DNA of 64,000 bases from Streptomonospora salina. GTDB taxonomy: Bacteria > Actinomycetota > Actinomycetes > Streptosporangiales > Streptosporangiaceae. Under the pieces are notes generated by a model. The model worked only from the letters and a program-made list of their open reading frames with translations. It ran no database searches and was not told the origin of the DNA. The position numbers and the translations under genes were made by a program. Shown piece by piece: positions 1 to 64,000 of the stretch. The first letter of the stretch is position 1. Each line of letters begins with the position of its first letter. The stretch lies in NCBI RefSeq assembly GCF_014204715.1, contig NZ_JACHLY010000001.1, positions 2,201,001 to 2,265,000 on the forward strand, in the 5' to 3' direction.

Positions 1-512
1 AATCGGCGGCGTCCTTCGTGGACGATCTGGGATCGCTCGGTGCGCGCGGCCACCGCATCGGCGACGTCGTCGGGAATCTGCCGGAATTCGGTGATGGAGG
101 ACAGCAGAGCCGTCGCATAGGCCGGAGTCTGCACGAAGCCGGGCACGATGTCCGGCGAGTAGATCCGGAAATGCGTGGTCTGGCGGTACCGCTCGACGTA
201 GGAGTCCTGAAGCCGTCGCAGCCCGGTCCGCTGCTTGCGCCGCCACTCCACGAACATCGACTCGGCGCTGCGCGAGGAAGCGATGAGGTCCTCTGCGTGC
301 CGCTGGGCTCCGCACGCTGCGCACCAGGTGCGGATATCGGCGTCGGATGGCGGAGTACGCGCATTCTCGATCCGCGACGACTTGGCCTTGTGCCAACCGC
401 AGCGCTCGGCGAGCTCCACACCCGTCAGACCAGCTTCCAGGCGCAGTTCCTTGAGCCGGGCGGCGACCGCGGCACGGGCGGCCTGCGCACTGGAGGAAGG
501 GGAAGACGACAT
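1..512 (-). CDS. XRE-family regulator with DUF5753 region (C-terminus cut by window edge)
   Basis: Predicted DNA-binding regulator; about 170 residues are visible and the frame runs off the left edge. An XRE-type helix-turn-helix lies at residues ~15-65 (RLKELRLEAG, GVELAERCGW, SRIENARTPP). It is followed by the beginning of a DUF5753 region (YSPDIVPGFVQTPAYA, ~118-133), the usual partner domain in actinobacterial regulators of about 280 residues. The ATG at 512 lies 18 bases after the stop of the DUF6879 gene on the same strand, so both are probably on one transcript. No clear Shine-Dalgarno is visible, which fits coupling to the upstream gene. XRE/DUF5753 and DUF6879 genes are often neighbours in Streptomyces relatives; ligand and target are unknown. 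Confidence 0.85.
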   Translation of the reverse strand, partial: MSSSPSSSAQAARAAVAARLKELRLEAGLTGVELAERCGWHKAKSSRIENARTPPSDADIRTWCAACGAQRHAEDLIASSRSAESMFVEWRRKQRTGLRRLQDSYVERYRQTTHFRIYSPDIVPGFVQTPAYATALLSSITEFRQIPDDVADAVAARTERSQIVHEGRRR

Positions 513-530
513 TACAGGGGGGCAGTGGGT

Positions 531-1064
531 TTAAGACTCGGAGACGGAGTATTCCGCGTGGGGGATCGCCCGGTTCCACACGTCGGTGAAGGCGCCCCCG
601 CACAGGCGCGCGAGGTCGGGATCCTCGCTCACCTCCTGGTCGAGCAGGGTCCCTTCGCCGCTGAAGTGGTAGATGCGGATGAGGCGGTCGTCGAACAGCC
701 AGACGTCGTTGCCGGGAAGGGCGATATCCGTTGCCTGGCGGCGCGGTAGCCAGCGCACCTGCTCACCTGCGCGGACGTTGGCCTCGGTGATGTAGTGCTC
801 GTATCGGATGTAGTCGCTCACCGGTTCGGAGACCACCCGCACCCTGCGTACCACCACTCCGCGAGAGACAGCGTCGGATACCGCTTGGTAGTAGGGGTGC
901 CACCAGTACTCCCGGTCATCCCAGTCGGTGCGGTGCCCGCGCTTCCAGGCCTCGAAGTCCTCGGCTTCGTCGGCGACGGCGTAGAAGTCGCGCATTTCGA
1001 GATGGACGGCCGACTTCCGGCAGTCGGCCAGCATGTCAATGAACGTCGGCACGCTCAGCGGCAT
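531..1064 (-). CDS. DUF6879 family protein
   Basis: A 177-residue soluble protein of the DUF6879 family, restricted to actinomycetes and of unknown biochemical function. Family hallmarks are visible: HLEMRDFY near residue 21, the W-rich stretch EYWWHPYY (~52-59), the strongly conserved RVRVVSEPVSDYIRYEH core (~75-91), RWLPRR (~104-109) and the terminal PHAEYS. The ATG at 1064 has a strong Shine-Dalgarno (AAGGAGG) about 7 bases upstream. Its first 29 bases overlap the end of the upstream 80-residue gene, and the XRE/DUF5753 regulator follows after 18 bases. This is a compact three-gene cassette. Such cassettes are found in many copies in mycelial actinomycetes; no role should be assigned from sequence alone. 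Confidence 0.85.
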   Translation of the reverse strand: MPLSVPTFIDMLADCRKSAVHLEMRDFYAVADEAEDFEAWKRGHRTDWDDREYWWHPYYQAVSDAVSRGVVVRRVRVVSEPVSDYIRYEHYITEANVRAGEQVRWLPRRQATDIALPGNDVWLFDDRLIRIYHFSGEGTLLDQEVSEDPDLARLCGGAFTDVWNRAIPHAEYSVSES

Positions 1065-1278
1065 CGCAGGCCTCCTTCACCATCGCCATCATGCGGGCGG
1101 GCACCCGCACGACCGTCTCATGATCGGGTATGGGACCTGACTCCAGACAGCCGGTCCGGGTCGAACCGTCGGCGATCCATCCCTGGACGACCAGGTCGCC
1201 GTTGTCCTGGTCCACGAAGACCGTCGGTGATCCGTCCTTGCCGGATTCCGGATCCTTCCCTATGTACTGCAAAGCCAT
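1036..1278 (-). CDS. small conserved actinobacterial protein of the DUF6879 cassette
   Basis: An 80-residue acidic protein beginning MALQYIGKDPES. It resembles small hypothetical proteins found just upstream of DUF6879 genes in Streptomyces and relatives (conserved pieces: PTVFVDQDNGDLVVQGW, PDHETVVRVPARM, ending in KEACDAAERA). I chose the ATG at 1278 because GGAG stands 6-9 bases upstream and because family members start with M-x-L-Q-Y. An upstream extension of 50 codons is open but unlike coding sequence. The gene overlaps the DUF6879 gene by 29 bases, suggesting coupled translation. No catalytic motif, signal peptide or membrane segment is visible; it may be a partner subunit of the DUF6879 protein (inference). 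Confidence 0.7.
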   Translation of the reverse strand: MALQYIGKDPESGKDGSPTVFVDQDNGDLVVQGWIADGSTRTGCLESGPIPDHETVVRVPARMMAMVKEACDAAERADVH

Positions 1279-1640
1279 ATCGTCTCCAACAGAGGGGTTG
1301 CACGTTGCATGAACGTCCCATCGCTGGAAGATCAAGTCAATGCCTTCAAAGGTTCGCCGGAAGCGGATATATCCACGAGGATCCCTGGCCCGCCGCGTAA
1401 TCCCCAGCTGCGCCGTCGGCGCGTTCACACGCGTCCGGTGCTGATCGAGCGTGCCGTCTTACCCGTGAGGAAAAAGCGATTACCGTGCCAATATCCGCGC
1501 GCTCGATGCCGAGGCGGCGGCGCCGCGCCGGGTTCCGGCGCGGCGCCGCCGAACGGTTCCTGCGCCGCATAACCTACGGCCGCCCGGCCGGACCGGCGCC
1601 GCCGGGGCCGCGTGCCGTCAAGGTTTGCGCGCGGCCGTCT
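1279..1640. other. 362-bp gap holding a decayed duplicate
   Basis: No intact gene. The right half (about 1511-1636) is a degraded copy of the DUF418/methyltransferase junction at ~6021-6270, annotated separately. The left part, directly upstream of the 80-residue gene, should contain the promoter of the DUF6879 cassette, but I see no convincing -35/-10 pair. Confidence 0.5.
1511..1636 (+). pseudogene. remnant of a DUF418 gene 3' end joined to a methyltransferase 3' end
   Basis: Bases 1511-1604 align with ~6021-6117, the last ~32 codons of the intact DUF418 gene. The plus-strand frame gives AGFRRGAAERFLRRITYGRP against AGFRRGPAEWFLRRMTYGRP. Only 12 bases later, 1617-1636 (gtcaaggtttgcgcgcggcc) matches 6251-6270 (gtcagggtttgcgcgcgacg) at 17 of 20 positions; that is the 3' end of the convergent methyltransferase gene. 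So both gene tails survive in the same order and orientation, while the ~130-bp spacer with its hairpin is missing. There is no start codon or promoter logic for an independent gene. It is most likely the scar of a duplicated or displaced DUF418-methyltransferase locus. Confidence 0.65.
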
Positions 1641-1928
1641 CTACGTGCTGGGTGGACGCGAGATGTAGGCACCCTCACCCAGCCTCTCGTATTCGGCTGT
1701 CACCCATGACGCGGACAGCAGCGACGGGCGGCCCGCCCGCGCGGGCGGGTTCTCCACCGCGTCGATGAACGCGTCGATGTCCGGCTCGATGATCGTCGGC
1801 GCGTGGTCGGCGTCGGGGTCGGTAGCGGTGGCGATCCAGAGGTGTTCGGTGCGGCGGATGCTCCACCGGTGGCCGTAGCGGTCTTTCAGCATGCCCAGGA
1901 GGATCCGGTAAGGGTCGGGGACGCTCAT
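1641..1928 (-). CDS. small hypothetical protein
   Basis: A 95-residue soluble acidic protein of unknown function (MSVPDPYRILLGML..., with RWSIRRTEHLWIATATDPDAD and a C-terminal YERLGEGAYISRP). Its ATG overlaps the stop codon of the preceding 162-residue gene in an ATGA junction (1925-1928), so the two are almost certainly translated as a pair. Small proteins of this look accompany TPR-like XRE regulators in streptomycetes, but I do not recognise a named domain. No signal peptide, zinc-binding cysteines or membrane segment are visible. Confidence 0.65.
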   Translation of the reverse strand: MSVPDPYRILLGMLKDRYGHRWSIRRTEHLWIATATDPDADHAPTIIEPDIDAFIDAVENPPARAGRPSLLSASWVTAEYERLGEGAYISRPPST

Positions 1929-2413
1929 GACTGCACCCCCGCGAGCGTGTGCTCGGCGCCTGCAGCGGAGGCCGAGTGCCCGAGGTCGGGTCGCTGGGCG
2001 ATGAGCTTCCGCAGCGGACCGGAGAGTGCGGCACGCACGTCATCCAACGTGTCACCAGCGGGGTTCCGCGTGGCGGCCTGCGTGTTGGCAATGTCGGCGA
2101 GCACGGCTATGCCGAGCCGGGACGCCTCGGCGCCGTGCTGCGCGTGATCGCGGGCTGCGGCTCGCACGTAGGGGCGCACGGGTGCGGGGGGCGGGGCCGC
2201 TTCGCTCGGCTCCTGCCACTGGGGGCGCTCGGCGAGCACGTAGGGCCGTACCAGCGCGGCGCGCGGGGCGACTTCGTAGGGCTTGGGTTGGGGGGTGCTC
2301 GGCAGGCGCCGCACGTAGGGGCGGGTGCGGGCGGCTCGGCGAGAGCGCCGGCCGGAGGACTCGGCCCACGGGCCGACTATGCGGCGTTGGGGGCGCTCGA
2401 TACGATCAGGCAC
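1925..2413 (-). CDS. Arg/Pro-rich hypothetical protein with RPYV repeats
   Basis: A 162-residue protein with an unstructured, basic N-terminal half carrying a repeated RPYV motif (TRPYVRRL, VRPYVLAE, VRPYVRAA, about every 22 residues between ~32 and ~85). A more regular C-terminal half (LGIAVLADIANTQAATR, DVRAALSGPLRKLIAQRPDL) probably forms helices. The GTG at 2413 has GGAG about 8 bases upstream. It lies 147 bp after the XRE regulator gene, past a terminator-like hairpin, and overlaps the next gene by 4 bases. The RPYV repeats may be short linear binding motifs (inference). Family not recognised. Confidence 0.6.
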   Translation of the reverse strand: MPDRIERPQRRIVGPWAESSGRRSRRAARTRPYVRRLPSTPQPKPYEVAPRAALVRPYVLAERPQWQEPSEAAPPPAPVRPYVRAAARDHAQHGAEASRLGIAVLADIANTQAATRNPAGDTLDDVRAALSGPLRKLIAQRPDLGHSASAAGAEHTLAGVQS

Positions 2414-2512
2414 GTCAGCGACTCCAGTTCAGTCGGTGGCCACGCCCCCGGACGGCCCACACCGTCGCGGGGGTCTGCTTTGGCCACTGACGCTAGAGCA
2501 CCGCGCACAACG

Positions 2513-2537
2513 AAGGGGGTAGCTCCGCTACCCCCTT
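2513..2537 (-). terminator. hairpin after the 409-residue XRE gene
   Basis: Perfect 11-bp stem (aagggggtagc / gctaccccctt) with a 3-base loop, starting 24 bases past the stop codon of the XRE gene in its direction of transcription. There is no long T tract, as is common for actinobacterial terminators. Confidence 0.65.
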
Positions 2538-2560
2538 GCGCAGTGGTACAGGTTGTCCCC

Positions 2561-3790
2561 CTAAGCCGCCTGGACTCCGATCTTGCGCGCGAGGTTGCGC
2601 ACGTCATCCCGGATCATGGCGCTACCGGCCGTGCTCAGCTCCGACACCGCCGAGCGGGTGAAGAGGTTGTAACGGGCCGTCTCGGGCGATTCGTGGTAGG
2701 CCTTCCGTAGCAGGTGCACCGTAGCCACGCTTTCGGCCTTCATGCTGTGGGCGCGGGCGGATTCGATCAGGTGGAAGCTCCGCCGAGTGGCCGACGGCAT
2801 CGGCGCGAGGTCGATTCGCTCGGCGACTTCTAGTGCCGCGCCGGGCTTCATGAGGTCGTTGTTCATCGTGATCGCGTAGGCGTCCACCATGCCGCGGCCG
2901 AACATTAGCCACGGGTGCGCGTACCGGTCGCCGAGCCGCTGGGCCGCATCTTCGGCGCGGTCCCAGTAGCGCCACGCGTCACCGGCGCGTCCAATCTTCG
3001 CGTAGGAGAGTGCGGCGGCGAGCTGCAGCAGTCCCCAGCGCGCGAGATCTTCCGGGCCATTGTCGGGCCGTAGCAGGTCCGCCGCGCGCATCGCCAGGTC
3101 TACGCGTGCCTCATGGCGCTCTCCGGCGTCACGAAACACGTGATTCAGATACCACGCGGCTACGGCTATCGCGTGCGGATCGTCGGCGTCCTGGGCAGCC
3201 GACATGGACCGGTCGCCGGTCAACGTAACCAGCTCGGGAGTCGGCTGGAAGCTCAGGTAGAGCTGAGTGAGATGGTACGTCTCGGCGAGCGCAGCCAACG
3301 CGCGACGCCGGTCATCGCCTTGCAGAGTGCGGGCAGCGTGCTGGAGATCCGATAGGAGACCGGGCAGTACGGCCGCTACACGGCTGCGGTGGTCGCGATT
3401 TCCGTGCCAGAGCTGCCAGGTCTGCCGGACACGCTCGATCAGCTCCGCGGCCGTCGGCGCCTCATCTGCTTCACGACCGAACGTGTACGACGTGAGAGCG
3501 TCCTTGACCGTGGGCAGTGCATCATGCGCCGCCTTCGTATAGCTCGCCGCGGCAAGCCGTTCATCCCCGGTGAGATCCGACATGTCCTCTACCCCTAGTG
3601 CGTCCGCAAGGCGTAGCAGTAGCGGAAGGCGCGGCATCTGCAGCCGCCCCGATTCGATGAACTTGACCCATTCCTGGGAGCGGCCTACTAGGCCGCCGAG
3701 TACGGCGCGCGTTTGGCCGTTGCGCTCGCGTAGACGTCGGACGCGTTGACCGAACGTGAGGGGCGACGATTCCGGGATATGCTCTGTCAT
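2561..3790 (-). CDS. XRE-family regulator with helical-repeat C-terminal region
   Basis: A 409-residue regulator. The N-terminal XRE helix-turn-helix spans ~12-66 (FGQRVRRLRERNGQTRAVL, SQEWVKFIESG, LLLRLADALGV). The remaining ~330 residues are alpha-helical and alanine/leucine-rich, like the TPR-type ligand-binding half of many Streptomyces XRE proteins of 400-430 residues. The ATG at 3790 follows AGGACGGGG. The two small genes downstream (162 and 95 residues) are separated by a hairpin, so they may be its targets rather than strict operon members. Such proteins are thought to sense small signals, but the ligand here cannot be predicted. DNA of this first 3.8 kb looks less GC-extreme than the rest of the window. 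Confidence 0.85.
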   Translation of the reverse strand: MTEHIPESSPLTFGQRVRRLRERNGQTRAVLGGLVGRSQEWVKFIESGRLQMPRLPLLLRLADALGVEDMSDLTGDERLAAASYTKAAHDALPTVKDALTSYTFGREADEAPTAAELIERVRQTWQLWHGNRDHRSRVAAVLPGLLSDLQHAARTLQGDDRRRALAALAETYHLTQLYLSFQPTPELVTLTGDRSMSAAQDADDPHAIAVAAWYLNHVFRDAGERHEARVDLAMRAADLLRPDNGPEDLARWGLLQLAAALSYAKIGRAGDAWRYWDRAEDAAQRLGDRYAHPWLMFGRGMVDAYAITMNNDLMKPGAALEVAERIDLAPMPSATRRSFHLIESARAHSMKAESVATVHLLRKAYHESPETARYNLFTRSAVSELSTAGSAMIRDDVRNLARKIGVQAA

Positions 3791-4165
3791 CAGATCCCCG
3801 TCCTACTGGTGGGCTCGACACTCGCCAGCATAGGCCGGGGATCGTTGTGTGTCAGAGGTCCGGCCGCTCGGCACCGGGGAGCGGTGCGCCCCGGCGGGAG
3901 CACCGCAGGGCGATTTCAAAGTCGTCGGGCAGTCGCCGCCTCTGTGCCGCGAGCACGCCCGCCAACGGCGCACGGTTCCCGCGTCCAGACGGGAGGGTTC
4001 ACGGGCGTAGGGAACCGCCGTTGCGGCCTCATCTGTCGCGAGGTTTTCACCGGTATCCGTGGATGATTCCGGTCAGGACCACGCGACAGATCGGTCGAGC
4101 GCCGACCGAGCGATCCGCCCCGACACCCCGCACGCCAACCCGCCTTTCCGCGCCCCCGTCCGCCC
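3791..4165. other. 375-bp gap between convergent/divergent units
   Basis: No supported gene. It lies between the start of the XRE gene (minus) and the 3' end of the TetR gene (minus), so the left part should hold the XRE promoter; TATGCT near 3830 on the minus strand is a possible -10. Open frames here have no coding signature. Confidence 0.4.
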
Positions 4166-4834
4166 TCAGTCCGCCGCGCCGTCTCTCTCCCCGAAACCGG
4201 CATCGGCGGCCCGTCCCACCGCCGGGAGGATCGCCTGGTCCACGACGGCGGCGATGTAGTCGTCGCCCGGTACCGCCATGGTGTCGATGCCGTACTTGAA
4301 CAGCAGGGCCTCTCCGATGTCGGCGACGACGGGGGTGATCAGGGCCGGGTCGATGCGCCCGTGGTCGGCGTAGTGCAGCAGCACGGTGCGGGTGAAGCGC
4401 CCGCCGCGAGCGTCGAAGACTTCAGCGTAGAGGCGTTCGTGCAGGTCGGGGCGGCGCCAGGCTTCGCTGAGGACTGAGGACATCACCCGTCCGTACACGG
4501 GCCGCATCAGGCTGTCGCGCATCAGTGTGAGCGCTGCGACGAGGTCGCCGCGCAGGTCGTCGGCGCCCGGCGCGGGCTGCTCGACGGGATATCCCCGGTA
4601 CAGCGCCCGAAGCACGATGTCCTCCGGTGACGACCATCGCCGGTACAGCGAGGTCTTGGCGGTCCCCGCCCTGCGGGCGATGCCTTCCATGGTGACGCGC
4701 GGCAGGCCGAGCTCGGCGGTCTCCTCCAGGGCGGCCGTGTAGATGGCTTCCTCCAGCTCCGCGCCCCGGCGGCGCCGGGCCCGCGACGGTCCTTCGCTGT
4801 CGTCTGTCCGGTTCCGGTCACCCACTTCGCCCAC
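4166..4834 (-). CDS. TetR/AcrR-family regulator
   Basis: A 222-residue TetR-type repressor. The helix-turn-helix is at ~28-76 (EEAIYTAALEETAELG, VTMEGIARRAGTAKTSLYRRW), followed by an all-helical ligand-binding half. The GTG at 4834 touches AAGGAA, so the GTG nine bases inside (4825, V-G-D-R-N) with proper spacing to that Shine-Dalgarno may be the true start. The gene is divergent from the DUF418 membrane-protein gene, and two near-identical AGATACG inverted repeats lie in the shared 83-bp spacer. The protein therefore very probably represses itself and the DUF418 gene. Ligand unknown. Confidence 0.9.
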   Translation of the reverse strand: MGEVGDRNRTDDSEGPSRARRRRGAELEEAIYTAALEETAELGLPRVTMEGIARRAGTAKTSLYRRWSSPEDIVLRALYRGYPVEQPAPGADDLRGDLVAALTLMRDSLMRPVYGRVMSSVLSEAWRRPDLHERLYAEVFDARGGRFTRTVLLHYADHGRIDPALITPVVADIGEALLFKYGIDTMAVPGDDYIAAVVDQAILPAVGRAADAGFGERDGAAD

Positions 4835-4840
4835 TTCCTT

Positions 4841-4858
4841 AGATACGAACGCGTATCT
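4841..4858. promoter_or_regulatory. TetR operator 1 (AGATACG inverted repeat)
   Basis: agatacgaacgcgtatct: perfect 7-bp arms (AGATACG / CGTATCT) around a 4-base centre, 7 bases upstream of the TetR start. It is nearly identical to operator 2, with centres 31 bp apart, about three helical turns. Confidence 0.8.
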
Positions 4859-4871
4859 TATGGTGGCAACT

Positions 4872-4889
4872 AGATACGAACCCGTATCT
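4872..4889. promoter_or_regulatory. TetR operator 2 (AGATACG inverted repeat)
   Basis: agatacgaacccgtatct: the same arms as operator 1 with one change in the centre. It lies 28 bp upstream of the DUF418 start codon, positioned to cover that gene's core promoter. Confidence 0.8.
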
Positions 4890-4917
4890 TAAATCGCAAC
4901 TCCTGCGAGGACTGCCG

Positions 4918-6120
4918 ATGTCGCACAACACCGATCGCAGCGAATCCCCGCCCGCCTCCGGAGCGGTGCCCGCCACGCAGCGCTCGCTCGCGCCCGACCT
5001 GGCGCGGGGATTCATGCTGCTCATCATCGCAACCGTACATGCGCACCTGTTCCGCGACTTCGCCGGCGCAGGCGGCTTCTCGCTCGCCGGTCCCCTCGAC
5101 GTCGGCACCACCGCGGTGATGGCGCTGTTCGCCGAGAACCGCGGCTATCCCATGTTCGCCGCCCTGTTCGGCTACGGCCTCGCGCAGATCCTCCGGCGGC
5201 GCACCGCCGAGGGCCGCGAGTGGCCGTGGGTCCGGCGCCTGCTGCGCCGGCGCGGGCGCTGGCTCGTGGTCATCGGCGTCGCGCACACCGCCCTGCTGTT
5301 CCACGGCGACATCATCGCCGTCTACGGCCTGATCGCCCTCGTCTTCACCGCGGCCCTGGGCATGGGCGACCGGCGGCTGCTCACCCACGCCTTCGCGTGG
5401 ATGGCGGCGGGCAGCCTGTTCTACGCCCTGGCCTCCACCCTGCTGTTCTCCGCCGCGGCCCAGAGCACCGGAGCCGACGTCACCTGGCTGTCGGACGCGC
5501 TGGCGCGCCTGGCCGTTTTCCCGTCCTTCCTGCCGCTGATGTTCGCGCTGTCGGTGTTCCCGTTCCTGATCGGCGTGTGGGCCGGACGGCGCCGCCTCTT
5601 GGAAGAACCGTGGCGCCACCTGCCCCTGCTGCGGCGGACCGCCGCATGGGGCGTCGGCACGAGCGTGGCCGGGGGCGTGCCGCAGGCGCTGATCAACATC
5701 GAGGTGTGGAACGCGGCCCCGGCGGCCGAGGCGGTCGTGTTCTGGCTGCACCTGCTCACCGGTTACGCGGGCGGATTCGGCTACGCGGCCGTCATCGCGC
5801 TGATCGCTCTCCGGCTGGACCGGCGGCGCGACGGCCGGCGCGGCCCCGTGGCCACCGCGCTCGCCGCCACCGGACAGCGGTCCATGACGTGCTACCTGCT
5901 GCAGTCGGTGGCCTGGCTGGCGCTGATCCCGCCCTACACCCTGGACATCGGCGCCTCACTGAGCGACGCCCAGGCCGTGGCGCTGGGCACCGCGGTGTGG
6001 CTGGCCACGGTCGTGCTGGCGGAGGCCCTGCGCCGGGCCGGGTTCCGGCGCGGCCCGGCCGAGTGGTTCCTGCGCCGGATGACCTACGGCCGCCCGCCCG
6101 AACCGGCGTCGCCGGGGTGA
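4918..6120 (+). CDS. DUF418 family membrane protein
   Basis: A 400-residue polytopic membrane protein of the DUF418 (YeiB-like) family. It shows the conserved N-terminal segment SLAPDLARGFMLLIIATVHAH (~23-43), a later RGRWLVVIGVAHTALLFHGDI block (~111-131), a run of hydrophobic segments, and the DUF418 C-terminal block GQRSMTCYLLQSVAWLAL (~320-337). The ATG at 4918 has GCGAGG about 8 bases upstream. It is divergent from a TetR gene with two shared operators, so it is probably induced by that regulator's ligand. Members are suspected transporters but none is well characterised. Its 3' end has a decayed copy at ~1511-1604. Confidence 0.9.
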   Translation: MSHNTDRSESPPASGAVPATQRSLAPDLARGFMLLIIATVHAHLFRDFAGAGGFSLAGPLDVGTTAVMALFAENRGYPMFAALFGYGLAQILRRRTAEGREWPWVRRLLRRRGRWLVVIGVAHTALLFHGDIIAVYGLIALVFTAALGMGDRRLLTHAFAWMAAGSLFYALASTLLFSAAAQSTGADVTWLSDALARLAVFPSFLPLMFALSVFPFLIGVWAGRRRLLEEPWRHLPLLRRTAAWGVGTSVAGGVPQALINIEVWNAAPAAEAVVFWLHLLTGYAGGFGYAAVIALIALRLDRRRDGRRGPVATALAATGQRSMTCYLLQSVAWLALIPPYTLDIGASLSDAQAVALGTAVWLATVVLAEALRRAGFRRGPAEWFLRRMTYGRPPEPASPG

Positions 6121-6173
6121 GCCTGTACCCGCCCCCGTTCCGTGATCACCGGGCGGGCGCCCGCCCGCGTCTG

Positions 6174-6202
6174 CGCCGCGCGGTCAGAGGGACCGCGCGG
6201 CG
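6174..6202. terminator. bidirectional hairpin between convergent genes
   Basis: Perfect 12-bp stem (cgccgcgcggtc / gaccgcgcggcg) with a 5-base loop, midway between the convergent 3' ends of the DUF418 and methyltransferase genes. The decayed copy of this junction at ~1.5 kb lacks it. Confidence 0.6.
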
Positions 6203-6251
6203 GCAGCGGACAGCCGCCGCCTCCTGCGGGCGCCGACCGGTTCGCGCCCGG

Positions 6252-7178
6252 TCAGGGTTTGCGCGCGACGATGCCCACCTGCGGGACGCGCCGCGGTGCG
6301 CCGGCGTCGTCAGGCTCGGGCCGCCACTCCGCGCAGGACACGACGCCCGGCTCCACGATCTCCAGGCCGTCGGCGAAGGCGGTGATGTCGGCGACCGTGC
6401 GGGGCGTGATCGGCGGGGTGGCGTTCTCGTTCCAGAACGCCATCGCTTCGGCGTTGGCCTCGCCGCCCATCTCCAGAGTGGGGTGGGTGAGCGCGACGTA
6501 GCTGCCCGGGGCAAGTTCCGCCACCAGCCGCGCGACGACGGCCCGGGCCTCCTCGGTGTCCGGCACGAAGTTGAGCACGCCGAGCAGCATCAGCCCGACG
6601 GGCCGGTCCGGGTCGAGGGTGGCCGCGGCGGCCTCCAGGATGGTCTCGGGCTCCCGGATGTCGGCCTCGATGTAGTCGGTGGCACCCGGCGGCCGCGAGG
6701 TCAGCAGGGCCCTGGCATGGACCAGCACCAGCGGATCGTTGTCGGCGTAGACCACGCGCGACTCCGGCGCGACGGCCTGGGCGACCTCGTGGGTGTTCTC
6801 GGCGGTGGGCAGCCCGGTGCCGATGTCCAGGAACTGGCGCAGTCCGACCTCGCCCGCGAGATGGCGCACAGCCCGCTGCAGGAACGCGCGGTCGGCGCGC
6901 GCGACGTCGACGATGCTCGGGAACAGCGACAGCACATGGTCGCCGGCCCCGCGGTCGGCCGCGTAGTTGTCCTTGCCGCCCAACCAGTAGTTCCACACTC
7001 GGGCGTTGTGGGCCACCGAGGTGTCGATCCCGGCCGGCGACCCGGTGCGGGTGCCGGCCGGTCCGCCGACGGCGTCGGGGCCGGCGCGCCACGGTTCCTT
7101 GATGCCGCTCCCCGCCTGATCGGCGTGCGTGGAGCCTGCCCGTTCGAGGCGATCTTCGTTTTCGTCTGATTCGCGCAC
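6252..7178 (-). CDS. SAM-dependent methyltransferase, Methyltransf_19 (formerly DUF574) family
   Basis: A ~308-residue class I methyltransferase of the actinobacterial Methyltransf_19 family. Hallmarks are the N-terminal TSVAHNARVWNYWLGGKDNY and YAADRGAGD, the SAM-binding loop FLDIGTGLPT, the acidic loop VVYADNDPLVL, and PVGLMLLGVLNFVPD. The conserved family C-terminus ends near VGIVARKP. I place the start at the GTG at 7178 (V-R-E-S-D-E-N-E), where coding character begins; the frame is open for 25 more codons to an ATG at 7253, and no good Shine-Dalgarno settles it. These proteins are abundant in streptomycetes, often next to regulators; substrates are unknown. The gene is convergent with DUF418. 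Confidence 0.85.
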   Translation of the reverse strand: MRESDENEDRLERAGSTHADQAGSGIKEPWRAGPDAVGGPAGTRTGSPAGIDTSVAHNARVWNYWLGGKDNYAADRGAGDHVLSLFPSIVDVARADRAFLQRAVRHLAGEVGLRQFLDIGTGLPTAENTHEVAQAVAPESRVVYADNDPLVLVHARALLTSRPPGATDYIEADIREPETILEAAAATLDPDRPVGLMLLGVLNFVPDTEEARAVVARLVAELAPGSYVALTHPTLEMGGEANAEAMAFWNENATPPITPRTVADITAFADGLEIVEPGVVSCAEWRPEPDDAGAPRRVPQVGIVARKP

Positions 7179-7212
7179 GCGGCCACGATAGCGCCGCCTG
7201 CGGCCCGGCGGG

Positions 7213-7245
7213 CTCCCCGCGGCGCACACCGCGCCCCGCGGGGAG
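7213..7245 (-). terminator. hairpin after the acyltransferase gene
   Basis: A 10-bp stem (ctccccgcgg / ccgcggggag) with a 13-base loop, 28 bases beyond the stop of the acyltransferase-SGNH gene. It may separate that transcript from the methyltransferase gene on the same strand. Confidence 0.45.
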
Positions 7246-7272
7246 GACCGCACGACCCTCCCCGCATCGCGC

Positions 7273-9345
7273 CTACAGGCCGCCGAGGGCGTTTCCGGCT
7301 GCTCGTTCCAGTTTCGGGGCGAGCATCTCGGAGTAGGTGGCGGTGAGGTGGTGGCTGTCGCGGTAGACGGTGACGTTGCCGATCACCGGCAGGCAGGTGT
7401 CGCCGGTGCAGAACTCCTCGGTGAGGTCGACGACGTCGGCGTCGGGGTCGTTCCCGGCGGCGATGACCTGCGGGTCGTCGTTGGAGAACGCGTCCTCGGC
7501 CGGCTGCTCGCACTGGGCGAGGTCGTCCTTGTGCAGTGACACGCATTCGGGCAGGCGCGTGGCCATGCGGGGGTTGTCGCGGATGGCGACGACGTCGGTG
7601 CCGGCGTCTTCGAGCGGCGACCACAGCCGGTTCATGCCGGCGGCGATGTCGAGCGCGCCGTCGGATTGGCTGGAGGCCGAGGCCGCCTTGTTGTTGGCAC
7701 TGGAGGTGGTGAAGAGGATGTCGGGCTCGATGTCGCCGCTCAGTTCATCGAGGAGGGACTCGTTCCACTCCGTGCACGCGTCGTAGTCCCGGTCGTTGCG
7801 CTCCATCGTGGTGAGGGTGAACGAGCACGACGATTTGGCGTAGATGTGCAGCTGCCAGTCGTGGTCGTCGGCGATCGTGCGCAGGGCGGGCGCCCATTGG
7901 GCGGCGTGGGAGTCGCCGACCAGGGCGACGGTGGTGTCGGCGTCGTCGGGACCGTAGACGCAGGACTGCAGCCGCGTGGTCTCGGGAGGGGCCTGGCATT
8001 CGTCCTTGACGTCGGGGAAGTCCTCGCCCGCGGCCACCGCCGAGGGATACAACGGCACCGCACCCGACCCCATCGGCTCCGACGTACCCAACGCCGCCGG
8101 CCCCACATGCTGCACCGGATCGAACTCCGCCCCCTTGAGCCACTCGTAGCGCCCCACCTGAACCGCACCGACCAGCACCACCACCAACGCCGCCACCACA
8201 GCGAACACCCCCGCCCGCCGGCCCGACCGCAACAGCCCCCACCGGCGCACCGGATCCTCCACCGCCACCTTGGTGCCCCACGCCAACACCACCGACACCA
8301 CCACCGCCAGCCCCGCATACAACGGCTCCAGCCGCGCCGAACCGGTCAGCGCCGACGCGAACACGATCACCGGCCAATGCCACAGATACAGCGGATACGA
8401 GATATCGCCGCCGAAACGCGCGGGACCACTCGCCAGCAGCCCGTAGGAGGACCACCGCCCCCCGTTGCACCCCGCCGCGATCACCGCCGCCGCCCCCGCG
8501 ACCGGCACCACCGCCGCCACCCCCGGAAACGGCGTCTGATCGTCATAGGCCAGCACCGACCAGCCGATCGCGGCCAGACCCGCCCAGCCCAGCACCCACC
8601 GCACCCGCACCGGCCACACGATCCGCACCGACGCCACCGCCAGCACACCCCCCGCCGCCAACTCCCACATCCGGGTCTGGGGCAGGAAATACGCCGGCTG
8701 GGGATCGGTGGCCGTCAGCACCGCCGAGAACCCCAGCGACACCGCCAGCACACCCCCCGCCGCCGCCAGCGCCACACGGCGGCGCCCCCACCGGGGCCCG
8801 CCCGCCGCCCACGCCGCGAACAGCAGCGGCCACAGCAGATAGAACTGCTCCTCCACCGCCAGCGACCAGAAATGCTGCACGGGACTGGCCGCCGACTCCG
8901 CGGCCAGATAGTCCACCGACTCCCCGGCCAGGAACAGGTTCTCCACATACACCGCACTGGCCACCAGCTCCCGCGCCGTCTCCGCCAACCGCGTCGCCGG
9001 CAGCAGCCACAGCGCCGCCAGCCCGGTCCCCACCAGCACCACGCTCGCCGCGGGCAGGATCCGCCGGATACGGCGGACGTAGAACGCCCCCAGCGACACC
9101 CGCCCCTCGGTGCGGGCCTCGCGCAGCAGCAGCGACGTGATCAGAAACCCCGAGATCACGAAGAAGACGTCCACACCCACATAGCCGCCGGGCAGCAGAT
9201 CGTGATCGACGTGATAGACGAGCACGAGCGCCACCGCCACGGCGCGCAGGCCCTGCACCTCCGGCAGGAAACGCCGTTCAGAGCCGCCGGCAGGAGAAGC
9301 GGCAACCTTGGATACGGTTTGTACGTTAGTAGCCACGGAGAGCAT
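7273..9345 (-). CDS. acyltransferase-3 membrane protein fused to SGNH domain (OafA/YrhL-like)
   Basis: A 690-residue O-acetyltransferase of the cell envelope. Residues ~25-400 form the multi-pass acyltransferase-3 domain, with the essential early histidine in VYHVDHDLLPGGYVGVD, the FFVISGFLITSLLL block and the conserved FWSLAVEEQFYLLWP (~158-172). Residues ~440-690 form an extracytoplasmic SGNH domain with catalytic serine in GDSHAAQW (~475) and the Asp-x-x-His pair DSHHLT (~663). The family usually acetylates cell-wall or exported sugars. Codon usage changes abruptly near base 8035: the membrane part prefers G-ending and the SGNH part C-ending codons, as if the two came from different backgrounds. 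The start ATG at 9345 lacks a strong Shine-Dalgarno. Confidence 0.9.
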   Translation of the reverse strand: MLSVATNVQTVSKVAASPAGGSERRFLPEVQGLRAVAVALVLVYHVDHDLLPGGYVGVDVFFVISGFLITSLLLREARTEGRVSLGAFYVRRIRRILPAASVVLVGTGLAALWLLPATRLAETARELVASAVYVENLFLAGESVDYLAAESAASPVQHFWSLAVEEQFYLLWPLLFAAWAAGGPRWGRRRVALAAAGGVLAVSLGFSAVLTATDPQPAYFLPQTRMWELAAGGVLAVASVRIVWPVRVRWVLGWAGLAAIGWSVLAYDDQTPFPGVAAVVPVAGAAAVIAAGCNGGRWSSYGLLASGPARFGGDISYPLYLWHWPVIVFASALTGSARLEPLYAGLAVVVSVVLAWGTKVAVEDPVRRWGLLRSGRRAGVFAVVAALVVVLVGAVQVGRYEWLKGAEFDPVQHVGPAALGTSEPMGSGAVPLYPSAVAAGEDFPDVKDECQAPPETTRLQSCVYGPDDADTTVALVGDSHAAQWAPALRTIADDHDWQLHIYAKSSCSFTLTTMERNDRDYDACTEWNESLLDELSGDIEPDILFTTSSANNKAASASSQSDGALDIAAGMNRLWSPLEDAGTDVVAIRDNPRMATRLPECVSLHKDDLAQCEQPAEDAFSNDDPQVIAAGNDPDADVVDLTEEFCTGDTCLPVIGNVTVYRDSHHLTATYSEMLAPKLERAAGNALGGL

Positions 9346-10128
9346 TTCCGGACGGGAATACAGGGTCGCGCACGGACGGGGGCGAACCGAGCACTCCCAT
9401 CCTGTCGTGACGCCCTCGTTACATACAAGGCGTTACCGCGGATTTATGTGAATCCTCTCAGGATCATGTGAATCCTCTCAGGCGGGCGCAGCCCCGTCGC
9501 AGCGGGGTCGGCCCTGCGGCGCACCGGCGCGCGCTACCGGCGGGGCACGGCGGCGGCGCCGCGCCCGACACCCCGGGGGATCGCCGACCGGCCCGGTCGG
9601 CCGCGCCCGCCGGCCGCGCCCGCCGGCCGGGTCCGCGCCCGGTGCTCGGGGTCCCGCGCGCCCGGCGGACACCGGTGCGGCGGACACCGTCCGAGTACCG
9701 CGACTCCGGAGTCGCCACCCGACGCTTCCCGACGAATCCACCCGAGTTCGCAAAACGGTCGCAATACCACGAAACCCACTCCGATGGAATATCCACTGTT
9801 TCTCCGCGCAACGCCGCGGACCATGGGCCGAACGCCGCGGCGCACCGGCGGACCGATCTCCCCGAACCCCGTTGCGACCTGCACGGACATCCAGAACCCG
9901 AAAATCCCTGCAACCGAAACAACGGAATCCCGGAATCCCCCGCACGTGCCCCGATAAACTCGGCGGCACCGACGGGGCCCGCCACGATCGGTGTATCGCC
10001 CGATGGAACGGTGCGTGCGCCCGGCCTCCCCTAAAGGTTCCGGATTCTCCTGTTCCGCTTCCCTCTCCTCGCCTCCGCCGCGCGGCGGCACCCGCCGGTC
10101 CCCTCAGCGCGTCCTGAAAGGCACAGCC
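9346..10128. other. 783-bp gap, no supported gene
   Basis: Contains the 17-bp direct repeat at 9446-9482 and a GC-rich simple-repeat patch (gccgcgcccgccg twice in tandem near 9600). Long open frames here run on both strands, as expected from base composition, and none shows a start with a ribosome-binding site plus a recognisable protein. The right end holds the leader of the gene at 10129. Confidence 0.4.
9446..9482. repeat. 17-bp direct repeat
   Basis: atgtgaatcctctcagg occurs twice (9446-9462 and 9466-9482), separated by atc; the 20-bp period is about two helical turns. It lies ~100 bp upstream of the acyltransferase start. It may be a tandem regulator site or a local duplication. Confidence 0.7.
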
Positions 10129-10695
10129 ATGTCCGCAGGCACCACGCACGGCGGCCGCACCGCGCCGTCGGACACTCTCCGGCCGACCGCGCCCCGCCCC
10201 GGTCGGCCGGCGCCGCCCGACGACTCCGCGGAGCTCGACGAGGCCCAGAACGCCGCGCTGGCGTCCCTCATCCGCCGCCTCGCCCACAGCAGGCCGGAGA
10301 TCGTCGCCGGGCGACCCCCGGTCGGGCCCCCGCCCCAGTCCTGCGAGTCGCCGCCGCGCGCACCCGAACCCCGCTCAGGCGCACCCGGACCGCACGCCCC
10401 TACCCGCCCGGAGCCGGAACCGGGGGCGCCGCGCCCGCACGGAGGCGGCCGGGCGGACACGGCGCCCCCGGACGGCGGAGACCGCCCCGCCGAGGCGCCC
10501 GCACCGCCTGCCCCGCGCCGCCGCTCCTCCGCGGGCCGATCCGCGGGCCGATCCGGGGGCCGCGCCGACGCCGGTTCCCGGGCGCGCATCGGGGCGCGCG
10601 CGTTCCGGGAGTTCGCCGCCGTCGCCTGCGCCGCTGCGCTCGCCGCGGGCACGGCGGCCGCCCTGGTACGCGTGCTGCCGGTGCTTGCGGCGTAG
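10129..10695 (+). CDS. disordered protein with C-terminal membrane anchor
   Basis: A 188-residue hypothetical protein. Residues 1-~150 are Pro/Arg/Ala-rich and low complexity except for one predicted helix (SAELDEAQNAALASLIRRLAHSRPEIV, here given as its two halves around ~38-62). The C-terminal ~25 residues are hydrophobic (AAVACAAALAAGTAAALVRVL), consistent with a single tail-anchor type membrane segment. The ATG at 10129 has GAAAGG 8 bases upstream, which decides the start over earlier in-frame codons. No homolog family is recognised; the GC-rich repetitive composition makes assignment uncertain. Confidence 0.55.
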   Translation: MSAGTTHGGRTAPSDTLRPTAPRPGRPAPPDDSAELDEAQNAALASLIRRLAHSRPEIVAGRPPVGPPPQSCESPPRAPEPRSGAPGPHAPTRPEPEPGAPRPHGGGRADTAPPDGGDRPAEAPAPPAPRRRSSAGRSAGRSGGRADAGSRARIGARAFREFAAVACAAALAAGTAAALVRVLPVLAA

Positions 10696-10971
10696 TCCCG
10701 TGCCCGGCCGCGTGCCCGGCCGCGGCCGGGTTCATGTGTATCGGCGTGCCGCCAACGGGCGCGGGCGACACCCGAAAGCCCTTACCCCGGAGCGACATCA
10801 CCGTCGGCGGCGACGCGTCGCCCCAGGTAGGCGCGCTTTCGATGCATCCCGCCCGTGACCGGCCGATTGCCTCCGGTTTACTCCGTCCCGGCGGGGTAGC
10901 CAATCCGTGGAGCCTCAACGGGTCCGGCGTCGCCGCCGGGCCCCGGACCGGTACCGAGGAGGCCGATCGGC

Positions 10972-11550
10972 ATGGACACCGGCCTGATCATCACCGTCGT
11001 CGTCGCACTGGTCGCCGCCGGAGCGGTGTCCGCGGTGCCGTGGCAGCGCAGGCGCCGCCTGCGCGCGCGTTTCGGCCCCGAGTACGATCGCGCGATCGCC
11101 GAGCACGGCGATCGCCGCGCGGCGGTTCGCGACCTCGCCGAGCGCGCGAAGCGCCACGCCAGATTGCAGCTCACGCCCCTGACCGACGCCTCGCGCCGGC
11201 AGTACGAGACCGACTGGATCCGCGTCCAGGAGCGTTTCGTCGACGCGCCGGGCGAGGCCGTGCGCGAGGGGCACGAGCTCCTCGCGCAGCTCATGTCCGA
11301 CCGCGGTTACCCCACGTCCGACGAAGCGCAGCGCATCACCGATCTCTCGGTCGAGCATGCCGGCACGCTCGACCGCTACCGCGAGGCCCGCGCCGTCAGT
11401 GAGCGCAGCGCCGCCGGCGAGGCCACCACCGAGGCCCTGCGTGCCGCGATGGTGCACTACCGCGCGCTGTTCAACGAGCTGCTCGGCAACGGCTCCGCCG
11501 CCCCCGGCGGTCCCCGCGCCCTCCGCCGCGGCGACACCGCCGCCCGCTGA
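10972..11550 (+). CDS. membrane-anchored conserved actinobacterial protein
   Basis: A 192-residue protein with an N-terminal transmembrane segment (LIITVVVALVAAGAVSAV, ~5-22), a short basic stop-transfer stretch (QRRRRLRARFG), and then a helical cytoplasmic domain. The domain has conserved-looking pieces RHARLQLTPLTDASRRQY, DWIRVQERFVDAPGEAV and ALRAAMVHYRALFNELLG. GAGGAGG precedes the ATG. It resembles a family of conserved membrane proteins in actinomycetes with no assigned function. The C-terminal motif recurs in the next gene, so the two are paralogous at their C-termini and probably act together. Confidence 0.75.
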   Translation: MDTGLIITVVVALVAAGAVSAVPWQRRRRLRARFGPEYDRAIAEHGDRRAAVRDLAERAKRHARLQLTPLTDASRRQYETDWIRVQERFVDAPGEAVREGHELLAQLMSDRGYPTSDEAQRITDLSVEHAGTLDRYREARAVSERSAAGEATTEALRAAMVHYRALFNELLGNGSAAPGGPRALRRGDTAAR

Positions 11551-11601
11551 CCAGCCGAAACCGCGCGGGCGCACGCGCGCCCCGGTGAAGGGAGTGCCTG
11601 C

Positions 11602-12240
11602 ATGGACGACCCGTCGAAGAGCAGGAACGAGGCCGCCGCGGAGTCCGCCGCCGAGGGCGGGCGTCCGGAAACCGCCGATTCGGCGAGCGGCGGTCGGGAG
11701 TCCGACCGCCCGACGGTCCGGTCGACGAGCGACCGCGCCGCCGGAACCGGGGGAACCGGGGGAACCGGCGGCGCCAAGCGGCGGGCGGCGGGCCGCTCCG
11801 CGCGTGCTCCCGCGGACAAGCGCGCCTCCGCCGGGCACGCGGAGGCCGCAGCGCCGTCGGCGGGGGCCTCGGCTACGGACGCCCCGTCCGGCACCTCGTC
11901 GGGCGGTTCCTCCGGCGGTTCCACGGGCGGGCGCCCGCCCTCCGGGGCGAACGCCGACGAGCAGGGGGCCGCACTGTTCTCCGCCGAGGACGCCCAACTC
12001 CTGCGCGAGCGGTGGAGAAGCGCCCAGAGCGACTTCGTCGACGACCCCCGCACGGCCGTCGACACCGCCGACCGGCTGGTCGGCGAAACGCTGCGCACGC
12101 TGAACGAGCGGCTCGCTGCCCATAAGGAGGTGCTCGAAGGGCGGTGGTCCGGGGAGGCCGAGTCCGACACCGAGGAACTGCGCACCACCATGCGCGACTA
12201 TCGCGCGTTCTTCCGGCAGCTGCTGCAGACCGGGGACTGA
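11602..12240 (+). CDS. hypothetical protein, C-terminal paralog of the preceding gene product
   Basis: A 212-residue soluble protein. The first ~130 residues are Ser/Gly/Ala-rich and probably disordered. The C-terminal ~80 residues (ERWRSAQSDFVDDPRTAVDTA, ending in TEELRTTMRDYRAFFRQLL) repeat the W-x(3)-Q-x(2)-FVD-x-P-x(2)-AV and LR-x(2)-M-x(2)-YRA-x-F-x(2)-LL pattern of the upstream protein, without its membrane segment. GAAGGGAG precedes the ATG, and the spacer to the upstream stop is 51 bp, so the two form an operon. One anchored and one soluble version of the same domain suggests a hetero-complex (inference). Confidence 0.7.
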   Translation: MDDPSKSRNEAAAESAAEGGRPETADSASGGRESDRPTVRSTSDRAAGTGGTGGTGGAKRRAAGRSARAPADKRASAGHAEAAAPSAGASATDAPSGTSSGGSSGGSTGGRPPSGANADEQGAALFSAEDAQLLRERWRSAQSDFVDDPRTAVDTADRLVGETLRTLNERLAAHKEVLEGRWSGEAESDTEELRTTMRDYRAFFRQLLQTGD

Positions 12241-12280
12241 CCGCCGCGCCCCCGGGGGCCGCCCGGGGTGCGGCCGCCTC

Positions 12281-13135
12281 TCACCCGGCGGGGCGGCCGG
12301 GGGTGCGCATGCCGGTCCCGTCCGCCGACTCGACGGGGGCGGGGCGGCCGTGGGGCCCGGGCCCGGCCCGGTGCACACCCAGGCCCGTGCGGCCCGGAGC
12401 CGACTCCGGGCTCAGCACGAGGTCGTCGTCGTAGTCGGCGCTGTTCTCGTGCCGGTAGGCGATGGGTTCGGCGGTGTCCAGCTCCCCGATCCGCTTGCGC
12501 AGCTCGGCGGCGCGGCGGGCGAAATCGGCGCTGTCGGACCGGTCGGCGCCGTAGACCACGAACGGCGGCAGCGCCGCGGCGCCGGTGTACCAGAAGGTGC
12601 CGTGCAGCAGCGGGAACAGCACCTCCTCGGCCTGCCCGTGCACGCCCCGCGGCCCGAATCCCGATTCGCGCGCGCCCACCGAGGTGACGATGAGCGCGCG
12701 CTTGCCGACCAGCCCGCCGTCGCCATAGCGGCGGGTGCGGCCCCGTTCGTCGTTGAGGCCGAAGGCGAAGCCTTGGACGAGTACGCGGTCGAACCACCCT
12801 TTGAGGATGGCGGGCGGGCCGAACCACCACAGGGGGAAGTGGAACACCAGCACGTCGGCCCACTCGATCTTCTCCTGCTCGCCGCGCACGTCGGCGCCGA
12901 GGCGCTCCTGGTGGTAGGCGCGCTCCTGGGCGTCGCCGACGAACAGCCGGTCACAGCCCGCGCCGCCGACACCGCCCGCGTCGTCGGCGTCGACGGCGGG
13001 TTTGAAGTCCATCGCGTACAGGTCGCTGACGCGGTATTCATGGCCGAGCTCCGCCAGCTCCTCCAGTCCCTCGTCCATCAGGGAACCGTTGAGAGAGCGG
13101 CGTTCCGGGTGCGCGAACACCCACAGGATCTTCAT
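12281..13135 (-). CDS. NAD(P)H dehydrogenase (quinone)/flavodoxin-fold reductase
   Basis: A 284-residue protein of the flavodoxin_2 (NQO/MdaB/KefF-like) family: FMN- or FAD-dependent two-electron reduction of quinones or similar acceptors. Visible are MKILWVFAHPERRSLNGSLM (nucleotide-phosphate loop with HP-x(2)-S-x(2)-N/S), the YAMDFKP segment (~41-47), WADVLVFHFPLWWFGPPAILKGWFD (given as its core WWFGPP), and VSVGA-like ALIVTSVGAR. The usual family length is 190-270; the last ~40 residues are a low-complexity tail. The ATG at 13135 begins exactly at the family N-terminus. It is divergent from the thioesterase gene. Confidence 0.88.
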   Translation of the reverse strand: MKILWVFAHPERRSLNGSLMDEGLEELAELGHEYRVSDLYAMDFKPAVDADDAGGVGGAGCDRLFVGDAQERAYHQERLGADVRGEQEKIEWADVLVFHFPLWWFGPPAILKGWFDRVLVQGFAFGLNDERGRTRRYGDGGLVGKRALIVTSVGARESGFGPRGVHGQAEEVLFPLLHGTFWYTGAAALPPFVVYGADRSDSADFARRAAELRKRIGELDTAEPIAYRHENSADYDDDLVLSPESAPGRTGLGVHRAGPGPHGRPAPVESADGTGMRTPGRPAG

Positions 13136-13376
13136 GGTGCGATCCTGCCTCATCCCTTCTTGTCCGCACGAACAGCCACCCCGCGGACACGTTCTCGACG
13201 GCGGCGGAATAGGCGTATCGAGAACAGAATGGGAAATAGCGCCGCGGAATTCGGTCCGGCCGGTCACGGCCGGGCCGCACCGCCGGTCAACGGCGTGGTC
13301 GCCGCTGGGGCACCCCGGTGGCGCGTGCGCCCGGACCGCGCCGCGAACGCACCGCAGCACGGAAACCGGTAGTCTC

Positions 13377-13392
13377 CATACCGGTTGGTATG
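13377..13392. promoter_or_regulatory. palindrome upstream of the thioesterase-dehydrogenase pair
   Basis: cataccggttggtatg: perfect 6-bp arms (CATACC / GGTATG) around GGTT, ending 25 bp before the thioesterase start. The shape is typical of a TetR-family operator; the regulator gene is not adjacent, the nearest TetR being at 16.9 kb. Confidence 0.6.
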
Positions 13393-13417
13393 TCGTCATG
13401 GATTCGGGGGGGAGCAG

Positions 13418-13888
13418 GTGGACACGGCCGACAACGCCGCGAACGGTCCGGGGGCCGGCGGCGCCGAGGAGCCCGACTACGCCCACTGGACGGAGATCCC
13501 CACGCGCTGGGCCGACAACGACGCCTACGGCCACATGAACAACACGGTCCACTACGCGTTCATGGACACCGCCATCAACACATGGCTGGTCGAGGAGGGC
13601 GGCCTGGACTACCGCGGCGGCGACGTCATCGGCATGTGCGTGGAGTCGCAGTGCTCCTACACCGCCGAAGTCGCGTTCCCCGAGGTGCTCGCCGTCGGAT
13701 TGTCGGTGGCCCGCCTGGGCACGTCCTCCGTGCAGTACCGGGTAGGGCTCTACCGGCGCGATCGGCGCACCGAGGTGGCCCGGGGACGGTTCGTGCACGT
13801 CTTCGTCGACCGCACGAACCGCCGGCCCGTCCCTGTCGAAGGCCCGCTGCGCGTCGCCTTGGAGAAGCTGCAGACCGGCGCCGCGTGA
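13418..13888 (+). CDS. hot-dog acyl-CoA thioesterase (4HBT family)
   Basis: A 156-residue hot-dog fold thioesterase of the 4-hydroxybenzoyl-CoA thioesterase/YbgC type. The active-site segment is RWADNDAYGHMNNTVHY (~28-44), with the catalytic-type Asp in WADND and the conserved GHMNN. A second strand block (EVLAVGLSVARLGTSSV) and VARGRFVHVFVD complete the fold. I chose the GTG at 13418 because GGGGGGAG stands 5-12 bases upstream; an earlier in-frame TTG is inside the operator. It is followed after 72 bp by a zinc alcohol dehydrogenase on the same strand; the pair probably handles acyl-CoA or aldehyde intermediates under control of the upstream palindrome. Confidence 0.88.
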   Translation: MDTADNAANGPGAGGAEEPDYAHWTEIPTRWADNDAYGHMNNTVHYAFMDTAINTWLVEEGGLDYRGGDVIGMCVESQCSYTAEVAFPEVLAVGLSVARLGTSSVQYRVGLYRRDRRTEVARGRFVHVFVDRTNRRPVPVEGPLRVALEKLQTGAA

Positions 13889-13960
13889 ACGTCGCCCGGC
13901 CGAGAGCGGCCGGCCTGCCGACCGGCCGGTACTCAGCCGTCCCGGTGGAGTGGAGGACCA

Positions 13961-15106
13961 GTGAACGCACCCGCACCCGAGACCGTGCGCGCCGCCGTCC
14001 TGGAGGAGATCGGCGCCGACGCCCCCTACGCCCGCTCGCGCCCGCTGCAGGTGCGCGAACTCGGACTCGCGCCGCCCGGCCCCGGTGAGCTGCTGGTGCG
14101 CGTCCGAGCGGCCGGATTGTGCCACTCCGATCTGTCGGTGGTCAACGGCGACCGGCCGCGCCCGGTGCCGATGGTGCTGGGCCACGAAGCCGCGGGCGAA
14201 GTCGTCGCCTGCGGCTCCGGGGCCGACGACCGGTTCGCGCCCGGCGACCACGTGGTGCTCTACTTCGTCGCCCCCTGCGGCGGCTGCGCCCGCTGCCTGG
14301 AGGGGCGCCCCGCGCTGTGCGTGCGCGGGGCCGCCGCCAACAACGCCGGCGACCTGGTGGGCGGCGGCCGGCGCTGGTCCGGCTCCGGCGGCGAGCGGCC
14401 CGCCCACCACCTGGGCGTCTCCGCGTTCTCCGAGTACACGGTGGTCTCGGCCGCCTCGGCGGTGCGCGTGGATTCCGACCTGCCGTTCGAGGTCGCCGCG
14501 CTGTTCGGGTGCGCGGTGCTGACCGGAGTCGGGTCCGCCCTCAAGGCCGCCGAGGTGCGGCCGGGCGAGCGCGTGGCGGTGTTCGGCCTGGGCGGTGTCG
14601 GGCTCTCGGCGCTGCTGGGGGCCAACGTGGCGGGTGCGGCACAGGTCGTCGGCGTCGATCCGATCGAGGCCAAACGCGACCTGGCGGGGCGGCTGGGCGC
14701 CACCGACCGGCTTCCGGGCGGCCCCGACGCGGTGGACGCCGTCCACGAACTGACCGGGGGCGGCGCCGACAAGGTCGTCGACACCACCGGCGACGCCGGC
14801 GTGCTCGCCCAGGCCTACCTGGCGGCCCGCCCGGGCGGCACCACGGTCACCGTCGGACTCCCCCACCCCGACCGGCACGTGTCGATCCCCGCCGTCACCC
14901 TGGCCGCCCAGGAGCGCACCCTGCGCGGCAGCTACCTCGGTTCCGGGGTGCCGGCCCGCGACATCCCCGCCTACATCTCCCTCTACCGGCGCGGCATGCT
15001 GCCGGTCACCGAACTGCTGTCCGGTCGCCTGCGCCTGGACGAGGTCAACGAGGGGTTCGACCGCCTGGCCTCGGGCGCGGCGGTGCGCCAGGTGGTCGAG
15101 CTCTAG
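13961..15106 (+). CDS. zinc-dependent alcohol dehydrogenase (MDR superfamily)
   Basis: A 381-residue medium-chain dehydrogenase oxidising an alcohol or reducing an aldehyde with NAD(P). The catalytic zinc ligands are visible as Cys in AAGLCHSD (~50) and His/Glu in LGHEAAGEV (~70); the structural zinc loop CGGCARCLEGRPALC spans ~106-120. The Rossmann nucleotide loop is VFGLGGVGLSAL (~206-217) and VVGVDP follows. It resembles the class III/Rxyl-type Zn-dehydrogenases of actinomycetes. The GTG at 13961 has GGAGTGGAGGA just upstream. It lies in tandem with the thioesterase gene. Confidence 0.92.
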   Translation: MNAPAPETVRAAVLEEIGADAPYARSRPLQVRELGLAPPGPGELLVRVRAAGLCHSDLSVVNGDRPRPVPMVLGHEAAGEVVACGSGADDRFAPGDHVVLYFVAPCGGCARCLEGRPALCVRGAAANNAGDLVGGGRRWSGSGGERPAHHLGVSAFSEYTVVSAASAVRVDSDLPFEVAALFGCAVLTGVGSALKAAEVRPGERVAVFGLGGVGLSALLGANVAGAAQVVGVDPIEAKRDLAGRLGATDRLPGGPDAVDAVHELTGGGADKVVDTTGDAGVLAQAYLAARPGGTTVTVGLPHPDRHVSIPAVTLAAQERTLRGSYLGSGVPARDIPAYISLYRRGMLPVTELLSGRLRLDEVNEGFDRLASGAAVRQVVEL

Positions 15107-15169
15107 GACCGCACCGGGCACCGGGCCGGGTCCGCCGTTCGCCGACGGGGACCGGCTCGGAGGGCGGTA

Positions 15170-15204
15170 CCGGGGCGCCGCTCAGGACGGGACCGGCGCC
15201 CCGG
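15170..15204. terminator. hairpin between convergent genes
   Basis: Perfect 11-bp stem (ccggggcgccg / cggcgccccgg) with a 13-base loop, between the end of the alcohol dehydrogenase gene and the convergent end of the secreted-protein gene; likely bidirectional. Confidence 0.55.
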
Positions 15205-15249
15205 CCGCCGCACTCGGCGTTCCGCGGACGGAGCACCGAGCGCATGGGG

Positions 15250-16299
15250 TCAGAATCCGGCGCCGGCGAAGGCGTCGAACTCCGTCGGCGGCGCCGCGTC
15301 GACGTGGTCGCAGCCGCGGGCGCGGGTCAACGGCCACTGGGTCAGCCAGTACACCTCACGGCCGGTGTCGGCGATCGCCCGGTCGATGCGGTCGGCGGCG
15401 GCCGCGTCGTTGTAGTAAGTCTCGCCGACCACCCAGCCCTGGTCGTAGCCCATTGCGGCCATCTGCCGGTGCGCGGCGGAGAACTGCTCGTATTCGTCGG
15501 CGGTGTCGTCGCCGTAGAAATGCAGGTCGAACAGGTAGGGCGGGTTGCCGCGGTACATGTCGGGCAGGGCGGCGATCCGCTCGGGGCGGCTGGCGATGAT
15601 GGAGAATCCGACGGTGTCGGTCTTGCCGTAGGCGGCTGTGTAGTCGTCCCACAACCGCTGGGTGTAGGCCAGGGTCTGCGGCTGGTTGGGGGCGGGGGTC
15701 AGCTCGTTTCCGAGGTTGAGCCGGTAGTGGATCCCCGAGTTCCGCACGATCGGGCGGATCTGGCGGATGAGCTGCCAGTTCTCCCGGTAGAGGTCCTCGT
15801 TCCACGTGTCCCAGCCGTTGGGGCTGTTGGCGCCGAGGACGTGCATGGCCACCTCGACCTCGGCGAAGCCGATGTCGTCGGCGGTGGCGAGCAGGTCGGC
15901 CAGGTTCTGCTTGTACTGCGGCTTGATGTCGCCGCCGGAGGAGTCCATGACGGTTCCGGTCTCGGGGCCGTTGTGGTGGAAGATCCCGATGATCAGCCGC
16001 CGCTGGCCGTTGGCGTGCATCTCGGTGAGCTGGTCGGTGATGAGTTCGCGCTCGGTGTGGAAGTTCTTCAGTACGCCGTAGGGTTCGCGGTCGCAGCCGT
16101 CGAGCCGGTAGAAGTTGTAGTTGGAGCCACCGGGACTGTTGGCCCCGGCCGCCGTAGCGGCGGCGGGCTCGGCCTCCGTACTCCCACCCGGGCGGTCGGC
16201 GGCGGCGACACCGGACGCGGCGAGTGCCAGAGTGGCGGCGACGGCGGCCCCCGCCACCCCTGCTGTGCGCATCCGGTTCCGCACCGGCCGCCCGCTCAT
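15250..16299 (-). CDS. secreted TIM-barrel-like protein, possible glycoside hydrolase
   Basis: A 349-residue exported protein. The N-terminus is a typical signal peptide (basic RPVRNRMR, hydrophobic VAGAAVAATLALAASGVAAA, cleavage near A34). The mature part looks like an (alpha/beta)8 barrel: RLIIGIFHHNG, FAEVEVAMHVLGA, YRLNLGNELTPAPN, TVGFSIIASR, PYLFDLHFYGDD, GWVVGETYYND. Asn-Glu in NLGNELT (~196) and Glu in VVGETYY (~291) sit where the acid/base and nucleophile of clan GH-A enzymes would be on strands 4 and 7. I do not recognise the exact family, so hydrolase activity is an inference. GGGAG precedes the ATG. Confidence 0.7.
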   Translation of the reverse strand: MSGRPVRNRMRTAGVAGAAVAATLALAASGVAAADRPGGSTEAEPAAATAAGANSPGGSNYNFYRLDGCDREPYGVLKNFHTERELITDQLTEMHANGQRRLIIGIFHHNGPETGTVMDSSGGDIKPQYKQNLADLLATADDIGFAEVEVAMHVLGANSPNGWDTWNEDLYRENWQLIRQIRPIVRNSGIHYRLNLGNELTPAPNQPQTLAYTQRLWDDYTAAYGKTDTVGFSIIASRPERIAALPDMYRGNPPYLFDLHFYGDDTADEYEQFSAAHRQMAAMGYDQGWVVGETYYNDAAAADRIDRAIADTGREVYWLTQWPLTRARGCDHVDAAPPTEFDAFAGAGF

Positions 16300-16531
16300 A
16301 GGATCTCCCGATCATCGGTTGCATACCGTAGCCGCAGTGTGGCGCACATCCGCATGTCCCGGCAATCGCGGCCGACTGCCGCCGGCGGGTTCGCAACCCC
16401 AGGTCAGAACGGGAATGTGAATGTCACCGCCACCTATTCCGGAAAACGACCGGAACCGGTCAGGCGCGCGGGAGGCCGGCGCCCCCTTGCGCCGGACGGG
16501 TACACCGGCCGCGCCGCCGCCCGCGCAGCTC

Positions 16532-16860
16532 CTACGTCCGCCCGGTCGAGCCCGCCAAACGTTCGCGGGCCGCGGCCGCCACCGCCTCCGGCGCCGTGTC
16601 CGGTTCACCCGCGTCGAACGGCGGCTGCGGCTCATACCCGGTGACGAGCTGGACCAGCTGGGCGTGCCCGTCTCCGGCGATGCGGGCGATCAGGTGCGGC
16701 GCCCCTCCAGAAGGCCGGCGGCGGCCAGCGGCAGCGAACCCGTGCAGACCGATGCCGTCCAGGTGCTCGCCGCGGCCGCAGGTGTCTGCAACGACGATTC
16801 CCCCACCTTCTCCGCCACGAACTCCGGAACGGCGCCGCGGCCCGCGGTGCGGCCGGGTGT
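16532..16860 (-). pseudogene. DJ-1/PfpI family (isonitrile-hydratase-like) pseudogene
   Basis: Minus-strand remains of a DJ-1/PfpI protein. One frame reads VPEFVAEKVGESSLQTPAAA then TWTASVCTGSLPLAAAGLLE and GRRT, containing the nucleophile-elbow VCTGSL-LAAAGLL of the family, and then hits a stop. A shifted frame begins at the same point with LIARIAGDGHAQLVQLV and YEPQPPFDAGEPDTAPEAV, the usual family C-terminus, ending at the TAG at 16532-16534. The middle of the protein (after GRRAT-HW in relatives) and the N-terminal half are missing. So there are a large internal deletion, a frameshift and a lost 5' end. It is convergent to nothing functional and sits beside the TetR gene. Confidence 0.7.
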
Positions 16861-16931
16861 TCGCTACCGTGGAGACCTACAGCCTGGACCGGCGCGGCCG
16901 CCGCTGCGCCCCGCTCGACGGAAGGGCGCGC

Positions 16932-17549
16932 ATGGCACGCAGGGCGGAGGCCCGCACGGGCGGGCGCGCGGGTGCGTGGCAGTGGAGCCGAACCGCCCAC
17001 ACCCGCCGGGTCCTGCTGGAATCCGCCCGGGAGGTGTTCGCCGAGAACGGGTTCGCCGACGCCGCCGTCGCCGACATGGTCGAGCGGGCGGGATCCAGCG
17101 TCGGCAGCCTCTACCACCACTTCGGCGGCAAGACCGAGTTGTTCCTGGCGCTGTGGGAGAACCAGCAGGCCGCCGACGAGGAGCAGGCCGCCGGCGCCGT
17201 CGCCCAGGCGCGCGCGGACGGCGAGCAGGACCCCCTCGAACTGTTCGTCGCGGGGGCGCGCGCCTTCCTCGACGGCTCCTGGCAGCGCCGCGACGTGAGC
17301 CTGCTGCTGCTCACCGGCGACGGCCCGCCCGGTTTCGACGCGCTGCGCCGCCGACGCAGCCGGGAGTGGGTGCGCCGGAACTCCGTACTGCTGCAAGCCG
17401 GCGACTCCGCTCTGGAACGCCTCACCGTCAGCGTGCTCACCGCGATCATCGGCGAGGCGCGCCGCGAGATCGTGGCGGCCGACTCCCGCGGGGAGGCCGA
17501 CCGGCTCATCGAGGCGGCCGTCGGCCTGATCCGGCGCCTGGGGCGGTGA
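16932..17549 (+). CDS. TetR/AcrR-family regulator
   Basis: A 205-residue TetR repressor. The helix-turn-helix is at ~21-68 (TRRVLLESAREVFAENGFAD, VADMVERAGSSVGSLYHHF). The C-terminal part contains LELFVAGARAFLDGSW and LTVSVLTAIIGEARREIV. I chose the ATG at 16932, preceded by GAAGGG at 5 bases; a longer open frame upstream runs through the DJ-1 pseudogene region and is not coding. The neighbouring pseudogene may have been its former target. The gene ends at a strong hairpin shared with the convergent ABC transporter operon. Confidence 0.88.
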   Translation: MARRAEARTGGRAGAWQWSRTAHTRRVLLESAREVFAENGFADAAVADMVERAGSSVGSLYHHFGGKTELFLALWENQQAADEEQAAGAVAQARADGEQDPLELFVAGARAFLDGSWQRRDVSLLLLTGDGPPGFDALRRRRSREWVRRNSVLLQAGDSALERLTVSVLTAIIGEARREIVAADSRGEADRLIEAAVGLIRRLGR

Positions 17550-17570
17550 CGCGCCGCCGCACCCGCCCTC

Positions 17571-17615
17571 CGGCGGGGGGCGCCCCGGCCCGTCCTACCG
17601 GAGCGCCCCCCGCCG
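17571..17615. terminator. bidirectional hairpin
   Basis: Perfect 13-bp stem (cggcggggggcgc / gcgccccccgccg) with a 19-base loop filling the gap between the convergent TetR gene (ends 17549) and FtsX-like permease gene (ends 17620). Confidence 0.65.
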
Positions 17616-17619
17616 CGGC

Positions 17620-19941
17620 TCACTCCGTGCGGAGGTTCTCCGGGCGGGTCGACGTGGCCAGAGCGGGCAGACTGAGCGCGGTCACCGACAACACGACCGC
17701 TGCCGCCGCGCCGATCGTCCCGGCGATCGCCGCGGTGTCGACGGCAAAGGGGACTCCGGCCTCGTCCAGCAGCACAGCGCCCAGCGGGATCCCGACGGCT
17801 GCGGACACGGCCAAGCCGACGCCGAGGGGGATCGCCGCCTGATACAGCATCGACAGCGCCAGGACCCGCTTGGGTGTGCCCGCGGCGGCGAGCACCGCGA
17901 GCTCCCGCTTGGTCGTGCGCAGCCGCTCGACCGCGGAGATCAGCAGCCCCAGGCCGACCACGGCCAAGGCCGCGCCGACGCCCGCGTAAACCAGGGCGCT
18001 GACCCGGGCCAGTTGGGTGTCGTCTCCGTCCCCCGCCGCCGTGGAGGCGCGCAGGGCCAGCGGGCTGAACTCGGCTACCGCGTTGCGCGCCCGCTCCACG
18101 GCCCGGGGCGTCTCCGTGTCGAAACCGAAGAGCACGGACACGCTGGTCCGGGGCAGGTCCGCGCCGTCCACGGCACCGGTGGTCGCCAGTACCGCCCCGG
18201 CCTCCGGACCGCCGCCGAGTCCGACCGGGTCACGCGGCGCGACGCTGGGGGCGGCCTCGGGCAGTTCCCAGGCGGCCGTACCCCGGGCTGACCGGATCCG
18301 CAGCCGCTGCCCCTGCTCCACCGGTGTTTCCGCGCCTTCGACGGCGAAGACGCCGCCGTCCGAGCATCCGCCGATCCGGGCAAGATCACGCAGCGCCGCA
18401 CAGCTTCCCACATGCAGCGATACGGGGCCGTTCGGGCTCTCGACGCCCCAGTACTCCGCGACGGCGCCAGCGTCGTCCACCTGCGGCACGGCGCCGACCC
18501 GTTCGGCGACCTCGGCGGCACCGGCCACCGGTAGGTCGGGCACGTGCGCCGAGTAGACGCGTTCGCCGGCGGGGAGCGCGTCTTCGGCGCGCCGCTGCTC
18601 CGATCCCGCCATGAGGGTCTGCAGCGCGACGGCACCCGTCACCACGACCACGAGCCCGACCACGGCCCGGCTCTCCGAGGATCCGTCGACGTGCAGCCGG
18701 CGCGCCGCCAGCAGTACGGGCACGCTGCCGCGGCGCACCCGGGAGACGGCGATCTGGAACAGCCACGGGGTCACCAGCCCGGCACCCACCAGCAACGCCA
18801 GGATGCCGCCGACCAGCGCGGTCTCGGAAGTTTGCATGTCAAACGTGGCCAGCAGTCCGACACCGACCGCGAACAGGGCGATGCGCCACCAGAGTCGGCG
18901 GCGCGGCCGCGCGGTGCGCCGCGCGGTCCCGAGCGGGTCGGCGGCCGCACGGGCGGTGGAGACCAGCGTGACGGCCGCCGCGAGGATCGCCACTCCGACG
19001 GGGACGGCGACCGCGAGCAGGGGGTGCGGTACGAGGGCGGCGGCGAACCCGCCGACGCCGCCGATCTCGATCGACGCCGTGAGCGGGCGCAATGCGTAGA
19101 ACAGCCCGAATCCCGCTCCGATGCCGGCCAGCGCGCCGATGAGGGTCTCGCCGCAGGCGGTGCGCGCCGCCGTCCACGCGTCTGCGCCGATCAGCCGCAG
19201 CACGGCCAGCCGGCGGTCCCGCCGGTCGGATCCGAACCGCAGCGCGGCCGCCACGAACACGCCCAGGGGCAGCAGCGCCACCACGGCGCCGGCCAGCGCC
19301 AGCACCAGCGCCGGCCCCTGCAGGCCGGTCGAGACCGGGGAGTAGCCGAAGCCGTCGATGCGGTGGCTCGAGGGCGTGTCCGGGTCCAGCAGCCCGGGCT
19401 CGGCACCGGCGTAGTAGACGAGTTCGCCGGGGTCCGCCAACCCTTCGTCGCCGACGGTGCCGACCACGCGGTAGTCCAGCCGCTCCTTCAGCAACTCCCC
19501 TTCGGCCGAGTCGAGCAGCCGCTCCAGCCCCGGGGAGACCACCATCCGCCCGGGGCCGGGGAACTCGTCCACACCGGGCGGCAGTGGCGCTTCCGCGCCC
19601 TCCGGGGTCAGCAGGCGGCCGTAGACCGATTCGCCGTGGTAACGGGTGCCGACGTCGGCGATGAGCAGGGTCTGCTCTGTGGGCTCGGGGAGCTGCGTAC
19701 TGACATCGTAGGAGCGCATGTCGTAGCGCCCCTGACGGTTCTGGGACATGCCCGGCGCCGCGGCTGCGACGAGCAGCAGCGCCACCGCGACGCCGATGCC
19801 CGAGGTGATCAGGGCGAGCCGGATCCAGGCGTCGCGGCCGCCGGAGACCGACATGCGGGCGCCCAGCCACAGTTCCCGGCCCCAGCGCAGCGGTGCGAAG
19901 TTCCGCGGGTGTGCCGTGCGGCGGGCCGTCGTTCCCGTCAA
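17620..19941 (-). CDS. FtsX-like ABC transporter permease
   Basis: A 773-residue permease of the FtsX/MacB superfamily. One transmembrane helix is near the N-terminus (IRLALITSGIGVAVALLLVA, ~41-60), followed by a large external domain. A first FtsX membrane block lies at ~210-345, another helix pair around ~355-400, a second external domain, and a C-terminal FtsX block at ~640-760 (VYAGVGAALAVVGLGLLISA; DTAAIAGTIGAAAAVVLSV). This duplicated layout is typical of actinobacterial lipoprotein/peptide-type exporters. The TTG start at 19941 overlaps the ATPase stop in TTGA with GGGAG upstream, so the subunits are translationally coupled. Substrate unknown. Confidence 0.9.
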   Translation of the reverse strand: MTGTTARRTAHPRNFAPLRWGRELWLGARMSVSGGRDAWIRLALITSGIGVAVALLLVAAAAPGMSQNRQGRYDMRSYDVSTQLPEPTEQTLLIADVGTRYHGESVYGRLLTPEGAEAPLPPGVDEFPGPGRMVVSPGLERLLDSAEGELLKERLDYRVVGTVGDEGLADPGELVYYAGAEPGLLDPDTPSSHRIDGFGYSPVSTGLQGPALVLALAGAVVALLPLGVFVAAALRFGSDRRDRRLAVLRLIGADAWTAARTACGETLIGALAGIGAGFGLFYALRPLTASIEIGGVGGFAAALVPHPLLAVAVPVGVAILAAAVTLVSTARAAADPLGTARRTARPRRRLWWRIALFAVGVGLLATFDMQTSETALVGGILALLVGAGLVTPWLFQIAVSRVRRGSVPVLLAARRLHVDGSSESRAVVGLVVVVTGAVALQTLMAGSEQRRAEDALPAGERVYSAHVPDLPVAGAAEVAERVGAVPQVDDAGAVAEYWGVESPNGPVSLHVGSCAALRDLARIGGCSDGGVFAVEGAETPVEQGQRLRIRSARGTAAWELPEAAPSVAPRDPVGLGGGPEAGAVLATTGAVDGADLPRTSVSVLFGFDTETPRAVERARNAVAEFSPLALRASTAAGDGDDTQLARVSALVYAGVGAALAVVGLGLLISAVERLRTTKRELAVLAAAGTPKRVLALSMLYQAAIPLGVGLAVSAAVGIPLGAVLLDEAGVPFAVDTAAIAGTIGAAAAVVLSVTALSLPALATSTRPENLRTE

Positions 19942-20675
19942 CCGGCGGCTCCCGGGGTGGCGAGGTCGCGCGTGCGGCCGTCGCGGACCGTGACCTCGCG
20001 GTCGGCGTAGGCGGCGACCCGGGCCTCGTGGGTGACGACCACGACGGCGGTGCCGCTGCGGCGGGCCGCGTCGGTCAGCAGCTGCATCACCTTCTCCTCG
20101 TTGAGGGAGTCGAGCTCGCCGGTGGGCTCGTCGGCGAACAGGATCGCGGGCTCGGCGACGAGCGCCCGGGCCAGGCTGACGCGCTGGGCCTGGCCGCCGG
20201 AGACCTCGCCGGCGCGGTGCTGGGCCGTGTCCGCCACGCCGAGGCTCTCCAGCCGCTCCCGAGCGAGCGCCTCGGCGGTCCTGCGGCGGGTGCCGTTGAG
20301 CCGCAGCGGCAGCGCCGTGTTCTCCAGGCAGGAAAGCTCGGGGACGAGCCCGCCGGTCTGGAACAGGAAGCCGAAGTCGCTGCGGCGCAGGCCGCTGCGC
20401 TCGCTCTCCGACATCGCGCCCAGGTTGCGGCCCTGGTAGAGGATCCAGCCGCGGTCAGGAGCGAGGATGCCGCCCAGGCAGTGCAGCAGCGTGGTCTTGC
20501 CCGACCCGGAGGCGCCCATGACCGCCACCATCTCGCCGGGGTCGATGTCGAAGGCGGCGTTCTCCATCGCCGTCGTGGGACCGAAGAATTTGGCCAGGCC
20601 GCGGGCGGCCAGCAGCGCACCGCCGGGGGGCTCCTGCGTGTCGGGCGGTGGCGCGTCGGTACCGGGTGCGTTCAC
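19938..20675 (-). CDS. ABC transporter ATP-binding protein (LolD/MacB type)
   Basis: A 245-residue ATPase partner of the FtsX-like permease. Walker A GASGSGKT (~54-61), Q-loop FLFQTGGL, signature VSGGQAQRV (~158-166), Walker B AILFADEPTGELD (~177-189) and switch His VVVTHE (~213-218) are all intact. The TGELDS after Walker B is characteristic of the LolD/MacB/FtsE exporters. The GTG at 20675 overlaps the PadR stop codon in GTGA, and its own TGA overlaps the permease TTG. Earlier in-frame codons lie inside padR and are not used. Confidence 0.93.
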   Translation of the reverse strand: MNAPGTDAPPPDTQEPPGGALLAARGLAKFFGPTTAMENAAFDIDPGEMVAVMGASGSGKTTLLHCLGGILAPDRGWILYQGRNLGAMSESERSGLRRSDFGFLFQTGGLVPELSCLENTALPLRLNGTRRRTAEALARERLESLGVADTAQHRAGEVSGGQAQRVSLARALVAEPAILFADEPTGELDSLNEEKVMQLLTDAARRSGTAVVVVTHEARVAAYADREVTVRDGRTRDLATPGAAG

Positions 20676-21196
20676 CGGTGCACCTCCGTTGCGAGTTCGT
20701 CCAGCCGTGCCGCGGTCAGCTCCAGCCATCGCAGGTCGGCTTCGAGGTGGAAGAGGGCGTGGTCGCAGATGAGCTGGTCGGCGAGGTCGCCGTGGCCCTT
20801 GCGCCGGGTGAGTTCGCGCATCGTCTCCAAATGGGCGCTGCGCTGGACTTCCAGAACGTCGGCAGCGGGGCGCCCGGCCAGCAGCGCGAGGACGACCTTG
20901 GTGTAAAGCGTGCTGTGCAGGTACTGCTGCGGGGCTTCGGGGTTGGCGAGCCAGGTGTCCAGGTCGGTGACACCGGACTGGGTGATGGCGTAGCGCTTGC
21001 GTTCGGGACCGTCGCCCTGCTCGGTGCCGGCGACCTCGACCAGGCCCTTCTTGAGCAGCCGCGCCAGCGCCGAGTAGACCTGGCCGTAGTGCAGGGGCCG
21101 GTCCTGTCCGAAGTGCTGGTCGTAGGCCCGCTTCAGGTCGTAACCGTGCGCCGGGCCGTTCTCCAATAGCCCGAGAACCGTGTGCGCGAATGACAT
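20672..21196 (-). CDS. PadR-family regulator
   Basis: A 174-residue PadR regulator: N-terminal winged helix (FAHTVLGLLENGPAHGYDLKR, YGQVYSALARLLKKGLVEV) and a C-terminal helical dimerisation region of the Vir_act_alpha_C type (TKVVLALLAGRPAADVLEVQ). It is the first gene of a three-gene operon with the ABC exporter, joined by 4-base overlaps. A TATACA-type inverted repeat covers its promoter, and a TATAGT hexamer ends only 7 bases before the ATG, so the mRNA is probably leaderless. PadR proteins commonly repress adjacent efflux genes until a substrate binds. Confidence 0.92.
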   Translation of the reverse strand: MSFAHTVLGLLENGPAHGYDLKRAYDQHFGQDRPLHYGQVYSALARLLKKGLVEVAGTEQGDGPERKRYAITQSGVTDLDTWLANPEAPQQYLHSTLYTKVVLALLAGRPAADVLEVQRSAHLETMRELTRRKGHGDLADQLICDHALFHLEADLRWLELTAARLDELATEVHR

Positions 21197-21203
21197 ACCC
21201 GGG

Positions 21204-21237
21204 ACTATACACGAGATCTATACACCACATGTATAGT
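21204..21237 (-). promoter_or_regulatory. PadR promoter and operator
   Basis: CTATACA-ccaca-TGTATAG (21218-21236) is a perfect 7-bp inverted repeat. A further ACTATACA copy at 21204-21211 faces TGTATAGT at 21230-21237. On the minus strand the near copy supplies TATAGT as a -10, 7 bases before the PadR ATG. Self-repression by PadR is the obvious reading. Confidence 0.7.
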
Positions 21238-21275
21238 CGACCGAGAGAGGTGCCGCCCGACGACCGCGACGCCGG

Positions 21276-21382
21276 TCAGCGGTCTTCGTCCGCCCCGTCC
21301 AGCCGCGCCGACAGGGACTCGGCGGTGCGGCGGCGGTCGCGGTCGAGGTCGTGCCTCGCCTTGCCGGCGAGGACCGCCGCCC
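21276..21382 (-). other. possible 3' remnant of a gene after the response regulator
   Basis: An open stretch of about 35 codons (LRAAVLAGKARHDLDRDRRR...) in normal codon style follows the response-regulator stop and ends at 21276, but there is no start codon. It may be the tail of a lost gene. Function not recognisable. Confidence 0.25.
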
Positions 21383-22078
21383 TCAGTCGCCGGGGCCGGT
21401 GTCCTCGACGAGGCCGGCGTCGTGGGCCAGCAGGGCGATCTGGACGCGGTTGTTCAGGTCGAGCTTGGCCAGCACACGCGAGACGTGCGTCTTGATCGTG
21501 GGGACGCTCAGGTGGAGCGCGGCACCGATCTCGGCGTTGGAACGGCCCTCGCCGACCGCGACGGCGACGTCGCGTTCGCGGTCGTTGAGGATGCTCAGCC
21601 GCTCGCGGGCCCGCTCCCGCCGCCGGTGGCGGCCGTCGCCGCCGGCGGCCCGGGCGATCAGACGGCGGATCACCGACGGCGACAGCGCCGGCTCGCCCCG
21701 TGCCACGCGCCGGACGGCTTCGACGATCTCGTCGGGCGGGGTGTCTTTGAGTACGAACCCCGCCGCGCCGCCGCCGAGCGCCCGCAGCACGTGCTCGTCG
21801 GCGTCGAACGTGGTCAGCACGACCACCTCGGGGGCGTCTTCCCGGGCACGGAGCCGTTCGGTGGCGGCGAGCCCGTCCGTCGACGGCATGCGGATGTCCA
21901 TGAGCACCACGTCGGGGCGGCTGCTCGCCACCAGCTCCGGCACCTCGGCGCCGTCCCCGGCCTCGCCCACGACGTCCAGATCCGGCGCACCCTTGAGCAT
22001 CATCGCCAGTCCGGCGCGCAGAAGCGGGTCGTCGTCGACGATCAGCACGCGGATGGCGGGGGCAGCGGGAGCCGTCAT
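21383..22078 (-). CDS. NarL/LuxR-type response regulator (orphan)
   Basis: A 231-residue response regulator. The receiver domain (~8-125) has the acidic pair DDDP, phospho-acceptor Asp in VVLMDIRMP (~60), Thr in VVVLTTFD (~87) and Lys in FVLKDTPP (~109). The C-terminal LuxR helix-turn-helix (~160-220) shows LNDRERDVAVAVGEGRSNAE and PTIKTHVSRVLAKLDL. No histidine kinase gene is next to it, unlike most NarL regulators; an orphan kinase of the matching HisKA_3 class lies at 34.2 kb. Downstream is only a short coding-like remnant. Confidence 0.9.
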   Translation of the reverse strand: MTAPAAPAIRVLIVDDDPLLRAGLAMMLKGAPDLDVVGEAGDGAEVPELVASSRPDVVLMDIRMPSTDGLAATERLRAREDAPEVVVLTTFDADEHVLRALGGGAAGFVLKDTPPDEIVEAVRRVARGEPALSPSVIRRLIARAAGGDGRHRRRERARERLSILNDRERDVAVAVGEGRSNAEIGAALHLSVPTIKTHVSRVLAKLDLNNRVQIALLAHDAGLVEDTGPGD

Positions 22079-22178
22079 GCCGCCAGCTTAGACCGGCGGC
22101 GCGGTGCGCACCGAGCGGCGGCCGGCGCACCCCGGCCTACGTATGCGTCCTTCCCGGCCTCTGGACGCATCGCGGGAA

Positions 22179-22197
22179 TATAGTTCAATATTCAACT
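22179..22197 (+). promoter_or_regulatory. MarR-type operator over the -10 of the quinone-response operon
   Basis: agttcaatattcaact (22182-22197) is a 16-bp palindrome except for one mismatched pair, of the AGTTGAAT/ATTCAACT shape bound by many MarR repressors. It overlaps a TATAGT hexamer at 22179-22184, about 64 bp before the dioxygenase start. Confidence 0.65.
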
Positions 22198-22247
22198 GTT
22201 TCCAGGGCCGAAGTCACAATCACGATGATCACTACGGAGGAGCGAGC

Positions 22248-23249
22248 ATGGATGTGCGCCCGGCGGGCCTCCACCACGTCACCGCTATCGCCAGCGATCC
22301 CCGGGCCAACGCCGACTTCTACCTGAACGCCCTGGGTATGCGGCTGGTCAAGAAGACCGTCAATTTCGACGCGCCCGACACGTACCACCTGTACTACGGA
22401 GACCGCGCCGGCAGCCCCGGCACGATCATGACCTTCTTCCCCTGGCCCAACGCCCCCAAGGGCCGCTTGGGCGCAGGCCAGGCAACCACCACGTCCTTCG
22501 CGGTCCCCGAAGGCTCGCTCGGCTGGTGGCAGAACCACCTCGGCTCGCTCGGCATCGAGACCGGCCGGCCCGTCGAACGGCTCGGCGAGGACGTGTTGAG
22601 CCTGCACGACCCCGACGGGCTGGTCATCGAGCTTGTGGCCGGCGCCGGCCACAACGGGACCGACCCCTGGGAAGGCGGCGGGATCCCGGCCGAGCACGCC
22701 ATCCGCGGAATCCGCGGGGTCACACTGACCGAACACGACCTGGACGCCACCGCGGGCATGCTCGGCGGCAAACTCGGCTTCGAGCTCGCCGCCGAACTGG
22801 GCGACCGCTACCGTTTCCGCACCGACGACGCAGGCGCGGGCGTGGGGACGGTCGTCGATGTGATCGCCGATCGCACGGCCCGCAACGGCCTCGTCGCGGC
22901 CGGCACCGTGCACCACGTCGCCTACCGCGCACCCGACCAGCCCACCCAGATCGAGTGGCAGCAGAGCCTGGCCGACGACGGCGTCGGGGTCACCGAGATC
23001 CGCGACCGGTCCTACTTCACGTCCGTCTACTTCCGCGAGCCCGGCGGCGTTCTGCTGGAGATCGCCACCGACGGCCCCGGATTCGACTACGACGAGCCGC
23101 TGCTGCAGCTGGGCCGCGACCTGAAGCTGCCGCCGTGGCTGGAACCCCAGCGCGAAGAGATCGAGCGGCACCTGCCGGAACTGGTCGTCGACGGACAGGA
23201 CCGGGCCGCCCCGGCGGCGCCCGCGAACAGCGAGGAGGCAGAACGGTGA
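22248..23249 (+). CDS. ring-cleaving dioxygenase-like VOC protein (MhqO-like)
   Basis: A 333-residue vicinal-oxygen-chelate protein with two VOC repeats, like MhqO/LinE-type hydroquinone dioxygenases. The first half has LHHVTAIASDPRANADFY (metal His ~8) and GIETGRPVERLGEDVLSLHDP with ELVAGAG; the second has IRGVTLTEHDLDAT, TVHHVAYRAPD (His) and YFREPGGVLLEIATDGPGF (Glu ligand), matching the family's PxG-LxEIATD signature. GGAGGAG precedes the ATG at 22248. It is first of three coupled genes with an esterase and a MarR regulator, the MhqO-MhqD-MhqR arrangement for quinone/electrophile stress. Confidence 0.9.
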   Translation: MDVRPAGLHHVTAIASDPRANADFYLNALGMRLVKKTVNFDAPDTYHLYYGDRAGSPGTIMTFFPWPNAPKGRLGAGQATTTSFAVPEGSLGWWQNHLGSLGIETGRPVERLGEDVLSLHDPDGLVIELVAGAGHNGTDPWEGGGIPAEHAIRGIRGVTLTEHDLDATAGMLGGKLGFELAAELGDRYRFRTDDAGAGVGTVVDVIADRTARNGLVAAGTVHHVAYRAPDQPTQIEWQQSLADDGVGVTEIRDRSYFTSVYFREPGGVLLEIATDGPGFDYDEPLLQLGRDLKLPPWLEPQREEIERHLPELVVDGQDRAAPAAPANSEEAER

Positions 23250-23941
23250 CCACCACCGAGGACTTCCACCACGTCTACGTCCCCGCCGAAGAGCCCGGAC
23301 ACCCCACGCTGCTGCTTCTGCACGGCACCGGCGCCGACGAGCACGACCTCCTCGCCCTCGGCCGGGCGCTGGCGCCGGGCGCGGGTCTGCTGTCGCCCCG
23401 CGGCAACGTCGACGAGCAGGGCGCCAACCGGTGGTTCCGCCGCCTGCGCGAAGGCGTCTTCGACGTCGACGACGTCGTCGCGCGCGCCGGCGAGCTGGCC
23501 GGATTCGTCTCCGCCGCCGTGGACCGGTACGGATTCGACCCCCGCAGCCTGATCGCCGTGGGCTTCTCCAACGGCGCCAACATCGGCGCCGCCACCCTCC
23601 TGCTGCACCCGGGGACCCTGGCGGGCGCCGCGCTCTTCGCCGCCGCCGCGCCGCTCCAGGACCGCGAACCCGCGGACGTCGACCTGTCGGGCACGCCCGT
23701 GTTCCTCGGCGCCGGGCAGGCCGACCCCATCACCACCATCGACGACGCCCGGCTGCTCGACCGCCAGCTGCGCGCCCGCGGCGCCGACGCCACGCTGCAC
23801 GAGCACCGCGGCGGCCACGAGCTTCCGCCGGCGGTCCTGGCCGCGGCGCAGAGCTGGCTGGTCGGCAGCGGGCCGACCGTCTCCCCCGATCCGCGAAACC
23901 GCGCGGAACCGCCGTCCGCAGCCGCGGACGGGACCGGGTGA
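23246..23941 (+). CDS. phospholipase/carboxylesterase (MhqD-like)
   Basis: A 231-residue alpha/beta hydrolase of the Abhydrolase_2 type. The oxyanion loop is LLHGTGADEHDLL (~23-35), catalytic Ser in GFSNGAN (~112), Asp in GAGQADPI (~163) and His in RGGHELP (~195). The GTG at 23246 overlaps the dioxygenase stop in GTGA, with GAGGAGGCAGAACG ahead of it. With MhqO and a MarR regulator it resembles the Bacillus MhqD/MhqE group implicated in detoxifying quinone-like electrophiles. The last ~25 residues are a low-complexity tail. Confidence 0.88.
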   Translation: MTTTEDFHHVYVPAEEPGHPTLLLLHGTGADEHDLLALGRALAPGAGLLSPRGNVDEQGANRWFRRLREGVFDVDDVVARAGELAGFVSAAVDRYGFDPRSLIAVGFSNGANIGAATLLLHPGTLAGAALFAAAAPLQDREPADVDLSGTPVFLGAGQADPITTIDDARLLDRQLRARGADATLHEHRGGHELPPAVLAAAQSWLVGSGPTVSPDPRNRAEPPSAAADGTG

Positions 23942-23949
23942 GGGCGGGC

Positions 23950-24453
23950 GTGAGTACGATGACGCCCATGTCCGCTGAAGACGAGGGAGTACGCTGGCTC
24001 GACGCCGAAGAGCAGGCGATGTGGCGCCACCTGCTGCGCGCCGAGTCCCGCATCGAGGAAGAGCTGGACCGCGACCTGCAGACCCGCAACGGCATCGGCC
24101 TGATCGAGTTCGGCATCCTCGTGGCCCTGTCCGAGGCGCCCGGAGCCCGCATGCGCATGCGGGTCCTGGCCGACAGCGTCATCGTCTCCAAGAGCCGCCT
24201 GTCGCACCAGATCACCCGACTGGAACGCACGGGCTACGTCCGCCGCGAGCCCTGCGAGGAGGACCGCCGCGGCTACTGGGCGATCCTCACCGACGACGGG
24301 CTCGCGATACTGCGGGGCTCCGCCAAGGGCCACGTCGCCCGCGTGCGCGAGCGCGTGTTCGACCGGCTCACCCGCGACCAGGTCCGGCAACTGTCCGCGA
24401 TCATGCGCACCCTCGAAGCCGACGACGGCCCGGCGGGCGCGGCCGGGGGCTGA
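23950..24453 (+). CDS. MarR-family regulator (MhqR-like)
   Basis: A 167-residue winged-helix regulator. The DNA-binding region lies at ~50-110 (IEFGILVALSEAPGARMRM, VSKSRLSHQITRLERTGYV, RREPCEEDRRGYWAILTDDG), including the beta-wing with DRRG. I prefer the GTG at 23950, with GAGGGCGG just upstream; ATGs at 23959 and 23968 are alternatives. As third gene of the dioxygenase-esterase operon it most likely binds the palindrome at 22182-22197. A cysteine (C in EPCEED) sits in the wing, but whether it is the redox sensor is unknown. Confidence 0.88.
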   Translation: MSTMTPMSAEDEGVRWLDAEEQAMWRHLLRAESRIEEELDRDLQTRNGIGLIEFGILVALSEAPGARMRMRVLADSVIVSKSRLSHQITRLERTGYVRREPCEEDRRGYWAILTDDGLAILRGSAKGHVARVRERVFDRLTRDQVRQLSAIMRTLEADDGPAGAAGG

Positions 24454-24519
24454 GGCGGCCGTCCTCCGCCTCGCGCCACCGGCCGTCCCGCGCGGCTGCG
24501 TTCCGGGCCCCGCCGCGTG

Positions 24520-25089
24520 TCAGGGCCGGCGGCCCAGGAAGGCCATCAGCCGGTCCTGCTCGGACGCGGAGGCGTCCACGGTGACCTCGGCGCCGCAGAC
24601 CCCCTCCATCCGGAGGCTGTCCCCCAGCCCGTGCGCCATCTCCCGGATGCGGGGCAGCTCGTCGGCGGGCAGCGTCTCGTCCTGCCCGGTGGCCCGGGCG
24701 AGGTCCCAGGAGTGCACGACCAGGTCGAAACCGAGGAAGTCGTCGACGGTCGAAGCGACGCTGAGGCGGCCGAAGTAGCCGTCGTACTCCCTGGACGCCT
24801 GCTCGGGGTCGTCCAGGATCTCCTCCATGGCCGCGCGTACCTCGTGCCACGCCGCCACCGGGTCCTCGTCGGGCGACTGCGACGCCTCGATGTCGATGCC
24901 GACCTGGCTCGGCATGCGCGTATGGTTGCCGATCATGTGGCGCAGCAGATCGCGGGCGTTCCACTCCGCGCACGGCGTGGGCGCCTCCCACCCTCCTGCG
25001 GGCACGCCCTCCACCCGCCGGGTGAACTCAGCGGCCAGCTTGCGATAGCGCTCGGCGACCTGTGCGGTATCCCGATTCGATGTGTCCAT
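24520..25089 (-). CDS. TIGR03086 family metal-binding protein (DinB-like fold)
   Basis: A 189-residue protein of the DinB/mycothiol-dependent maleylpyruvate isomerase superfamily, TIGR03086 group. Motifs: the N-terminal helix with GVPAGGWEAPTPCAEWNARD, the first metal His in LLRHMIGNH (~50), and the second-site His with Asp in DLVVHSWDLARATGQ (~123-137). Such proteins are probably mycothiol-linked or bind metal, without a defined reaction. The ATG at 25089 has GGGGG upstream. Its first 62 bases overlap the end of the AraC gene on the same strand, an unusually long overlap. Confidence 0.85.
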   Translation of the reverse strand: MDTSNRDTAQVAERYRKLAAEFTRRVEGVPAGGWEAPTPCAEWNARDLLRHMIGNHTRMPSQVGIDIEASQSPDEDPVAAWHEVRAAMEEILDDPEQASREYDGYFGRLSVASTVDDFLGFDLVVHSWDLARATGQDETLPADELPRIREMAHGLGDSLRMEGVCGAEVTVDASASEQDRLMAFLGRRP

Positions 25090-25939
25090 ACCCCCGATTC
25101 TCTCCCGCGACCCCGCGCGCGGTCATGTACGGATCGGACACGAGCGCCGGCCCGGCACCGGCACCCAACGCACCGGGCGGGCCGGAACCGCCGTGCCCGC
25201 CGCCCCGCGCGGCGGGGCGGCCGGTGAGCTCGTGCGGACCGGCGCCGCCGAGGTCGCGGCACTCGCGGTGCAGGTGCGACTGGTCGGTGAATCCGGCGTC
25301 GTGCGCCAAGCCCGCCAGGTCGGCGGGGGCCGCCGGGCGGCGTGCCAGGCGCAGGAACCGCTGGAGGCGGAGAATGCGGCGCAGCAGGGCGGGCCCGTAG
25401 CCGAACGCGGACGTGCAGCGCCGGTGCAGCTGGCGCTCGCTGAGCCCGGTTTCGGCGGCGAGCACAGCGACGGGGGTCGCGGGGTCGGCGGAAAGCATGC
25501 CGACGACCGCCGCGGCCACCGGGTCGGCGGGCGGTGCGCCGCGCTGCCGGCGGCGCACCAGGTCTTCGAGCACGGCCACGCGTTCGGTGTCCGTGCGGGC
25601 GCCGCCGAGGCGTTCGAGCAGCCTGCGCCGCTCCCCCGAACCCAGCACGTCCTCGATGGGCACGCGCCGCTCGCGGGCGTCGGCGGTGTCCATCCCCAGC
25701 AGCGGTCCGGCGCGCCCCGGCCGGAACCGGACGCCCGCCGCCACCGCGCCGCCCCCGAGGGAGAACGTCCATCCGGTGGTCTCCGGTCCGCACACCACGA
25801 CCCGCCCGCCCTCGGTCCACAGCAGGTCGACGCAGCCGTCGGGCACCAGCCGCTGACGGCCCTCGATGCGCGCGGACCAGTGCAGCAGCAGATCGCCGGC
25901 GAGGTCCCCGGGGACGGCGGCGGGCGTGTACCGGGTCAT
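25028..25939 (-). CDS. AraC-family regulator with DUF6597-type N-terminal domain
   Basis: A 303-residue transcription activator. The N-terminal half (~15-100) has DLLLHWSARIEGRQRLVPDG and CVDLLW with GPETTGWTFSLGGG, the fold common in DUF6597-type AraC proteins. Two helix-turn-helices lie at ~165-255 (VAVLAAETGLSERQLHRRC and LAGLAHDAGFTDQSHLHREC). GGGAG precedes the ATG at 25939. The C-terminal ~45 residues are low complexity and run 62 bases into the next gene; a normal relative would end earlier, so the stop may have been lost (inference). Confidence 0.85.
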   Translation of the reverse strand: MTRYTPAAVPGDLAGDLLLHWSARIEGRQRLVPDGCVDLLWTEGGRVVVCGPETTGWTFSLGGGAVAAGVRFRPGRAGPLLGMDTADARERRVPIEDVLGSGERRRLLERLGGARTDTERVAVLEDLVRRRQRGAPPADPVAAAVVGMLSADPATPVAVLAAETGLSERQLHRRCTSAFGYGPALLRRILRLQRFLRLARRPAAPADLAGLAHDAGFTDQSHLHRECRDLGGAGPHELTGRPAARGGGHGGSGPPGALGAGAGPALVSDPYMTARGVAGENRGYGHIESGYRTGRRALSQAGR

Positions 25940-26295
25940 CGGACGCGCTCCCTTCGCTGCGTCGCCGGGCTCGCGGATCCGGCCTGCGCACGTCCCTCCG
26001 GCGGTGCGGCGGGGGCCGTGTGCGCCTCCGCGCGGGGCGGAGGGGCGAACGCCCGAGCCCGCCGGGGGTCCGGTCGGACACGGCGGGCGGGCACCCGGCG
26101 GTCTCCACGGCGGCGGGATCCGCCGCACCCGCTGCGGCCCGGCCGAACACGCGCCCCGCACCGCCGGGCGGGCCCCGCAGCCCCTTCCGGTCGTGCTTCG
26201 CGGCTCGTGCGGGGCCGGATTCGCGCGCCGACGGCGGGTGTCCGAGACTGTTGCGACGACGGCAGCCGATCCGGACCTGGGAGGGCCGAGGGCCG

Positions 26296-27174
26296 ATGCC
26301 CGAACACGACACCGCCGGCGGCGCCGCGCACGCCGGCGCCCTCGAACCGCACCTGCTGGCGATCAGCGACCTGCACGTGTCCCATAGCGGCAACCGCGAG
26401 GTGCTGGAAGGGCTGCACCCCGGCACCTCCGGGGACTGGCTGATCGTGGCCGGCGACGTCGGCGAACTGCCCTCCGACGTCGAGTGGGCGCTGGGCCTGC
26501 TGCGCGGACGCTTCGCCGAAGTGGTGTGGGTCCCCGGCAACCACGAGCTGTGGACGACCCCGCGCGACCCCCGCCAGTTGCGCGGCGTCCACCGCTATGA
26601 GCAGCTGGTGGACATCTGCCGGGACCTGGGGGTGCACACCCCCGAGGACCCGTACCCCGTATGGCGGGGCGCAGGCGGCCCGGTCACGGTCGTGCCGCTG
26701 TTCACTCTCTACGACTACACCTTCCGCCCTCCCGGCACCTCCACGAAGGAGGAAGGCCTGGCATACGCCCACAGCACGGGCGTGGTGTGCACCGACGAGT
26801 TCATGCTGCACCCCGATCCCTACCCCAGTCTCGACGCGTGGTGCCGGGCGCGCCTGGAGTACAGCGAGCGCCGGCTCGCCGAGGTCGGCGGGCCGACGGT
26901 CCTGGTCGACCACTATCCCCTGGTGCGCGATCCCACCGACGTCCTGTACTACCCCGAGTTCGCCCAGTGGTGCGGCACTGTGCACACCGCGGACTGGCAC
27001 ACGAAGTACGACGCCGCCGCGGTCGTCTACGGCCATCTGCACATCCCGCGGGTCACCCACCACGACGGGGTGCGGTTCCAGGAAGTGTCGGTGGGCTACC
27101 CGCGCGAGTGGAAGCGCCGCCCGGTCCCCGACGACCGACTCTACCGCGTGCTTCCCGCACCGGACCGGGACTGA
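26296..27174 (+). CDS. calcineurin-like metallophosphoesterase
   Basis: A 292-residue metallophosphoesterase. The metal-binding motifs occur in order: ISDLHVSH (D-x-H, ~23), VAGDVGE (GD, ~52), VPGNHELW (GNHE, ~80), VDHYP (~208) and YGHLHIP (GHxH, ~248). The ATG at 26296 has GGGAGGGCCGAGGG upstream. Streptomyces has similar predicted phosphohydrolases, often near phosphopantetheinyl transferase genes; no such neighbour is seen here. The substrate is unknown. Confidence 0.88.
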   Translation: MPEHDTAGGAAHAGALEPHLLAISDLHVSHSGNREVLEGLHPGTSGDWLIVAGDVGELPSDVEWALGLLRGRFAEVVWVPGNHELWTTPRDPRQLRGVHRYEQLVDICRDLGVHTPEDPYPVWRGAGGPVTVVPLFTLYDYTFRPPGTSTKEEGLAYAHSTGVVCTDEFMLHPDPYPSLDAWCRARLEYSERRLAEVGGPTVLVDHYPLVRDPTDVLYYPEFAQWCGTVHTADWHTKYDAAAVVYGHLHIPRVTHHDGVRFQEVSVGYPREWKRRPVPDDRLYRVLPAPDRD

Positions 27175-27236
27175 CCGGCGCCGCTCGCGCTCCTGGTCAC
27201 CGGGCCGCCCGGCACGGGCCACGACTGGACACCCGT

Positions 27237-27252
27237 TCGAACGTGTGTTCGC
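27237..27252 (+). promoter_or_regulatory. LexA (SOS) box-like site
   Basis: tcgaacgtgtgttcgc matches the actinobacterial/Bacillus-type CGAAC-N4-GTTCG LexA box with perfect 5-bp arms, 9 bases upstream of the radical SAM start codon. This position would block transcription of that gene until DNA damage. Confidence 0.7.
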
Positions 27253-27261
27253 ATAGAAGGC

Positions 27262-28854
27262 ATGCGTTGGGAATCCTTGCGTGACCGGAACGACGACCCC
27301 GCGTTGTTCGACCGCGCCGACGTCGCACCCGGGCCCGGCTCGGAGCGCGGCACGGGGCGGGCCGGATTGAGCGAGCCCGGACCGGGGCCGGTACTCGGCG
27401 GTGAGGGCGGCGACGCCGTGGCAGTGGAGATCCGGGCCCGCTCGATCGTCAACCGCGTGCCCGGCGAAGCCGCCGTTCCGTTCCGCTGGACCGTCAACCC
27501 GTACCGGGGGTGCAGCCATGCCTGCGTGTACTGCCTGTCCGGCGACACCCCGATCCTCATGGCCGACGGCCGGACCGCGCCCCTGGCCGGCATCCGGGTC
27601 GGCGATCGGATCTACGGAACACGGAGCGCCGGCGACCACCGGCGTTACACGCCGACGACGGTGCTGGCGCATTGGACGACGGAGAAGCGCGCGTACCGCA
27701 TCACGCTGGCGGACGGAACGGTCCTCGTCGCCAGTGGCGACCACCGCTTCCTCACCGTCCACGGCTGGAAGCACGTCACCGGTGCCGTGTCCGGCCACCG
27801 GCGGCGCCCGCATCTCGCCGAAGGCGCCGGGCTGCTGGGGCCCGGCGGGTCCGCGGACGCTCCCGGCGATCTCGACGGCGTCGCGCTGAACCCGGACACC
27901 CCGCTCGGCGTGGTGTCGATCGAGGACACCGGCGAGGTCCGAACCCTGTACGACATCACGACCGGCACCGGCGACTTCCTCGCGAACGGCGTGGTGAGCC
28001 ACAACTGCTTCGCCCGGCGCACCCACGAGTACCTCGACCTCGATTCCGGGCACGACTTCGATTCCACGATCATGGTCAAGGTCAACGCCGGCGAACTGCT
28101 GCGGCGCGAGCTGGCGAATCCGCGGTGGTCGGGCGAACCGATCGCGATGGGCACCAACACCGACCCGTACCAGCGGGCCGAGGGCCGGTACCGGCTGATG
28201 CCGGAGATCATCGCGGCTCTGCGCGACTTCGCCAACCCGTTCTCCGTCCTCACCAAGGGCCGGCTGATCCTGCGCGACCTCGACCTCCTCGAACAGGCCT
28301 CCCGGGTCACCGACGTCGGGCTGGCGGTATCGGTGGGCTCTCTCGACGACCGGGTGTGGCGTTCGGTCGAGCCCGGAACGCCGCGCCCGGCCTCCCGGCT
28401 GGACGTCGTCCGCCGCTGCGCCGATCGCGGGTTGAACTGCTCGGTGCTGATGGCACCGATCCTGCCGGGGCTGACCGACTCCGCCGAGCGGATCGAGGCC
28501 ACCGTCGCCGCGATCGCCGAGTCCGGCGCGACGAGCCTCACCCCGATCGTGCTGCACCTGCGCCCCGGCGCGCGGGAGTGGTACCTGCAGTGGCTGGCCC
28601 GCGAGTATCCGCACCTGGTGCCGACGTACCGCGAGCTGTACGGGCGCGGCGCCTACGCCCCCCGGGACTACCGCGACCTGATCGGTGCGCGGGTCCGCGA
28701 CGCCGCCCGCCGCCACGGCCTTGCGCAGCCGCCCGGGGACGGAGGCAGCGGCGGCGGGACCCGCCACCGCCCCGCTGCCCCGGAGGATCCGCCGGCGGGG
28801 CGGAGCGGCCCGCCTTCTGGATACGGCGAGCAGCTTCCGCTGCTGGGAACGTGA
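27262..28854 (+). CDS. Rv2578c-family radical SAM protein interrupted by a mini-intein
   Basis: A 530-residue precursor whose mature ~372-residue form is an SPL-like radical SAM protein of the Rv2578c family. The 4Fe-4S motif reads CSHACVY then an in-frame intein then CFARRTHEYLD, so splicing restores C-x3-C-x2-C. Later family features are MGTNTDPYQRAEGRYRLMP (~300), LTKGRLILRDLDLL and VLMAPILPGLTD. The intein (residues 91-248) begins CLSGDTPILM and ends GVVSHN; the +1 extein residue is the third cluster cysteine. A LexA-like box lies 9 bases before the ATG; the closeness of box and start, and AGAAGG next to the ATG, leave the ribosome-binding site unusual. The reaction is unknown; a link to DNA-damage responses is inferred from the box. 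Confidence 0.92.
   Translation: MRWESLRDRNDDPALFDRADVAPGPGSERGTGRAGLSEPGPGPVLGGEGGDAVAVEIRARSIVNRVPGEAAVPFRWTVNPYRGCSHACVYCLSGDTPILMADGRTAPLAGIRVGDRIYGTRSAGDHRRYTPTTVLAHWTTEKRAYRITLADGTVLVASGDHRFLTVHGWKHVTGAVSGHRRRPHLAEGAGLLGPGGSADAPGDLDGVALNPDTPLGVVSIEDTGEVRTLYDITTGTGDFLANGVVSHNCFARRTHEYLDLDSGHDFDSTIMVKVNAGELLRRELANPRWSGEPIAMGTNTDPYQRAEGRYRLMPEIIAALRDFANPFSVLTKGRLILRDLDLLEQASRVTDVGLAVSVGSLDDRVWRSVEPGTPRPASRLDVVRRCADRGLNCSVLMAPILPGLTDSAERIEATVAAIAESGATSLTPIVLHLRPGAREWYLQWLAREYPHLVPTYRELYGRGAYAPRDYRDLIGARVRDAARRHGLAQPPGDGGSGGGTRHRPAAPEDPPAGRSGPPSGYGEQLPLLGT
27532..28005 (+). other. mini-intein (158 residues, no homing endonuclease)
   Basis: Hedgehog/intein domain within the radical SAM gene. 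Block A: CLSGDTPILMADG (Cys1 nucleophile). Block B: LVASGDHRFLTVHGWK with the T/SGDHxF histidine. Blocks F/G: RTLYDITTGTGDFLANGVVSHN, with penultimate His, terminal Asn and following Cys. All splicing residues are present and no endonuclease (LAGLIDADG) segment fits in the ~60-residue linker. It should be a functional cis-splicing mini-intein. Confidence 0.9.
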
Positions 28855-29077
28855 CGGAGCGCGTCCGCCCACCGCTGACTCGGAACCGAACACGTACGGT
28901 AAAAACCCCGATCCCGCACACACCTCGGAAGACTCCCTCGACATCCGGGTTTATCTGCGGCAATGTCCGATCCATGCCATCTCCACACGGGCGGTTCACC
29001 GAACCCCGACCCTCCGCCGGTTCCTCACACTGGGTGACGACCGAGTCGTCCCCGCGGGGATCCACGAAGGAGGAACC

Positions 29078-29653
29078 ATGTCCGTGTTCACCGCCGCCTC
29101 CCGCCGCACCGCCGGCCTGCGCACCGCCGCCGTAGCGGGGGCCGCCCTGCCCGCCCTGGTGGCGGGCGCGCCGCTCGCCGCGGCGGACCCCGGCGGATAC
29201 GCGTCCGCCGAATCGGTGCCGGCATGCGAAAGCCACCACGTCAAAGTCATCGAGAACGGCCGTCACGGCGCCGCCGGCACCATCGCCTTCGAGCTCGCGC
29301 TGCTGCACATATTCGACGGCAGCGGCGCGTGCCTGATGCCCGGTTCGGTGGATGTGCGCTGGATCGATGTCGACGGCGAGCAGGTCGGTTCCTGGGCGGT
29401 CCAACGCGGCGAACCGGGCGAACCGTTCGTGCTCGACGAGGGCGAATCCGCCGAGTTCACCATGTACCACCACCGCGCCCGCAACCACGATCCCCAGGAG
29501 TGCGAACCGACCGAGGTCTACGGAATCGAGTACTTCGTCGGCCCGGACGGTGAAGGCGGGCGCGCGGGCATGGGGCCGGGCATCTACGTCTGCGCCGACA
29601 CCGAGATCGAGGGCACCAGCCTGTCGCCGGTGACACCCGGCCCGCACGACTGA
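29078..29653 (+). CDS. secreted DUF4232-like protein
   Basis: A 191-residue exported protein with a signal peptide (basic SRRTAGLRT, then AAVAGAALPALVAGAPLAAA, cleavage after about residue 37). The mature part resembles DUF4232: four cysteines (VPACESHH, GACLMPG, PQECEPT, YVCADTE), an immunoglobulin-like beta pattern and the VRWIDVDGEQVGSW and LDEGESAEFTM strands. GAAGGAGG precedes the ATG. DUF4232 proteins are common secreted or lipid-anchored proteins in actinomycetes, function unknown. A palindromic hairpin follows. Confidence 0.75.
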   Translation: MSVFTAASRRTAGLRTAAVAGAALPALVAGAPLAAADPGGYASAESVPACESHHVKVIENGRHGAAGTIAFELALLHIFDGSGACLMPGSVDVRWIDVDGEQVGSWAVQRGEPGEPFVLDEGESAEFTMYHHRARNHDPQECEPTEVYGIEYFVGPDGEGGRAGMGPGIYVCADTEIEGTSLSPVTPGPHD

Positions 29654-29687
29654 CCGTTTCCGGCGCCACGCGCGACGGCGGGCGGAC

Positions 29688-29715
29688 GGCCCGTGGCCGG
29701 ATCCGGCCACGGGCC
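29688..29715 (+). terminator. palindromic hairpin after the DUF4232 gene
   Basis: A perfect 28-bp palindrome: ggcccgtggccgg, at, ccggccacgggcc, starting 35 bases after the DUF4232 stop codon. Confidence 0.6.
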
Positions 29716-29800
29716 GCCATCCCCGCCCGGCCACCGGAGCGCCGACCCGAATCCGGCGCCGGAACTGTTGCCGTTCCGCCCTCTCCATGATTCACTATTC

Positions 29801-29830
29801 TTTGAATACACGACATCATGTATCTTCAAA
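29801..29830. promoter_or_regulatory. imperfect inverted repeat at the ICMT-like gene promoter
   Basis: tttgaataca ... tgtatcttcaaa: arms TTTGAA/TTCAAA and TACA/TGTA with a 2-base offset in one arm, just ahead of the AAAGGA ribosome-binding site. The region is locally A/T-rich. Possible operator. Confidence 0.4.
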
Positions 29831-29841
29831 GGACGGAACCC

Positions 29842-30438
29842 GTGGCCTGGATCGCACTGGCGTACTTCACCGCCCTCCTCGTGATCGCCTTCGGGGTGCA
29901 GTCGTGGCGCCACCGCCGCCGGACCGGCGACTCCGGACTGCGCATGGACGCCGCCCCCGGCAGCGTCCAGTGGTGGGGGAAAGCCGCCTTCGCCGCCGCG
30001 CTCGTAGCCGGATTCGCCGCGCCCGTCGCCGCCCTGCTGGGCATGCCCGCCCTGTTCGATTCCGGCGCCGCGTCCGCCGCCGGAATCGCGATCCTCACCC
30101 TCGCTCTGGCCGCCGTCCCCCTCGCCCAGGGCTCGATGCGCTCGTCCTGGCGCGTGGGCGTCGACAGCGGCGAGCACACCGACCTCGTGACCGACGGCCC
30201 GTTCCGCCTCGTGCGCAACGCGATCTTCAGCATCGTCGCGGCGGTCTTCGCCGGCATGCTGCTCCTGGTCCCCAACCCCGTCGCGGCGCTCGGGCTCGTC
30301 CTCGCGGTCGCCGCGGTACAGATCCAGGTCCGCCTGGTCGAAGAGCCCTACCTGCTGGACACCCACGGCGGCGCCTACCGCGACTACGCCGCACGCACCG
30401 GCCGCTTCGTTCCGCTCGTCGGCCGCCTGCGCCCGTGA
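29842..30438 (+). CDS. isoprenylcysteine carboxyl methyltransferase (ICMT)-like membrane protein
   Basis: A 198-residue membrane protein of the ICMT/PEMT superfamily (SAM-dependent methyltransferases of lipids or prenylated substrates). Hydrophobic segments lie near ~3-22, ~47-70, ~80-100 and ~135-158. The conserved C-terminal catalytic region reads LVTDGPFRLVRNAIFSI (usual GPYRxVRNPxY, here with N-A-I in place of N-P-x), LVEEPYLLDTHGGAYRDYAART and GRFVPLVGR. I chose the GTG at 29842 because AAAGGACGG stands 6 bases upstream; an ATG eight codons earlier lies inside the inverted repeat. Confidence 0.82.
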   Translation: MAWIALAYFTALLVIAFGVQSWRHRRRTGDSGLRMDAAPGSVQWWGKAAFAAALVAGFAAPVAALLGMPALFDSGAASAAGIAILTLALAAVPLAQGSMRSSWRVGVDSGEHTDLVTDGPFRLVRNAIFSIVAAVFAGMLLLVPNPVAALGLVLAVAAVQIQVRLVEEPYLLDTHGGAYRDYAARTGRFVPLVGRLRP

Positions 30439-30512
30439 GGAACCGCCGACGCGGCGGCCCCGTTCCCGCAGGGCGGCCGGCCGGGCGGATCCGGCGGGAT
30501 TAGCATCGACGT

Positions 30513-31613
30513 GTGGCCCCATCGCGCCCCGATCACGACCCGCGGCCCGCTGCGCCGGCGCCGGCGGGTGATGCCGGGCGGCCCGGTTCCGGCACCGCCC
30601 GGCCCGAGCACACCGGCGACACCCCCGCGGCCCCTGAACGGTCACCGGAGGCGGATCCGGCGCCGGCTCCTGTGGCGGTTCCCGAGGCGGATGCGGCCAA
30701 AGCGGCGCTGTTCGACGAGCAGCGCCCCCGGATGCTGGGGCTGGCCTACCGGATGCTCGGCTCCGCGGCCGAGGCCGAGGACGCCGTGCAGGACGCGTAC
30801 CTGCGCTGGAACGCCGCCGACACCGCCGCCGTCCGGGTACCCGCGGCCTGGCTGACCAAGGTCGTCACGAACCTCTGCCTGAATCGGCTCACATCGGCAC
30901 AAGCGACCCGCGAGAGCTACATCGGCCCGTGGCTGCCCGAGCCCGTGCTGATCGACGACGGCGCGCTGGGCCCGCTGGAGACCGCCGAACAGCGCGACTC
31001 GGTGTCGGTGGGCGTGCTGGTCGTGCTCGAACGGCTCACCCCGCCCGAACGCGCCGTCTTCGTGCTGCGGGAGGCCTTCGGCCACACCCACCGCGAGATC
31101 GCCGACCTGCTCGACGTCGGCGAGGACCATTCGCGGCAGCTGCTGCGGCGCGCACGCGAGCACGTGAACGCGCCCCGGCGGCGCTTCGCCGCCGACACGG
31201 CGCAGCAGCGCCGGATCGTCGAACGGTTCTTCGCGGCGACCGTCCAGGGCGACGTGCGGGCGCTGGAGCGGATGCTCGCCGAGGACGCCGTCGCCTGGTC
31301 CGACGGCGGCGGCGCGACCCGGGCGGCGCGCCGCCCGATCTCCGGGCGCGCGAAGGTGGCGCGGTACCTGGCCGCTGTCGCCGCCCTTCCCGAAGCGGAG
31401 GGGCTCCGGGCCGAAGCCGCCGAAGTCAACGGCGAATCCGCGGGGGTGCTGCGGATCGGCGGCGAACTCATCGGTGTCGTGTGGCTGGAGGCCGACTCCG
31501 GCGGCCGCGTCGCGGCGGTGCGCGCCGTGCTGAATCCCGGGAAACTGGCGTACTTCGCGAGCCAGACCGGCACCGGCGCACACGGTGACGCGGACGGAGC
31601 CCCGGCGGACTGA
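30513..31613 (+). CDS. ECF41-type (SigJ-like) sigma factor
   Basis: A 366-residue extracytoplasmic-function sigma factor with C-terminal SnoaL-like extension. After a ~60-residue proline-rich N-terminus, sigma-2 is at ~65-135 (LFDEQRPRMLGLAYRMLGS, EDAVQDAYLRW), sigma-4 at ~165-225 (LTPPERAVFVLREAFGHTHREIA given in parts) and the extension at ~235-350. The extension has a VLNPGKLAYF segment, equivalent to the NPDKL motif of ECF41 factors. ECF41 sigmas have no anti-sigma; the extension itself modulates activity. A TAGCAT -10-like hexamer ends 6 bases before the GTG, so the mRNA may be leaderless. The next gene is an FAD oxidoreductase with a TGTCACA element upstream. Confidence 0.88.
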   Translation: MAPSRPDHDPRPAAPAPAGDAGRPGSGTARPEHTGDTPAAPERSPEADPAPAPVAVPEADAAKAALFDEQRPRMLGLAYRMLGSAAEAEDAVQDAYLRWNAADTAAVRVPAAWLTKVVTNLCLNRLTSAQATRESYIGPWLPEPVLIDDGALGPLETAEQRDSVSVGVLVVLERLTPPERAVFVLREAFGHTHREIADLLDVGEDHSRQLLRRAREHVNAPRRRFAADTAQQRRIVERFFAATVQGDVRALERMLAEDAVAWSDGGGATRAARRPISGRAKVARYLAAVAALPEAEGLRAEAAEVNGESAGVLRIGGELIGVVWLEADSGGRVAAVRAVLNPGKLAYFASQTGTGAHGDADGAPAD

Positions 31614-31632
31614 CCCCGCCCCGCACCGGAGC

Positions 31633-31665
31633 GTGTGACACGGGTCACCGATCCGACTGTCACAC
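31633..31665 (+). promoter_or_regulatory. TGTCACA element and inverted repeat before the oxidoreductase
   Basis: GTGTGACA (31633-31640) and TGTCACAC (31658-31665) form a perfect 8-bp inverted repeat with 17-base spacer. TGTCACA at 31658-31664 is the recalled -35 of ECF41-dependent promoters; 15 bases downstream stands CGGTTC, only a partial match to the expected CGTC -10. Confidence 0.5.
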
Positions 31666-31727
31666 GGCGCGCTCGCCACCGGTTCAACTTCCGAGGACCA
31701 CCGCAGGAACACGGAAGGGCAGGAACC

Positions 31728-33002
31728 ATGGCACACCACCGCGTCGTCGTCCTGGGAGCGGGCTTCGCCGGCCTGGCGGCCGCGAAGCGCGCCGCACGGC
31801 AACTGCGCACCACCCGAGCGCAGGTCACCCTCGTCAACGCCACCGAGGCCTTCGTGGAACGCACCCGGCTCCACCAGGTCGCCGCCGGCCAGGAGCTCGC
31901 CGACATCCGCATCCCCGACCTCCTCCGGGGAACCCGAGTCGAAACGGTCACAGCGCGCGTGACGGGCATCGACCCGGACTCGCGCACCGTGTACCTGGCC
32001 GACCGGCGGGACGGGGAACCCGCGAACGGACGACTGCACTACGACACGCTCGTCTACGCGCTGGGCAGCTCCTGGGACACCCATGGCGTACCCGGCGTGG
32101 CCGAGCACGCGTTCGCCGTGGCCGACGCCGACCGGGCGGCCCGGCTGCGCGACCGCCTCGCCGCCCGCCTCGGCGGCGAGGCCCCGGCGCCTCGCCCCGA
32201 ACCCGTCTCCCGGGGCGCCGGCGGGGCGCCCGCCGCCAGTGGCGGCGAGCCCGACCGGCTCCCGCCCGCGGGCACGGCCGGGAACGGCCCCGAGCACCAC
32301 CGCATCGTCGTGGCCGGCGGCGGACTGACCGGTCTGGAGACGGCCGGCGAGCTGGCCGAAACCTACCCGCGGGCGCGCGTCGAGCTCGTGTCCGCCCGGC
32401 CGGTCGGCGACTGGCTGCAGCCGCGCCCGCGGCGCCACCTGCACCGCTCGCTGGAGAAGCTGGGGGTGGCGGTACGCGAGCACACCGCTGTCAGCGCCGT
32501 CGAGGACGGCCGGCTGCTGATCGAGGACGCCGCCCCGATCGGCTTCGACACGCTGGTGTGGACCGCCGGTTTCCGGGTCCACTCCCTGGCCGCCGACGCG
32601 GGGTTGGCCGTGGACGGCGACGGGCGCCTGCTCGTCGACGCGTCCGTCCGGTCCGTCTCCCATCCCGAGGTCGTCGGAGCCGGCGACGCGGCAGCGGCGG
32701 AGACGCCGGGCGGCGTTTCGCGGATGACCTGCCAGACGGGGCTGCCGATGGGGCAGGGGGCCGGTGACGTGGCCGCCGCTCTCGCACGCGGGCACGCACC
32801 GCGGCGGGTGCGGCTGCGCTACAACGCGGTCAGTATCAGCCTGGGCCGACGAGACGGCGTCACCCAGTTCGTGCGCGCCGACGACACCCCCGTGCGCGCC
32901 GCTCTCACGGGCCGTTCCTCGGCCGCGCTGAAGGAGGCGGTCACCCGCGGCGTCGTCGCCACGCTCCGCCACCCCGGCCCCTACCTGCCGCGCCGGGGGT
33001 GA
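31728..33002 (+). CDS. FAD-dependent NAD(P)/quinone oxidoreductase (NDH-2-like)
   Basis: A 424-residue flavoprotein of the pyridine nucleotide-disulfide superfamily, NDH-2/AIF-like branch. FAD-binding VVLGAGFAGLAAAKR (~7-21), central nucleotide-binding VVAGGGLTGLETAGELA (~195-211), FDTLVWTAGFRVH and the second FAD contact VVGAGDAAAAE (~315) are visible. No redox-active CxxxxC pair is present. GGAAGGGCAGG precedes the ATG at 31728. It lies 114 bp downstream of the ECF41 sigma gene; ECF41 factors typically control a neighbouring oxidoreductase-type gene, so this is the likely target. Confidence 0.88.
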   Translation: MAHHRVVVLGAGFAGLAAAKRAARQLRTTRAQVTLVNATEAFVERTRLHQVAAGQELADIRIPDLLRGTRVETVTARVTGIDPDSRTVYLADRRDGEPANGRLHYDTLVYALGSSWDTHGVPGVAEHAFAVADADRAARLRDRLAARLGGEAPAPRPEPVSRGAGGAPAASGGEPDRLPPAGTAGNGPEHHRIVVAGGGLTGLETAGELAETYPRARVELVSARPVGDWLQPRPRRHLHRSLEKLGVAVREHTAVSAVEDGRLLIEDAAPIGFDTLVWTAGFRVHSLAADAGLAVDGDGRLLVDASVRSVSHPEVVGAGDAAAAETPGGVSRMTCQTGLPMGQGAGDVAAALARGHAPRRVRLRYNAVSISLGRRDGVTQFVRADDTPVRAALTGRSSAALKEAVTRGVVATLRHPGPYLPRRG

Positions 33003-33021
33003 GGGGCGGCGACGCCCCCTG

Positions 33022-33047
33022 ACCGGGCGGGATCATCCCCGCCCGGT
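33022..33047. terminator. hairpin overlapping the YqeB-like stop codon
   Basis: A 10-bp perfect stem (accgggcggg / cccgcccggt) with a 6-base loop between the convergent oxidoreductase and YqeB-like genes; it includes the latter's stop region. Confidence 0.55.
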
Positions 33048-34067
33048 CCCGTCCGCCCCTCCCCGCAGCGGGACCGCGCGCCAGTACTGCTTCGTGCGTT
33101 CGTCGCGCACGACCACCCCCAGGTCGGCCAGCTGCGCGCGCAGCTCCTCGGCGTCGGCGTCGGCGTCGGAACCGTCCTTGCGCAGCGCCCGCTCCCGCGC
33201 CGCCAGCAGCGCGTGGGCGCCGGCGGAGAGCTCGCGGTGCCCCTCGACCCAGCGCCGGTACTCGGCCGCGTGCGGATCGCCGCCGTCGTGCCACGGGTAG
33301 CCGTGCGCGCGAAACGCCGCGGCCAGCCGGCGCCCGTCCAGGTCGGCGGGCCGACCGGCGACCTCCTCGGTGTCGTGACCCAAGGCCACCAGCCGTGTTC
33401 CGTCCATGAAGACGGCGCGGACCTGCGTCCGCGCGAAAGCGGTCCGCCGGCCGCCGCGGTCGATGGTGGCCGTGTCGTCGTCGACGGTCACCGTGGCCGA
33501 CTCGCCTTCGCCGATGAACGCCACTGCGAGTCCGGCCACGAGCCCCACCGCGGCGCCGCCGATACGGGTAGGCAGGTCGGGCAGCGCGGAGATCAATCGG
33601 ACCGGCCCTTCCATCGGCACCCACGGCCATGTCGCGAGCCAGTCGACCAGGCTGCGCAGCAATGCGCCGAGCCCGGCCCCGGCCAGCGGGAACCCGCCCC
33701 ACATGAGGACGCGTACGCCCGTTCCCGGCGCGACGACCGTGGCTCCGCCGGGGTTCGGCGCCTCCGGTTCCATAGCGGCTCCCTCCTCAGCTCCAGCGAT
33801 TCCCGAACTCCTCTGCGGACCGGCCCCCGATCGGCCTGCCAGGCGCACCGCGGCGGTGGCCACCGCGATCCCGGCGACCAGCAGCGACGCGTCGACGAAG
33901 ACCGTGTAGCCGTCCAGCCCGGGAATCCGTGCGACGGCCGACAGCCGCCCGGCCGCCTCGCCTATGCCCGTCCCCGACACGTCGGCGAGTCCGGCGGCGG
34001 CCTGGAGGATCAGCACCGACCCGGCGACCAGGCCCGCGATCCGGGCAGTCAGGGCGATCCGTGTCAT
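33033..34067 (-). CDS. YqeB-like PH-domain membrane protein, possibly with a fused N-terminal membrane segment
   Basis: A 344-residue membrane protein. Residues ~110-335 resemble the actinobacterial YqeB family: GFPLAGAGLGALLRSLVDWL, GPVRLISALPDLP, a membrane segment, a PH-like strand block (TRTQVRAVFMDGTRLVALGHD given in part) and a terminal VVVRDERTKQYWRAVPLR. Residues 1-98 add two hydrophobic segments not expected in the family. An ATG at 33773 (M-E-P-E-A-P) has a strong GGAGGGAG Shine-Dalgarno and could be the true start of a 246-residue YqeB protein. The 98-codon extension is in frame and coding-like, so either a fusion or two products are possible. Confidence 0.65.
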   Translation of the reverse strand: MTRIALTARIAGLVAGSVLILQAAAGLADVSGTGIGEAAGRLSAVARIPGLDGYTVFVDASLLVAGIAVATAAVRLAGRSGAGPQRSSGIAGAEEGAAMEPEAPNPGGATVVAPGTGVRVLMWGGFPLAGAGLGALLRSLVDWLATWPWVPMEGPVRLISALPDLPTRIGGAAVGLVAGLAVAFIGEGESATVTVDDDTATIDRGGRRTAFARTQVRAVFMDGTRLVALGHDTEEVAGRPADLDGRRLAAAFRAHGYPWHDGGDPHAAEYRRWVEGHRELSAGAHALLAARERALRKDGSDADADAEELRAQLADLGVVVRDERTKQYWRAVPLRGGADGTGRG

Positions 34068-34244
34068 GCCTCGACGCTAGAGCGCCCGCGCGGTGCGGCG
34101 CATCGGCCGCCGGTATCGGACCGGGCGACGTCGGTCGCGTTCGGGCGGGCCGCTGTCAGCCGAAGGTATCGGCCCCGCCGACGCCGGTCGGCTCCTGCCC
34201 ACCGGCCGCCCGGAGGGACCGGACCGGCGGGTTAGGTTCAGGGC

Positions 34245-35528
34245 ATGGAGCGCACAGAACCGGGCAGTCCGAGTGCGGAGCCCGTCGGCTCCGGGATCAG
34301 GCGCGGGCCACGGGAGTGGGCCGCCGACACCGGCCTGTTCCTGGCGGCGGTGCTCTACGGGCTGGCGTGGGCGGTCGCGCTGGCGGAGGATCCGGACGTC
34401 ACCGAGACGGCTCTGCTGCGCGAACAGGCCGTCTGCGCGGCCGCGTGCGCCGCGGTCTGGGTTCGCAGGCGCTGGCCGGTCGGTCTGGCGCTGGCGCTGA
34501 TCCCGCTGTCGGCGTATGCCGCGCTCGCCGACGGCGCCCAACTCGTCGCCCTGTTCACCGTCGCCGTGCACCGGTCCGCGCGCACCGCCGCACTGTGCGG
34601 CGCCGCCGCGGTGGCCGGGCAGATCGGCTACTTCGCGGTGTTCACCGGGATCGCTCCCCCGGACCGGCAGGCCGACCCCGGTGAGCTGGAGTGGATCGTC
34701 GCGTTCACGGCCGTGACGGTCGTCGCGGTACTGGGCTGGGGCGCGGTGATCCGGCACCGGCGCCGGCTCGTGCTGTCGCTGCACGAGCGGGCGGTGCGTG
34801 CCGAGTCCGAGGCGCAGCTGCGCGCGGAGCAGGCGCAGCTGCACGCGCGCGAGCAGATCGCCCGCGAGATGCACGATGTGCTCGGGCACCGGCTGTCGCT
34901 GCTGAGCGTGCACGCCGGCGCCCTGGAGTACCGCCCGGACGCGCCGGCGGCGGAGGTCGCCCGCGCGGCGGCGGTGATCCGGGAGAGCTCCCATCGGGCG
35001 CTGCAGGACCTGCGCGAGGCCGTCGGCGTGCTGCGCGCCCCGGTGGGCGAGCTTCCGCAGCCGAAACTGGCCGACGTGCGCGGGCTGGTCGCGGAGTCGG
35101 CGGCGGCGGGGATGGGCGTCGAACTGGACGACGGGGTATCGGGCCGACCGCCCGAAACCGCGGGCCGCACGGCCTACCGGGTCGTGCAGGAAGGGCTGAC
35201 CAATGCCCGTCGGCACGCGCCGGACGCGCGGGTGCGTGTCGTTCTGCGGGGCGCGTGCGGGGAAGGGCTGTCGGCGGAGGTCGCCAACACCGCGCCGGGT
35301 ACCGGCGGCGGCTACGGGGGCGGACCGGACGAACGAGACGAACCGGACGGCGGGGGCGGCCGAGGGCTTCTCGGGCTCGCCGAACGCGTCGCGCTCGCCG
35401 GCGGGCGGATCACCCACGGCCCCGACGGCGCGGGCGGGTTCCGGCTGCGCGTCTGGCTGCCCTGGAGCGGCGCGGACGAGGAGCCGACCGGCGCGAGCAC
35501 CGGTCCCGGCGGCGCCGAGCCGCGCTGA
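34245..35528 (+). CDS. sensor histidine kinase, HisKA_3 type (orphan)
   Basis: A 427-residue membrane kinase. Four to five hydrophobic segments occupy ~28-170, then the dimerisation/phospho-acceptor helix with REMHDVLGHRLSLLSVHAG (His ~208) and a GHKL ATPase: N-box VVQEGLTNARRHAPD (~310-324) and G-box GRGLLGLAERVALAGG (~368-383). This class pairs with NarL-type regulators, usually encoded directly downstream. Here the gene is followed instead by a 65-bp inverted-repeat element and a convergent histidine phosphatase gene. The nearest unpaired NarL regulator is at 21.4 kb. Confidence 0.9.
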   Translation: MERTEPGSPSAEPVGSGIRRGPREWAADTGLFLAAVLYGLAWAVALAEDPDVTETALLREQAVCAAACAAVWVRRRWPVGLALALIPLSAYAALADGAQLVALFTVAVHRSARTAALCGAAAVAGQIGYFAVFTGIAPPDRQADPGELEWIVAFTAVTVVAVLGWGAVIRHRRRLVLSLHERAVRAESEAQLRAEQAQLHAREQIAREMHDVLGHRLSLLSVHAGALEYRPDAPAAEVARAAAVIRESSHRALQDLREAVGVLRAPVGELPQPKLADVRGLVAESAAAGMGVELDDGVSGRPPETAGRTAYRVVQEGLTNARRHAPDARVRVVLRGACGEGLSAEVANTAPGTGGGYGGGPDERDEPDGGGGRGLLGLAERVALAGGRITHGPDGAGGFRLRVWLPWSGADEEPTGASTGPGGAEPR

Positions 35529-35542
35529 GCCTCCGCCGAACC

Positions 35543-35607
35543 GCGTCGATCTTGTAGCTACGGAGAGTGAAACCGGTTTCCCGTGACGTTAGCTACAAGA
35601 TCGACGC
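35543..35607. repeat. 65-bp nested dyad element (18-bp perfect inverted repeat)
   Basis: gcgtcgatcttgtagcta (35543-35560) and its exact complement tagctacaagatcgacgc (35590-35607) flank a 29-base centre that itself contains the perfect palindrome gaaaccggtttc (35569-35580). The centres of both symmetries coincide within half a base. The right arm supplies the last codons and the stop of the histidine phosphatase gene (A-S-I-L-stop). It may be a REP/MITE-like mobile repeat, a bidirectional terminator or a protein-binding site. Confidence 0.8.
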
Positions 35608-36219
35608 TATGGGCGGGGGGTCGCCGGGCCGGGTGTTCCAGTCGGTCAGCACCGGGCGGCCGTGCTCCAGGCCCAGGCGGGCCGTCGCGGCCGTCTCCAG
35701 GCGGAACAGGGAACCGCACTCCGGCGGCAGACCCAGGCGCCGGGCCGTGAGGACGCGCAGGAAGTGGCCGTGGGCGACCAGCGCGGCGTCGGCGGAGTCC
35801 GGATCGTCCACGAGGGGCCGAAGCCGCTCCAGCACCCGGTCGGCGCGGGCGCCGACGCCGGCGACGGTCTCGCCGGGGTGGTCGGCGTCTCCGGGCACCA
35901 CGCCGTCGCGCCAGATGTACCAGCCCGGCCGCTCGTTCCGGACCTGCGCTGTGGTGATGCCCTCGTAGCCGCCGTAGTCCCACTCCACCAGGTCGGGGTC
36001 GGTCTCGGCCCCGGGCAGCCCCGCCAGCTCGGCGGTGCGGCTCGCCCGCTGGAGCGGGCTGGTCAGCACCCGCGACAGCCGATAGGACGACAGCAGCGGC
36101 CGCAGGGCGCGCGCCTGCTCTTCGCCCTCGGCGGTCAGCGGCACGTCGGTGCGTCCGGTGTGCCGGCGCGCGACGCTCCACTCGGTGCGGCCGTGGCGGA
36201 TCAGCAGCAGTCCTCCCAC
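35593..36219 (-). CDS. histidine phosphatase family protein
   Basis: A 208-residue phosphoglycerate-mutase-like phosphatase. The catalytic RHG motif is LLIRHGRTEW (~6-14, phospho-His acceptor), with the RHTGRTDVPLT segment, the acid residue region EWDYGGYEG (~84) and the second catalytic His in LVAHGHFLRVL (~153). AAAGGAG precedes the GTG at 36219. The last three or four residues and the stop codon lie in the 18-bp arm of the repeat, so the native C-terminus may have been altered by its arrival. Substrate unknown; small family members act on sugar phosphates or nucleotides. Confidence 0.88.
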   Translation of the reverse strand: MGGLLLIRHGRTEWSVARRHTGRTDVPLTAEGEEQARALRPLLSSYRLSRVLTSPLQRASRTAELAGLPGAETDPDLVEWDYGGYEGITTAQVRNERPGWYIWRDGVVPGDADHPGETVAGVGARADRVLERLRPLVDDPDSADAALVAHGHFLRVLTARRLGLPPECGSLFRLETAATARLGLEHGRPVLTDWNTRPGDPPPIASIL

Positions 36220-36267
36220 GCGGCTCCTTTCACGGGGTGTTCACCGGCCTCCGGGGCCGGGGCCGGT

Positions 36268-36296
36268 CCCCTGGGGCCGGGGGCCGGCCCCAGGGG
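36268..36296 (-). terminator. strong hairpin after pgi
   Basis: A perfect 13-bp stem (cccctggggccgg / ccggccccagggg) with a 3-base ggg loop, 50 bases beyond the pgi stop codon in its direction of transcription. Confidence 0.7.
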
Positions 36297-36346
36297 CCAT
36301 CGTCGCTGCCGCCGGCCCGGCCGCGGCGCCGGGCCGGCGGACCCGG

Positions 36347-38023
36347 TCACCCGTTCAGCGACCGGTACCGGCTCACCAGCGCCGCCGTGGAGGAGTCCAT
36401 CCCCTCCGCGGCCTCGCCTCCGGTCAGGGCCGGCTCGATGCGCTTGGCCAGCGCCTTGCCCAGTTCGACGCCCCACTGGTCGAAGGAATCGATGTCCCAC
36501 ACCGCGCCCTGCACGAACACCTTGTGCTCGTAGAGCGCGATGAGCTGCCCCAGCACCGACGGCGTGAGCTCGTCCGCGAGGACGGTGGTCGTGGGCCGGT
36601 TGCCGCCGAAGGTGCGGTGCGGCACCTGCTCGGGCGCGACACCCTCGGCGGCGACCTCCTCGGCGGTTTTGCCGAAGGCCAGCGCCTGCCCCTGGGCGAA
36701 CATGTTGGCCATCAGCAGGTCGTGCTGGGCACCGAGCTCCGCGGACATGCCGGGCACCGGGCGCGCGAATCCGATCAGGTCGGCCGGCACCCGTTCGGTG
36801 CCCTGGTGCAGCAGCTGGAAGTAGGCGTGCTGCCCGTTGGTGCCGGGTGTGCCCCACACGACGGGGCCGGTCGGCCAGGTCACCGGGCGGCCCGCGCGGT
36901 CCACCGACTTGCCGTTGGACTCCATCTCCAGCTGCTGGAGGTAGTCGGGGAACCGGGCGAGGTAGTGGCTGTAGGGCAGCACCGCGTGCGACCGGGTGTC
37001 GTGGAAGCCGGTGTACCAGACCCCCAGCAGTCCCATCAGCATCGGCGCGTTGGCTTCGATCGGGGCGGTGCGGAAGTGCTCGTCGACGGTCCGGAACCCG
37101 TCCAGCATCTCCCGGAAGCGTTCGGGGCCGATCGCCACCATCAGCGACAGCCCGATCGCCGAGCCGAGCGAGTAGCGGCCGCCCACCCAGTCCCAGAACT
37201 CGAACATGTTCTCGGTGTCGATGCCGAACTCGGCGACCTTCGCGGTGTTGGTGGACACCGCGACGAAGTGCCGCGCGACGGCGTCGGCCTCGCCGCCGAG
37301 CCCGGACAGCAGCCACGCCCGCGCCGAGGTGGCATTGGTGATGGTCTCCACCGTGGTGAAGGTCTTGGACGCGACGACGAACAGGGTGGTCGCCGGGTCG
37401 AGGCCGCGCAGCTTCTCGTGCAGGTCGGCGCCGTCGACGTTGGAGACGAACCGGACCTCGACGCCCGCCTCGCCCTCGGTTTCGGAGCCGGTGTAGGGCA
37501 GCAGCGCCTCGTAGGCCATGGCCGGGCCGAGGTCGGATCCGCCGATGCCGATGTTGACGACGGCGGTGATGGGGTCGCCGCGGTGTCCGCGCCATGCGCC
37601 CGAACGCACCCGGTCGGCGAAGGACGCCATCCGGTCCAGCACCCGGTGCACCTCGGGCACCACGTTCTCGCCGTCGACCTCGACGACCGCGTCGCGCGGG
37701 GCGCGCAGCGCGGTGTGCAGGACGGCGCGGTCCTCGGTGGTGTTGATCCGTTCGCCGCGGAACATGGCCTCACGCAGGCCTTCGACGTCGCAGACCCCGG
37801 CCAGGGCGCGCAGCAGCCCCAGGGTCTCGTCGGTGACCAGGTGCTTGGAGTAGTCCAGGTGCAGGTCGCCGACCTGCACGGTGTAGCGGCCGCCGCGTCC
37901 GGGATCGGCGGCGAACAGCTCCCGCAGGTGCGCATCCCCGAGCTTCGCGCGGTGCTCGCCCAGCGCCGCCCATTCGGGAAGCCGGTCCGGGCGCGTGCGC
38001 TCGTTCGCGGTCGTGTCGGGCAT
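36347..38023 (-). CDS. pgi: glucose-6-phosphate isomerase
   Basis: A 558-residue cytosolic isomerase interconverting glucose 6-phosphate and fructose 6-phosphate in glycolysis and gluconeogenesis. Length matches the long bacterial form (~550). Diagnostic segments are [13 protein letters not shown] (~149-161), [12 protein letters not shown] (~207), [14 protein letters not shown] (~267), [15 protein letters not shown], the catalytic [15 protein letters not shown] (His ~383) and signature [10 protein letters not shown] (~508). GAGGAG stands 9 bases before the ATG. It is monocistronic and followed by a strong hairpin. Confidence 0.97.
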
Positions 38024-38369
38024 CGGTCTCGCTCCTCGCCTGTCCGTTCGGATGTCGTACTCCGCGGGCCGCCGCCGGCCGGGCGCTCCGGACGATCGCC
38101 GCCGGAGGACACCACTACCCGGAAATCATGCACGCTTTCCCGCCCCGCTGCGCGCCGTGCCGCGCCCCGGCTCCGGCGCGGATCCCGGCGGGCCGGCGTC
38201 CGCTGCACCGATCGGTTCCGGGTCGGATCCGGGTAGTGGACGCGGCGGCGCGGCGCGCCGCGGCCCGCCGGCGCAATCGATCGTGGCATACCGGAAGGGG
38301 CCCGTCCCGGCCGAGGCGGCGCCCGTCGCGCCCCGACCGGCGCGGCACGCGAAGAGAGGAAGCGTCCTT
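38024..38369. other. 346-bp divergent intergenic region
   Basis: Promoter region between pgi (minus) and the flavin oxidoreductase gene (plus). I see no clear -35/-10 pair or operator; AGAGAGGAAG near 38352 is the ribosome-binding site of the right-hand gene. Confidence 0.4.
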
Positions 38370-39725
38370 ATGGTCAACGAGCACTACGACGCGGCCGTGA
38401 TCGGCATGGGTCCGGGCGGCGAGGTCGCCGCGTCGCGGCTCCTCGCGGCCGGGAAGCGCGTCGCCGTCGTCGAGCGCGAACTCATCGGCGGCGAGTGCGG
38501 CTACTGGGCCTGTATCCCCTCCAAGACGCTCCTGCGCCCGCTGGAGGCCGCGGCCGGCGCCGCCGGTGCCGCGGGGCTGGACGGGCCGCAGCCGGACTGG
38601 GCCGGCATGCGCGCCTACCGCGACACGATGATCCGGCATTTGGACGACTCCGCGCAGGTGGAGGGCTACCGGTCCCAGGGCGCCGCCGTCTTCACGGGCA
38701 CCGCCCGCCTCGCCGGCCGGGACCCGTGGACGGTGGCGGTGGACGAGCACCGGCTGACGGCCGACCACGTGGTCGTGGCGACCGGGTCGTCGGCGTCGCG
38801 GCCCCCGATCGCGGGTTTGGAGGAGGTCGAGGTCTGGACCAACCGGCAGGCCACCACGGTCGAGGAGATCCCCGGCCGCGCCGTGGTGGTCGGCGGCAGC
38901 GCCGTGGGGGTGGAGCTGGGCCAGTTCCTCGCCCGGATGGGCTGCTCGGTGACGCTGCTGCAGCGCGGTCCCGGGCTGATGAGCCGCGAGGAGCCGCGCG
39001 TGGGCGAACTGGCGGCCGAGGCGCTGCGCGGCGACGGCGTCGACGTGCGTACCGGGGTCGTGCCGCACCGCGCCTACCGGCGGGGCGGCGACAGCGTGGT
39101 GGTGCTGGAGGACGGGTCCGAGGCGGTCGGCGACGTGGTGCTGCTGGCGACCGGGCGCACCCCCCGCCTGGAGGACCTGGGGCTGGACCGGGTCGGGGTG
39201 GAGGCCGGGCCCGCGGGCCTGCGGGTCGACGAGCGGTGCCGGGCGGCGCCGGGATTGTGGGCCATCGGCGACGTCACCGGCGTCGCGCTGTTCACCCACG
39301 TCGCCAAGTACCAGGGCGGCGTCGTGGCCGCCAACATCCTCGGCGGCGACCGCACTGCCGCCTACACCGGCGTTCCGCGCGTCGTCTTCGCCGATCCCGA
39401 GATCGCCGCCGTGGGGTTGACGGCCGCGCAGGCGCGCGACCGGGGTTTCGACCCGGTTTCGGCGGAGGTCGATCTGACCGAGGGGCTGGCCCGGCCGTGG
39501 ACGTTCGCGACCTCGCCCCGGGGCCGTGCGGGCGTGGTCGCCGACCGCGCGAGCCGCAGGCTGCTGGGGGCGTGGGCGGTCGCCCCGCTGGCGGGCGAGT
39601 GGATCCACACGGCGGCACTCGCGGTGCGCGAGGGAATCGGGATCGACCGGCTGCGCGACGGCATCTTCCAGTTCCCCACCTACAGCGAGGGCTACGTGCT
39701 GGCGGTGGAGGCGTTGGACATGTGA
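38370..39725 (+). CDS. pyridine nucleotide-disulfide oxidoreductase family protein without the catalytic His motif
   Basis: A 451-residue FAD enzyme of the lipoamide dehydrogenase/mercuric reductase superfamily. FAD loop VIGMGPGGEVAA (~10-21), redox-active pair GGECGYWACIPSK (two Cys, ~45-57), NAD(P) loop VVVGGSAVGVELGQFLA (~171-187) and LWAIGDVTGVALFTHVAKYQ (~292-311) are intact. Where classic members have H-x-H-P-T-x-S-E at the dimer interface, this protein reads FQFPTYSEGY, so the catalytic histidine is missing. Actinomycetes have a subfamily of this type with unknown substrates. The ATG at 38370 has AGAGAGGAAG upstream. Confidence 0.88.
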   Translation: MVNEHYDAAVIGMGPGGEVAASRLLAAGKRVAVVERELIGGECGYWACIPSKTLLRPLEAAAGAAGAAGLDGPQPDWAGMRAYRDTMIRHLDDSAQVEGYRSQGAAVFTGTARLAGRDPWTVAVDEHRLTADHVVVATGSSASRPPIAGLEEVEVWTNRQATTVEEIPGRAVVVGGSAVGVELGQFLARMGCSVTLLQRGPGLMSREEPRVGELAAEALRGDGVDVRTGVVPHRAYRRGGDSVVVLEDGSEAVGDVVLLATGRTPRLEDLGLDRVGVEAGPAGLRVDERCRAAPGLWAIGDVTGVALFTHVAKYQGGVVAANILGGDRTAAYTGVPRVVFADPEIAAVGLTAAQARDRGFDPVSAEVDLTEGLARPWTFATSPRGRAGVVADRASRRLLGAWAVAPLAGEWIHTAALAVREGIGIDRLRDGIFQFPTYSEGYVLAVEALDM

Positions 39726-40041
39726 GGGCCGGGTCCCGTCGGCGACCGGGGCGGTTGCGGGCGATGCGGCGATCGGCCGGTCCGGAGACTGGCGCGGGCG
39801 TGTAACCGGTGCCACAGTCGGCCGGAAGAGCGGTCGTCCCGGCGGCGGCCGCAGGTGTACCGGGGCGAACCCGCGCGGGCGCGGCCCGCGGGTGGTCGGG
39901 CTTAGTCACCGGGAGTACGCCCCGGTGCGGGGTCTGCGCCCGGTGCGGTAGGCGCGGCACCGCCTCCCGGAGGACGACGGGCGGGGCCGGTACCGGGCAG
40001 ACTCGGCCGCGATGCAGCCGACGGCACAGGAGGCGGTGCTG
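39726..40041. other. 316-bp gap, nothing recognised
   Basis: Between a plus-strand gene end and the next plus-strand start. GC-rich, without a hairpin of note or a coding frame with support. CAGGAGGC at its right end is the ribosome-binding site of the next gene. Confidence 0.35.
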
Positions 40042-40803
40042 ATGGGAGCCGAAACGGCCGGGCGCGCGGCGCGCGGGCTGTCGGCCTCGTCCGCAGCGGC
40101 GGCGTCGGCGCTGTCGTCGGCTGCGGCCGCCGGGCTGCGGTGGGCGCGCTCCGGATCGCCGGCCCGGTCGGCGCCGCCGATCGGCGGCCCGCTGTCGGCG
40201 CCCCGCGAACCCGATCCGCCGCCCGCGCGCGTACCCGCCCCGCGCGTCGCTGCGCCGCCGTCCGCCGTCGGGGAGCGGGCGCCGCTGCCCCGGGCGCCGG
40301 AGCCGATCGGCGCCGGTGCTGAGCGGGCGCCCGACGCGGCGCGGGCGCGGCTGCGGGCCGCGGGCGCCGCGTGGCGTCCGGTTGCGCTGTGGTGGCTGCG
40401 GGTGGCCGTCCTCGTGCAGGTGGCGTTCGTGCTGGTGCGGTCGGCGGCGGGCGGCGCCGCCACCGCCGCTCCGGCCGGGACCGGGCTCGTGGCCGGAATC
40501 GCCGGCGGCGCGCCGGTGTGGCCGATTCTGGCCGTCGGCGGGGTGCAGGCGGCAGCGGCGGCGGCGATCGCGGTCCGCGCCCGGACGTCGCGGTGGCCCG
40601 CGGTGTTCAGCGTGCTGCTCGTGGCCGGCGGCGTGGTGCAGGGGCGTCTGGACGCCGCGGAGCCGCTCTACCTGCTGTCGTTCGGCGCGGTGCTGGTGGC
40701 GCCGGGGCTGTGGGTGGCGCTGTGGGCGTGGGGCTGGCGCTGGCCGGACCCCGGCGGGCCCGGCGCCGCTTCGGGCACTCAGCTCTTCCAGGACGGATCG
40801 TAA
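40042..40803 (+). CDS. hypothetical membrane protein
   Basis: A 253-residue protein: an Ala/Ser/Pro-rich N-terminal half (~1-105) without structure, then four hydrophobic segments (LWWLRVAVLVQVAFVLV, LVAGIAGGAPVWPILAVGGV, WPAVFSVLLVAGGVVQG, YLLSFGAVLVAPGLWVALWA). The start at 40042 is chosen for its AGGAGG 8 bases upstream; an ATG ten codons earlier has none. Its 3' end overlaps the convergent DUF6221 gene by 25 bases. The membrane half resembles small four-helix actinobacterial proteins of unknown function. Confidence 0.65.
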   Translation: MGAETAGRAARGLSASSAAAASALSSAAAAGLRWARSGSPARSAPPIGGPLSAPREPDPPPARVPAPRVAAPPSAVGERAPLPRAPEPIGAGAERAPDAARARLRAAGAAWRPVALWWLRVAVLVQVAFVLVRSAAGGAATAAPAGTGLVAGIAGGAPVWPILAVGGVQAAAAAAIAVRARTSRWPAVFSVLLVAGGVVQGRLDAAEPLYLLSFGAVLVAPGLWVALWAWGWRWPDPGGPGAASGTQLFQDGS

Positions 40804-41078
40804 TCGGGGTGGGCGGCGTAGACGGCCGCCAGGTGCTCCAGCGCCCGGCGCCAGGCGTGCAGCGCCGACCAGGCCCCGTCCTCCTCGGCGGCGGACTGGG
40901 CACCGTTGTCGAGCGTGTCCATGCATTCGCGGTAGGCGGCGGTGTAGTGCTCGACGATGCCGCGCTTGGCGGCGACGTCGGCGCGGATGCGCTCGGGGCC
41001 GCCGGTCCCCGGTGAGGCGGCGTGCGCCGCCTGTTCGTCCTCCGCCAAGCGCGCGCTGAGGAACTCCACGATCGTCAC
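40779..41078 (-). CDS. DUF6221 family protein
   Basis: A 99-residue soluble protein. Features typical of DUF6221 are the start M-T-I-V-E-F-L-x-A-R-L-A-E-D-E, RIRADVAAKRGIVEHYTAA, a central YRE and the terminal AAVYAAHPDYDPSW. AAGGAG precedes the GTG at 41078. DUF6221 proteins occur in large numbers in streptomycetes and relatives, frequently in accessory DNA, with no known function. The gene overlaps the convergent membrane protein gene by 25 bases. Confidence 0.85.
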   Translation of the reverse strand: MTIVEFLSARLAEDEQAAHAASPGTGGPERIRADVAAKRGIVEHYTAAYRECMDTLDNGAQSAAEEDGAWSALHAWRRALEHLAAVYAAHPDYDPSWKS

Positions 41079-41388
41079 TGTGCTCCACTCCTTCCACCGC
41101 GGTCCACTCCCGTCGACGCCCCCGACCGCCTGAGCGTTCCGCCGCTGCCGCCGCCGGCTCGGCGGCGGGCACCGCGCCGACCCACCGCGGATCTCTCCCC
41201 CGATGTCCGGGGCTCACTCCTTCATACGGCGGCAGTCCGCAGATTGTACGGATATGTTCGCCGGTCCTCGGTCCGCGTGCCGATCCACGCGCGGATCCGG
41301 GCGGGCGGCGCGCAGCGGTTCGGACGGGCGGCGCGCGTCCGGCGCCCGGGTGTACCCGGGGTCCCGGAGCGGGCCGGGGTGTTCCGTG
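41079..41388. other. 310-bp gap downstream of glnH
   Basis: No gene. Contains a less GC-rich patch near 41215-41260 and a small palindrome cccgggtgtacccggg (41345-41360) 28 bases past the glnH stop, a possible terminator. The left end should hold the DUF6221 promoter. Confidence 0.4.
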
Positions 41389-42219
41389 TCAGGTGCAGCC
41401 CTCGAACTGGGGGACGCTGGTGTTGATGTCCAGGCCGCTGTCGCCGAACCATTTGCGCAGCAGCCACGCCGCCGTGCCGTCCTGGTACATCCGGGTGATG
41501 GCCCGGTTGACCGCCTCGCAGCCGGCGACGTCCTCCTTGGCGACGCCGACCCCGTACTTCTCGTTCGTGAAGGGCGCGTTGACGAGGTTGAACGACGACG
41601 GCGCGGTTTCCAGGTAGCCGGCCAGGATCAGGTCGTCGGTGGAGACCGCGTCGACCTCGCCCTCGGCGAGCAGGTCGATGCAGTCGCTGTAGGCGGGGCG
41701 CTCGACCCGCTCGGCGTCGATGCCGCGCTCGCGGATGATGCGGTTGGCGGAATTGGACCCGGCTCCCTGGCACAGCACTTTGCCCTCCAGGTCGGCCGCA
41801 TCCGCCACGGACGTGTCGCCGGCCTGCACCAGGATGTCCTGGTGGGCGACGTAATAGGGGCCGCCGAACGCGACGCGGGTCTTGCGCAGCTGAGTAATAG
41901 AATAAGTCGCCAGCACCAGGTCGACCTCGCCGCTGACCAGCACCTGTTCGCGCTCGTGCGACGTCACTCCGACGAACTCCACGTCGGCGCGTTCCACACC
42001 CAGCTCGGCCGCGATGTAGTGGGCCACGTCCACATCGAACCCCTCGAACGTGCCGTCCTCGGCGCGCAGCGACAACCCGGGCTGGTCGGGCTTGACGCCG
42101 ATGCGCAGCATCTCGGCCCCGGCCACCGAGGCGGCCCCGCCCACCGCGTCGGTGCACGATCCCGCCGCGGTCAGCACCAGCGCGGCGGCGACCGCGGTAA
42201 GCAGCCGGCGCAGTCTCAT
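41389..42219 (-). CDS. glnH: GlnH-like amino-acid-binding lipoprotein
   Basis: A 276-residue periplasmic-binding-type protein (SBP_bac_3). The lipobox LTAAGSC lies at ~17-22 after a basic/hydrophobic signal. The mature part has RIGVKPDQPGLSL, the ligand-loop FEGFDVDVAHYIAAELG, DLVLATYSITQLRKTRVAFG and NEKYGVGVAKED, as in glutamate/aspartate binders. GGGAGG precedes the ATG. There are no ABC membrane or ATPase genes nearby; instead it follows glnX, 107 bp apart. In mycobacteria the GlnH lipoprotein binds acidic amino acids and signals through GlnX to PknG rather than importing them; the same arrangement suggests the same role here. Confidence 0.88.
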   Translation of the reverse strand: MRLRRLLTAVAAALVLTAAGSCTDAVGGAASVAGAEMLRIGVKPDQPGLSLRAEDGTFEGFDVDVAHYIAAELGVERADVEFVGVTSHEREQVLVSGEVDLVLATYSITQLRKTRVAFGGPYYVAHQDILVQAGDTSVADAADLEGKVLCQGAGSNSANRIIRERGIDAERVERPAYSDCIDLLAEGEVDAVSTDDLILAGYLETAPSSFNLVNAPFTNEKYGVGVAKEDVAGCEAVNRAITRMYQDGTAAWLLRKWFGDSGLDINTSVPQFEGCT

Positions 42220-42326
42220 CGGCTCTCGCCTCCCGTTCCGGTCCTCTCCGGTCCCCGTCCGCCTCCGGTCCGCCTCGGTTCCCCGTCCCGCACCGTCCGT
42301 GCCGCCGTGCGCCGCCGGCCGCCCCG

Positions 42327-43823
42327 TCAGCGGTACTCGGCCAGCCGGGGCCGCACGCCCAGCACCACCAGAGCCGCGAACGCCAGGCATGCGCCCGGCA
42401 GGATCGCGTCCCAGCCGCGCAGCCCGGCGCGGGCGTCGGCGACGGCGGTGTCGAAGGTGTTGATGTGCAGCGACGTCAGCTGCACGAGCGACCGCTCATA
42501 GCGGTCGAAACGATCCGCGACGGAGTCCCCGCCGCCCATGCGGGCGTCGATGGCCGCGGCGGCGCCCTCCTCCTCGGCCAGGTCGCGCATCCGCTGGTCG
42601 GCGTCCAGGTAGGCGCTGTAGTCGCGCAGGGTGCGCCGCTGGACCTGTTCGCGGCCTTCGACGCCCCCGGCCCGGACCTCCTCTCCGAGCAGACCGATCA
42701 ACTGCCCGGGGTAGTCGGTGTGGTCGGGCACGGCCTCGCCGACCTCGGCGGTGTAGCCCTCCAAGTCGCCGGGCGGGGCGTCGCCGTCGGGCACCAGGAA
42801 CACCACCATCTGCGCGTCCTCCAGGAAGTTCTGCTCGTAGATGTCGGCGCGTCCGGGGTTCATCAGCCACCGGCTCTGGTCGGCGTTCATCCCGGTGCTG
42901 ATCGCGCGTGCGCGCGAGAGCGCCAGCACCGAGTCGAGCCCGTCGGCTTTGGCGGAGCGCAGCAGGGCGGCCTGCTGCTCCAGCATCCCGACCGCCCCCA
43001 GCCCCAGGACGAGCACACCGATGGTGGCCGCGGCCAGCGGGATGTTGTAGCGGCGGCGGAAGCGGGTGCGCAGGAAGCGCTGGAGGGCGAGGAGCGCCGC
43101 GACCAGTGCCGTGGCCGCCCCCGCGACCAGCGCCATGCGCACCGACGCGGCCGAGCTGTTCTCCTGGTAGGTGCTGCGCACGGTGGCGCCGCTGTCGAGG
43201 GTGAGGTTGTAGGCCTTGGGCAGCAGGTCGCGGCGCATCAGCTCGCCGGCCCGCTGGTAGAGCCGCACCACCTCCTCGGGCTGCGATCCGGCGGGCCGTC
43301 CGGCCTCGTCGCTGAGCAGCCGCGCCTGGGACACGAGGTTCTCGTAGCGGGTCATGTCCTCCATGACGGCGCGGACGTTCTCCTCGTCGGTCGTGTCGCC
43401 CTCGGCCAGCTGGGCGGCGTGCAGGAGCGCGTCGGTGGCGTCGGAGCGGCGCTGCTCGTAGCGGTCCACGGCGGCTTCGCGGCCGTCGCCCAGGGAGCGG
43501 TCGGATCCCATCAGCAGCACGTTGGCCATCTGGGCGTCCATGTCGCTGAGGGCGAAGTACAGGTCGGCGGTGGCCACCACCTTGGGTCCTTCGTCGCGGC
43601 CGATGACGTCCAGACCGTCGCGGCTGCGCGCGATCGCCGATCCGGTGACGGCGAACAGCACGCCGATGAGCACCAGGCACAGCACAGTGAGCAGCCACAC
43701 GCGGCCGCGGGTGCCGGGACGTCCCACCCACGCCGGCAGGCGCGTGCGGGGGCGCGCCCGGTCCGCGGCGCGCATAGCCAGGCGGTCGGCGATCTCGGGA
43801 GCCTCGGTGCTGCCTTTCACCAC
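42327..43823 (-). CDS. glnX: GlnX-like transmembrane signalling protein
   Basis: A 498-residue membrane protein with four predicted helices (~44-64 VWLLTVLCLVLIGVLFAV; ~232-253; ~268-287; ~473-491) and two large extracytoplasmic helical loops, like methyl-accepting-type sensors without signalling domain. The loops carry DMDAQMANVLLMGSD and INTFDTAVADARAGLRGWD. This topology and its position between an FHA protein and GlnH match mycobacterial GlnX (Rv0412c), which relays GlnH ligand binding to PknG. The GTG at 43823 (or the adjacent GTG at 43820) lies 6 bases after the FHA stop codon, with its Shine-Dalgarno inside that gene, so translation is coupled. Confidence 0.82.
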   Translation of the reverse strand: MVKGSTEAPEIADRLAMRAADRARPRTRLPAWVGRPGTRGRVWLLTVLCLVLIGVLFAVTGSAIARSRDGLDVIGRDEGPKVVATADLYFALSDMDAQMANVLLMGSDRSLGDGREAAVDRYEQRRSDATDALLHAAQLAEGDTTDEENVRAVMEDMTRYENLVSQARLLSDEAGRPAGSQPEEVVRLYQRAGELMRRDLLPKAYNLTLDSGATVRSTYQENSSAASVRMALVAGAATALVAALLALQRFLRTRFRRRYNIPLAAATIGVLVLGLGAVGMLEQQAALLRSAKADGLDSVLALSRARAISTGMNADQSRWLMNPGRADIYEQNFLEDAQMVVFLVPDGDAPPGDLEGYTAEVGEAVPDHTDYPGQLIGLLGEEVRAGGVEGREQVQRRTLRDYSAYLDADQRMRDLAEEEGAAAAIDARMGGGDSVADRFDRYERSLVQLTSLHINTFDTAVADARAGLRGWDAILPGACLAFAALVVLGVRPRLAEYR

Positions 43824-43829
43824 GCGGCC

Positions 43830-44558
43830 TCAGCCCCGCTGGCGGTGCAGGGCGATGACGGTCCAGGCGCCGACATAGATGCGGTCGGCCTCATTCAGCG
43901 GCACCTCCGTGTTGGCGGGGACCGCATCGGCGGTCCCGTTGAGGGTGGTCCCGTTCGTCGAGCCTTCGTCGATCAGCGCCCATCCCCCGCCGGGGCGGGC
44001 GATGAGTACGGCGTGCGTGTGGGAGACGGCGGGGTCCTCGGGCGGCCCGGCCAGATCGATCTCGGGGTGGATGCCCGTCCTGAGGCTGCGCCGCCCGATG
44101 CGGATGCGGGCGCGGTTCAGCGGCATGCGGCGCTGCGGCGCGTGCGCGGGGAACTCGACGGATGCGGGGTCGAGCACGCTGCGGTCGGCCATGGCACGGT
44201 AGTAGGCGGGGTCGGCGCAGACGATCGCCCACCAGGTGGGGTGCGCGGGCTCCGGTACAGCGCCGGGCCGCGGCGCGTCGGGGGCCGTGCCGAGCACGGT
44301 GGTGCCGTCGTGGTCGGCGGAGCGGGGGGCGGGCGGCGGTGTCAGCGGCAGCGGCGACGCCTCGGTGCGGTCGGCGGCGGCGAAGTCGTGGCCGCACTCC
44401 TCGCAGAAGCGGCCGTCGCGCACGGCGGCGCAGTCGGGGCAGGTCTCCTCGGGCGCGCCGGCGCCCGGAACGGTCGGCGGCGGCTGGGCGGTCGGCAGTC
44501 CGCACACGGCGCAGCGGGCGCGGGCGGACGAGGGGTGTCCGGCCGGACACGTCGGCAT
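43830..44558 (-). CDS. zinc-ribbon FHA-domain protein
   Basis: A 242-residue cytosolic protein. Two N-terminal zinc-ribbon knuckle sets (CPAGHPSSARARCAVCG, ~4-20; CPDCAAVRDGRFCEECGHDF, ~39-58) are followed by a Pro/Asp-rich linker and a C-terminal FHA domain (~148-240) with IRIGRRS (phosphothreonine-binding Arg), VSHTHAVL (Ser-His) and STNGTTLNG. FHA domains bind phosphothreonine; in mycobacteria and corynebacteria the PknG substrate GarA/OdhI is an FHA protein. This one is larger and differently built, so it may be a scaffold rather than a TCA-cycle inhibitor. GAAGAAGGGG precedes the ATG; it starts 19 bases after the VWA-like gene. Confidence 0.88.
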   Translation of the reverse strand: MPTCPAGHPSSARARCAVCGLPTAQPPPTVPGAGAPEETCPDCAAVRDGRFCEECGHDFAAADRTEASPLPLTPPPAPRSADHDGTTVLGTAPDAPRPGAVPEPAHPTWWAIVCADPAYYRAMADRSVLDPASVEFPAHAPQRRMPLNRARIRIGRRSLRTGIHPEIDLAGPPEDPAVSHTHAVLIARPGGGWALIDEGSTNGTTLNGTADAVPANTEVPLNEADRIYVGAWTVIALHRQRG

Positions 44559-44577
44559 GATCGGCCCCTTCTTCCTC

Positions 44578-45348
44578 TCACACGGCCCCCGTTTCGCGGT
44601 CTCCCGCGCGTGTGCGCTCGGTCGTGATCCGGTTCTGCGGCGCCGCGCCGGCGGTCGCATCGGCCGGCGGCCGCAGCCGCACCGTGCCCGGCGCCGTGTC
44701 GGCTCCCGCGCCGGCGGCGCCGGTCGACTCCTCGGCGGCGGTACCGGTGCGGGCGTGTGCGGGCGCCACCGCGCGCCCCAGTCGCACGGTGGCGGTGTCG
44801 GTCTCCGGGGATGTGTGCAGCGCGTACGGCGCTGCGCGGGTCGGCCCGTCGCCGGCGGCGCCGGCAGCCGGTGCGGGGACGAGGGCCGCGTCGCCCTCGC
44901 GGGTCCACTCGGCGAGGACGTCGCCGCAGGCCGCGGTATGCGGGTCGGAACCTGCGGCCAGCACCCGCAGGCGCGCCGCCCGCATCCGGCGTCCGGGTTT
45001 CGCGGGCGGCACCCGCAGGTGCAGGTGGTAGGTGCGGGTCTCGTCGGCCCAGGCACCGGCGGGGTAGGCGCCGGTGCGCGGGTCGCACGGGCCGCGCCGG
45101 CCGGTGATGTCGCAGACGCGGGGCGCGATCTGGACCAGGGCCGCCACTCGGGTGCCGCGGGGCGTCCACAGCCGCAACGCGACGTCGGCGGCGGTTGCGG
45201 GCCCGTCGGACGGGGCGGGCGGTGTGCGGGCGATGCGCACGACCGCGTGCACGTCGCCGCCGCCCGGCGGGATCCGCCGGGGCCCGTGCACCCGCACGGC
45301 GAACTCCGGCCGCGGGGCACCCGGTGCCGGTCCCGGCTGCGCGGTCAT
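44578..45348 (-). CDS. VWA-family protein lacking its VWA domain
   Basis: A 256-residue protein that aligns by eye with both ends of the VWA proteins found in actinobacterial kinase/phosphatase/FHA clusters. The leader FAVRVHGPRRIPPGGGDVHA matches their F-x-V-E-V...LP-x-GG-REVNA start. VALRLWTPRGTRVAALVQIA, PRTGAYPAGAWADETRTYHL and TATVRLGRAVAPAH match their C-terminal half. The ~170-residue VWA domain with its MIDAS (D-x-S-x-S) that should lie between residues ~40 and ~60 is absent, as is a second segment near ~170. The frame is intact. The ATG overlaps the PP2C stop in ATGA, so it is co-translated with the phosphatase. Likely an in-frame deletion; metal-dependent binding should be lost. Confidence 0.75.
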   Translation of the reverse strand: MTAQPGPAPGAPRPEFAVRVHGPRRIPPGGGDVHAVVRIARTPPAPSDGPATAADVALRLWTPRGTRVAALVQIAPRVCDITGRRGPCDPRTGAYPAGAWADETRTYHLHLRVPPAKPGRRMRAARLRVLAAGSDPHTAACGDVLAEWTREGDAALVPAPAAGAAGDGPTRAAPYALHTSPETDTATVRLGRAVAPAHARTGTAAEESTGAAGAGADTAPGTVRLRPPADATAGAAPQNRITTERTRAGDRETGAV

Positions 45349-46370
45349 CGGGCCTCCTTGCCGGTCGCGGGTGCGGGCACGTCGATCACGACGGCCGTGG
45401 AGTTGTCGTGCCCGCCTCGCTCCAGTGCGTAGCGGACGCACGCGCGCGCCGCGGCGAGCGGGTCCGCTCCGGCGCCGCGCACGAGCCCGGCCAGGCCGGC
45501 GGGCTCGGGCAGGTGGTTCCACACGCCGTCGCTGCACAGCAGCAGCCTGCCCGCGCCGCCCGGGTCGAATGCGGCGACCCGCCCGGCGGCGCCGCCGTAG
45601 TCGGCGCCCAGCCACGCCGTCAGGGCGTGGGCCTGCGGCGCGGCCGCCGCCTCCTGCGGGTCGAGGACGTTCATCGCGACCATGGCTTCGCTCCAGGAGT
45701 CGTCGCGGGTGAGCAGGGCCGAGGGTGCGGCGGGGCGGCCGTGGCCGATCCAGTACGCGCGGCTGTCGCCGACCCAGGCCACGGCCAGCGGCCCTCCCGC
45801 TGCGGGCACCGCCGCACCCACGAAGGTGCAGGCGGGGGCCCGGACGGGGGATTCGGCGAGTACGGCGACGGCGCCGGCCGCCCGGCGCAGGGCCGCGCTG
45901 AGGGATTCCGCGGTGCCCTGTCCGCTCTCCAGGGACGTGGCGAGCACCGCCGCTCCGGATTCGGCCGCGGCCGCAGCGGCGGAGTCGGGCCGCGGCGAGG
46001 AGGACACCCCGTCGCAGACGACGGCGGCGGTCACCGGGCCGGCGGGCAGGGCTCCCGCGCCTGGGGCGTCCGCGCTGCGCACAGCCATCGCGTCCGCGTT
46101 GCGTTCGTGGCGCAGGCCGCGGTCGCTCACCCCGGCGGCCGCGGTCAGGCGCAGCTCGGTGTGGTCGCCGGGGCGGCGGCGCAGCCCGCATCCGGTGCAG
46201 GCGCCCTCGGTCAGGCGGGCGCCGCAGCGGGCGCAGGGGGCCGGTGCCTCCACGGCGGCGCCGGCCACGCTCTGCGCCGCGCCGCCGGTACGGCGCAGAG
46301 GGTGGCCGCAGTGCTCGCAGAAGGCGTCCTCGGCGGCGGCCGGTTCACCGCATACCGGGCAGGTCGGCAC
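45345..46370 (-). CDS. zinc-ribbon PP2C-family Ser/Thr phosphatase
   Basis: A 341-residue phosphatase. The N-terminus carries two zinc-ribbon halves (CPVCGEPAAAEDAFCEHCGH, ~4-23; CARCGARLTEGACTGCG, ~47-63). The PP2C domain (~75-335) shows the metal ligands RHERNADAMAV (D), VVCDGVSSS (DG), WVGDSRAYWI, LLLCSDGVWNHL (D) and GHDNSTAVVIDV (DN). GGGGAGG stands upstream of the GTG at 46370. It follows pknG by 203 bp and overlaps the VWA-like gene by 4 bases. It is the natural antagonist of the kinase, removing phosphates placed by PknG (inference from context). Confidence 0.9.
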   Translation of the reverse strand: MPTCPVCGEPAAAEDAFCEHCGHPLRRTGGAAQSVAGAAVEAPAPCARCGARLTEGACTGCGLRRRPGDHTELRLTAAAGVSDRGLRHERNADAMAVRSADAPGAGALPAGPVTAAVVCDGVSSSPRPDSAAAAAAESGAAVLATSLESGQGTAESLSAALRRAAGAVAVLAESPVRAPACTFVGAAVPAAGGPLAVAWVGDSRAYWIGHGRPAAPSALLTRDDSWSEAMVAMNVLDPQEAAAAPQAHALTAWLGADYGGAAGRVAAFDPGGAGRLLLCSDGVWNHLPEPAGLAGLVRGAGADPLAAARACVRYALERGGHDNSTAVVIDVPAPATGKEAR

Positions 46371-46573
46371 GATGCAGGCCTCCCCTCTGCCGCGTGCGCG
46401 CGGTCGTGCGCGGCGCGCGGCCGCGTGCGGCGGCCGGCGGCGCCATCGGACCGCGCCGGCCGCGCGGCGGTGCTCCCCCGGTCCGCGGCCCGTCGGGCCG
46501 CGCCTCCCCGTCGGTGACATACCCGCACCGGGCGGTAGGGCTAACGCGCCGGAAGGGAGTTGTGGACGGCCGG

Positions 46574-49024
46574 TCACAGCAGCGTCCGCGGCCGGACGGC
46601 GTTGGCCCGGTCGACGAGCTCGCGGCGCCGCCTGCCGTCGGTGGTGGTGCGGGCCCGGTCGCGGTAGCTGCGCTCCAGGCCCGCGCGCAGCCCCGCCTCG
46701 GTCATCGGGGACGCCAGCAGCCGGGTTTCGGCGGTTTCGGGTCCGAAACCGGCCAGTACCCAGTCGAGTGCGCCGCGCAGCACCCGGGCGTTGAGCCGGT
46801 CGCGGGCTTCGCCGCGCAGCCCCAGGCGGCTCAGCCGCGCCACGGCGTCCAGGAACACCGACTCCGACACCGCGCCGGGGTCCCGGTCCACCACCAGCAC
46901 GCTCACCGCCGCCATCTGCGCAGCGATGTAGACGCTGGAGAGTTCGGGGACCATGTCCAACACCTCGACGGCCCCGGCGGGGTCGCCGCGGGCCAGGCGG
47001 ATACGGGCCAGGCCGAACCCGGCGCTGACGTAGGCGCGGTCGGTCAGCCACACGGTGCGGTAGAGCCGTTCGGCGTCGGCGTGGTCGCCTGCCAGCTCGC
47101 AGGCGGCGGCCAGGCCGAGCTTGGGCGCGGCCTCGCCCGGCAGGTGGTCGAACAGTTCGTCGAACCGTTCGCGGGCGCCGGCGCCGTCCCCGACGTCCAG
47201 CGCTATGACCGCCCAGTACCAGAACGGCCGCCAGTCGCCGGGCGCGCAGGCGCCGAACTCCTGCAGCCGGTGGGCGGCCTCCTCGCGGCGTCCCGACCCG
47301 ATCAGGGCGCGTGCCAGCATCAGCTGCGTCTCGGGGGTGGGGTCGGTGTCGCCTTCCAGGGTGGCGGCCAAGTCCTCGGCGGGCAGTGCCGCGAGGCCTT
47401 TGAGTTGCGCGGAGGCCTCGTCGGCGGGGTCGACCAGCGGGAACGGCAGGGCGGCCGCGGCGCGTTCGGCGTCGGAGGGGCCCAGCAGCCGGTCGGTCTC
47501 GTCGATGACCCGCACGAGGTTGCCCGAGGTGAACAGAGGGTGCTCGGCGCCGAACAGCGCCGAGGAGGCGGGGTGCGGGCGGCCGTGCATGTCGGAGAGG
47601 ACTTCGCGCAGCACACCGGTGAGCTGCTCGGCCATTTCGGCGGCGTCGCAGAAGCGCAGCGGGGGTTCGGGCTGCAGCGCCCGGCGCAGGAGCCGGTCGA
47701 AGGAGGGGTAGCGCCGCAGCACCGGAACGGACCCGGAGTCGGGCAGGTCGTGTTCGTAGGTGCGGGCGAAGTCGAACCGGAAGCTGAGCACCGCCAGGCA
47801 GCGCGCCACCGAGTACAGGTCGGCGCTGACCGAAGGGCCGCTCTCGCGCAGCTCGCGTTCGGGTACGCGGTAGCCGACGGTGGTGTAGACGGGGGTGACC
47901 AGATCGTCGACGGGCCGCACGGCACCCAGGTCGATGATCTTGATCTGCTCTTCGCTCTGGATGACGTTGTCGGGTTTGAAGTCGCAGTAGAGCAGACCCT
48001 TGCTGTGCAGGTGGCCCAGGGCGCGCAGCGCCTCCAGCCCGTAGGCGATCACCCGGTCCACCGGCAGCCCGTCGTCGCCGGACGTGCGCGCGCGGTGCTC
48101 CAGAAGCAGGTCGCGCAGCGACTTGCCGCCGACGTACTCCATGACGATGTGGCCGGTGGGCACTCCCGTTCGCGGGTCGGGATGCTGCACGAAGTTGTAG
48201 ATCTTGACGACGTTGGGGTGCTCGACCTCGGCCAGCACACCGCGCTCGGCGGCGGCGGTCTTGTGCGCCTCGGCGTCGCCGACGTTGAGCAGGCCCTTGA
48301 GCACGACCCACCGGTCGTTGACGTTGTGGTCGCGGGCGAGGTAGATCCAGCCGAGACCGCCGTGGGCCAGGCAGCCCAGCACTTCGTACTGGCCGGCGAC
48401 CAGGTCGCCGGGGGCGAGCTTGGGGGTGAAGGAGAACTCGGTGCGGCAGGAGCGGCAGTAGCCCTCGGTGCGGCCGGGACGTCCGTAGAGGGAGCGGCCC
48501 ACGCTTTCGCCGCAGTTGCCGCAGACGCGGTTCTTCTCGGCGACCACCGGGTCGCTGAGGACCGCGCTGGCGGGGTCGCGGTAAGGCACGGGCGGCACCT
48601 GGACCATGCCCAGCCCCAGCAGTCCGCGGGAGGACTGCGCCCCGGGACGGTGCGCGCCGCCGGCGGCGGGGTCGGGGTCGGGCCGGGCCCGCGGCCCCGA
48701 CGTGTCCGGCGCGCCGAAAGCTCCGAAGGGCCCGGACAGGCGGGACTCCCGCAGGCTGGGCGAGGGGCCCGAGGCGGTGGGGCCGCCGCTGCCGGGATCG
48801 GGCGCAGGGCGCCGGCCGTCACCGGCGGTTCCGGGGCCGCCGGCGGGCGGCTGCGCGGAGTGCGGGCCGGATGCGGGGGCGGTGCGCGCGGCGGCGGCGC
48901 CGGTCGTTCCGGAGACCCGCGGCGCGGGGACGACCGTCTCGGAGACGATCGGGGCCATGCCGCACTGGTCGCAGTAGCCGTCGTCGATCGCACCGGTGCA
49001 GTGGCGGTCGGTGCACTCGGTCAT
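46574..49024 (-). CDS. pknG: PknG-like Ser/Thr protein kinase with zinc ribbons and TPR region
   Basis: An 816-residue soluble kinase. The layout is: N-terminal zinc ribbon (C-T-D-R-H-C ... C-D-Q-C-G, ~4-22), a disordered Pro/Gly linker, a rubredoxin-like two-knuckle domain (VCGNCGESV ... YCRSCRTEF, ~165-196), a kinase domain (~208-470) with glycine loop LAHGGLGWIYLARD, catalytic Lys in WVVLKGLL, non-RD catalytic loop LLYCDFKPDNVI (~340) and IIDLGAVRP (DLG in place of DFG), and then a ~340-residue TPR-like helical tail. This order is diagnostic of PknG. CAGGAG precedes the ATG at 49024. It heads the cluster PP2C - VWA-like - FHA - glnX - glnH. Confidence 0.93.
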   Translation of the reverse strand: MTECTDRHCTGAIDDGYCDQCGMAPIVSETVVPAPRVSGTTGAAAARTAPASGPHSAQPPAGGPGTAGDGRRPAPDPGSGGPTASGPSPSLRESRLSGPFGAFGAPDTSGPRARPDPDPAAGGAHRPGAQSSRGLLGLGMVQVPPVPYRDPASAVLSDPVVAEKNRVCGNCGESVGRSLYGRPGRTEGYCRSCRTEFSFTPKLAPGDLVAGQYEVLGCLAHGGLGWIYLARDHNVNDRWVVLKGLLNVGDAEAHKTAAAERGVLAEVEHPNVVKIYNFVQHPDPRTGVPTGHIVMEYVGGKSLRDLLLEHRARTSGDDGLPVDRVIAYGLEALRALGHLHSKGLLYCDFKPDNVIQSEEQIKIIDLGAVRPVDDLVTPVYTTVGYRVPERELRESGPSVSADLYSVARCLAVLSFRFDFARTYEHDLPDSGSVPVLRRYPSFDRLLRRALQPEPPLRFCDAAEMAEQLTGVLREVLSDMHGRPHPASSALFGAEHPLFTSGNLVRVIDETDRLLGPSDAERAAAALPFPLVDPADEASAQLKGLAALPAEDLAATLEGDTDPTPETQLMLARALIGSGRREEAAHRLQEFGACAPGDWRPFWYWAVIALDVGDGAGARERFDELFDHLPGEAAPKLGLAAACELAGDHADAERLYRTVWLTDRAYVSAGFGLARIRLARGDPAGAVEVLDMVPELSSVYIAAQMAAVSVLVVDRDPGAVSESVFLDAVARLSRLGLRGEARDRLNARVLRGALDWVLAGFGPETAETRLLASPMTEAGLRAGLERSYRDRARTTTDGRRRRELVDRANAVRPRTLL

Positions 49025-49242
49025 CGGCACGCTCCTGGGGTCGTGTGGGTTCGGCATCCGCCCGGCGCCGCCCGTTCCCGGACGGGGCCGCGGCGCCGAC
49101 TGGCGGCGCCGCCGTCGCGGGCACGGCGGCACGCCCATTCCGGACCCGAAGTCGTACCCCGTTACCGACGCTCCACAAGCGCAGGCGACGGCAGCGGCCG
49201 TATCCGGCCGGTGACGCGTGGGTTACGGGGCGGTCAGGCAGC

Positions 49243-49908
49243 TCAGCCGAGCCGGCCCGGGCGCACCATGCCGGTCTCGTAGGCGATGACGACCAGCTGG
49301 GCCCGATCGCGCGCGCCCAGTTTCGTCAGCACCCGGCTGACGTGGGTCTTGGCGGTAGCGGGGCTCAGTGTCAGGCGGCGGGCCAGTTCCTCATTGGACA
49401 GCCCGGCGGCGACGGCCTCCATGACTTCGCGCTCGCGCTCGGTAAGCGCGTTGAGCCGCGGCGCCGGCGGCGGATCCTTGAGGCGGCCGGCGAACTCGCC
49501 GATGAGGCGCCGGGTGACCGAGGGCGCCAGGAGTGCGTCGCCGCGGGCGACGACGCGCACCCCGTGGATGAGCTCTTCCGGCTCGGTGTCTTTGACCAGG
49601 AATCCGCTGGCGCCGGCTTTGAGGGCACCGTAGACGTAGTCGTCGAGGTCGAAGGTGGTGAGGATGACGACCTTGACGTCGCGCAGCCGCTCGTCGGCGG
49701 CGATGCGGCGGGTGGCCTCCAGCCCGTCGAGGACCGGCATGCGGATGTCCATGAGTACGACGTCGGGGCGCTCGGCGCGGGCGGCGCGCACGGCCTTCTC
49801 GCCGTCCTCGGCTTCGGCGACGACGGCGATGTCGGCTTCGCCGTCAAGCATGGAGCGGAAGCCGGCCCGCACCAGCGTCTGATCGTCGGCGAGCACCACC
49901 CTGGTCAT
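49243..49908 (-). CDS. NarL/LuxR-type response regulator
   Basis: A 221-residue response regulator. Receiver: ADDQTLVRAGF (acidic pocket), VVLMDIRMPVLDG (phospho-Asp ~54), VVILTTFD (Thr ~83), FLVKDTEPEE (Lys ~105). LuxR helix-turn-helix at ~150-210: LTEREREVMEAVAAGLSNEE and ATAKTHVSRVLTKLGA. It follows its histidine kinase gene on the same strand with a 53-bp gap, a normal cognate pair. It is upstream of pknG on the same strand (218 bp apart), so read-through or control of the kinase cluster is possible but unproven. Confidence 0.93.
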   Translation of the reverse strand: MTRVVLADDQTLVRAGFRSMLDGEADIAVVAEAEDGEKAVRAARAERPDVVLMDIRMPVLDGLEATRRIAADERLRDVKVVILTTFDLDDYVYGALKAGASGFLVKDTEPEELIHGVRVVARGDALLAPSVTRRLIGEFAGRLKDPPPAPRLNALTEREREVMEAVAAGLSNEELARRLTLSPATAKTHVSRVLTKLGARDRAQLVVIAYETGMVRPGRLG

Positions 49909-49961
49909 GCGCGCCCCGCTTCCGTCTCCGCCGTCGGCCTGCCGCCGTTTCGCTCTCTTGC

Positions 49962-51227
49962 TTACCAGGCCGGGCGGCAGCCGGGGAAGGCATGGGAGTC
50001 TGTCACCGGGGATCGGGCCGAAGAGGCCCCGCCGGCACCCCCGTCGGACGTGGTGGAGGCCCGTCCCAGCGGGAAGGCGGCGCGCACGGCGAAACCGGGG
50101 CCGCCCTCGCGCGGTCCGGCGGTGCAGGTGCCGCCGACCGCGGCGGCGCGCTCGCGCATCCCCCGCAGGCCGTTGCCCTCGGGAGCGCCGCCCGATGGGG
50201 CCGCGCCGCCGTCGTCGGCCACGGCCACGCGCAGTTCGGCGGCGCCGTAGGCGACCGACACCTCTGCGCTGGAGGCGCCGGAGTGGCGCAGGGCGTTGGT
50301 GAGGGCCTCCTGGACGATGCGGTAGGCGGCCAGGTCCACGGCGGCCGGCAGCGGCGTGGCGCGGCGCTCGGCCTCCAGCCGCACCGGCAGCCCGGCGGCC
50401 GTGGTGCGCTCGGCCAGTTCACCGACACGGGCCAGGGAGGGCGCGGGTGCGGTAGGCGCGCCACCCTCATCGTCGACCTGGCGCAGCACGCCCAGTGTCG
50501 AGCGCAGTTCCCGCAGGGTGTCGCGGCTGGCCTCCTTGATGCGGTCCAGCGCGTCGTAGGCGGCCTCGGAGTCGTCGCGGCGGCGCGCGGCCGCACCGGC
50601 CTGCACGTTGATCAGCGAGATGCTGTGGGCGATCACGTCATGCAGCTCCCGGGCGATGCGCAGGCGCTCCTCGACGGCGCGGCGGCGCGCCTCCTCTTCG
50701 CGGGTGCGCTCGGCCTCGGCGGCGCGCTGCTGGGCCTCGCGTATGTAGGCGCGCTGGCTGCGGGTGACCTCACTGACGAGTAGGACGACCAGGACCCAGG
50801 CGAGCGCCGACAGTGCGCGGGCCGCCTCGAAGTCGAGTATCTCCACGACGGTGGAGAGCGCCAGAACGACGCCGATGCCCGACAGTGCGGCGCTTCGGTT
50901 TCCGGCGGCGCTCAGCCGCACCACCGCGACCACGAGCGCCGCCCAGGCGACCCAGATGTCGGCGGAGGCGGTCATGTAGTAGCCGAGGACGCTGATTCCG
51001 ATCGCCACCGCCGCGGTGTGCGGGAACCACCGGAGCAGGGCCACGCAGGCGGTGCCCGCCAGCAGCACCGCCAATCCGGTTTCGGCACCGCCCTGGCCGA
51101 AGGCCACCAGCAGCTGCAGCGCGCCCACGCCGACGGCGAGCATCGCATCGACCACAGTCTCGGGGATCCGCAGCGGACCGAGCAGCAGGCCTCCGCCGCC
51201 GGGCACCGCCGGCGCCCGGCGGGTCAT
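49962..51227 (-). CDS. sensor histidine kinase, HisKA_3 type
   Basis: A 421-residue membrane histidine kinase. Hydrophobic segments span ~20-155, followed by a charged coiled-coil linker (EAQQRAAEAERTREEEARRR), the phospho-acceptor helix RIARELHDVIAHSISLINVQ (His ~193), and the GHKL ATPase with N-box RIVQEALTNALRHSG (~290) and G-box GNGLRGMRERAAAVGG (~352). GGAGG stands 6 bases before the ATG at 51227. The partner regulator is the next gene. The signal is unknown; the sensor has almost no external domain, so a membrane or internal cue is likely. Confidence 0.92.
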   Translation of the reverse strand: MTRRAPAVPGGGGLLLGPLRIPETVVDAMLAVGVGALQLLVAFGQGGAETGLAVLLAGTACVALLRWFPHTAAVAIGISVLGYYMTASADIWVAWAALVVAVVRLSAAGNRSAALSGIGVVLALSTVVEILDFEAARALSALAWVLVVLLVSEVTRSQRAYIREAQQRAAEAERTREEEARRRAVEERLRIARELHDVIAHSISLINVQAGAAARRRDDSEAAYDALDRIKEASRDTLRELRSTLGVLRQVDDEGGAPTAPAPSLARVGELAERTTAAGLPVRLEAERRATPLPAAVDLAAYRIVQEALTNALRHSGASSAEVSVAYGAAELRVAVADDGGAAPSGGAPEGNGLRGMRERAAAVGGTCTAGPREGGPGFAVRAAFPLGRASTTSDGGAGGASSARSPVTDSHAFPGCRPAW

Positions 51228-51390
51228 CGGGAGCCTCCGGCCTGGGCACCGGTGTCCGGGCATCGCGCTCCTCATCCGTCCGTCGCACAACGGCCGCCCG
51301 GCCGTAGCACCAGGATGGGGGACGAGCGCACGCGCACGCATCCGCCGCCGGATGGAACCGCGCCTGCGCCCCGGGATGGAGAGGGGCGCC

Positions 51391-51984
51391 TCAGGCGCTG
51401 CCGCCGGCGCCCGGGCCCTCCGCGGCGGGTCCGCCCCGCAGGTAGCCGCCGCCCTCCTGGCTGAATCGGCGCATTCGCAGGCTCAACACGATCAGCGCGA
51501 TGCCGAAGACGAGGGCGTAGGCGCCGATGGCGAACGACATCGCGACGGCGCTGCCGAAGGGGACGATCCAGATCACCAGGCCGAAGGCGACCGAGAGCGC
51601 GCCTCCGAAGATGTAGAGCCATTCGCCGTGGATCTCGCGGCGCAGCCGGTAGGCGGTGACGATCTCGAAGAGGCCGGTGACGATCGCCCACAGGCCCAGC
51701 AGCACCGTCAGCACCAGCACGGTGGCCACGGGCCAGGCCAGGACGACCAGTCCCACGACCACGCCCAGCACGGCTTCGGACACCAGCGGGATGCGGTCGT
51801 CCTCCTGGGCCCGCAGTGCCGCCCACCCGGCGAACACACCGTCGACCAGGGCGTAGACGCCGAAGGCCGCGGCGAGGGCGATCGCCGTGATCCCGGGCCA
51901 CAGGAGCGCGACGAATCCGAAGAGGACCGCCGCGGCGCCGCGGACGGCCAGGACCCACCAGTGCATGGCCAGGTAGTCGCGCAT
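51391..51984 (-). CDS. HdeD-family (DUF308) membrane protein
   Basis: A 197-residue protein with six hydrophobic segments in three pairs, the HdeD/DUF308 layout: WWVLAVRGAAAVLFGFVALLW (~9-29, the family start), AVLGVVVGLVVLAWPV, VLVLTVLLGLWAIVTGLFEI, WLYIFGGALSVAFGLVIWIV and AIGAYALVFGIALIVLSLRM. GGGGGAG precedes the ATG. In enterics HdeD protects from acid at high density; the role in actinomycetes is not established. The C-terminal ~20 residues are Gly-rich. Confidence 0.9.
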   Translation of the reverse strand: MRDYLAMHWWVLAVRGAAAVLFGFVALLWPGITAIALAAAFGVYALVDGVFAGWAALRAQEDDRIPLVSEAVLGVVVGLVVLAWPVATVLVLTVLLGLWAIVTGLFEIVTAYRLRREIHGEWLYIFGGALSVAFGLVIWIVPFGSAVAMSFAIGAYALVFGIALIVLSLRMRRFSQEGGGYLRGGPAAEGPGAGGSA

Positions 51985-52116
51985 GTCTCCCCCGATCGGT
52001 CGGCCACGGTGGCGCTCTGCCCGCGGGTGCGGGCGCCGATGGTCGCGGGGGCGGAATTATTACCGAAAGATGGGCCGGCGGGTCCGGTCAGTGCGCTGCG
52101 GCGCCGGAATCGGGGG

Positions 52117-52163
52117 GTACCCGGCCGCGCCGACAGGGCGGCTCTGTCGGCGCGGCCGGGTAC
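52117..52163 (-). terminator. gltA terminator hairpin
   Basis: A perfect 20-bp stem (gtacccggccgcgccgacag and its exact complement) with a 7-base loop, starting 12 bases after the gltA stop codon. It is the strongest terminator-like structure in the window. Confidence 0.8.
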
Positions 52164-52175
52164 GGCACGGGGCCT

Positions 52176-53465
<1,290 letters not shown>

Positions 53466-53796
53466 GCCTGAGCAACCTTTCCAGGCGGGGATGCGGGGGA
53501 TCAGGGAAAGCCGCCGTCCCGGCTCGACCATGTCTTGAGTTCAGATCTAATTAAACTCCAGTGAAGCAAAACAGTACAATTGTCGCGCAATGGCGAAGCG
53601 GTGACATGGGACACACCATTAAGCGGGCGCCGGGATTCCGGCAAAGTAAAGAAGTGACGATTTTCGCACCCGTGGCAAGTGTACCTGTTTGTCGTGCGTA
53701 CACGGTTTCAGCCCCCGCGGAACACGGGCCGCCCCCGACACGCCGGACGCTGCGGAGGCTCCGCGCACCGGCGGCGGCCCGCCGCCCCGCACCGGC
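53466..53796. other. 331-bp A/T-richer intergenic region upstream of gltA
   Basis: The least GC-rich stretch of the right half (about 53535-53705). It carries the gltA promoter candidate at 53550-53579; the rest shows no gene. Confidence 0.5.
53550..53579 (-). promoter_or_regulatory. candidate gltA promoter
   Basis: On the minus strand TTGTAC (53579-53574) and TTTAAT (53555-53550) are separated by 18 bp, giving a leader of about 80 bases before the gltA ATG. Confidence 0.4.
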
Positions 53797-54096
53797 TCAG
53801 CCGTCGGCGCGGGCGCGCGGCCCCGCCCACGGCCGCAGCCGCGGCAGCCACGCGGGGGCCGCACTCCGGTAGTCGGCGTACTCGGCTCCGAAGGAGCGCG
53901 CCATCATCGGCTCCTCGTAGAACCGGACGAACAGCGCGATAGCCGCCCAGAAGGCCATCCCCCACGCGGCCACGCCCCACGCCCCGGGCAGCAGCGCCTC
54001 GCCGGCCAGAGCGGCCACCAAAGCCACGTACATGGGATTGCGCACGTAGCGGTGGAACCCGTCCACCACCAGGTGCTCGGTGCCCAGCCTGCACAC
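53797..54096 (-). pseudogene. 5'-truncated ICMT-like methyltransferase
   Basis: The C-terminal ~95 residues of an ICMT/phospholipid methyltransferase-like protein: TEHLVVDGFHRYVRNPMYVA (conserved GxYRxVRNPMY motif), a membrane segment, RFYEEPMMARSFGAEYADYR and a terminal PAWLPRLRPW. Full members have 150-200 residues with two further N-terminal membrane helices. Those are missing: upstream of G-T-E-H the sequence turns directly into the body of a divergent TetR gene. The GTG at 54096 is an accidental start in that foreign sequence. Probably non-functional. Confidence 0.7.
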
Positions 54097-54524
54097 GGTC
54101 TTCCACGGCCGCGACGGCCTGCTGGCGGCGGTCTTCGAGCGCTACGGCCCGGTGGTCGACGTCGAGGCGCTGGCCCAGGACCCGCCCCAGCGGTTCGACG
54201 ACGCCGTCCGGGGCCTGTACCGCGCCGTCGTCACGGCGTTCCGCAGCCGGCCGCGCGCCCTGCCTGCGATCGTCGCCGACATCCTCGCCCGCCCCGACGG
54301 TCCCGGAGCCCGCCTGATGGAGGCGGCGATGCCGCGCATGCTGGAGGGCGTGGGCAGCCTGCTCGCCCCCGAGATCGAGGCCGGCCGGGTCCGCCCGCTG
54401 CCGACGCCCGTCGCCATCCAACTGCTGCTCGGCCCCCGGCGGTGCACCTGATGCTGCGCCCGGCGATGGAGCGGGCGCTCGGCCCGAACTGCCGTCGGTC
54501 GAGGAACCCGTCGGCGCGCCGTGA
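54083..54524 (+). pseudogene. TetR regulator pseudogene (HTH deleted, frameshifted)
   Basis: The frame from ~54083 reads SLHTVFHGRDGLLAAVFERY, then DDAVRGLYRAVVTAFRSRPR, LPAIVADILARPDGPGARLM and PTPVAIQLLLGP, the C-terminal ligand domain of a TetR protein starting just after helix 3 of the DNA-binding domain. The N-terminal ~45 residues are absent. After LLLGP the frame breaks: VHLMLRPAMERALGP continues in a second frame and ELPSVEEPVGAP in a third, ending at a TGA at 54522-54524. So the gene has lost its DNA-binding part and carries two frameshifts. Confidence 0.75.
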
Positions 54525-54568
54525 TACCGGGCCGCAGGGCACTCGGGGCGGCCGGCCCGACGCGCCCT

Positions 54569-55036
54569 TCAGCAAACCGGGGCGGTCGCGCCCCCGGTGA
54601 TCGCGACGAGCCGGTCCGGCGCGATCGGGAAGACGCTGCGCGGTGTTCCCGCGGCGGCCCACACCGCGTCGAAGGCGAGCAGATCGGCGTCGACGACCGT
54701 GCGCAGCGGGCGGTCGTGTGCCAGAGGCGGGACGCCGCCGATACTGAACCCGGTCGCGGCCTTGACAGCTTCGGCGGTGGGACGGGTGATCTCGGCGTCG
54801 GTCCCCAGGTGCTTGGCCAGCAGGCCGGTGTCGACGCGGTTGGTGCCCGAGGCGATGACCAGCAGCGGCTCGCCGCCGACCAGGAACACCAGGCTCTTGG
54901 CGATGCGGGGAACCGTCGTGCCCAGCGCCTCGGCGGCCTCGGCCGCACTGCGGGTGCTGTCGGCAAGCTCGCGGACGCGGCCCTGCTCGCCGTGCTCGAT
55001 GAGCGCGTCCTGCACCCGCTGCGACTTGGCGTGCAT
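54569..55036 (-). CDS. YbaK/EbsC-family aminoacyl-tRNA deacylase-like protein
   Basis: A 155-residue protein of the YbaK/ProX (prolyl-tRNA editing-like) fold. Conserved segments: IAKSLVFLVGGEPLLVIASG (~43-62, catalytic-type Lys in KSLVF), NRVDTGLLAKHLG, TGFSIGGVPPLAHD (~94-107, the GxxxGxxPP loop) and DLLAFDAVWAAAGTP. Family members hydrolyse mischarged tRNAs in trans. GGGAGG precedes the ATG at 55036. It sits alone between a decayed gene pair and a TetR gene. Confidence 0.9.
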   Translation of the reverse strand: MHAKSQRVQDALIEHGEQGRVRELADSTRSAAEAAEALGTTVPRIAKSLVFLVGGEPLLVIASGTNRVDTGLLAKHLGTDAEITRPTAEAVKAATGFSIGGVPPLAHDRPLRTVVDADLLAFDAVWAAAGTPRSVFPIAPDRLVAITGGATAPVC

Positions 55037-55135
55037 GGGGATACCTCCCGTCGATCGGCAGTCGGCCCGGCGCCGCCGTCCTAGGGTGCCACCCCCGTGT
55101 GCGGGCACCCCCTCCGGCGGGCGGGCCGGGAGCGC

Positions 55136-55909
55136 TCAGCCGCCGTCGGCGCCCAGAGCGCTGCGGACGCGGGCGAGCACGTCCGCGCCGGGGGTGTCCG
55201 CGGGATAGACCGCCACCAGGACCGACTCCGCGCCCGCGCCGGCGGCCGGCGGCCGGGCCGGTTCGGCGGACCGGCCGGACTCCCCGGGGTCGGCGGGCTC
55301 GCGCAGGAGGGCGCCCGGCGAATCGGTCACGAACGCCATGGCTTCGTCGAAGCGGCGCCAGGGCACCGGCTCCTGCGGGGCGTGCAGCCACGACCGCAGC
55401 ACGTGGTTGTGCGCCGCGATGACCGAAGCGGCCAGCGCCTCCCCCGTCAGCGCGCGCCGACCGGACGTCTCTCCGCGGGCCAGGAACCGGCTGAACGCGG
55501 CCTGGTAGCGGGCGGTCATGGCGATCTCCCGGTCGCGCAGCCGGGGAACGGCGCGCACCAGGTGGAACCGCGGAACGGTGATCCCGGGCGAGCGCACGTA
55601 CTCCTGGAAGACCATGCGCGCCGCCGAGCGGACCGTGGCCACCGGGTCGTCGTCGGGGGCCGCCTCCAGGAAGCGCTCGACGGTCTCGAACAGGTCGTCG
55701 TGCTCGGCGAAGAGGATGTCCTCTTTGGAACCGAACCGTCGGAAGAGGCTGCGCCGGCTCATCCCGGCCGCGAGTGCGATGTCGTCCATGGTCGTGGACT
55801 CGTAGCCGGCCTCGGTGAACAGGCGCACCGCCACCGCGACCACGGCGCTGCGCGCCGCGCCGCCCGGCCTGGCCCGTTCGCCGTCCGTGCTCTGAGCGCT
55901 CTCCGCCAC
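55136..55909 (-). CDS. TetR/AcrR-family regulator
   Basis: A ~257-residue TetR protein. Helix-turn-helix at ~20-66 (VVAVAVRLFTEAGYESTTMD, IALAAGMSRRSLFRRFGSKE), then a helical ligand domain (FQEYVRSPGITVPRFHLVRA, VIAAHNHVLRSWL). The C-terminal ~50 residues are low complexity apart from a final DVLARVRSALGA. I place the start at the GTG at 55909 after GGGGCCGAG; the frame is open to 55999. It is divergent from an acyl-CoA dehydrogenase gene with two TGRCA-N5-TGYCA-like sites between, so it probably represses that gene and senses an acyl-CoA or similar ligand. Confidence 0.87.
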   Translation of the reverse strand: MAESAQSTDGERARPGGAARSAVVAVAVRLFTEAGYESTTMDDIALAAGMSRRSLFRRFGSKEDILFAEHDDLFETVERFLEAAPDDDPVATVRSAARMVFQEYVRSPGITVPRFHLVRAVPRLRDREIAMTARYQAAFSRFLARGETSGRRALTGEALAASVIAAHNHVLRSWLHAPQEPVPWRRFDEAMAFVTDSPGALLREPADPGESGRSAEPARPPAAGAGAESVLVAVYPADTPGADVLARVRSALGADGG

Positions 55910-56012
55910 CTCGGCCCCATTCCCGGTTTCCGATCTCCGCCGCCGCGGGTGTCCGCGGCCCGCCCCTACGAATACCGCTCTTCGTTCCCTTCTGCGCACG
56001 CGGCCAGTACGA

Positions 56013-56047
56013 TGACACTAAATGCCACAACTGGACACGCAGTGCCA
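56013..56047. promoter_or_regulatory. paired operator-like sites before the acyl-CoA dehydrogenase gene
   Basis: tgacactaaatgcca (56013-56027) and ggacacgcagtgcca (56033-56047) share 11 of 15 bases, are 20 bp apart, and each is an imperfect TGRCA-N5-TGYCA palindrome. They lie about 50-80 bp before the dehydrogenase start, in the divergent TetR spacer. Confidence 0.5.
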
Positions 56048-56095
56048 GACGTGGTGAACGCGGGAGCGACGACACCGGGAAGGCGGGAAGCGTCG

Positions 56096-57250
56096 ATGAG
56101 CGACTTCGACCTGTTCAGCATCACCGAGGAGCACAAGGAACTGCGCGAGGCGGTACGCGCCGTCGCCGACGACAAGATCGCGCCGCACGCGGCCGAGGTC
56201 GACGAGCGCTCGGAGTTTCCCCAGGCCGCCCACGACGCGCTCGTAAGCACCGACTTCCACGCCGCGCACATCCCCGACGCCTACGGCGGCGTCGGCGCCG
56301 ACGCCCTGGCGACCTGCATCGTCATCGAGGAGGTGGCCCGCGCCTGCGCGTCGTCCTCACTGATCCCGGCCGTCAACAAGCTCGGCACGATGCCGCTGAT
56401 CCTGGGCGCCTCCGAAGACGTCAAGCAGCGCTACCTGAAGCCGGTGGCCGACGGCGAAGCGATGTTCTCCTACGGCCTGTCCGAGCGCGAGGCCGGCTCC
56501 GACACCGCGAGCATGCGCACCCGCGCCGAAGCCGACGGCGACGAGTGGGTCCTCAACGGCCAGAAGTCCTGGATCACCAACGCCGGTGTCAGCCGGTACT
56601 ACACCGTCATGGCCGTCACCGACCCCGACGGCAAGCGCGGCGGCAACGTCAGCGCCTTCGTGGTCCACGCCGACGACCCCGGCTTCTCCGTCGGCGAGCC
56701 CGAACGCAAGCTGGGCATCAAGGGCTCGCCCACCCGCGAACTGCACTTCGACAACGTGCGCATTCCCGGCGACCGGCTCGTCGGCGGCGTCGGCGAGGGC
56801 CTGAAGATCGCACTGCGCACCCTCGACCACACCCGCATCACGATCGGCGCCCAAGCCGTGGGCATCGCCCAGGGCGCACTCGACCACGCGGTGGCCTACG
56901 CCAAGGAGCGCAAGCAGTTCGGCTCGGCCATCGCCGACTTCCAGGGCATCCAGTTCATGCTCGCCGACATGGCGATGAAGCTGGAGAGCGCCCGCCAGAT
57001 GGTCTACGCCGCCGCGGCCAAATCCGAGCGCAACGATTCCGACCTGGCTTTCTTCGGCGCCGCAGCCAAATGCCAGGCCTCCGACGCGGCGATGGAGATC
57101 ACCACGGACGCGGTCCAGGTCCTGGGCGGCGCGGGCTATGTCAAGGACTTCCCGGTGGAGCGCATGATGCGCGACGCCAAGATCACCCAGATCTACGAGG
57201 GCACCAACGAGATCCAGCGCCTGGTGATGGCCCGCCAACTGCTGAAATAG
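56096..57250 (+). CDS. acyl-CoA dehydrogenase
   Basis: A 384-residue FAD-dependent acyl-CoA dehydrogenase (short/branched-chain or general type) catalysing the first step of fatty or branched acyl-CoA beta-oxidation. Signature 1 ALSEREAGSD-like GLSEREAGSDTASMRTRA (~128-145), flavin contact WITNAGVS, substrate block GSPTRELHFDNVRIPGDRLV, ERKQFGSAIADFQGIQFMLA and signature 2 QVLGGAGYVKDFPVERMMRD. The catalytic Glu lies in ITQIYEGTNEIQRLV (~366). GGGAAGGCGGGAAG precedes the ATG at 56096. It is divergent from a TetR gene that likely controls it. Confidence 0.95.
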   Translation: MSDFDLFSITEEHKELREAVRAVADDKIAPHAAEVDERSEFPQAAHDALVSTDFHAAHIPDAYGGVGADALATCIVIEEVARACASSSLIPAVNKLGTMPLILGASEDVKQRYLKPVADGEAMFSYGLSEREAGSDTASMRTRAEADGDEWVLNGQKSWITNAGVSRYYTVMAVTDPDGKRGGNVSAFVVHADDPGFSVGEPERKLGIKGSPTRELHFDNVRIPGDRLVGGVGEGLKIALRTLDHTRITIGAQAVGIAQGALDHAVAYAKERKQFGSAIADFQGIQFMLADMAMKLESARQMVYAAAAKSERNDSDLAFFGAAAKCQASDAAMEITTDAVQVLGGAGYVKDFPVERMMRDAKITQIYEGTNEIQRLVMARQLLK

Positions 57251-57277
57251 GGGGCCCGGCGCCCTGCGCCGGACCCC
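57251..57277 (+). terminator. hairpin directly after the acyl-CoA dehydrogenase stop
   Basis: ggggcccggcgc / gcgccggacccc: a 12-bp stem with one mismatch and a 3-base loop, beginning at the base after the TAG; shared with the convergent TIGR03668 gene. Confidence 0.55.
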
Positions 57278-57316
57278 GTGGACCGTCGCTGATCCGCCTC
57301 GGTTCCGGAGCCCGGG

Positions 57317-57769
57317 TCAGCGGAACGACCACCCCGACCAGCGGTCGACCTCGGCGGCGATGACGGGACCGGTGGGCGGCGTCTCCCGGTACTGGGAGTA
57401 GCGCTCCTGCAGGCTCCGGACCGCGGCGCGGTGCTCGGCGGGCGTCCGCTCCGGATCGGCGCCGGCTTCGACGATGCGGGCGCGGCCGTCGGCGCGCACC
57501 CACCAGAGCCGCTCCCAGTCGTCGGAGTACTCGTCGGCGAGCAGGCACACCTGCGGGTTGGCGGCGATGTTGGCCAGTCGGCGCACAGCGGTCGTGCGCT
57601 TGGGCTTGTGGTCGATCGCGACGACCACCGTGTCGGGGACTCCCTCGCCGCCGAGCAGGGCGAAGGTCACGGGCACCAGGTGCGGCCGGCCTTCGGCGTC
57701 GGCCGTGGCAAGGCGCGCGACCCGCGCGCGGGCGAAGGCTTCCCGGCACTGTCGGGCGTTCCAGCGCAT
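57317..57769 (-). CDS. TIGR03668 family PPOX-class F420-dependent protein
   Basis: A 150-residue split-barrel flavin/deazaflavin-type protein. Typical pieces: FARARVARLATADAEGRPHL (~13-32), VPVTFALLGG, VVVAIDHKPKRTTAVRRLAN (~50-69), NPQVCLLADEYSDDWERLWW (~73-92) and VRADGRARIVE. The F420-dependent TIGR03668 group is known from actinomycetes that make coenzyme F420; substrate unknown. The ATG at 57769 follows AGGGTCG. The gene is monocistronic, convergent with the acyl-CoA dehydrogenase. Confidence 0.9.
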   Translation of the reverse strand: MRWNARQCREAFARARVARLATADAEGRPHLVPVTFALLGGEGVPDTVVVAIDHKPKRTTAVRRLANIAANPQVCLLADEYSDDWERLWWVRADGRARIVEAGADPERTPAEHRAAVRSLQERYSQYRETPPTGPVIAAEVDRWSGWSFR

Positions 57770-57843
57770 ACCGCGACCCTGCCACGGCCCGCACCGCCGG
57801 CCCGCCTCGTCGGCCGGGCGCGCCGCATCTCGGGGGCGGCGGC

Positions 57844-59457
57844 TCAGTCGGCGGGGTCGAAGGAACCGGTCATCTCGTCCAGGATCGCCCGGTTGCGGGG
57901 GAAGTCCTCCTCGGGCGAGACCAGGAAGAGCGCGTAACCCTTCTCCTCGGTGTGGAAGGCGCGGTTGACGGCGTGCATGCGCCCGCCCGAACCGTCGAAG
58001 GTGAACTCCCAGTCGGCGGCGCTGACGTAGTCGTCGGTGGAATCCCCGCTCAGCCGGTCGATGCCCACCAGCTCGTAGCCGGAGAAGTTCTGCGAGATCG
58101 CGGACTCCTGTTCGCGCCAGTCGGTTTCGGCGTCGGCGGCCGGGTCGTCGGCCTGGTCGATCTGCAGATAACCGCCGGAGGGGACGTCGAAGAAGACGCT
58201 CGTGCCCTCGCGGCGGTCGTAGGCCCAGTTCTCGGGGATGTCGACGGAGAACCCGGTGCCGTCCTCGTACTCCTCGGTGTCGGGCAGGTCGGGCTCGCCG
58301 CCGCCGTCGCCGCCACCGTCGCCGTCGCCGCCACCGTCGCCGCCCTGGTCCGGTCCGGCGCTCTGCTGCGGCGCCGAGGCCGACGGCCGGTCGTCGCCGG
58401 GCGCCGGGCTCCCACTCGCGGTACCGGCTTCGCCGGCGGACCCGTCGAGCGCGCCCAGCCACACCACGAGGCCGAAGACGGCGGCCACAGCCGCCGAACC
58501 GCCCAGCACCGCCCAGACGGTGCGGCGTCGGACCCCCTGCCCGGGGGCGCCGCCGCCCGCGGGTCCGGCCGCCGCGGAGGCGGCCGAGGCGGCAGGCGCC
58601 CCTATGCGGCCGTTGCGCGCGCCCGCCCCGCTCTCGGCGGCCTCCTGCAGCATGCGGGCGGCCTCGTGCGCCGAGGGACGCTGTTCGGCGTCCTTGCTCA
58701 GCAGCCGCTCCACGACCGGAGCGAGCGCACCGGCCGACCGCGGCGGGGGCACCTCCGCGGTGACGATGGCCGTCAGAGTGGCCATAGGCGTATCCCGGTG
58801 GAACGGAGTCACGCCCTCGACCGCCTGGTAAAGGGTCACGCCCAGCGACCACATGTCGGTGGCGGGAGCCGCCGGCTCGCCGTGCGCCTGCTCCGGCGCC
58901 AGGTAGCTGGGGGATCCGACGAGCAGGCCGGTACTGGTGAGGTGGCTGGAGCCGTCCAAGTGGGCGATGCCGAAGTCGGTGAGCACTGCACGGTCGCCGC
59001 GGGCGAGGAGCACGTTGGCGGGCTTGATGTCGCGGTGCACGATGCCGTGCTCATGGGCGACCGCGAGCGCCGCAGCCAACTGCACGCCGATGCGCGCCGC
59101 CCGCTCGGGGTCGACGACGCCCTCGCTCTTGACCAGGTCGCCCACCGAGGGCCCGCGCACCAGCTCCATGACGATCCACGGGGACCCGCCGATCTCGACC
59201 ACGTCGAAGACCGTGATGATCGAGGGGTGGCTGATCCGGGCGGCATGGCGGGCCTCCCGCAGCATCCGGGTCCGGGCCACCTCGACCTCGGCCTCGGGAA
59301 GCTGCGCAGGGACGATGAGCTCCTTGACCGCCACCGGGCGGTCCAGGAGCTCGTCTACGCCCTCCCACACACGGCCCATGCCGCCCTCGCCGATCAGTTC
59401 GGCCAGGCGGTAGCGGCCGGACAGCAGGCGTCCGGGCTCGCTGCTCTCGTTCGTCAT
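57844..59457 (-). CDS. transmembrane Ser/Thr protein kinase
   Basis: A 537-residue PknB-type kinase. Catalytic domain ~14-270: GEGGMGRVWEG, Lys in PVAVKELIV, RD-type loop IVHRDIKPANVLL (~137-149), LTDFGIAHLD (DFG), and SPSYLAPEQA. A juxtamembrane Ala/Gly linker, one membrane helix (TVWAVLGGSAAVAAVFGLVVWLGAL in part, ~310-333), then a Gly/Asp-rich spacer and an extracytoplasmic ~140-residue domain starting YEDGTGFSVDIPENWAYD, of the type found at the C-terminus of actinobacterial kinases. GAGGAA precedes the ATG. It is divergent from a zinc-ribbon gene; no dedicated phosphatase is adjacent. Confidence 0.93.
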   Translation of the reverse strand: MTNESSEPGRLLSGRYRLAELIGEGGMGRVWEGVDELLDRPVAVKELIVPAQLPEAEVEVARTRMLREARHAARISHPSIITVFDVVEIGGSPWIVMELVRGPSVGDLVKSEGVVDPERAARIGVQLAAALAVAHEHGIVHRDIKPANVLLARGDRAVLTDFGIAHLDGSSHLTSTGLLVGSPSYLAPEQAHGEPAAPATDMWSLGVTLYQAVEGVTPFHRDTPMATLTAIVTAEVPPPRSAGALAPVVERLLSKDAEQRPSAHEAARMLQEAAESGAGARNGRIGAPAASAASAAAGPAGGGAPGQGVRRRTVWAVLGGSAAVAAVFGLVVWLGALDGSAGEAGTASGSPAPGDDRPSASAPQQSAGPDQGGDGGGDGDGGGDGGGEPDLPDTEEYEDGTGFSVDIPENWAYDRREGTSVFFDVPSGGYLQIDQADDPAADAETDWREQESAISQNFSGYELVGIDRLSGDSTDDYVSAADWEFTFDGSGGRMHAVNRAFHTEEKGYALFLVSPEEDFPRNRAILDEMTGSFDPAD

Positions 59458-59582
59458 GGGTGGGGATTCCTCGTATCGGGGGTGGCGGGGCCCGCTGCGA
59501 GGGCCGCCGCCAAGGGGAGTCTACGAGCAGCCGGACGGCCGCACGCGAGCAGCCGCCGGCCACCGCCCCGGCCGCAGCGGGA

Positions 59583-59637
59583 CCGGTTCCGGCCGGCGGC
59601 GGCCGGTTCCGGCCGGCGGCGGCCGGTTCCGGCCGCA
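59583..59637. repeat. 20-bp tandem repeat, 2.75 copies
   Basis: Unit ccggttccggccggcggcgg at 59583-59602 and 59603-59622, with a partial third copy to 59637. It lies in the divergent spacer between the kinase and zinc-ribbon genes, about 65 bp upstream of the latter. Confidence 0.8.
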
Positions 59638-59700
59638 CGGTCCGTCCACGAATCCGGCTGCACCTGTCGGCGTCCCGGCCCCTGCGGCTATGGTGGTGGC

Positions 59701-60060
59701 GTGATATGCCCTAAGTGCCAAGGCCGGATGCAGACATTCGACCGGATGGGGATCCACCTCGAGCAGTGCGAAAGCTGCCGCGGTATCTTCCTCGACCGGG
59801 GCGAGCTCGAACAGATCATCTCCGCCGAGCAGCGCCACTACGGTGCCCCCGCTGCGCCCGGCCCGTCCGGGACCGCGGGCGCGCCTCCGCCGGTGCAGCC
59901 CTACCGCGACTCCCCCGCCCCCTATTCGGGCGGCGGCGGACACCATCCCGGCGGCTACCAGGACTCCCCACGCCCCTACAGCGGCGGCTACCAGGACTCC
60001 CCGCGCCCCTACGGCCAGCGCCGCCGCAAGAAGAGTTTCCTGGAACAGCTCTTCGACTGA
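59701..60060 (+). CDS. TFIIB-type zinc-ribbon protein with repeat tail
   Basis: A 119-residue protein. Residues 1-40 form the Zf-TFIIB domain (C-P-K-C at 3-6, then CESCRGIFLDRGELEQII, ~24-41), common in bacteria and of unknown role. The remainder is Pro/Gly/Tyr-rich with a duplicated GGYQDSPRPY unit encoded by a 33-bp tandem repeat, ending in a basic RRRKKSFLEQLFD. The GTG at 59701 has no Shine-Dalgarno; TATGGT ends 6 bases before it and TGTCGG stands 18 bp further up, so the mRNA is probably leaderless. It precedes a zinc-ribbon P-loop gene by 60 bp. Confidence 0.85.
   Translation: MICPKCQGRMQTFDRMGIHLEQCESCRGIFLDRGELEQIISAEQRHYGAPAAPGPSGTAGAPPPVQPYRDSPAPYSGGGGHHPGGYQDSPRPYSGGYQDSPRPYGQRRRKKSFLEQLFD
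59950..60015 (+). repeat. 33-bp tandem repeat within the zinc-ribbon gene
   Basis: Two copies (59950-59982, 59983-60015) differing at two positions, encoding GGYQDSPRPYS and GGYQDSPRPYG. A site prone to copy-number change. Confidence 0.85.
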
Positions 60061-60120
60061 CGTGGCCGCCCCGACCGCCTACGGTGCCGCGTACCGCGGC
60101 GCCGCCCGCCGGAATGCCGT

Positions 60121-60825
60121 GTGAACCCGCTGATCTGTCCGCACTGCGGCGACTTCACCGACCGTCCCGACGTCGACGCGACCGCCTCGGAAGGGGCGGT
60201 CGTACGCTGTGCGCGATGCGGCTGCCGCGCGCCGTTCCGGCGCCTGCCGCTGCTGTGCGTCACCGGTCCCAGCGGCACCGGAAAATCCACGGTGGCGCGG
60301 CTGCTACTGGAGCGGCTGTCGACCGGTTTCGTCGTGCTGGAGCAGGACCTGCTGTGGACGGGCGGGCTGCGCGACTCCGGCACCGAGCACCCGCTGTTCC
60401 GCACCACATGGCTGCGCACCGCCGCGATGATCCACCAGAACGGCCGCCCGGTCGTGCTGTGCGGGACCGTGGTACCCCCGGAACTGGAGGGGTTGCCCGA
60501 GCGCGCGCTGTTCTCCGGAATCCGCTACCTGGCGCTGACCTGCGAACCCGACGTGCTCGCCGCGCGGCTGCGCGCACGCCCGGCCTGGCGGGAGTGGGAC
60601 GGGCCCCGCATCGCCGAGATGCTCGAATACGCCCGGTGGGTGGGCGATACCGCGCACGAGATGGATCCGCCCGTGGAGCTGCTGGACACCACCCGCGTGC
60701 CGGTGGCGGACACCGCCGACGACGTCGCCCGCTGGGCGGTTCGCGCGGCCGCAGACGGCGGCGCCCCCGTGCCCGGGGACGGCGGGACCGCCACCGGATC
60801 CGCCGACGGCCCCGCGCCCGGATAG
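60121..60825 (+). CDS. zinc-ribbon P-loop nucleotide kinase-like protein
   Basis: A 234-residue protein: N-terminal zinc ribbon (CPHCGDF ~6-12 and CARCGCRAPF ~30-39) followed by an AAA/nucleoside-kinase-like P-loop domain with Walker A VTGPSGTGKSTVARLLL (~47-63), VLEQDLLW (~73, Walker B-like/D-x-x-W), and LVLCGTVVPPEL-like VVLCGTVVPPEL (~111-122). LALTCEPDVLAARLRARPAW (~138-157) resembles the lid/arginine region of small-molecule kinases. Substrate unknown. The GTG at 60121 lacks a clear ribosome-binding site. It follows the TFIIB-type zinc-ribbon gene by 60 bp. Confidence 0.82.
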   Translation: MNPLICPHCGDFTDRPDVDATASEGAVVRCARCGCRAPFRRLPLLCVTGPSGTGKSTVARLLLERLSTGFVVLEQDLLWTGGLRDSGTEHPLFRTTWLRTAAMIHQNGRPVVLCGTVVPPELEGLPERALFSGIRYLALTCEPDVLAARLRARPAWREWDGPRIAEMLEYARWVGDTAHEMDPPVELLDTTRVPVADTADDVARWAVRAAADGGAPVPGDGGTATGSADGPAPG

Positions 60826-60850
60826 CGCCGATCCCGGCCGCCGCTGCGCG

Positions 60851-62179
60851 TCACCGCTTGCGGCGCAGCATCGACAGCAGATCGGACAGGGTCTCCCGCA
60901 CCGGGACCCCGTCCTCCTCCCCGGAATCCGGCGGCACGGCGCGCTCCTTCCACGGAGCCTCCTCCTGTACGGGCGCCTGGGGAGTGAAGGAGACCGGCAG
61001 GCGGGCGAGCGACCGCGCGAACGGGGAGGGGCGCCACTCGGGCTCGGCGGCACCCGCGGCCGGGCGCATTTCGGGCAGCCGGCGCAGCAGCACCCGGAGC
61101 GCGGTGGTCGCGATCATGGTGGCGAGGTCCTGAGCCGGGCACCGGTGCGGACCGACCCCGAACGACAGGTGGGCGCGGTTGGCTGTTCCCGCCGCCGCCT
61201 CTCCGGACGGCGCACCGGCCATCGACCGGTTCGCGGCCGCATACCCCAGCAGGACGGGCGATCCCGCAGGCATGACGGCCCCGTTGGCCAGCGGCACGTC
61301 GGATACGGGAAACATCACCGGATAGCCGACCATCGGCGGCTCGTGCCACAGGACGTGTTCGAGTGCGTCCTCGACGTCCACGCGCCCTTCGGCGATGTCG
61401 CCGCGGAACTCCGGGTCGATGAGGACCATGCGCACGGCGTTGCCGATGAGGTCGGCCGTGGGCTCCACGCCCGCCCCCACCACCAGCACGAGGTGCTGCA
61501 GCACCTCCTCGTCGCTGAGGCCCGCCCGGTGCTCCATCAACCACGAGGTGGCGTCGTCGCCGGGGTGCTTGCGCTTGCGGGCGACGATCTCGGAGGCGAT
61601 GCGCTCCAGCTCGGCGTTGGCACGCCCGGAGTCCGCAGCGTCGACGACCGCCGCGAGAGCGGCGGTGAACCGCCGGCCGCTTTCCTCGTCGAACCCGAAC
61701 ATCCGGTTCATGACCAGCAGCGGCAGCACACGGGCGTACTCCTCGACGATGTCGGCCTCGCCCAACTGGCAGAATCCGTCGATCAGCGCCTCGGCGGTGC
61801 GGGCGGTGTAGGCGGCGGTCTCCGCGGAGTCGACCTTGCCGAAAGCGTCGGTGACGGCTCGGCGCAGGCGACGGTGCTCGTCGCCGTCGGCGAAGAGCAC
61901 GTTGGGCCGGTACTCCATCATGCCCAGAACGCCGGCGTCGTCGGAGACCAGCCCGTCGCGCCAGTCGTTCCAGCGCCGGGCGTCGCGGCTGAACGTCGCG
62001 GTGTCGCGGCACCAGGCGACGATGGTCGCGTAGTCCACGACCAGCCATCCGCGGACGCCGGGTTCGAGCATGGCCGGCGCGGCCGGCCCGTAGGCGTCGC
62101 GCATGCGGTCGTAGACGCGTTTCGGGTCCCGCTGGAACTCAGGGGTGTACAGCTCTGCGTAGGGGCATCCGTCGGTCAC
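60851..62179 (-). CDS. cytochrome P450 lacking the ExxR motif (CYP157-like)
   Basis: A 442-residue soluble P450. I-helix LVLVVGAGVEPTADLIGNAV has E-P-T in place of the usual D/E-T-T. The heme loop LSFGVGPHRCPAQDLA (Cys ~365) is intact. At the K-helix, where P450s have E-x-x-R (ELLR-DPP), this protein reads LEHVLWHEPP, so both Glu and Arg are replaced (H-V-L-W). Streptomyces CYP156/CYP157 enzymes from conservons show the same type of change (EQSLW). I chose the GTG at 62179, with GAGGA 7 bases upstream, over an ATG at 62206 without one. No conservon genes or ferredoxin are nearby. The last ~50 residues are a charged extension. Confidence 0.88.
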   Translation of the reverse strand: MTDGCPYAELYTPEFQRDPKRVYDRMRDAYGPAAPAMLEPGVRGWLVVDYATIVAWCRDTATFSRDARRWNDWRDGLVSDDAGVLGMMEYRPNVLFADGDEHRRLRRAVTDAFGKVDSAETAAYTARTAEALIDGFCQLGEADIVEEYARVLPLLVMNRMFGFDEESGRRFTAALAAVVDAADSGRANAELERIASEIVARKRKHPGDDATSWLMEHRAGLSDEEVLQHLVLVVGAGVEPTADLIGNAVRMVLIDPEFRGDIAEGRVDVEDALEHVLWHEPPMVGYPVMFPVSDVPLANGAVMPAGSPVLLGYAAANRSMAGAPSGEAAAGTANRAHLSFGVGPHRCPAQDLATMIATTALRVLLRRLPEMRPAAGAAEPEWRPSPFARSLARLPVSFTPQAPVQEEAPWKERAVPPDSGEEDGVPVRETLSDLLSMLRRKR

Positions 62180-62480
62180 TCGGTCGTCCTCGGGGTCGAT
62201 GGGCATCGCGGGGAGGGCCCGCGAGGGGAGCACGGGCGCGCACGGGTCGGCCCCTCCGCTCCCGTGAATCCGAAACTTCCCGGAAAGGGACTTTCGGCGA
62301 TTGCACCATAACGCCATCGGACCAGCAGGGGAAGACATAGCGCGACGGCACGGCGACACGGCGTGCGGATGCGGGTGCGCGGCGGAACCGGCAGCACCCG
62401 CCATCGCGGCGATCCCGCTCACGCCGACGGGGCGGCGGCAGTGTGCCGCCGCCCCGTCGGAACGGGATGCCGCACTCGAA
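62180..62480. other. 301-bp gap upstream of the P450 gene
   Basis: Between the P450 start and the 3' end of the P-type ATPase, both on the minus strand. It should contain the P450 promoter; no convincing hexamers or terminator stem are seen. A start at 62206 would shorten it slightly. Confidence 0.35.
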
Positions 62481-64000
62481 TCAGCGCGCCGGCCCGGCCC
62501 GGCGCTCCCGCGCGGGCGACGGTCCGGCACCGTCGGCGCCGCTCTCGCGTCCGCCGGTCCCGCCGGCGCCGGCCAGCGGGCGGAACGCGCGTAGCCGCAG
62601 GCTGTTGCTCACCACGAACACGCTGGACAGCGCCATCGCCGCACCGGCGATCATCGGGTCGAGCATCCCGGCCGCCGCCAGCGGCAACGCGAGCACGTTG
62701 TAGCCGAACGCCCAGAACAGATTGCCCCGGATGGTGGCCAGAGTGCGGCGGGACAACCGGATGGCGTCGGCGGCCACCCGCAGGTCGCCGCGCACCAGGG
62801 TGAGGTCGCCCGCCTCGATCGCGACGTCGGTGCCGGTGCCCATCGCCAGCCCCAGGTCGGCCTGGGCCAGCGCGGCGGCGTCGTTCACCCCGTCGCCGAC
62901 CATGGCCACGCTCCTGCCCTCTTCCTGCAGCCGCCGGACCACGGCGACCTTGTCCTCGGGCAGCACCTCCGCGACGACCTCGTCGATGCCGACCTCGGCC
63001 GCCACCGCCTCGGCGACCCCGGAGGTGTCGCCGGTCAGCAGGACCGGGCGCAGACCGAGCGACCGCAGCCGGGAGACGGCCTCGGCGCTGGTGGGCTTGA
63101 GCGCGTCGGCGACGGCGAGCACGGCGCGTGCGGCGCCGTCCCAGCCCACAGCAACCGCGGTGCGCCCGTCGCGGCGTTCTTCCTCGGCCGCGCGCTCCAA
63201 CTCCTCGGGAAGCGCCATGCCCCGCTCGGCCAGCAGCGCGGGACGCCCGACCAGCACTCGGCGGCCCTCGACCTCGCCCTCGACGCCGCTGCCGCCGATG
63301 GCGGCGAAACCCTCGACACCCGGCAGCTCCCCGCCCCGCTGCAGCGCGCCCGCCGCGACCGCGCGGCCGATCGGGTGCTCGGAGGCGTCCTCGACCGCCC
63401 CGGCCAGCCGCAGCGCCTCGGCCGCGTCCACCCCCGCGGCGGCGGTGACCCCGGCCAGGGCCATGCGCCCGGTGGTGACGGTTCCGGTCTTGTCCAGCAC
63501 GACGGTGTCGACGCGGCGGGTCTGCTCCAGGACCTCGGGCCCCTTGATGAGGATGCCCAGCTGCGCCCCGCGGCCGGTACCCACCAGAAGCGCGGTCGGG
63601 GTGGCCAGACCGAGTGCGCACGGGCAGGCGATGATCAGCACGGCCACGGCCGCGGTGAACGCCGCGGCGACGCCCCCGATCCCGGCGGCCAGCCAGACCC
63701 CGAGCGTGGCCGCGGCCAGCACGATGACGATGGGCACGAACACGCCGGAGACGCGGTCGGCGAGGCGCTGGACCTCGGCCTTGCCGCTCTGGGCCTCTTC
63801 GACCAGCCGGGCCATCTGCGCGAGCTGGGTGTCGGAACCCACGCGGGTGGCGCGCACCAGCAGCCGCCCGCCGGCGTTCACGGTGGCGCCGGCGACCTCC
63901 GAGCCGGGCCCCACCTCCTCGGGCACGGACTCGCCGGTGAGCATGCTGCGGTCGACCGCCGACGTGCCGTCCTCGACGCGGCCGTCGGCGGCGATCTTCT
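62481..64000 (-). CDS. heavy-metal (copper-type) P1B ATPase, 3' part (start beyond window)
   Basis: About 506 C-terminal residues of a metal-exporting P-type ATPase; the 5' end, including any heavy-metal-associated domain, lies past the right edge. Visible: actuator loop MLTGES, transmembrane metal site IACPCALGLATP (CPC, copper/silver type), phosphorylation site VVLDKTGTVTTG, ASEHPIGRAV (HP motif), hinge VAMVGDGVNDAAAL, and terminal membrane helices with GYNVLALPLAA (Y-N in helix 7) and MALSSVFVVSNSLRL (M-x2-S-S in helix 8), all typical of CopA. No chaperone or CsoR gene is visible downstream. Confidence 0.94.
   Translation of the reverse strand, partial: KIAADGRVEDGTSAVDRSMLTGESVPEEVGPGSEVAGATVNAGGRLLVRATRVGSDTQLAQMARLVEEAQSGKAEVQRLADRVSGVFVPIVIVLAAATLGVWLAAGIGGVAAAFTAAVAVLIIACPCALGLATPTALLVGTGRGAQLGILIKGPEVLEQTRRVDTVVLDKTGTVTTGRMALAGVTAAAGVDAAEALRLAGAVEDASEHPIGRAVAAGALQRGGELPGVEGFAAIGGSGVEGEVEGRRVLVGRPALLAERGMALPEELERAAEEERRDGRTAVAVGWDGAARAVLAVADALKPTSAEAVSRLRSLGLRPVLLTGDTSGVAEAVAAEVGIDEVVAEVLPEDKVAVVRRLQEEGRSVAMVGDGVNDAAALAQADLGLAMGTGTDVAIEAGDLTLVRGDLRVAADAIRLSRRTLATIRGNLFWAFGYNVLALPLAAAGMLDPMIAGAAMALSSVFVVSNSLRLRAFRPLAGAGGTGGRESGADGAGPSPARERRAGPAR

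Follow-up and report, generated by a model that had tools for sequence, protein, structure and literature searches.

Introduction

PknG has been studied for its roles in central metabolism and infection, chiefly through GarA/OdhI. In Mycobacterium and Corynebacterium the kinase belongs to a GlnX-GlnH-PknG relay operating with GarA/OdhI (PMC6069109, PMC9769921, PMC8546545), and the Asp/Glu pocket of GlnH is formed by Arg147, Lys161, Thr162, Ser164, Arg169, Trp232 and Asp250 (PMC6069109). The pknG neighbourhood over the Actinomycetales has also been drawn in a STRING figure (Fig. 2B, PMC6069109).

Among archaea, the ArnB-ArnA pair constitutes a nutrient-dependent phospho-switch (PMC6509490, PMC12852372) which is served by the kinases ArnC/ArnD and the phosphatase PP2A (PMC6509490, PMC12852372, PMC7472852), and most proteins of the ArnB architecture are uninvolved in multi-phosphorylation (PMC12852372).

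Here we describe a six-gene pknG unit within a 64,000-nucleotide stretch of the Streptomonospora salina genome, referred to below as the window. The accessible portions of the open-licence PMC literature yielded no description of this gene set and, for its PP2C-VWA-FHA part, no data on phosphorylation, binding or expression.

Gene Organisation and Protein Domains

The unit comprises pknG (46574-49024), a gene for a PP2C-type Ser/Thr phosphatase with a GTG start (45345-46370), a VWA-like gene of 256 aa (44578-45348), an FHA protein gene (43830-44558), glnX (42327-43823) and glnH, encoding a lipoprotein-type amino-acid-binding protein (41389-42219). All lie on the minus strand in this order, separated by junctions of 203, -4, 19, 6 and 107 bp, and rechecking of coordinates and junctions confirmed the arrangement as originally predicted. 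The roles assigned to the kinase, PP2C, FHA protein, GlnX and binding protein were likewise supported by Pfam or NCBIfam models; the assignment of a VWA-family protein was not, the window protein matching neither collection. A scan limited to certain promoter types detected no promoter-like site for the unit, and the one terminator-like site found lies on the opposite strand, outside the six genes.

PknG carries the rubredoxin-kinase-TPR order of the known relay, with Pfam matches on the minus strand to PknG_rubred (about 48416-48625, 82.5 bits), Pkinase (about 47786-48388, 86.8 bits) and PknG_TPR (46583-47572, 283.8 bits), and its residues 135-814 match the solved PknG structure 2PZI with 518 bits. 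At the start of pknG, a residue pattern indicates an additional N-terminal zinc ribbon. The phosphatase carries an N-terminal double zinc ribbon (Pfam PP2C_2, 37.2 bits; DZR, 27.3 bits), and the metal-binding Asp residues of PP2C are conserved in 119-120 of 120 sequences.

GlnX passes the NCBIfam subfamily model NF058618 (272.9 against a cut-off of 250 bits) and fails the equivalog NF041460, "protein kinase G-activating protein" (67.1 against 780 bits); its hydropathy profile shows a membrane protein with four hydrophobic segments and two long loops between them. GlnH matches Pfam SBP_bac_3 (100.8 bits) and the solved GlnH 6H1U (102 bits). Judged from the 6H1U alignment and residue spacing, Arg147, Thr162, Ser164, Arg169 and Asp250 of the pocket are kept, and where mycobacterial GlnH has Lys161 and Trp232 the window protein has Ala and Tyr, substitutions that would predict a less marked preference for Asp/Glu.

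Distribution and Evolution of the Gene Set

A total of 181 loci was assembled, consisting of three batches retrieved by position (60, 20 and 20), 80 named loci and the window; these sets may contain the same species twice. Six loci (L076, L112, L126, L132, L133 and L171), in which the kinase glycine loop pattern was missed, were left untyped, and 15 of the 175 typed loci were set aside for short flanks, leaving 160. All six genes occur together on one strand, in two orders, at 97 of the 175 typed loci, and the gene set recurs in constant order in several family codes and named genera of the Actinomycetota. The six-gene row is thus widespread in actinobacteria rather than special to the window. 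Conservation of synteny in relatives, which had been proposed as a check, extends well beyond the window's taxonomic order, and the view that writer, eraser, FHA reader and GlnH-GlnX input share one conserved unit was upheld.

The N-terminal zinc-ribbon pattern of PknG was found in 56/75 and 33/38 six-gene loci, compared with 0/33 three-gene loci. A helical seventh gene accompanies the larger forms (100 of 113 loci against none of the 33 three-gene loci). Pfam produced nothing over cut-off for four copies of its product, and a seventh-gene profile gave no match between positions 36001 and 54000 of the window. The place that this gene occupies in most relatives is taken here (49243-51341) by two minus-strand genes outside the unit, for a response regulator (49243-49908; Pfam Response_reg and GerE) and a histidine kinase (49962-51341; Pfam HisKA_3 and HATPase_c).

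The original prediction regarded the six-gene row as an expanded architecture, and this was not borne out. An unrooted PknG tree splits the three-gene mycobacterial form between two clades that have six-gene loci as sisters, and placing it in a single clade was rejected (p-AU 0.013) in a test on 58 of the 175 loci which were chosen after the first tree, with L115 and L202 assigned by hand to the six-gene group. For these reasons we read the three-gene relay as a reduced form: the direction is our inference from an unrooted tree, which fits an older, larger set that was cut down twice. If so, streptomycetes and their kin would hold a second, larger branch of the system, with its own phosphatase and read-out, that is accessible to genetics in laboratory strains which pose no hazard.

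Loss of the VWA Domain

Intact relatives of the VWA-like gene encode a VWA domain with an intact MIDAS in all 113 copies that score >500 bits. These copies make up the conservation set and were drawn from 124 loci with any VWA match; the remaining 11 comprise seven copies that are shortened or mere scraps, plus four of greater length (L083, L086, L132 and L136), three of which lack the DxSGSM pattern. No VWA domain was matched in the window protein with Pfam or NCBIfam models. Comparison of the junction in six genomes of Streptomonospora, the window's genus, revealed in-frame removal of the domain in three, and alignment places the insertion point of the approximately 180-aa domain of relatives at about 45181-45222 (minus strand). 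On this alignment the window gene encodes what is left of an ArnB-like VWA protein. That it still makes a live VWA protein is ruled out, and a search of the genome (E up to 0.01) found no second intact copy. The beta-sandwich has been retained, whereas the C-terminal helical part and tail are eroded, and in an AlphaFold2 model block means of pLDDT are >=87 at residues 11-150 and <50 at residues 203-256. The genus shows a graded series: G087 is intact, G046 lacks the VWA domain, and G074 and the window lack both VWA and VWA_3_C. The branch that would support a single loss within the genus is weak (35/57).

Since the domain has been cut out, together with most of the helical part, and no other copy was found, the relay cannot be called complete in this genome, as had been proposed. 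With the VWA domain gone, and the phosphorylatable end largely gone too, the VWA branch is probably decaying here, or has been cut to its beta-sandwich; the sensor, kinase, phosphatase and FHA protein are still in place. The leftover sandwich may continue to bind the FHA partner through its zinc ribbon. The VWA gene is absent or a scrap in 9 of 75 loci with the window's gene order which keep PP2C and FHA, so the other genes either can function in its absence or are decaying as well.

The FHA Protein and Likeness to ArnA-ArnB

The FHA protein consists of an N-terminal double zinc ribbon (about 44391-44549, minus strand; conserved Cys), a linker and an FHA domain (43869-44105, minus strand; Pfam FHA, 40.9 bits). 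The phosphothreonine-binding Gly-Arg, Ser and Asn are kept in 115-119 of 119 sequences and the zinc-ribbon Cys residues in 106-117 of 119. Identity with GarA was ruled out: the protein reaches 20 of the 200 bits required by the OdhI model NF041660, and no ETTS motif was seen in the operon FHA proteins examined by eye. Contrary to the prediction that the FHA target lies in the unit, the GarA/OdhI-type protein with the ETTS motif is encoded elsewhere in this genome, away from the six genes. Because it occurs there, and almost throughout the order (119 of 121 genomes), we consider the operon FHA protein an added reader and not a relocated GarA.

For the VWA protein, an intact copy from a same-genus relative, L036, gave a confident predicted fold (pLDDT 91.4) with the VWA domain inserted in a beta-sandwich and followed by a C-terminal helix bundle. 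This ArnB feature survives only in part in the window protein, where the VWA domain and the greater share of the bundle are missing. The best PDB match of the L036 protein was 4FX5, caci_2163 of Catenulispora acidiphila (TM 0.89, 47% identity), which is compared here as a solved structure only. Ranked after it were the two 8S05 chains of about 380 residues, which represent the VWA component of ArnA-ArnB (TM 0.67-0.69 over the query length); further fold matches include Sec23/24 and inter-alpha-inhibitor chains. The VWA family profile matches 8S05_A (1.5e-8), within the VWA domain only and outscored by a mussel thread protein and an inter-alpha-inhibitor chain. The FHA family profile matches 8S05_C (4.2e-9) and 5A8I, ArnA (7.4e-9), spanning zinc ribbon and FHA domain. 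By profile comparison, each of two adjacent genes thus corresponds to one half of a single known complex. In bits the FHA profile separates ArnA (39.9) little from GarA (37.8) and a plant FHA protein (41.7), and the preference for ArnA would come only from reach over the zinc ribbon, which this genome's own GarA also has; the presence of an N-terminal zinc ribbon and FHA domain in the window is accordingly weakly discriminating.

Proposed Switch and Alternative Explanations

We think it somewhat probable that the unit is an amino-acid-controlled phospho-switch, in which GlnH-GlnX-PknG drives and PP2C resets an ArnB-ArnA-like VWA-FHA pair. Gene set, domain make-up, synteny, VWA loss and fold likeness are observed, and from this architecture we infer the function, with its signal-flow steps and phosphorylation sites. 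GlnH would bind an amino acid outside the cell, and GlnX would relay this state across the membrane to PknG by way of the kinase's TPR part. PknG would then phosphorylate the VWA protein in its C-terminal helical part and tail; the zinc-ribbon-FHA protein would grip the phosphorylated form and PP2C would reset it. Two positions at the extreme C-terminus of the VWA protein, a Ser (112/113) and a Thr (110/113), are candidate phosphosites; because the model shows helix in part of this tail (residues 413-422), their conservation may be structural. Such a switch would link amino-acid sensing in bacteria with an effector pair that is known in archaea for controlling motility. More tentatively, and with somewhat less than even confidence, we suggest that an ArnA-ArnB-like (Sec23/24-core) switch, and not GarA, was the ancestral function of actinobacterial PknG, together with the helical seventh protein and a dedicated PP2C, and that the mycobacterial line and Pseudonocardiaceae separately discarded the effector and kept the sensor-kinase part. 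In that case a single effector module would be common to the starvation switches of archaea and bacteria.

The output could instead be GarA, as in mycobacteria and corynebacteria, with the PP2C, VWA and FHA proteins only tuning PknG. The presence of an ETTS-bearing GarA in this genome and of GarA nearly throughout the order is in keeping with this, as is the decay of the VWA protein in a genus whose pknG, glnX and glnH show stronger constraint over those genome pairs. However, GarA is also present in 44 of 46 genomes without PknG over cut-off and therefore has no need of PknG, and PP2C-VWA-FHA accompany pknG in two gene orders and several families; we regard this explanation as rather unlikely. 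A stronger competitor, although we would still put it somewhat short of an even chance, is that the shortened VWA gene of Streptomonospora is a pseudogene on its way out and that the unit acts as a three-gene relay. The stepwise erosion and disordered protein end agree with this, and the gene has the top dN/dS of the six in all three pairs formed by the window, G046 and G074 (0.73 in the nearest pair, against 0.21-0.46 for the other genes). Against it, an equally high value occurs without domain loss, for glnX (0.72) in the control pair G053-G039; the shortened frame is open, ends in a stop codon of its own in each of the three genomes concerned and, in the window, retains the 4-bp overlap; and a separate family (L131) has a VWA-less protein of the same type with its helical part retained.

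The unit might also be a triad of kinase, PP2C and VWA protein of the TerY-P kind, with a defence, stress or other role, merely wired to GlnX-GlnH. Such triads are described from conflict and tellurite systems, including an actinobacterial one with a zinc-ribbon kinase (PMC11090510, PMC7159879), but TerY-P kinases have their ribbon at the C-terminus (PMC11090510) and the window PknG has it at the N-terminus, and the window has no VWA domain, TerY-like or other. PADLOC, which may be without a TerY model, reported nothing for the window PP2C and FHA proteins or for a pair of intact VWA proteins; two PknG proteins gave matches only within kinase models. We consider this very improbable, and retain the ArnB-ArnA-like phospho-switch as the preferred reading.

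Comparison with Known Systems

The TerY-P triads (PMC11090510) resemble the gene set in combining a VWA protein, PP2C and a Ser/Thr kinase with a zinc ribbon, and differ from it in that the window kinase bears the ribbon at the other end, is of the PknG type with TPR, and has an FHA partner and an amino-acid sensor. The archaeal ArnA-ArnB system shares a zinc-ribbon-FHA protein, a VWA/beta-sandwich/helix-bundle partner, a kinase, a phosphatase and, as proposed for the unit, nutrient control, whereas the present system is bacterial, uses PP2C and not PP2A, has a GlnH-GlnX input and has lost the VWA domain in the window. The mycobacterial and corynebacterial PknG relay has a related sensor, membrane relay and kinase, to which the window unit adds the PP2C, (former) VWA and FHA genes and the N-terminal zinc ribbon of PknG.

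The six-gene unit and its damaged copy in the window

Six genes lie on the minus strand at the originally predicted positions, with gaps of 203, -4, 19, 6 and 107 bp between them. Pfam identifies rubredoxin, kinase and TPR domains in the pknG product, a zinc ribbon and PP2C domain in the PP2C gene product, an FHA domain in the FHA gene product and a family 3 solute-binding protein in that of glnH, while GlnX scores above the cut-off of the NCBI GlnX subfamily. The third gene, supposed to encode a VWA-family protein, yielded 0 model matches in the window with Pfam and NCBIfam, and the relay claimed to be complete is present as a damaged copy, the VWA domain being missing from this gene. The unit is a conserved enlargement of the PknG relay that is undescribed in the literature searched. 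A histidine kinase and response regulator are encoded on the same strand immediately upstream of pknG (window 49243-51341).

Distribution and gene orders

A PknG_TPR match above the cut-off was obtained for 75 of the 121 genomes searched from the order, 141 of 394 genomes of the class sample and 20 of 296 genomes of the phylum sample. The loci compared were 100 regions chosen by hand from PknG_TPR matches together with 80 named contigs (the best 80 of 594), sets which may overlap in species. Gene presence was defined by profile thresholds and open frames, rather than annotation, using profiles seeded with the window proteins (for VWA, that of the genus relative G087) and extended on the first 101 loci.

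The expected conservation of synteny was borne out, since the six-gene set recurs in 97 of 175 typed loci, extending beyond the window's taxonomic order, and does so in two arrangements. The first, pknG-PP2C-VWA-FHA-glnX-glnH (60/175), is found in the window's family and, among named loci, chiefly in Nocardiopsis and Actinomadura. The second, glnX-glnH-pknG-PP2C-VWA-FHA (37/175), occurs in family f5, Streptomyces, Kitasatospora, one Phytohabitans locus and three Nocardia loci and also in families f10, f81 and f87. Among 160 loci with full flanks, 75 are of the first type (loci one member short counted in), 38 of the second, 33 carry glnX-glnH-pknG alone and 14 are of other types. The three-gene form comprises 23 named loci from Amycolatopsis and other Pseudonocardiaceae and 10 from families f6 and f110; f6 probably represents the mycobacteria, and a PknG protein from this family scores 1404 bits against 2PZI, the tuberculosis PknG structure. 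Five second, divergent pknG loci (L083, L086, L087, L088 and L136) carry a VWA gene with no PP2C or FHA match, and four of them a GlnX-like gene.

A seventh gene, whose product is helical and some 400 residues long, is present at L188:7394-8629, L046:12016-13227 and about 100 further loci; for four copies run against Pfam, no family exceeded the cut-off. In the second order its place is between glnH and pknG, in the first it immediately precedes pknG, and it occurs in 62/75 first-type, 38/38 second-type and 0/33 three-gene loci with full flanks. Its profile had no match in window positions 36001-54000 or in the remaining genomes of the genus, and in the window the two-component pair occupies its place.

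Loss of the VWA domain

In most relatives the third-gene counterpart is a VWA protein some 430-450 residues long. Its MIDAS residues are invariant across 113 copies scoring above 500 bits, a set excluding four longer copies below that score, three of which lack the DxSGSM pattern. The C-terminal end, partly helical in the G087 model, carries candidate phosphorylation sites at a conserved serine (112/113) and a conserved threonine (110/113).

Of six genomes compared within the genus, three (the window's and those of the relatives G046 and G074) lack the VWA domain, while the reading frame, N-terminal strands and downstream beta-sandwich continue. Pfam detects the C-terminal VWA_3_C domain in G046 and not in G074 or the window, and the structure model of the window's shortened protein has a well predicted beta-sandwich and a disordered end. 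The sequences fit a single loss within the genus, albeit with weak support (35/57). No second VWA copy was found across the window's genome (E up to 0.01). By simple Nei-Gojobori counts, dN/dS is higher for the remainder than for any of the other five genes in every pair among these three genomes; in the nearest pair it is 0.73, with the others at 0.21-0.46. This alone is no proof of decay because in a control pair, G053-G039, glnX reaches 0.72, with the intact VWA gene at 0.48.

An independent VWA-less protein retaining the helical part is encoded in another family (L131:8363-9019, a short-flank locus). Nine first-order loci have PP2C and FHA but no VWA match above 100 bits, and three of them retain scraps (L041, 82 bits; L045, 33 bits; L043, 24 bits).

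History of the three-gene form

The three-gene loci split between two clades of the PknG tree. One, that of f6, has two lone pknG loci nested in it and is sister to the three six-gene loci from Nocardia (support 1.0 and 99); the other, that of the Pseudonocardiaceae, adjoins Phytohabitans (0.88 and 92). A single clade uniting them was rejected (p-AU 0.013) in a quick LG+G4 tree of 58 loci picked by hand after the first tree, on which two changes between forms are needed. The PknG tree is unrooted and does not by itself separate gain from loss; nevertheless, the more economical reading is one of two losses and not of repeated gains, since the same PP2C-VWA-FHA order follows pknG on all sides. 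No VWA relative was found in ten f6 genomes (E up to 1e-10), in eight of which the loci were read and hold nothing beyond the three-gene set or an isolated pknG, nor at the same threshold in G722 of f110. A VWA relative is present elsewhere in the genomes G716 and G618, with a lone pknG and a three-gene locus, respectively.

GarA and the GlnH pocket

The window's genome encodes, away from the unit, a GarA with an N-terminal zinc ribbon ahead of its ETTS motif (G000:C1:205369-205908, L093). Within the order, 119 of 121 genomes have a GarA match (E up to 1e-40), and these include 44 of the 46 without PknG above the cut-off. Being encoded elsewhere and near-universal in the order, GarA is not replaced by the operon FHA protein. 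The latter was also considered as a GarA itself and rejected: ETTS, read by eye, is absent and hhalign aligns the FHA part only.

At the GlnH position matching mycobacterial Trp232, tryptophan occurs in 34/37 three-gene loci, tyrosine in all 73 first-order loci, window included, and glutamine in 26/40 second-order loci. The Lys161 position holds arginine or lysine in 36/37 three-gene loci and alanine in 72/73 first-order loci. The 37 include four short-flank loci, three of them resembling truncated six-gene loci, and the window reference row was removed from the other subsets. Alignment of window GlnH (41389-42219) to 6H1U agrees with this matching of positions. Given the roles assigned to both residues in PMC6069109, these lineage-specific residues predict that ligand preference may have changed by lineage.

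Comparison with the archaeal ArnA-ArnB pair

The model of the intact G087 VWA protein (pLDDT 91.4) shows a VWA domain inserted among beta-sandwich strands, with helices after it. Its best PDB match is 4FX5 from Catenulispora, named as a structural relative in PMC6509490 and PMC12852372. Next come the two chains of VWA-protein size in the ArnA-ArnB complex 8S05 and then 5A8J, with inter-alpha-inhibitor chains and Sec23/24 ranking after these. The VWA family profile matches 8S05_A across the VWA domain alone, and a mussel protein and an inter-alpha-inhibitor chain both score higher. The FHA family profile matches 8S05_C and 5A8I across zinc ribbon and FHA, scoring slightly above GarA and below a plant FHA protein. 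These sequence matches are weak one by one, and the suggested likeness is borne by the modelled fold and by both genes matching one complex.

The word PknG is absent from both papers and, according to PMC12852372, multi-phosphorylation does not involve most proteins of ArnB architecture. We infer how the enlarged relay might work from its architecture and, by analogy, from the archaeal pair, whose zinc-ribbon-FHA and VWA partners are matched by the operon FHA proteins and the intact VWA proteins of relatives.
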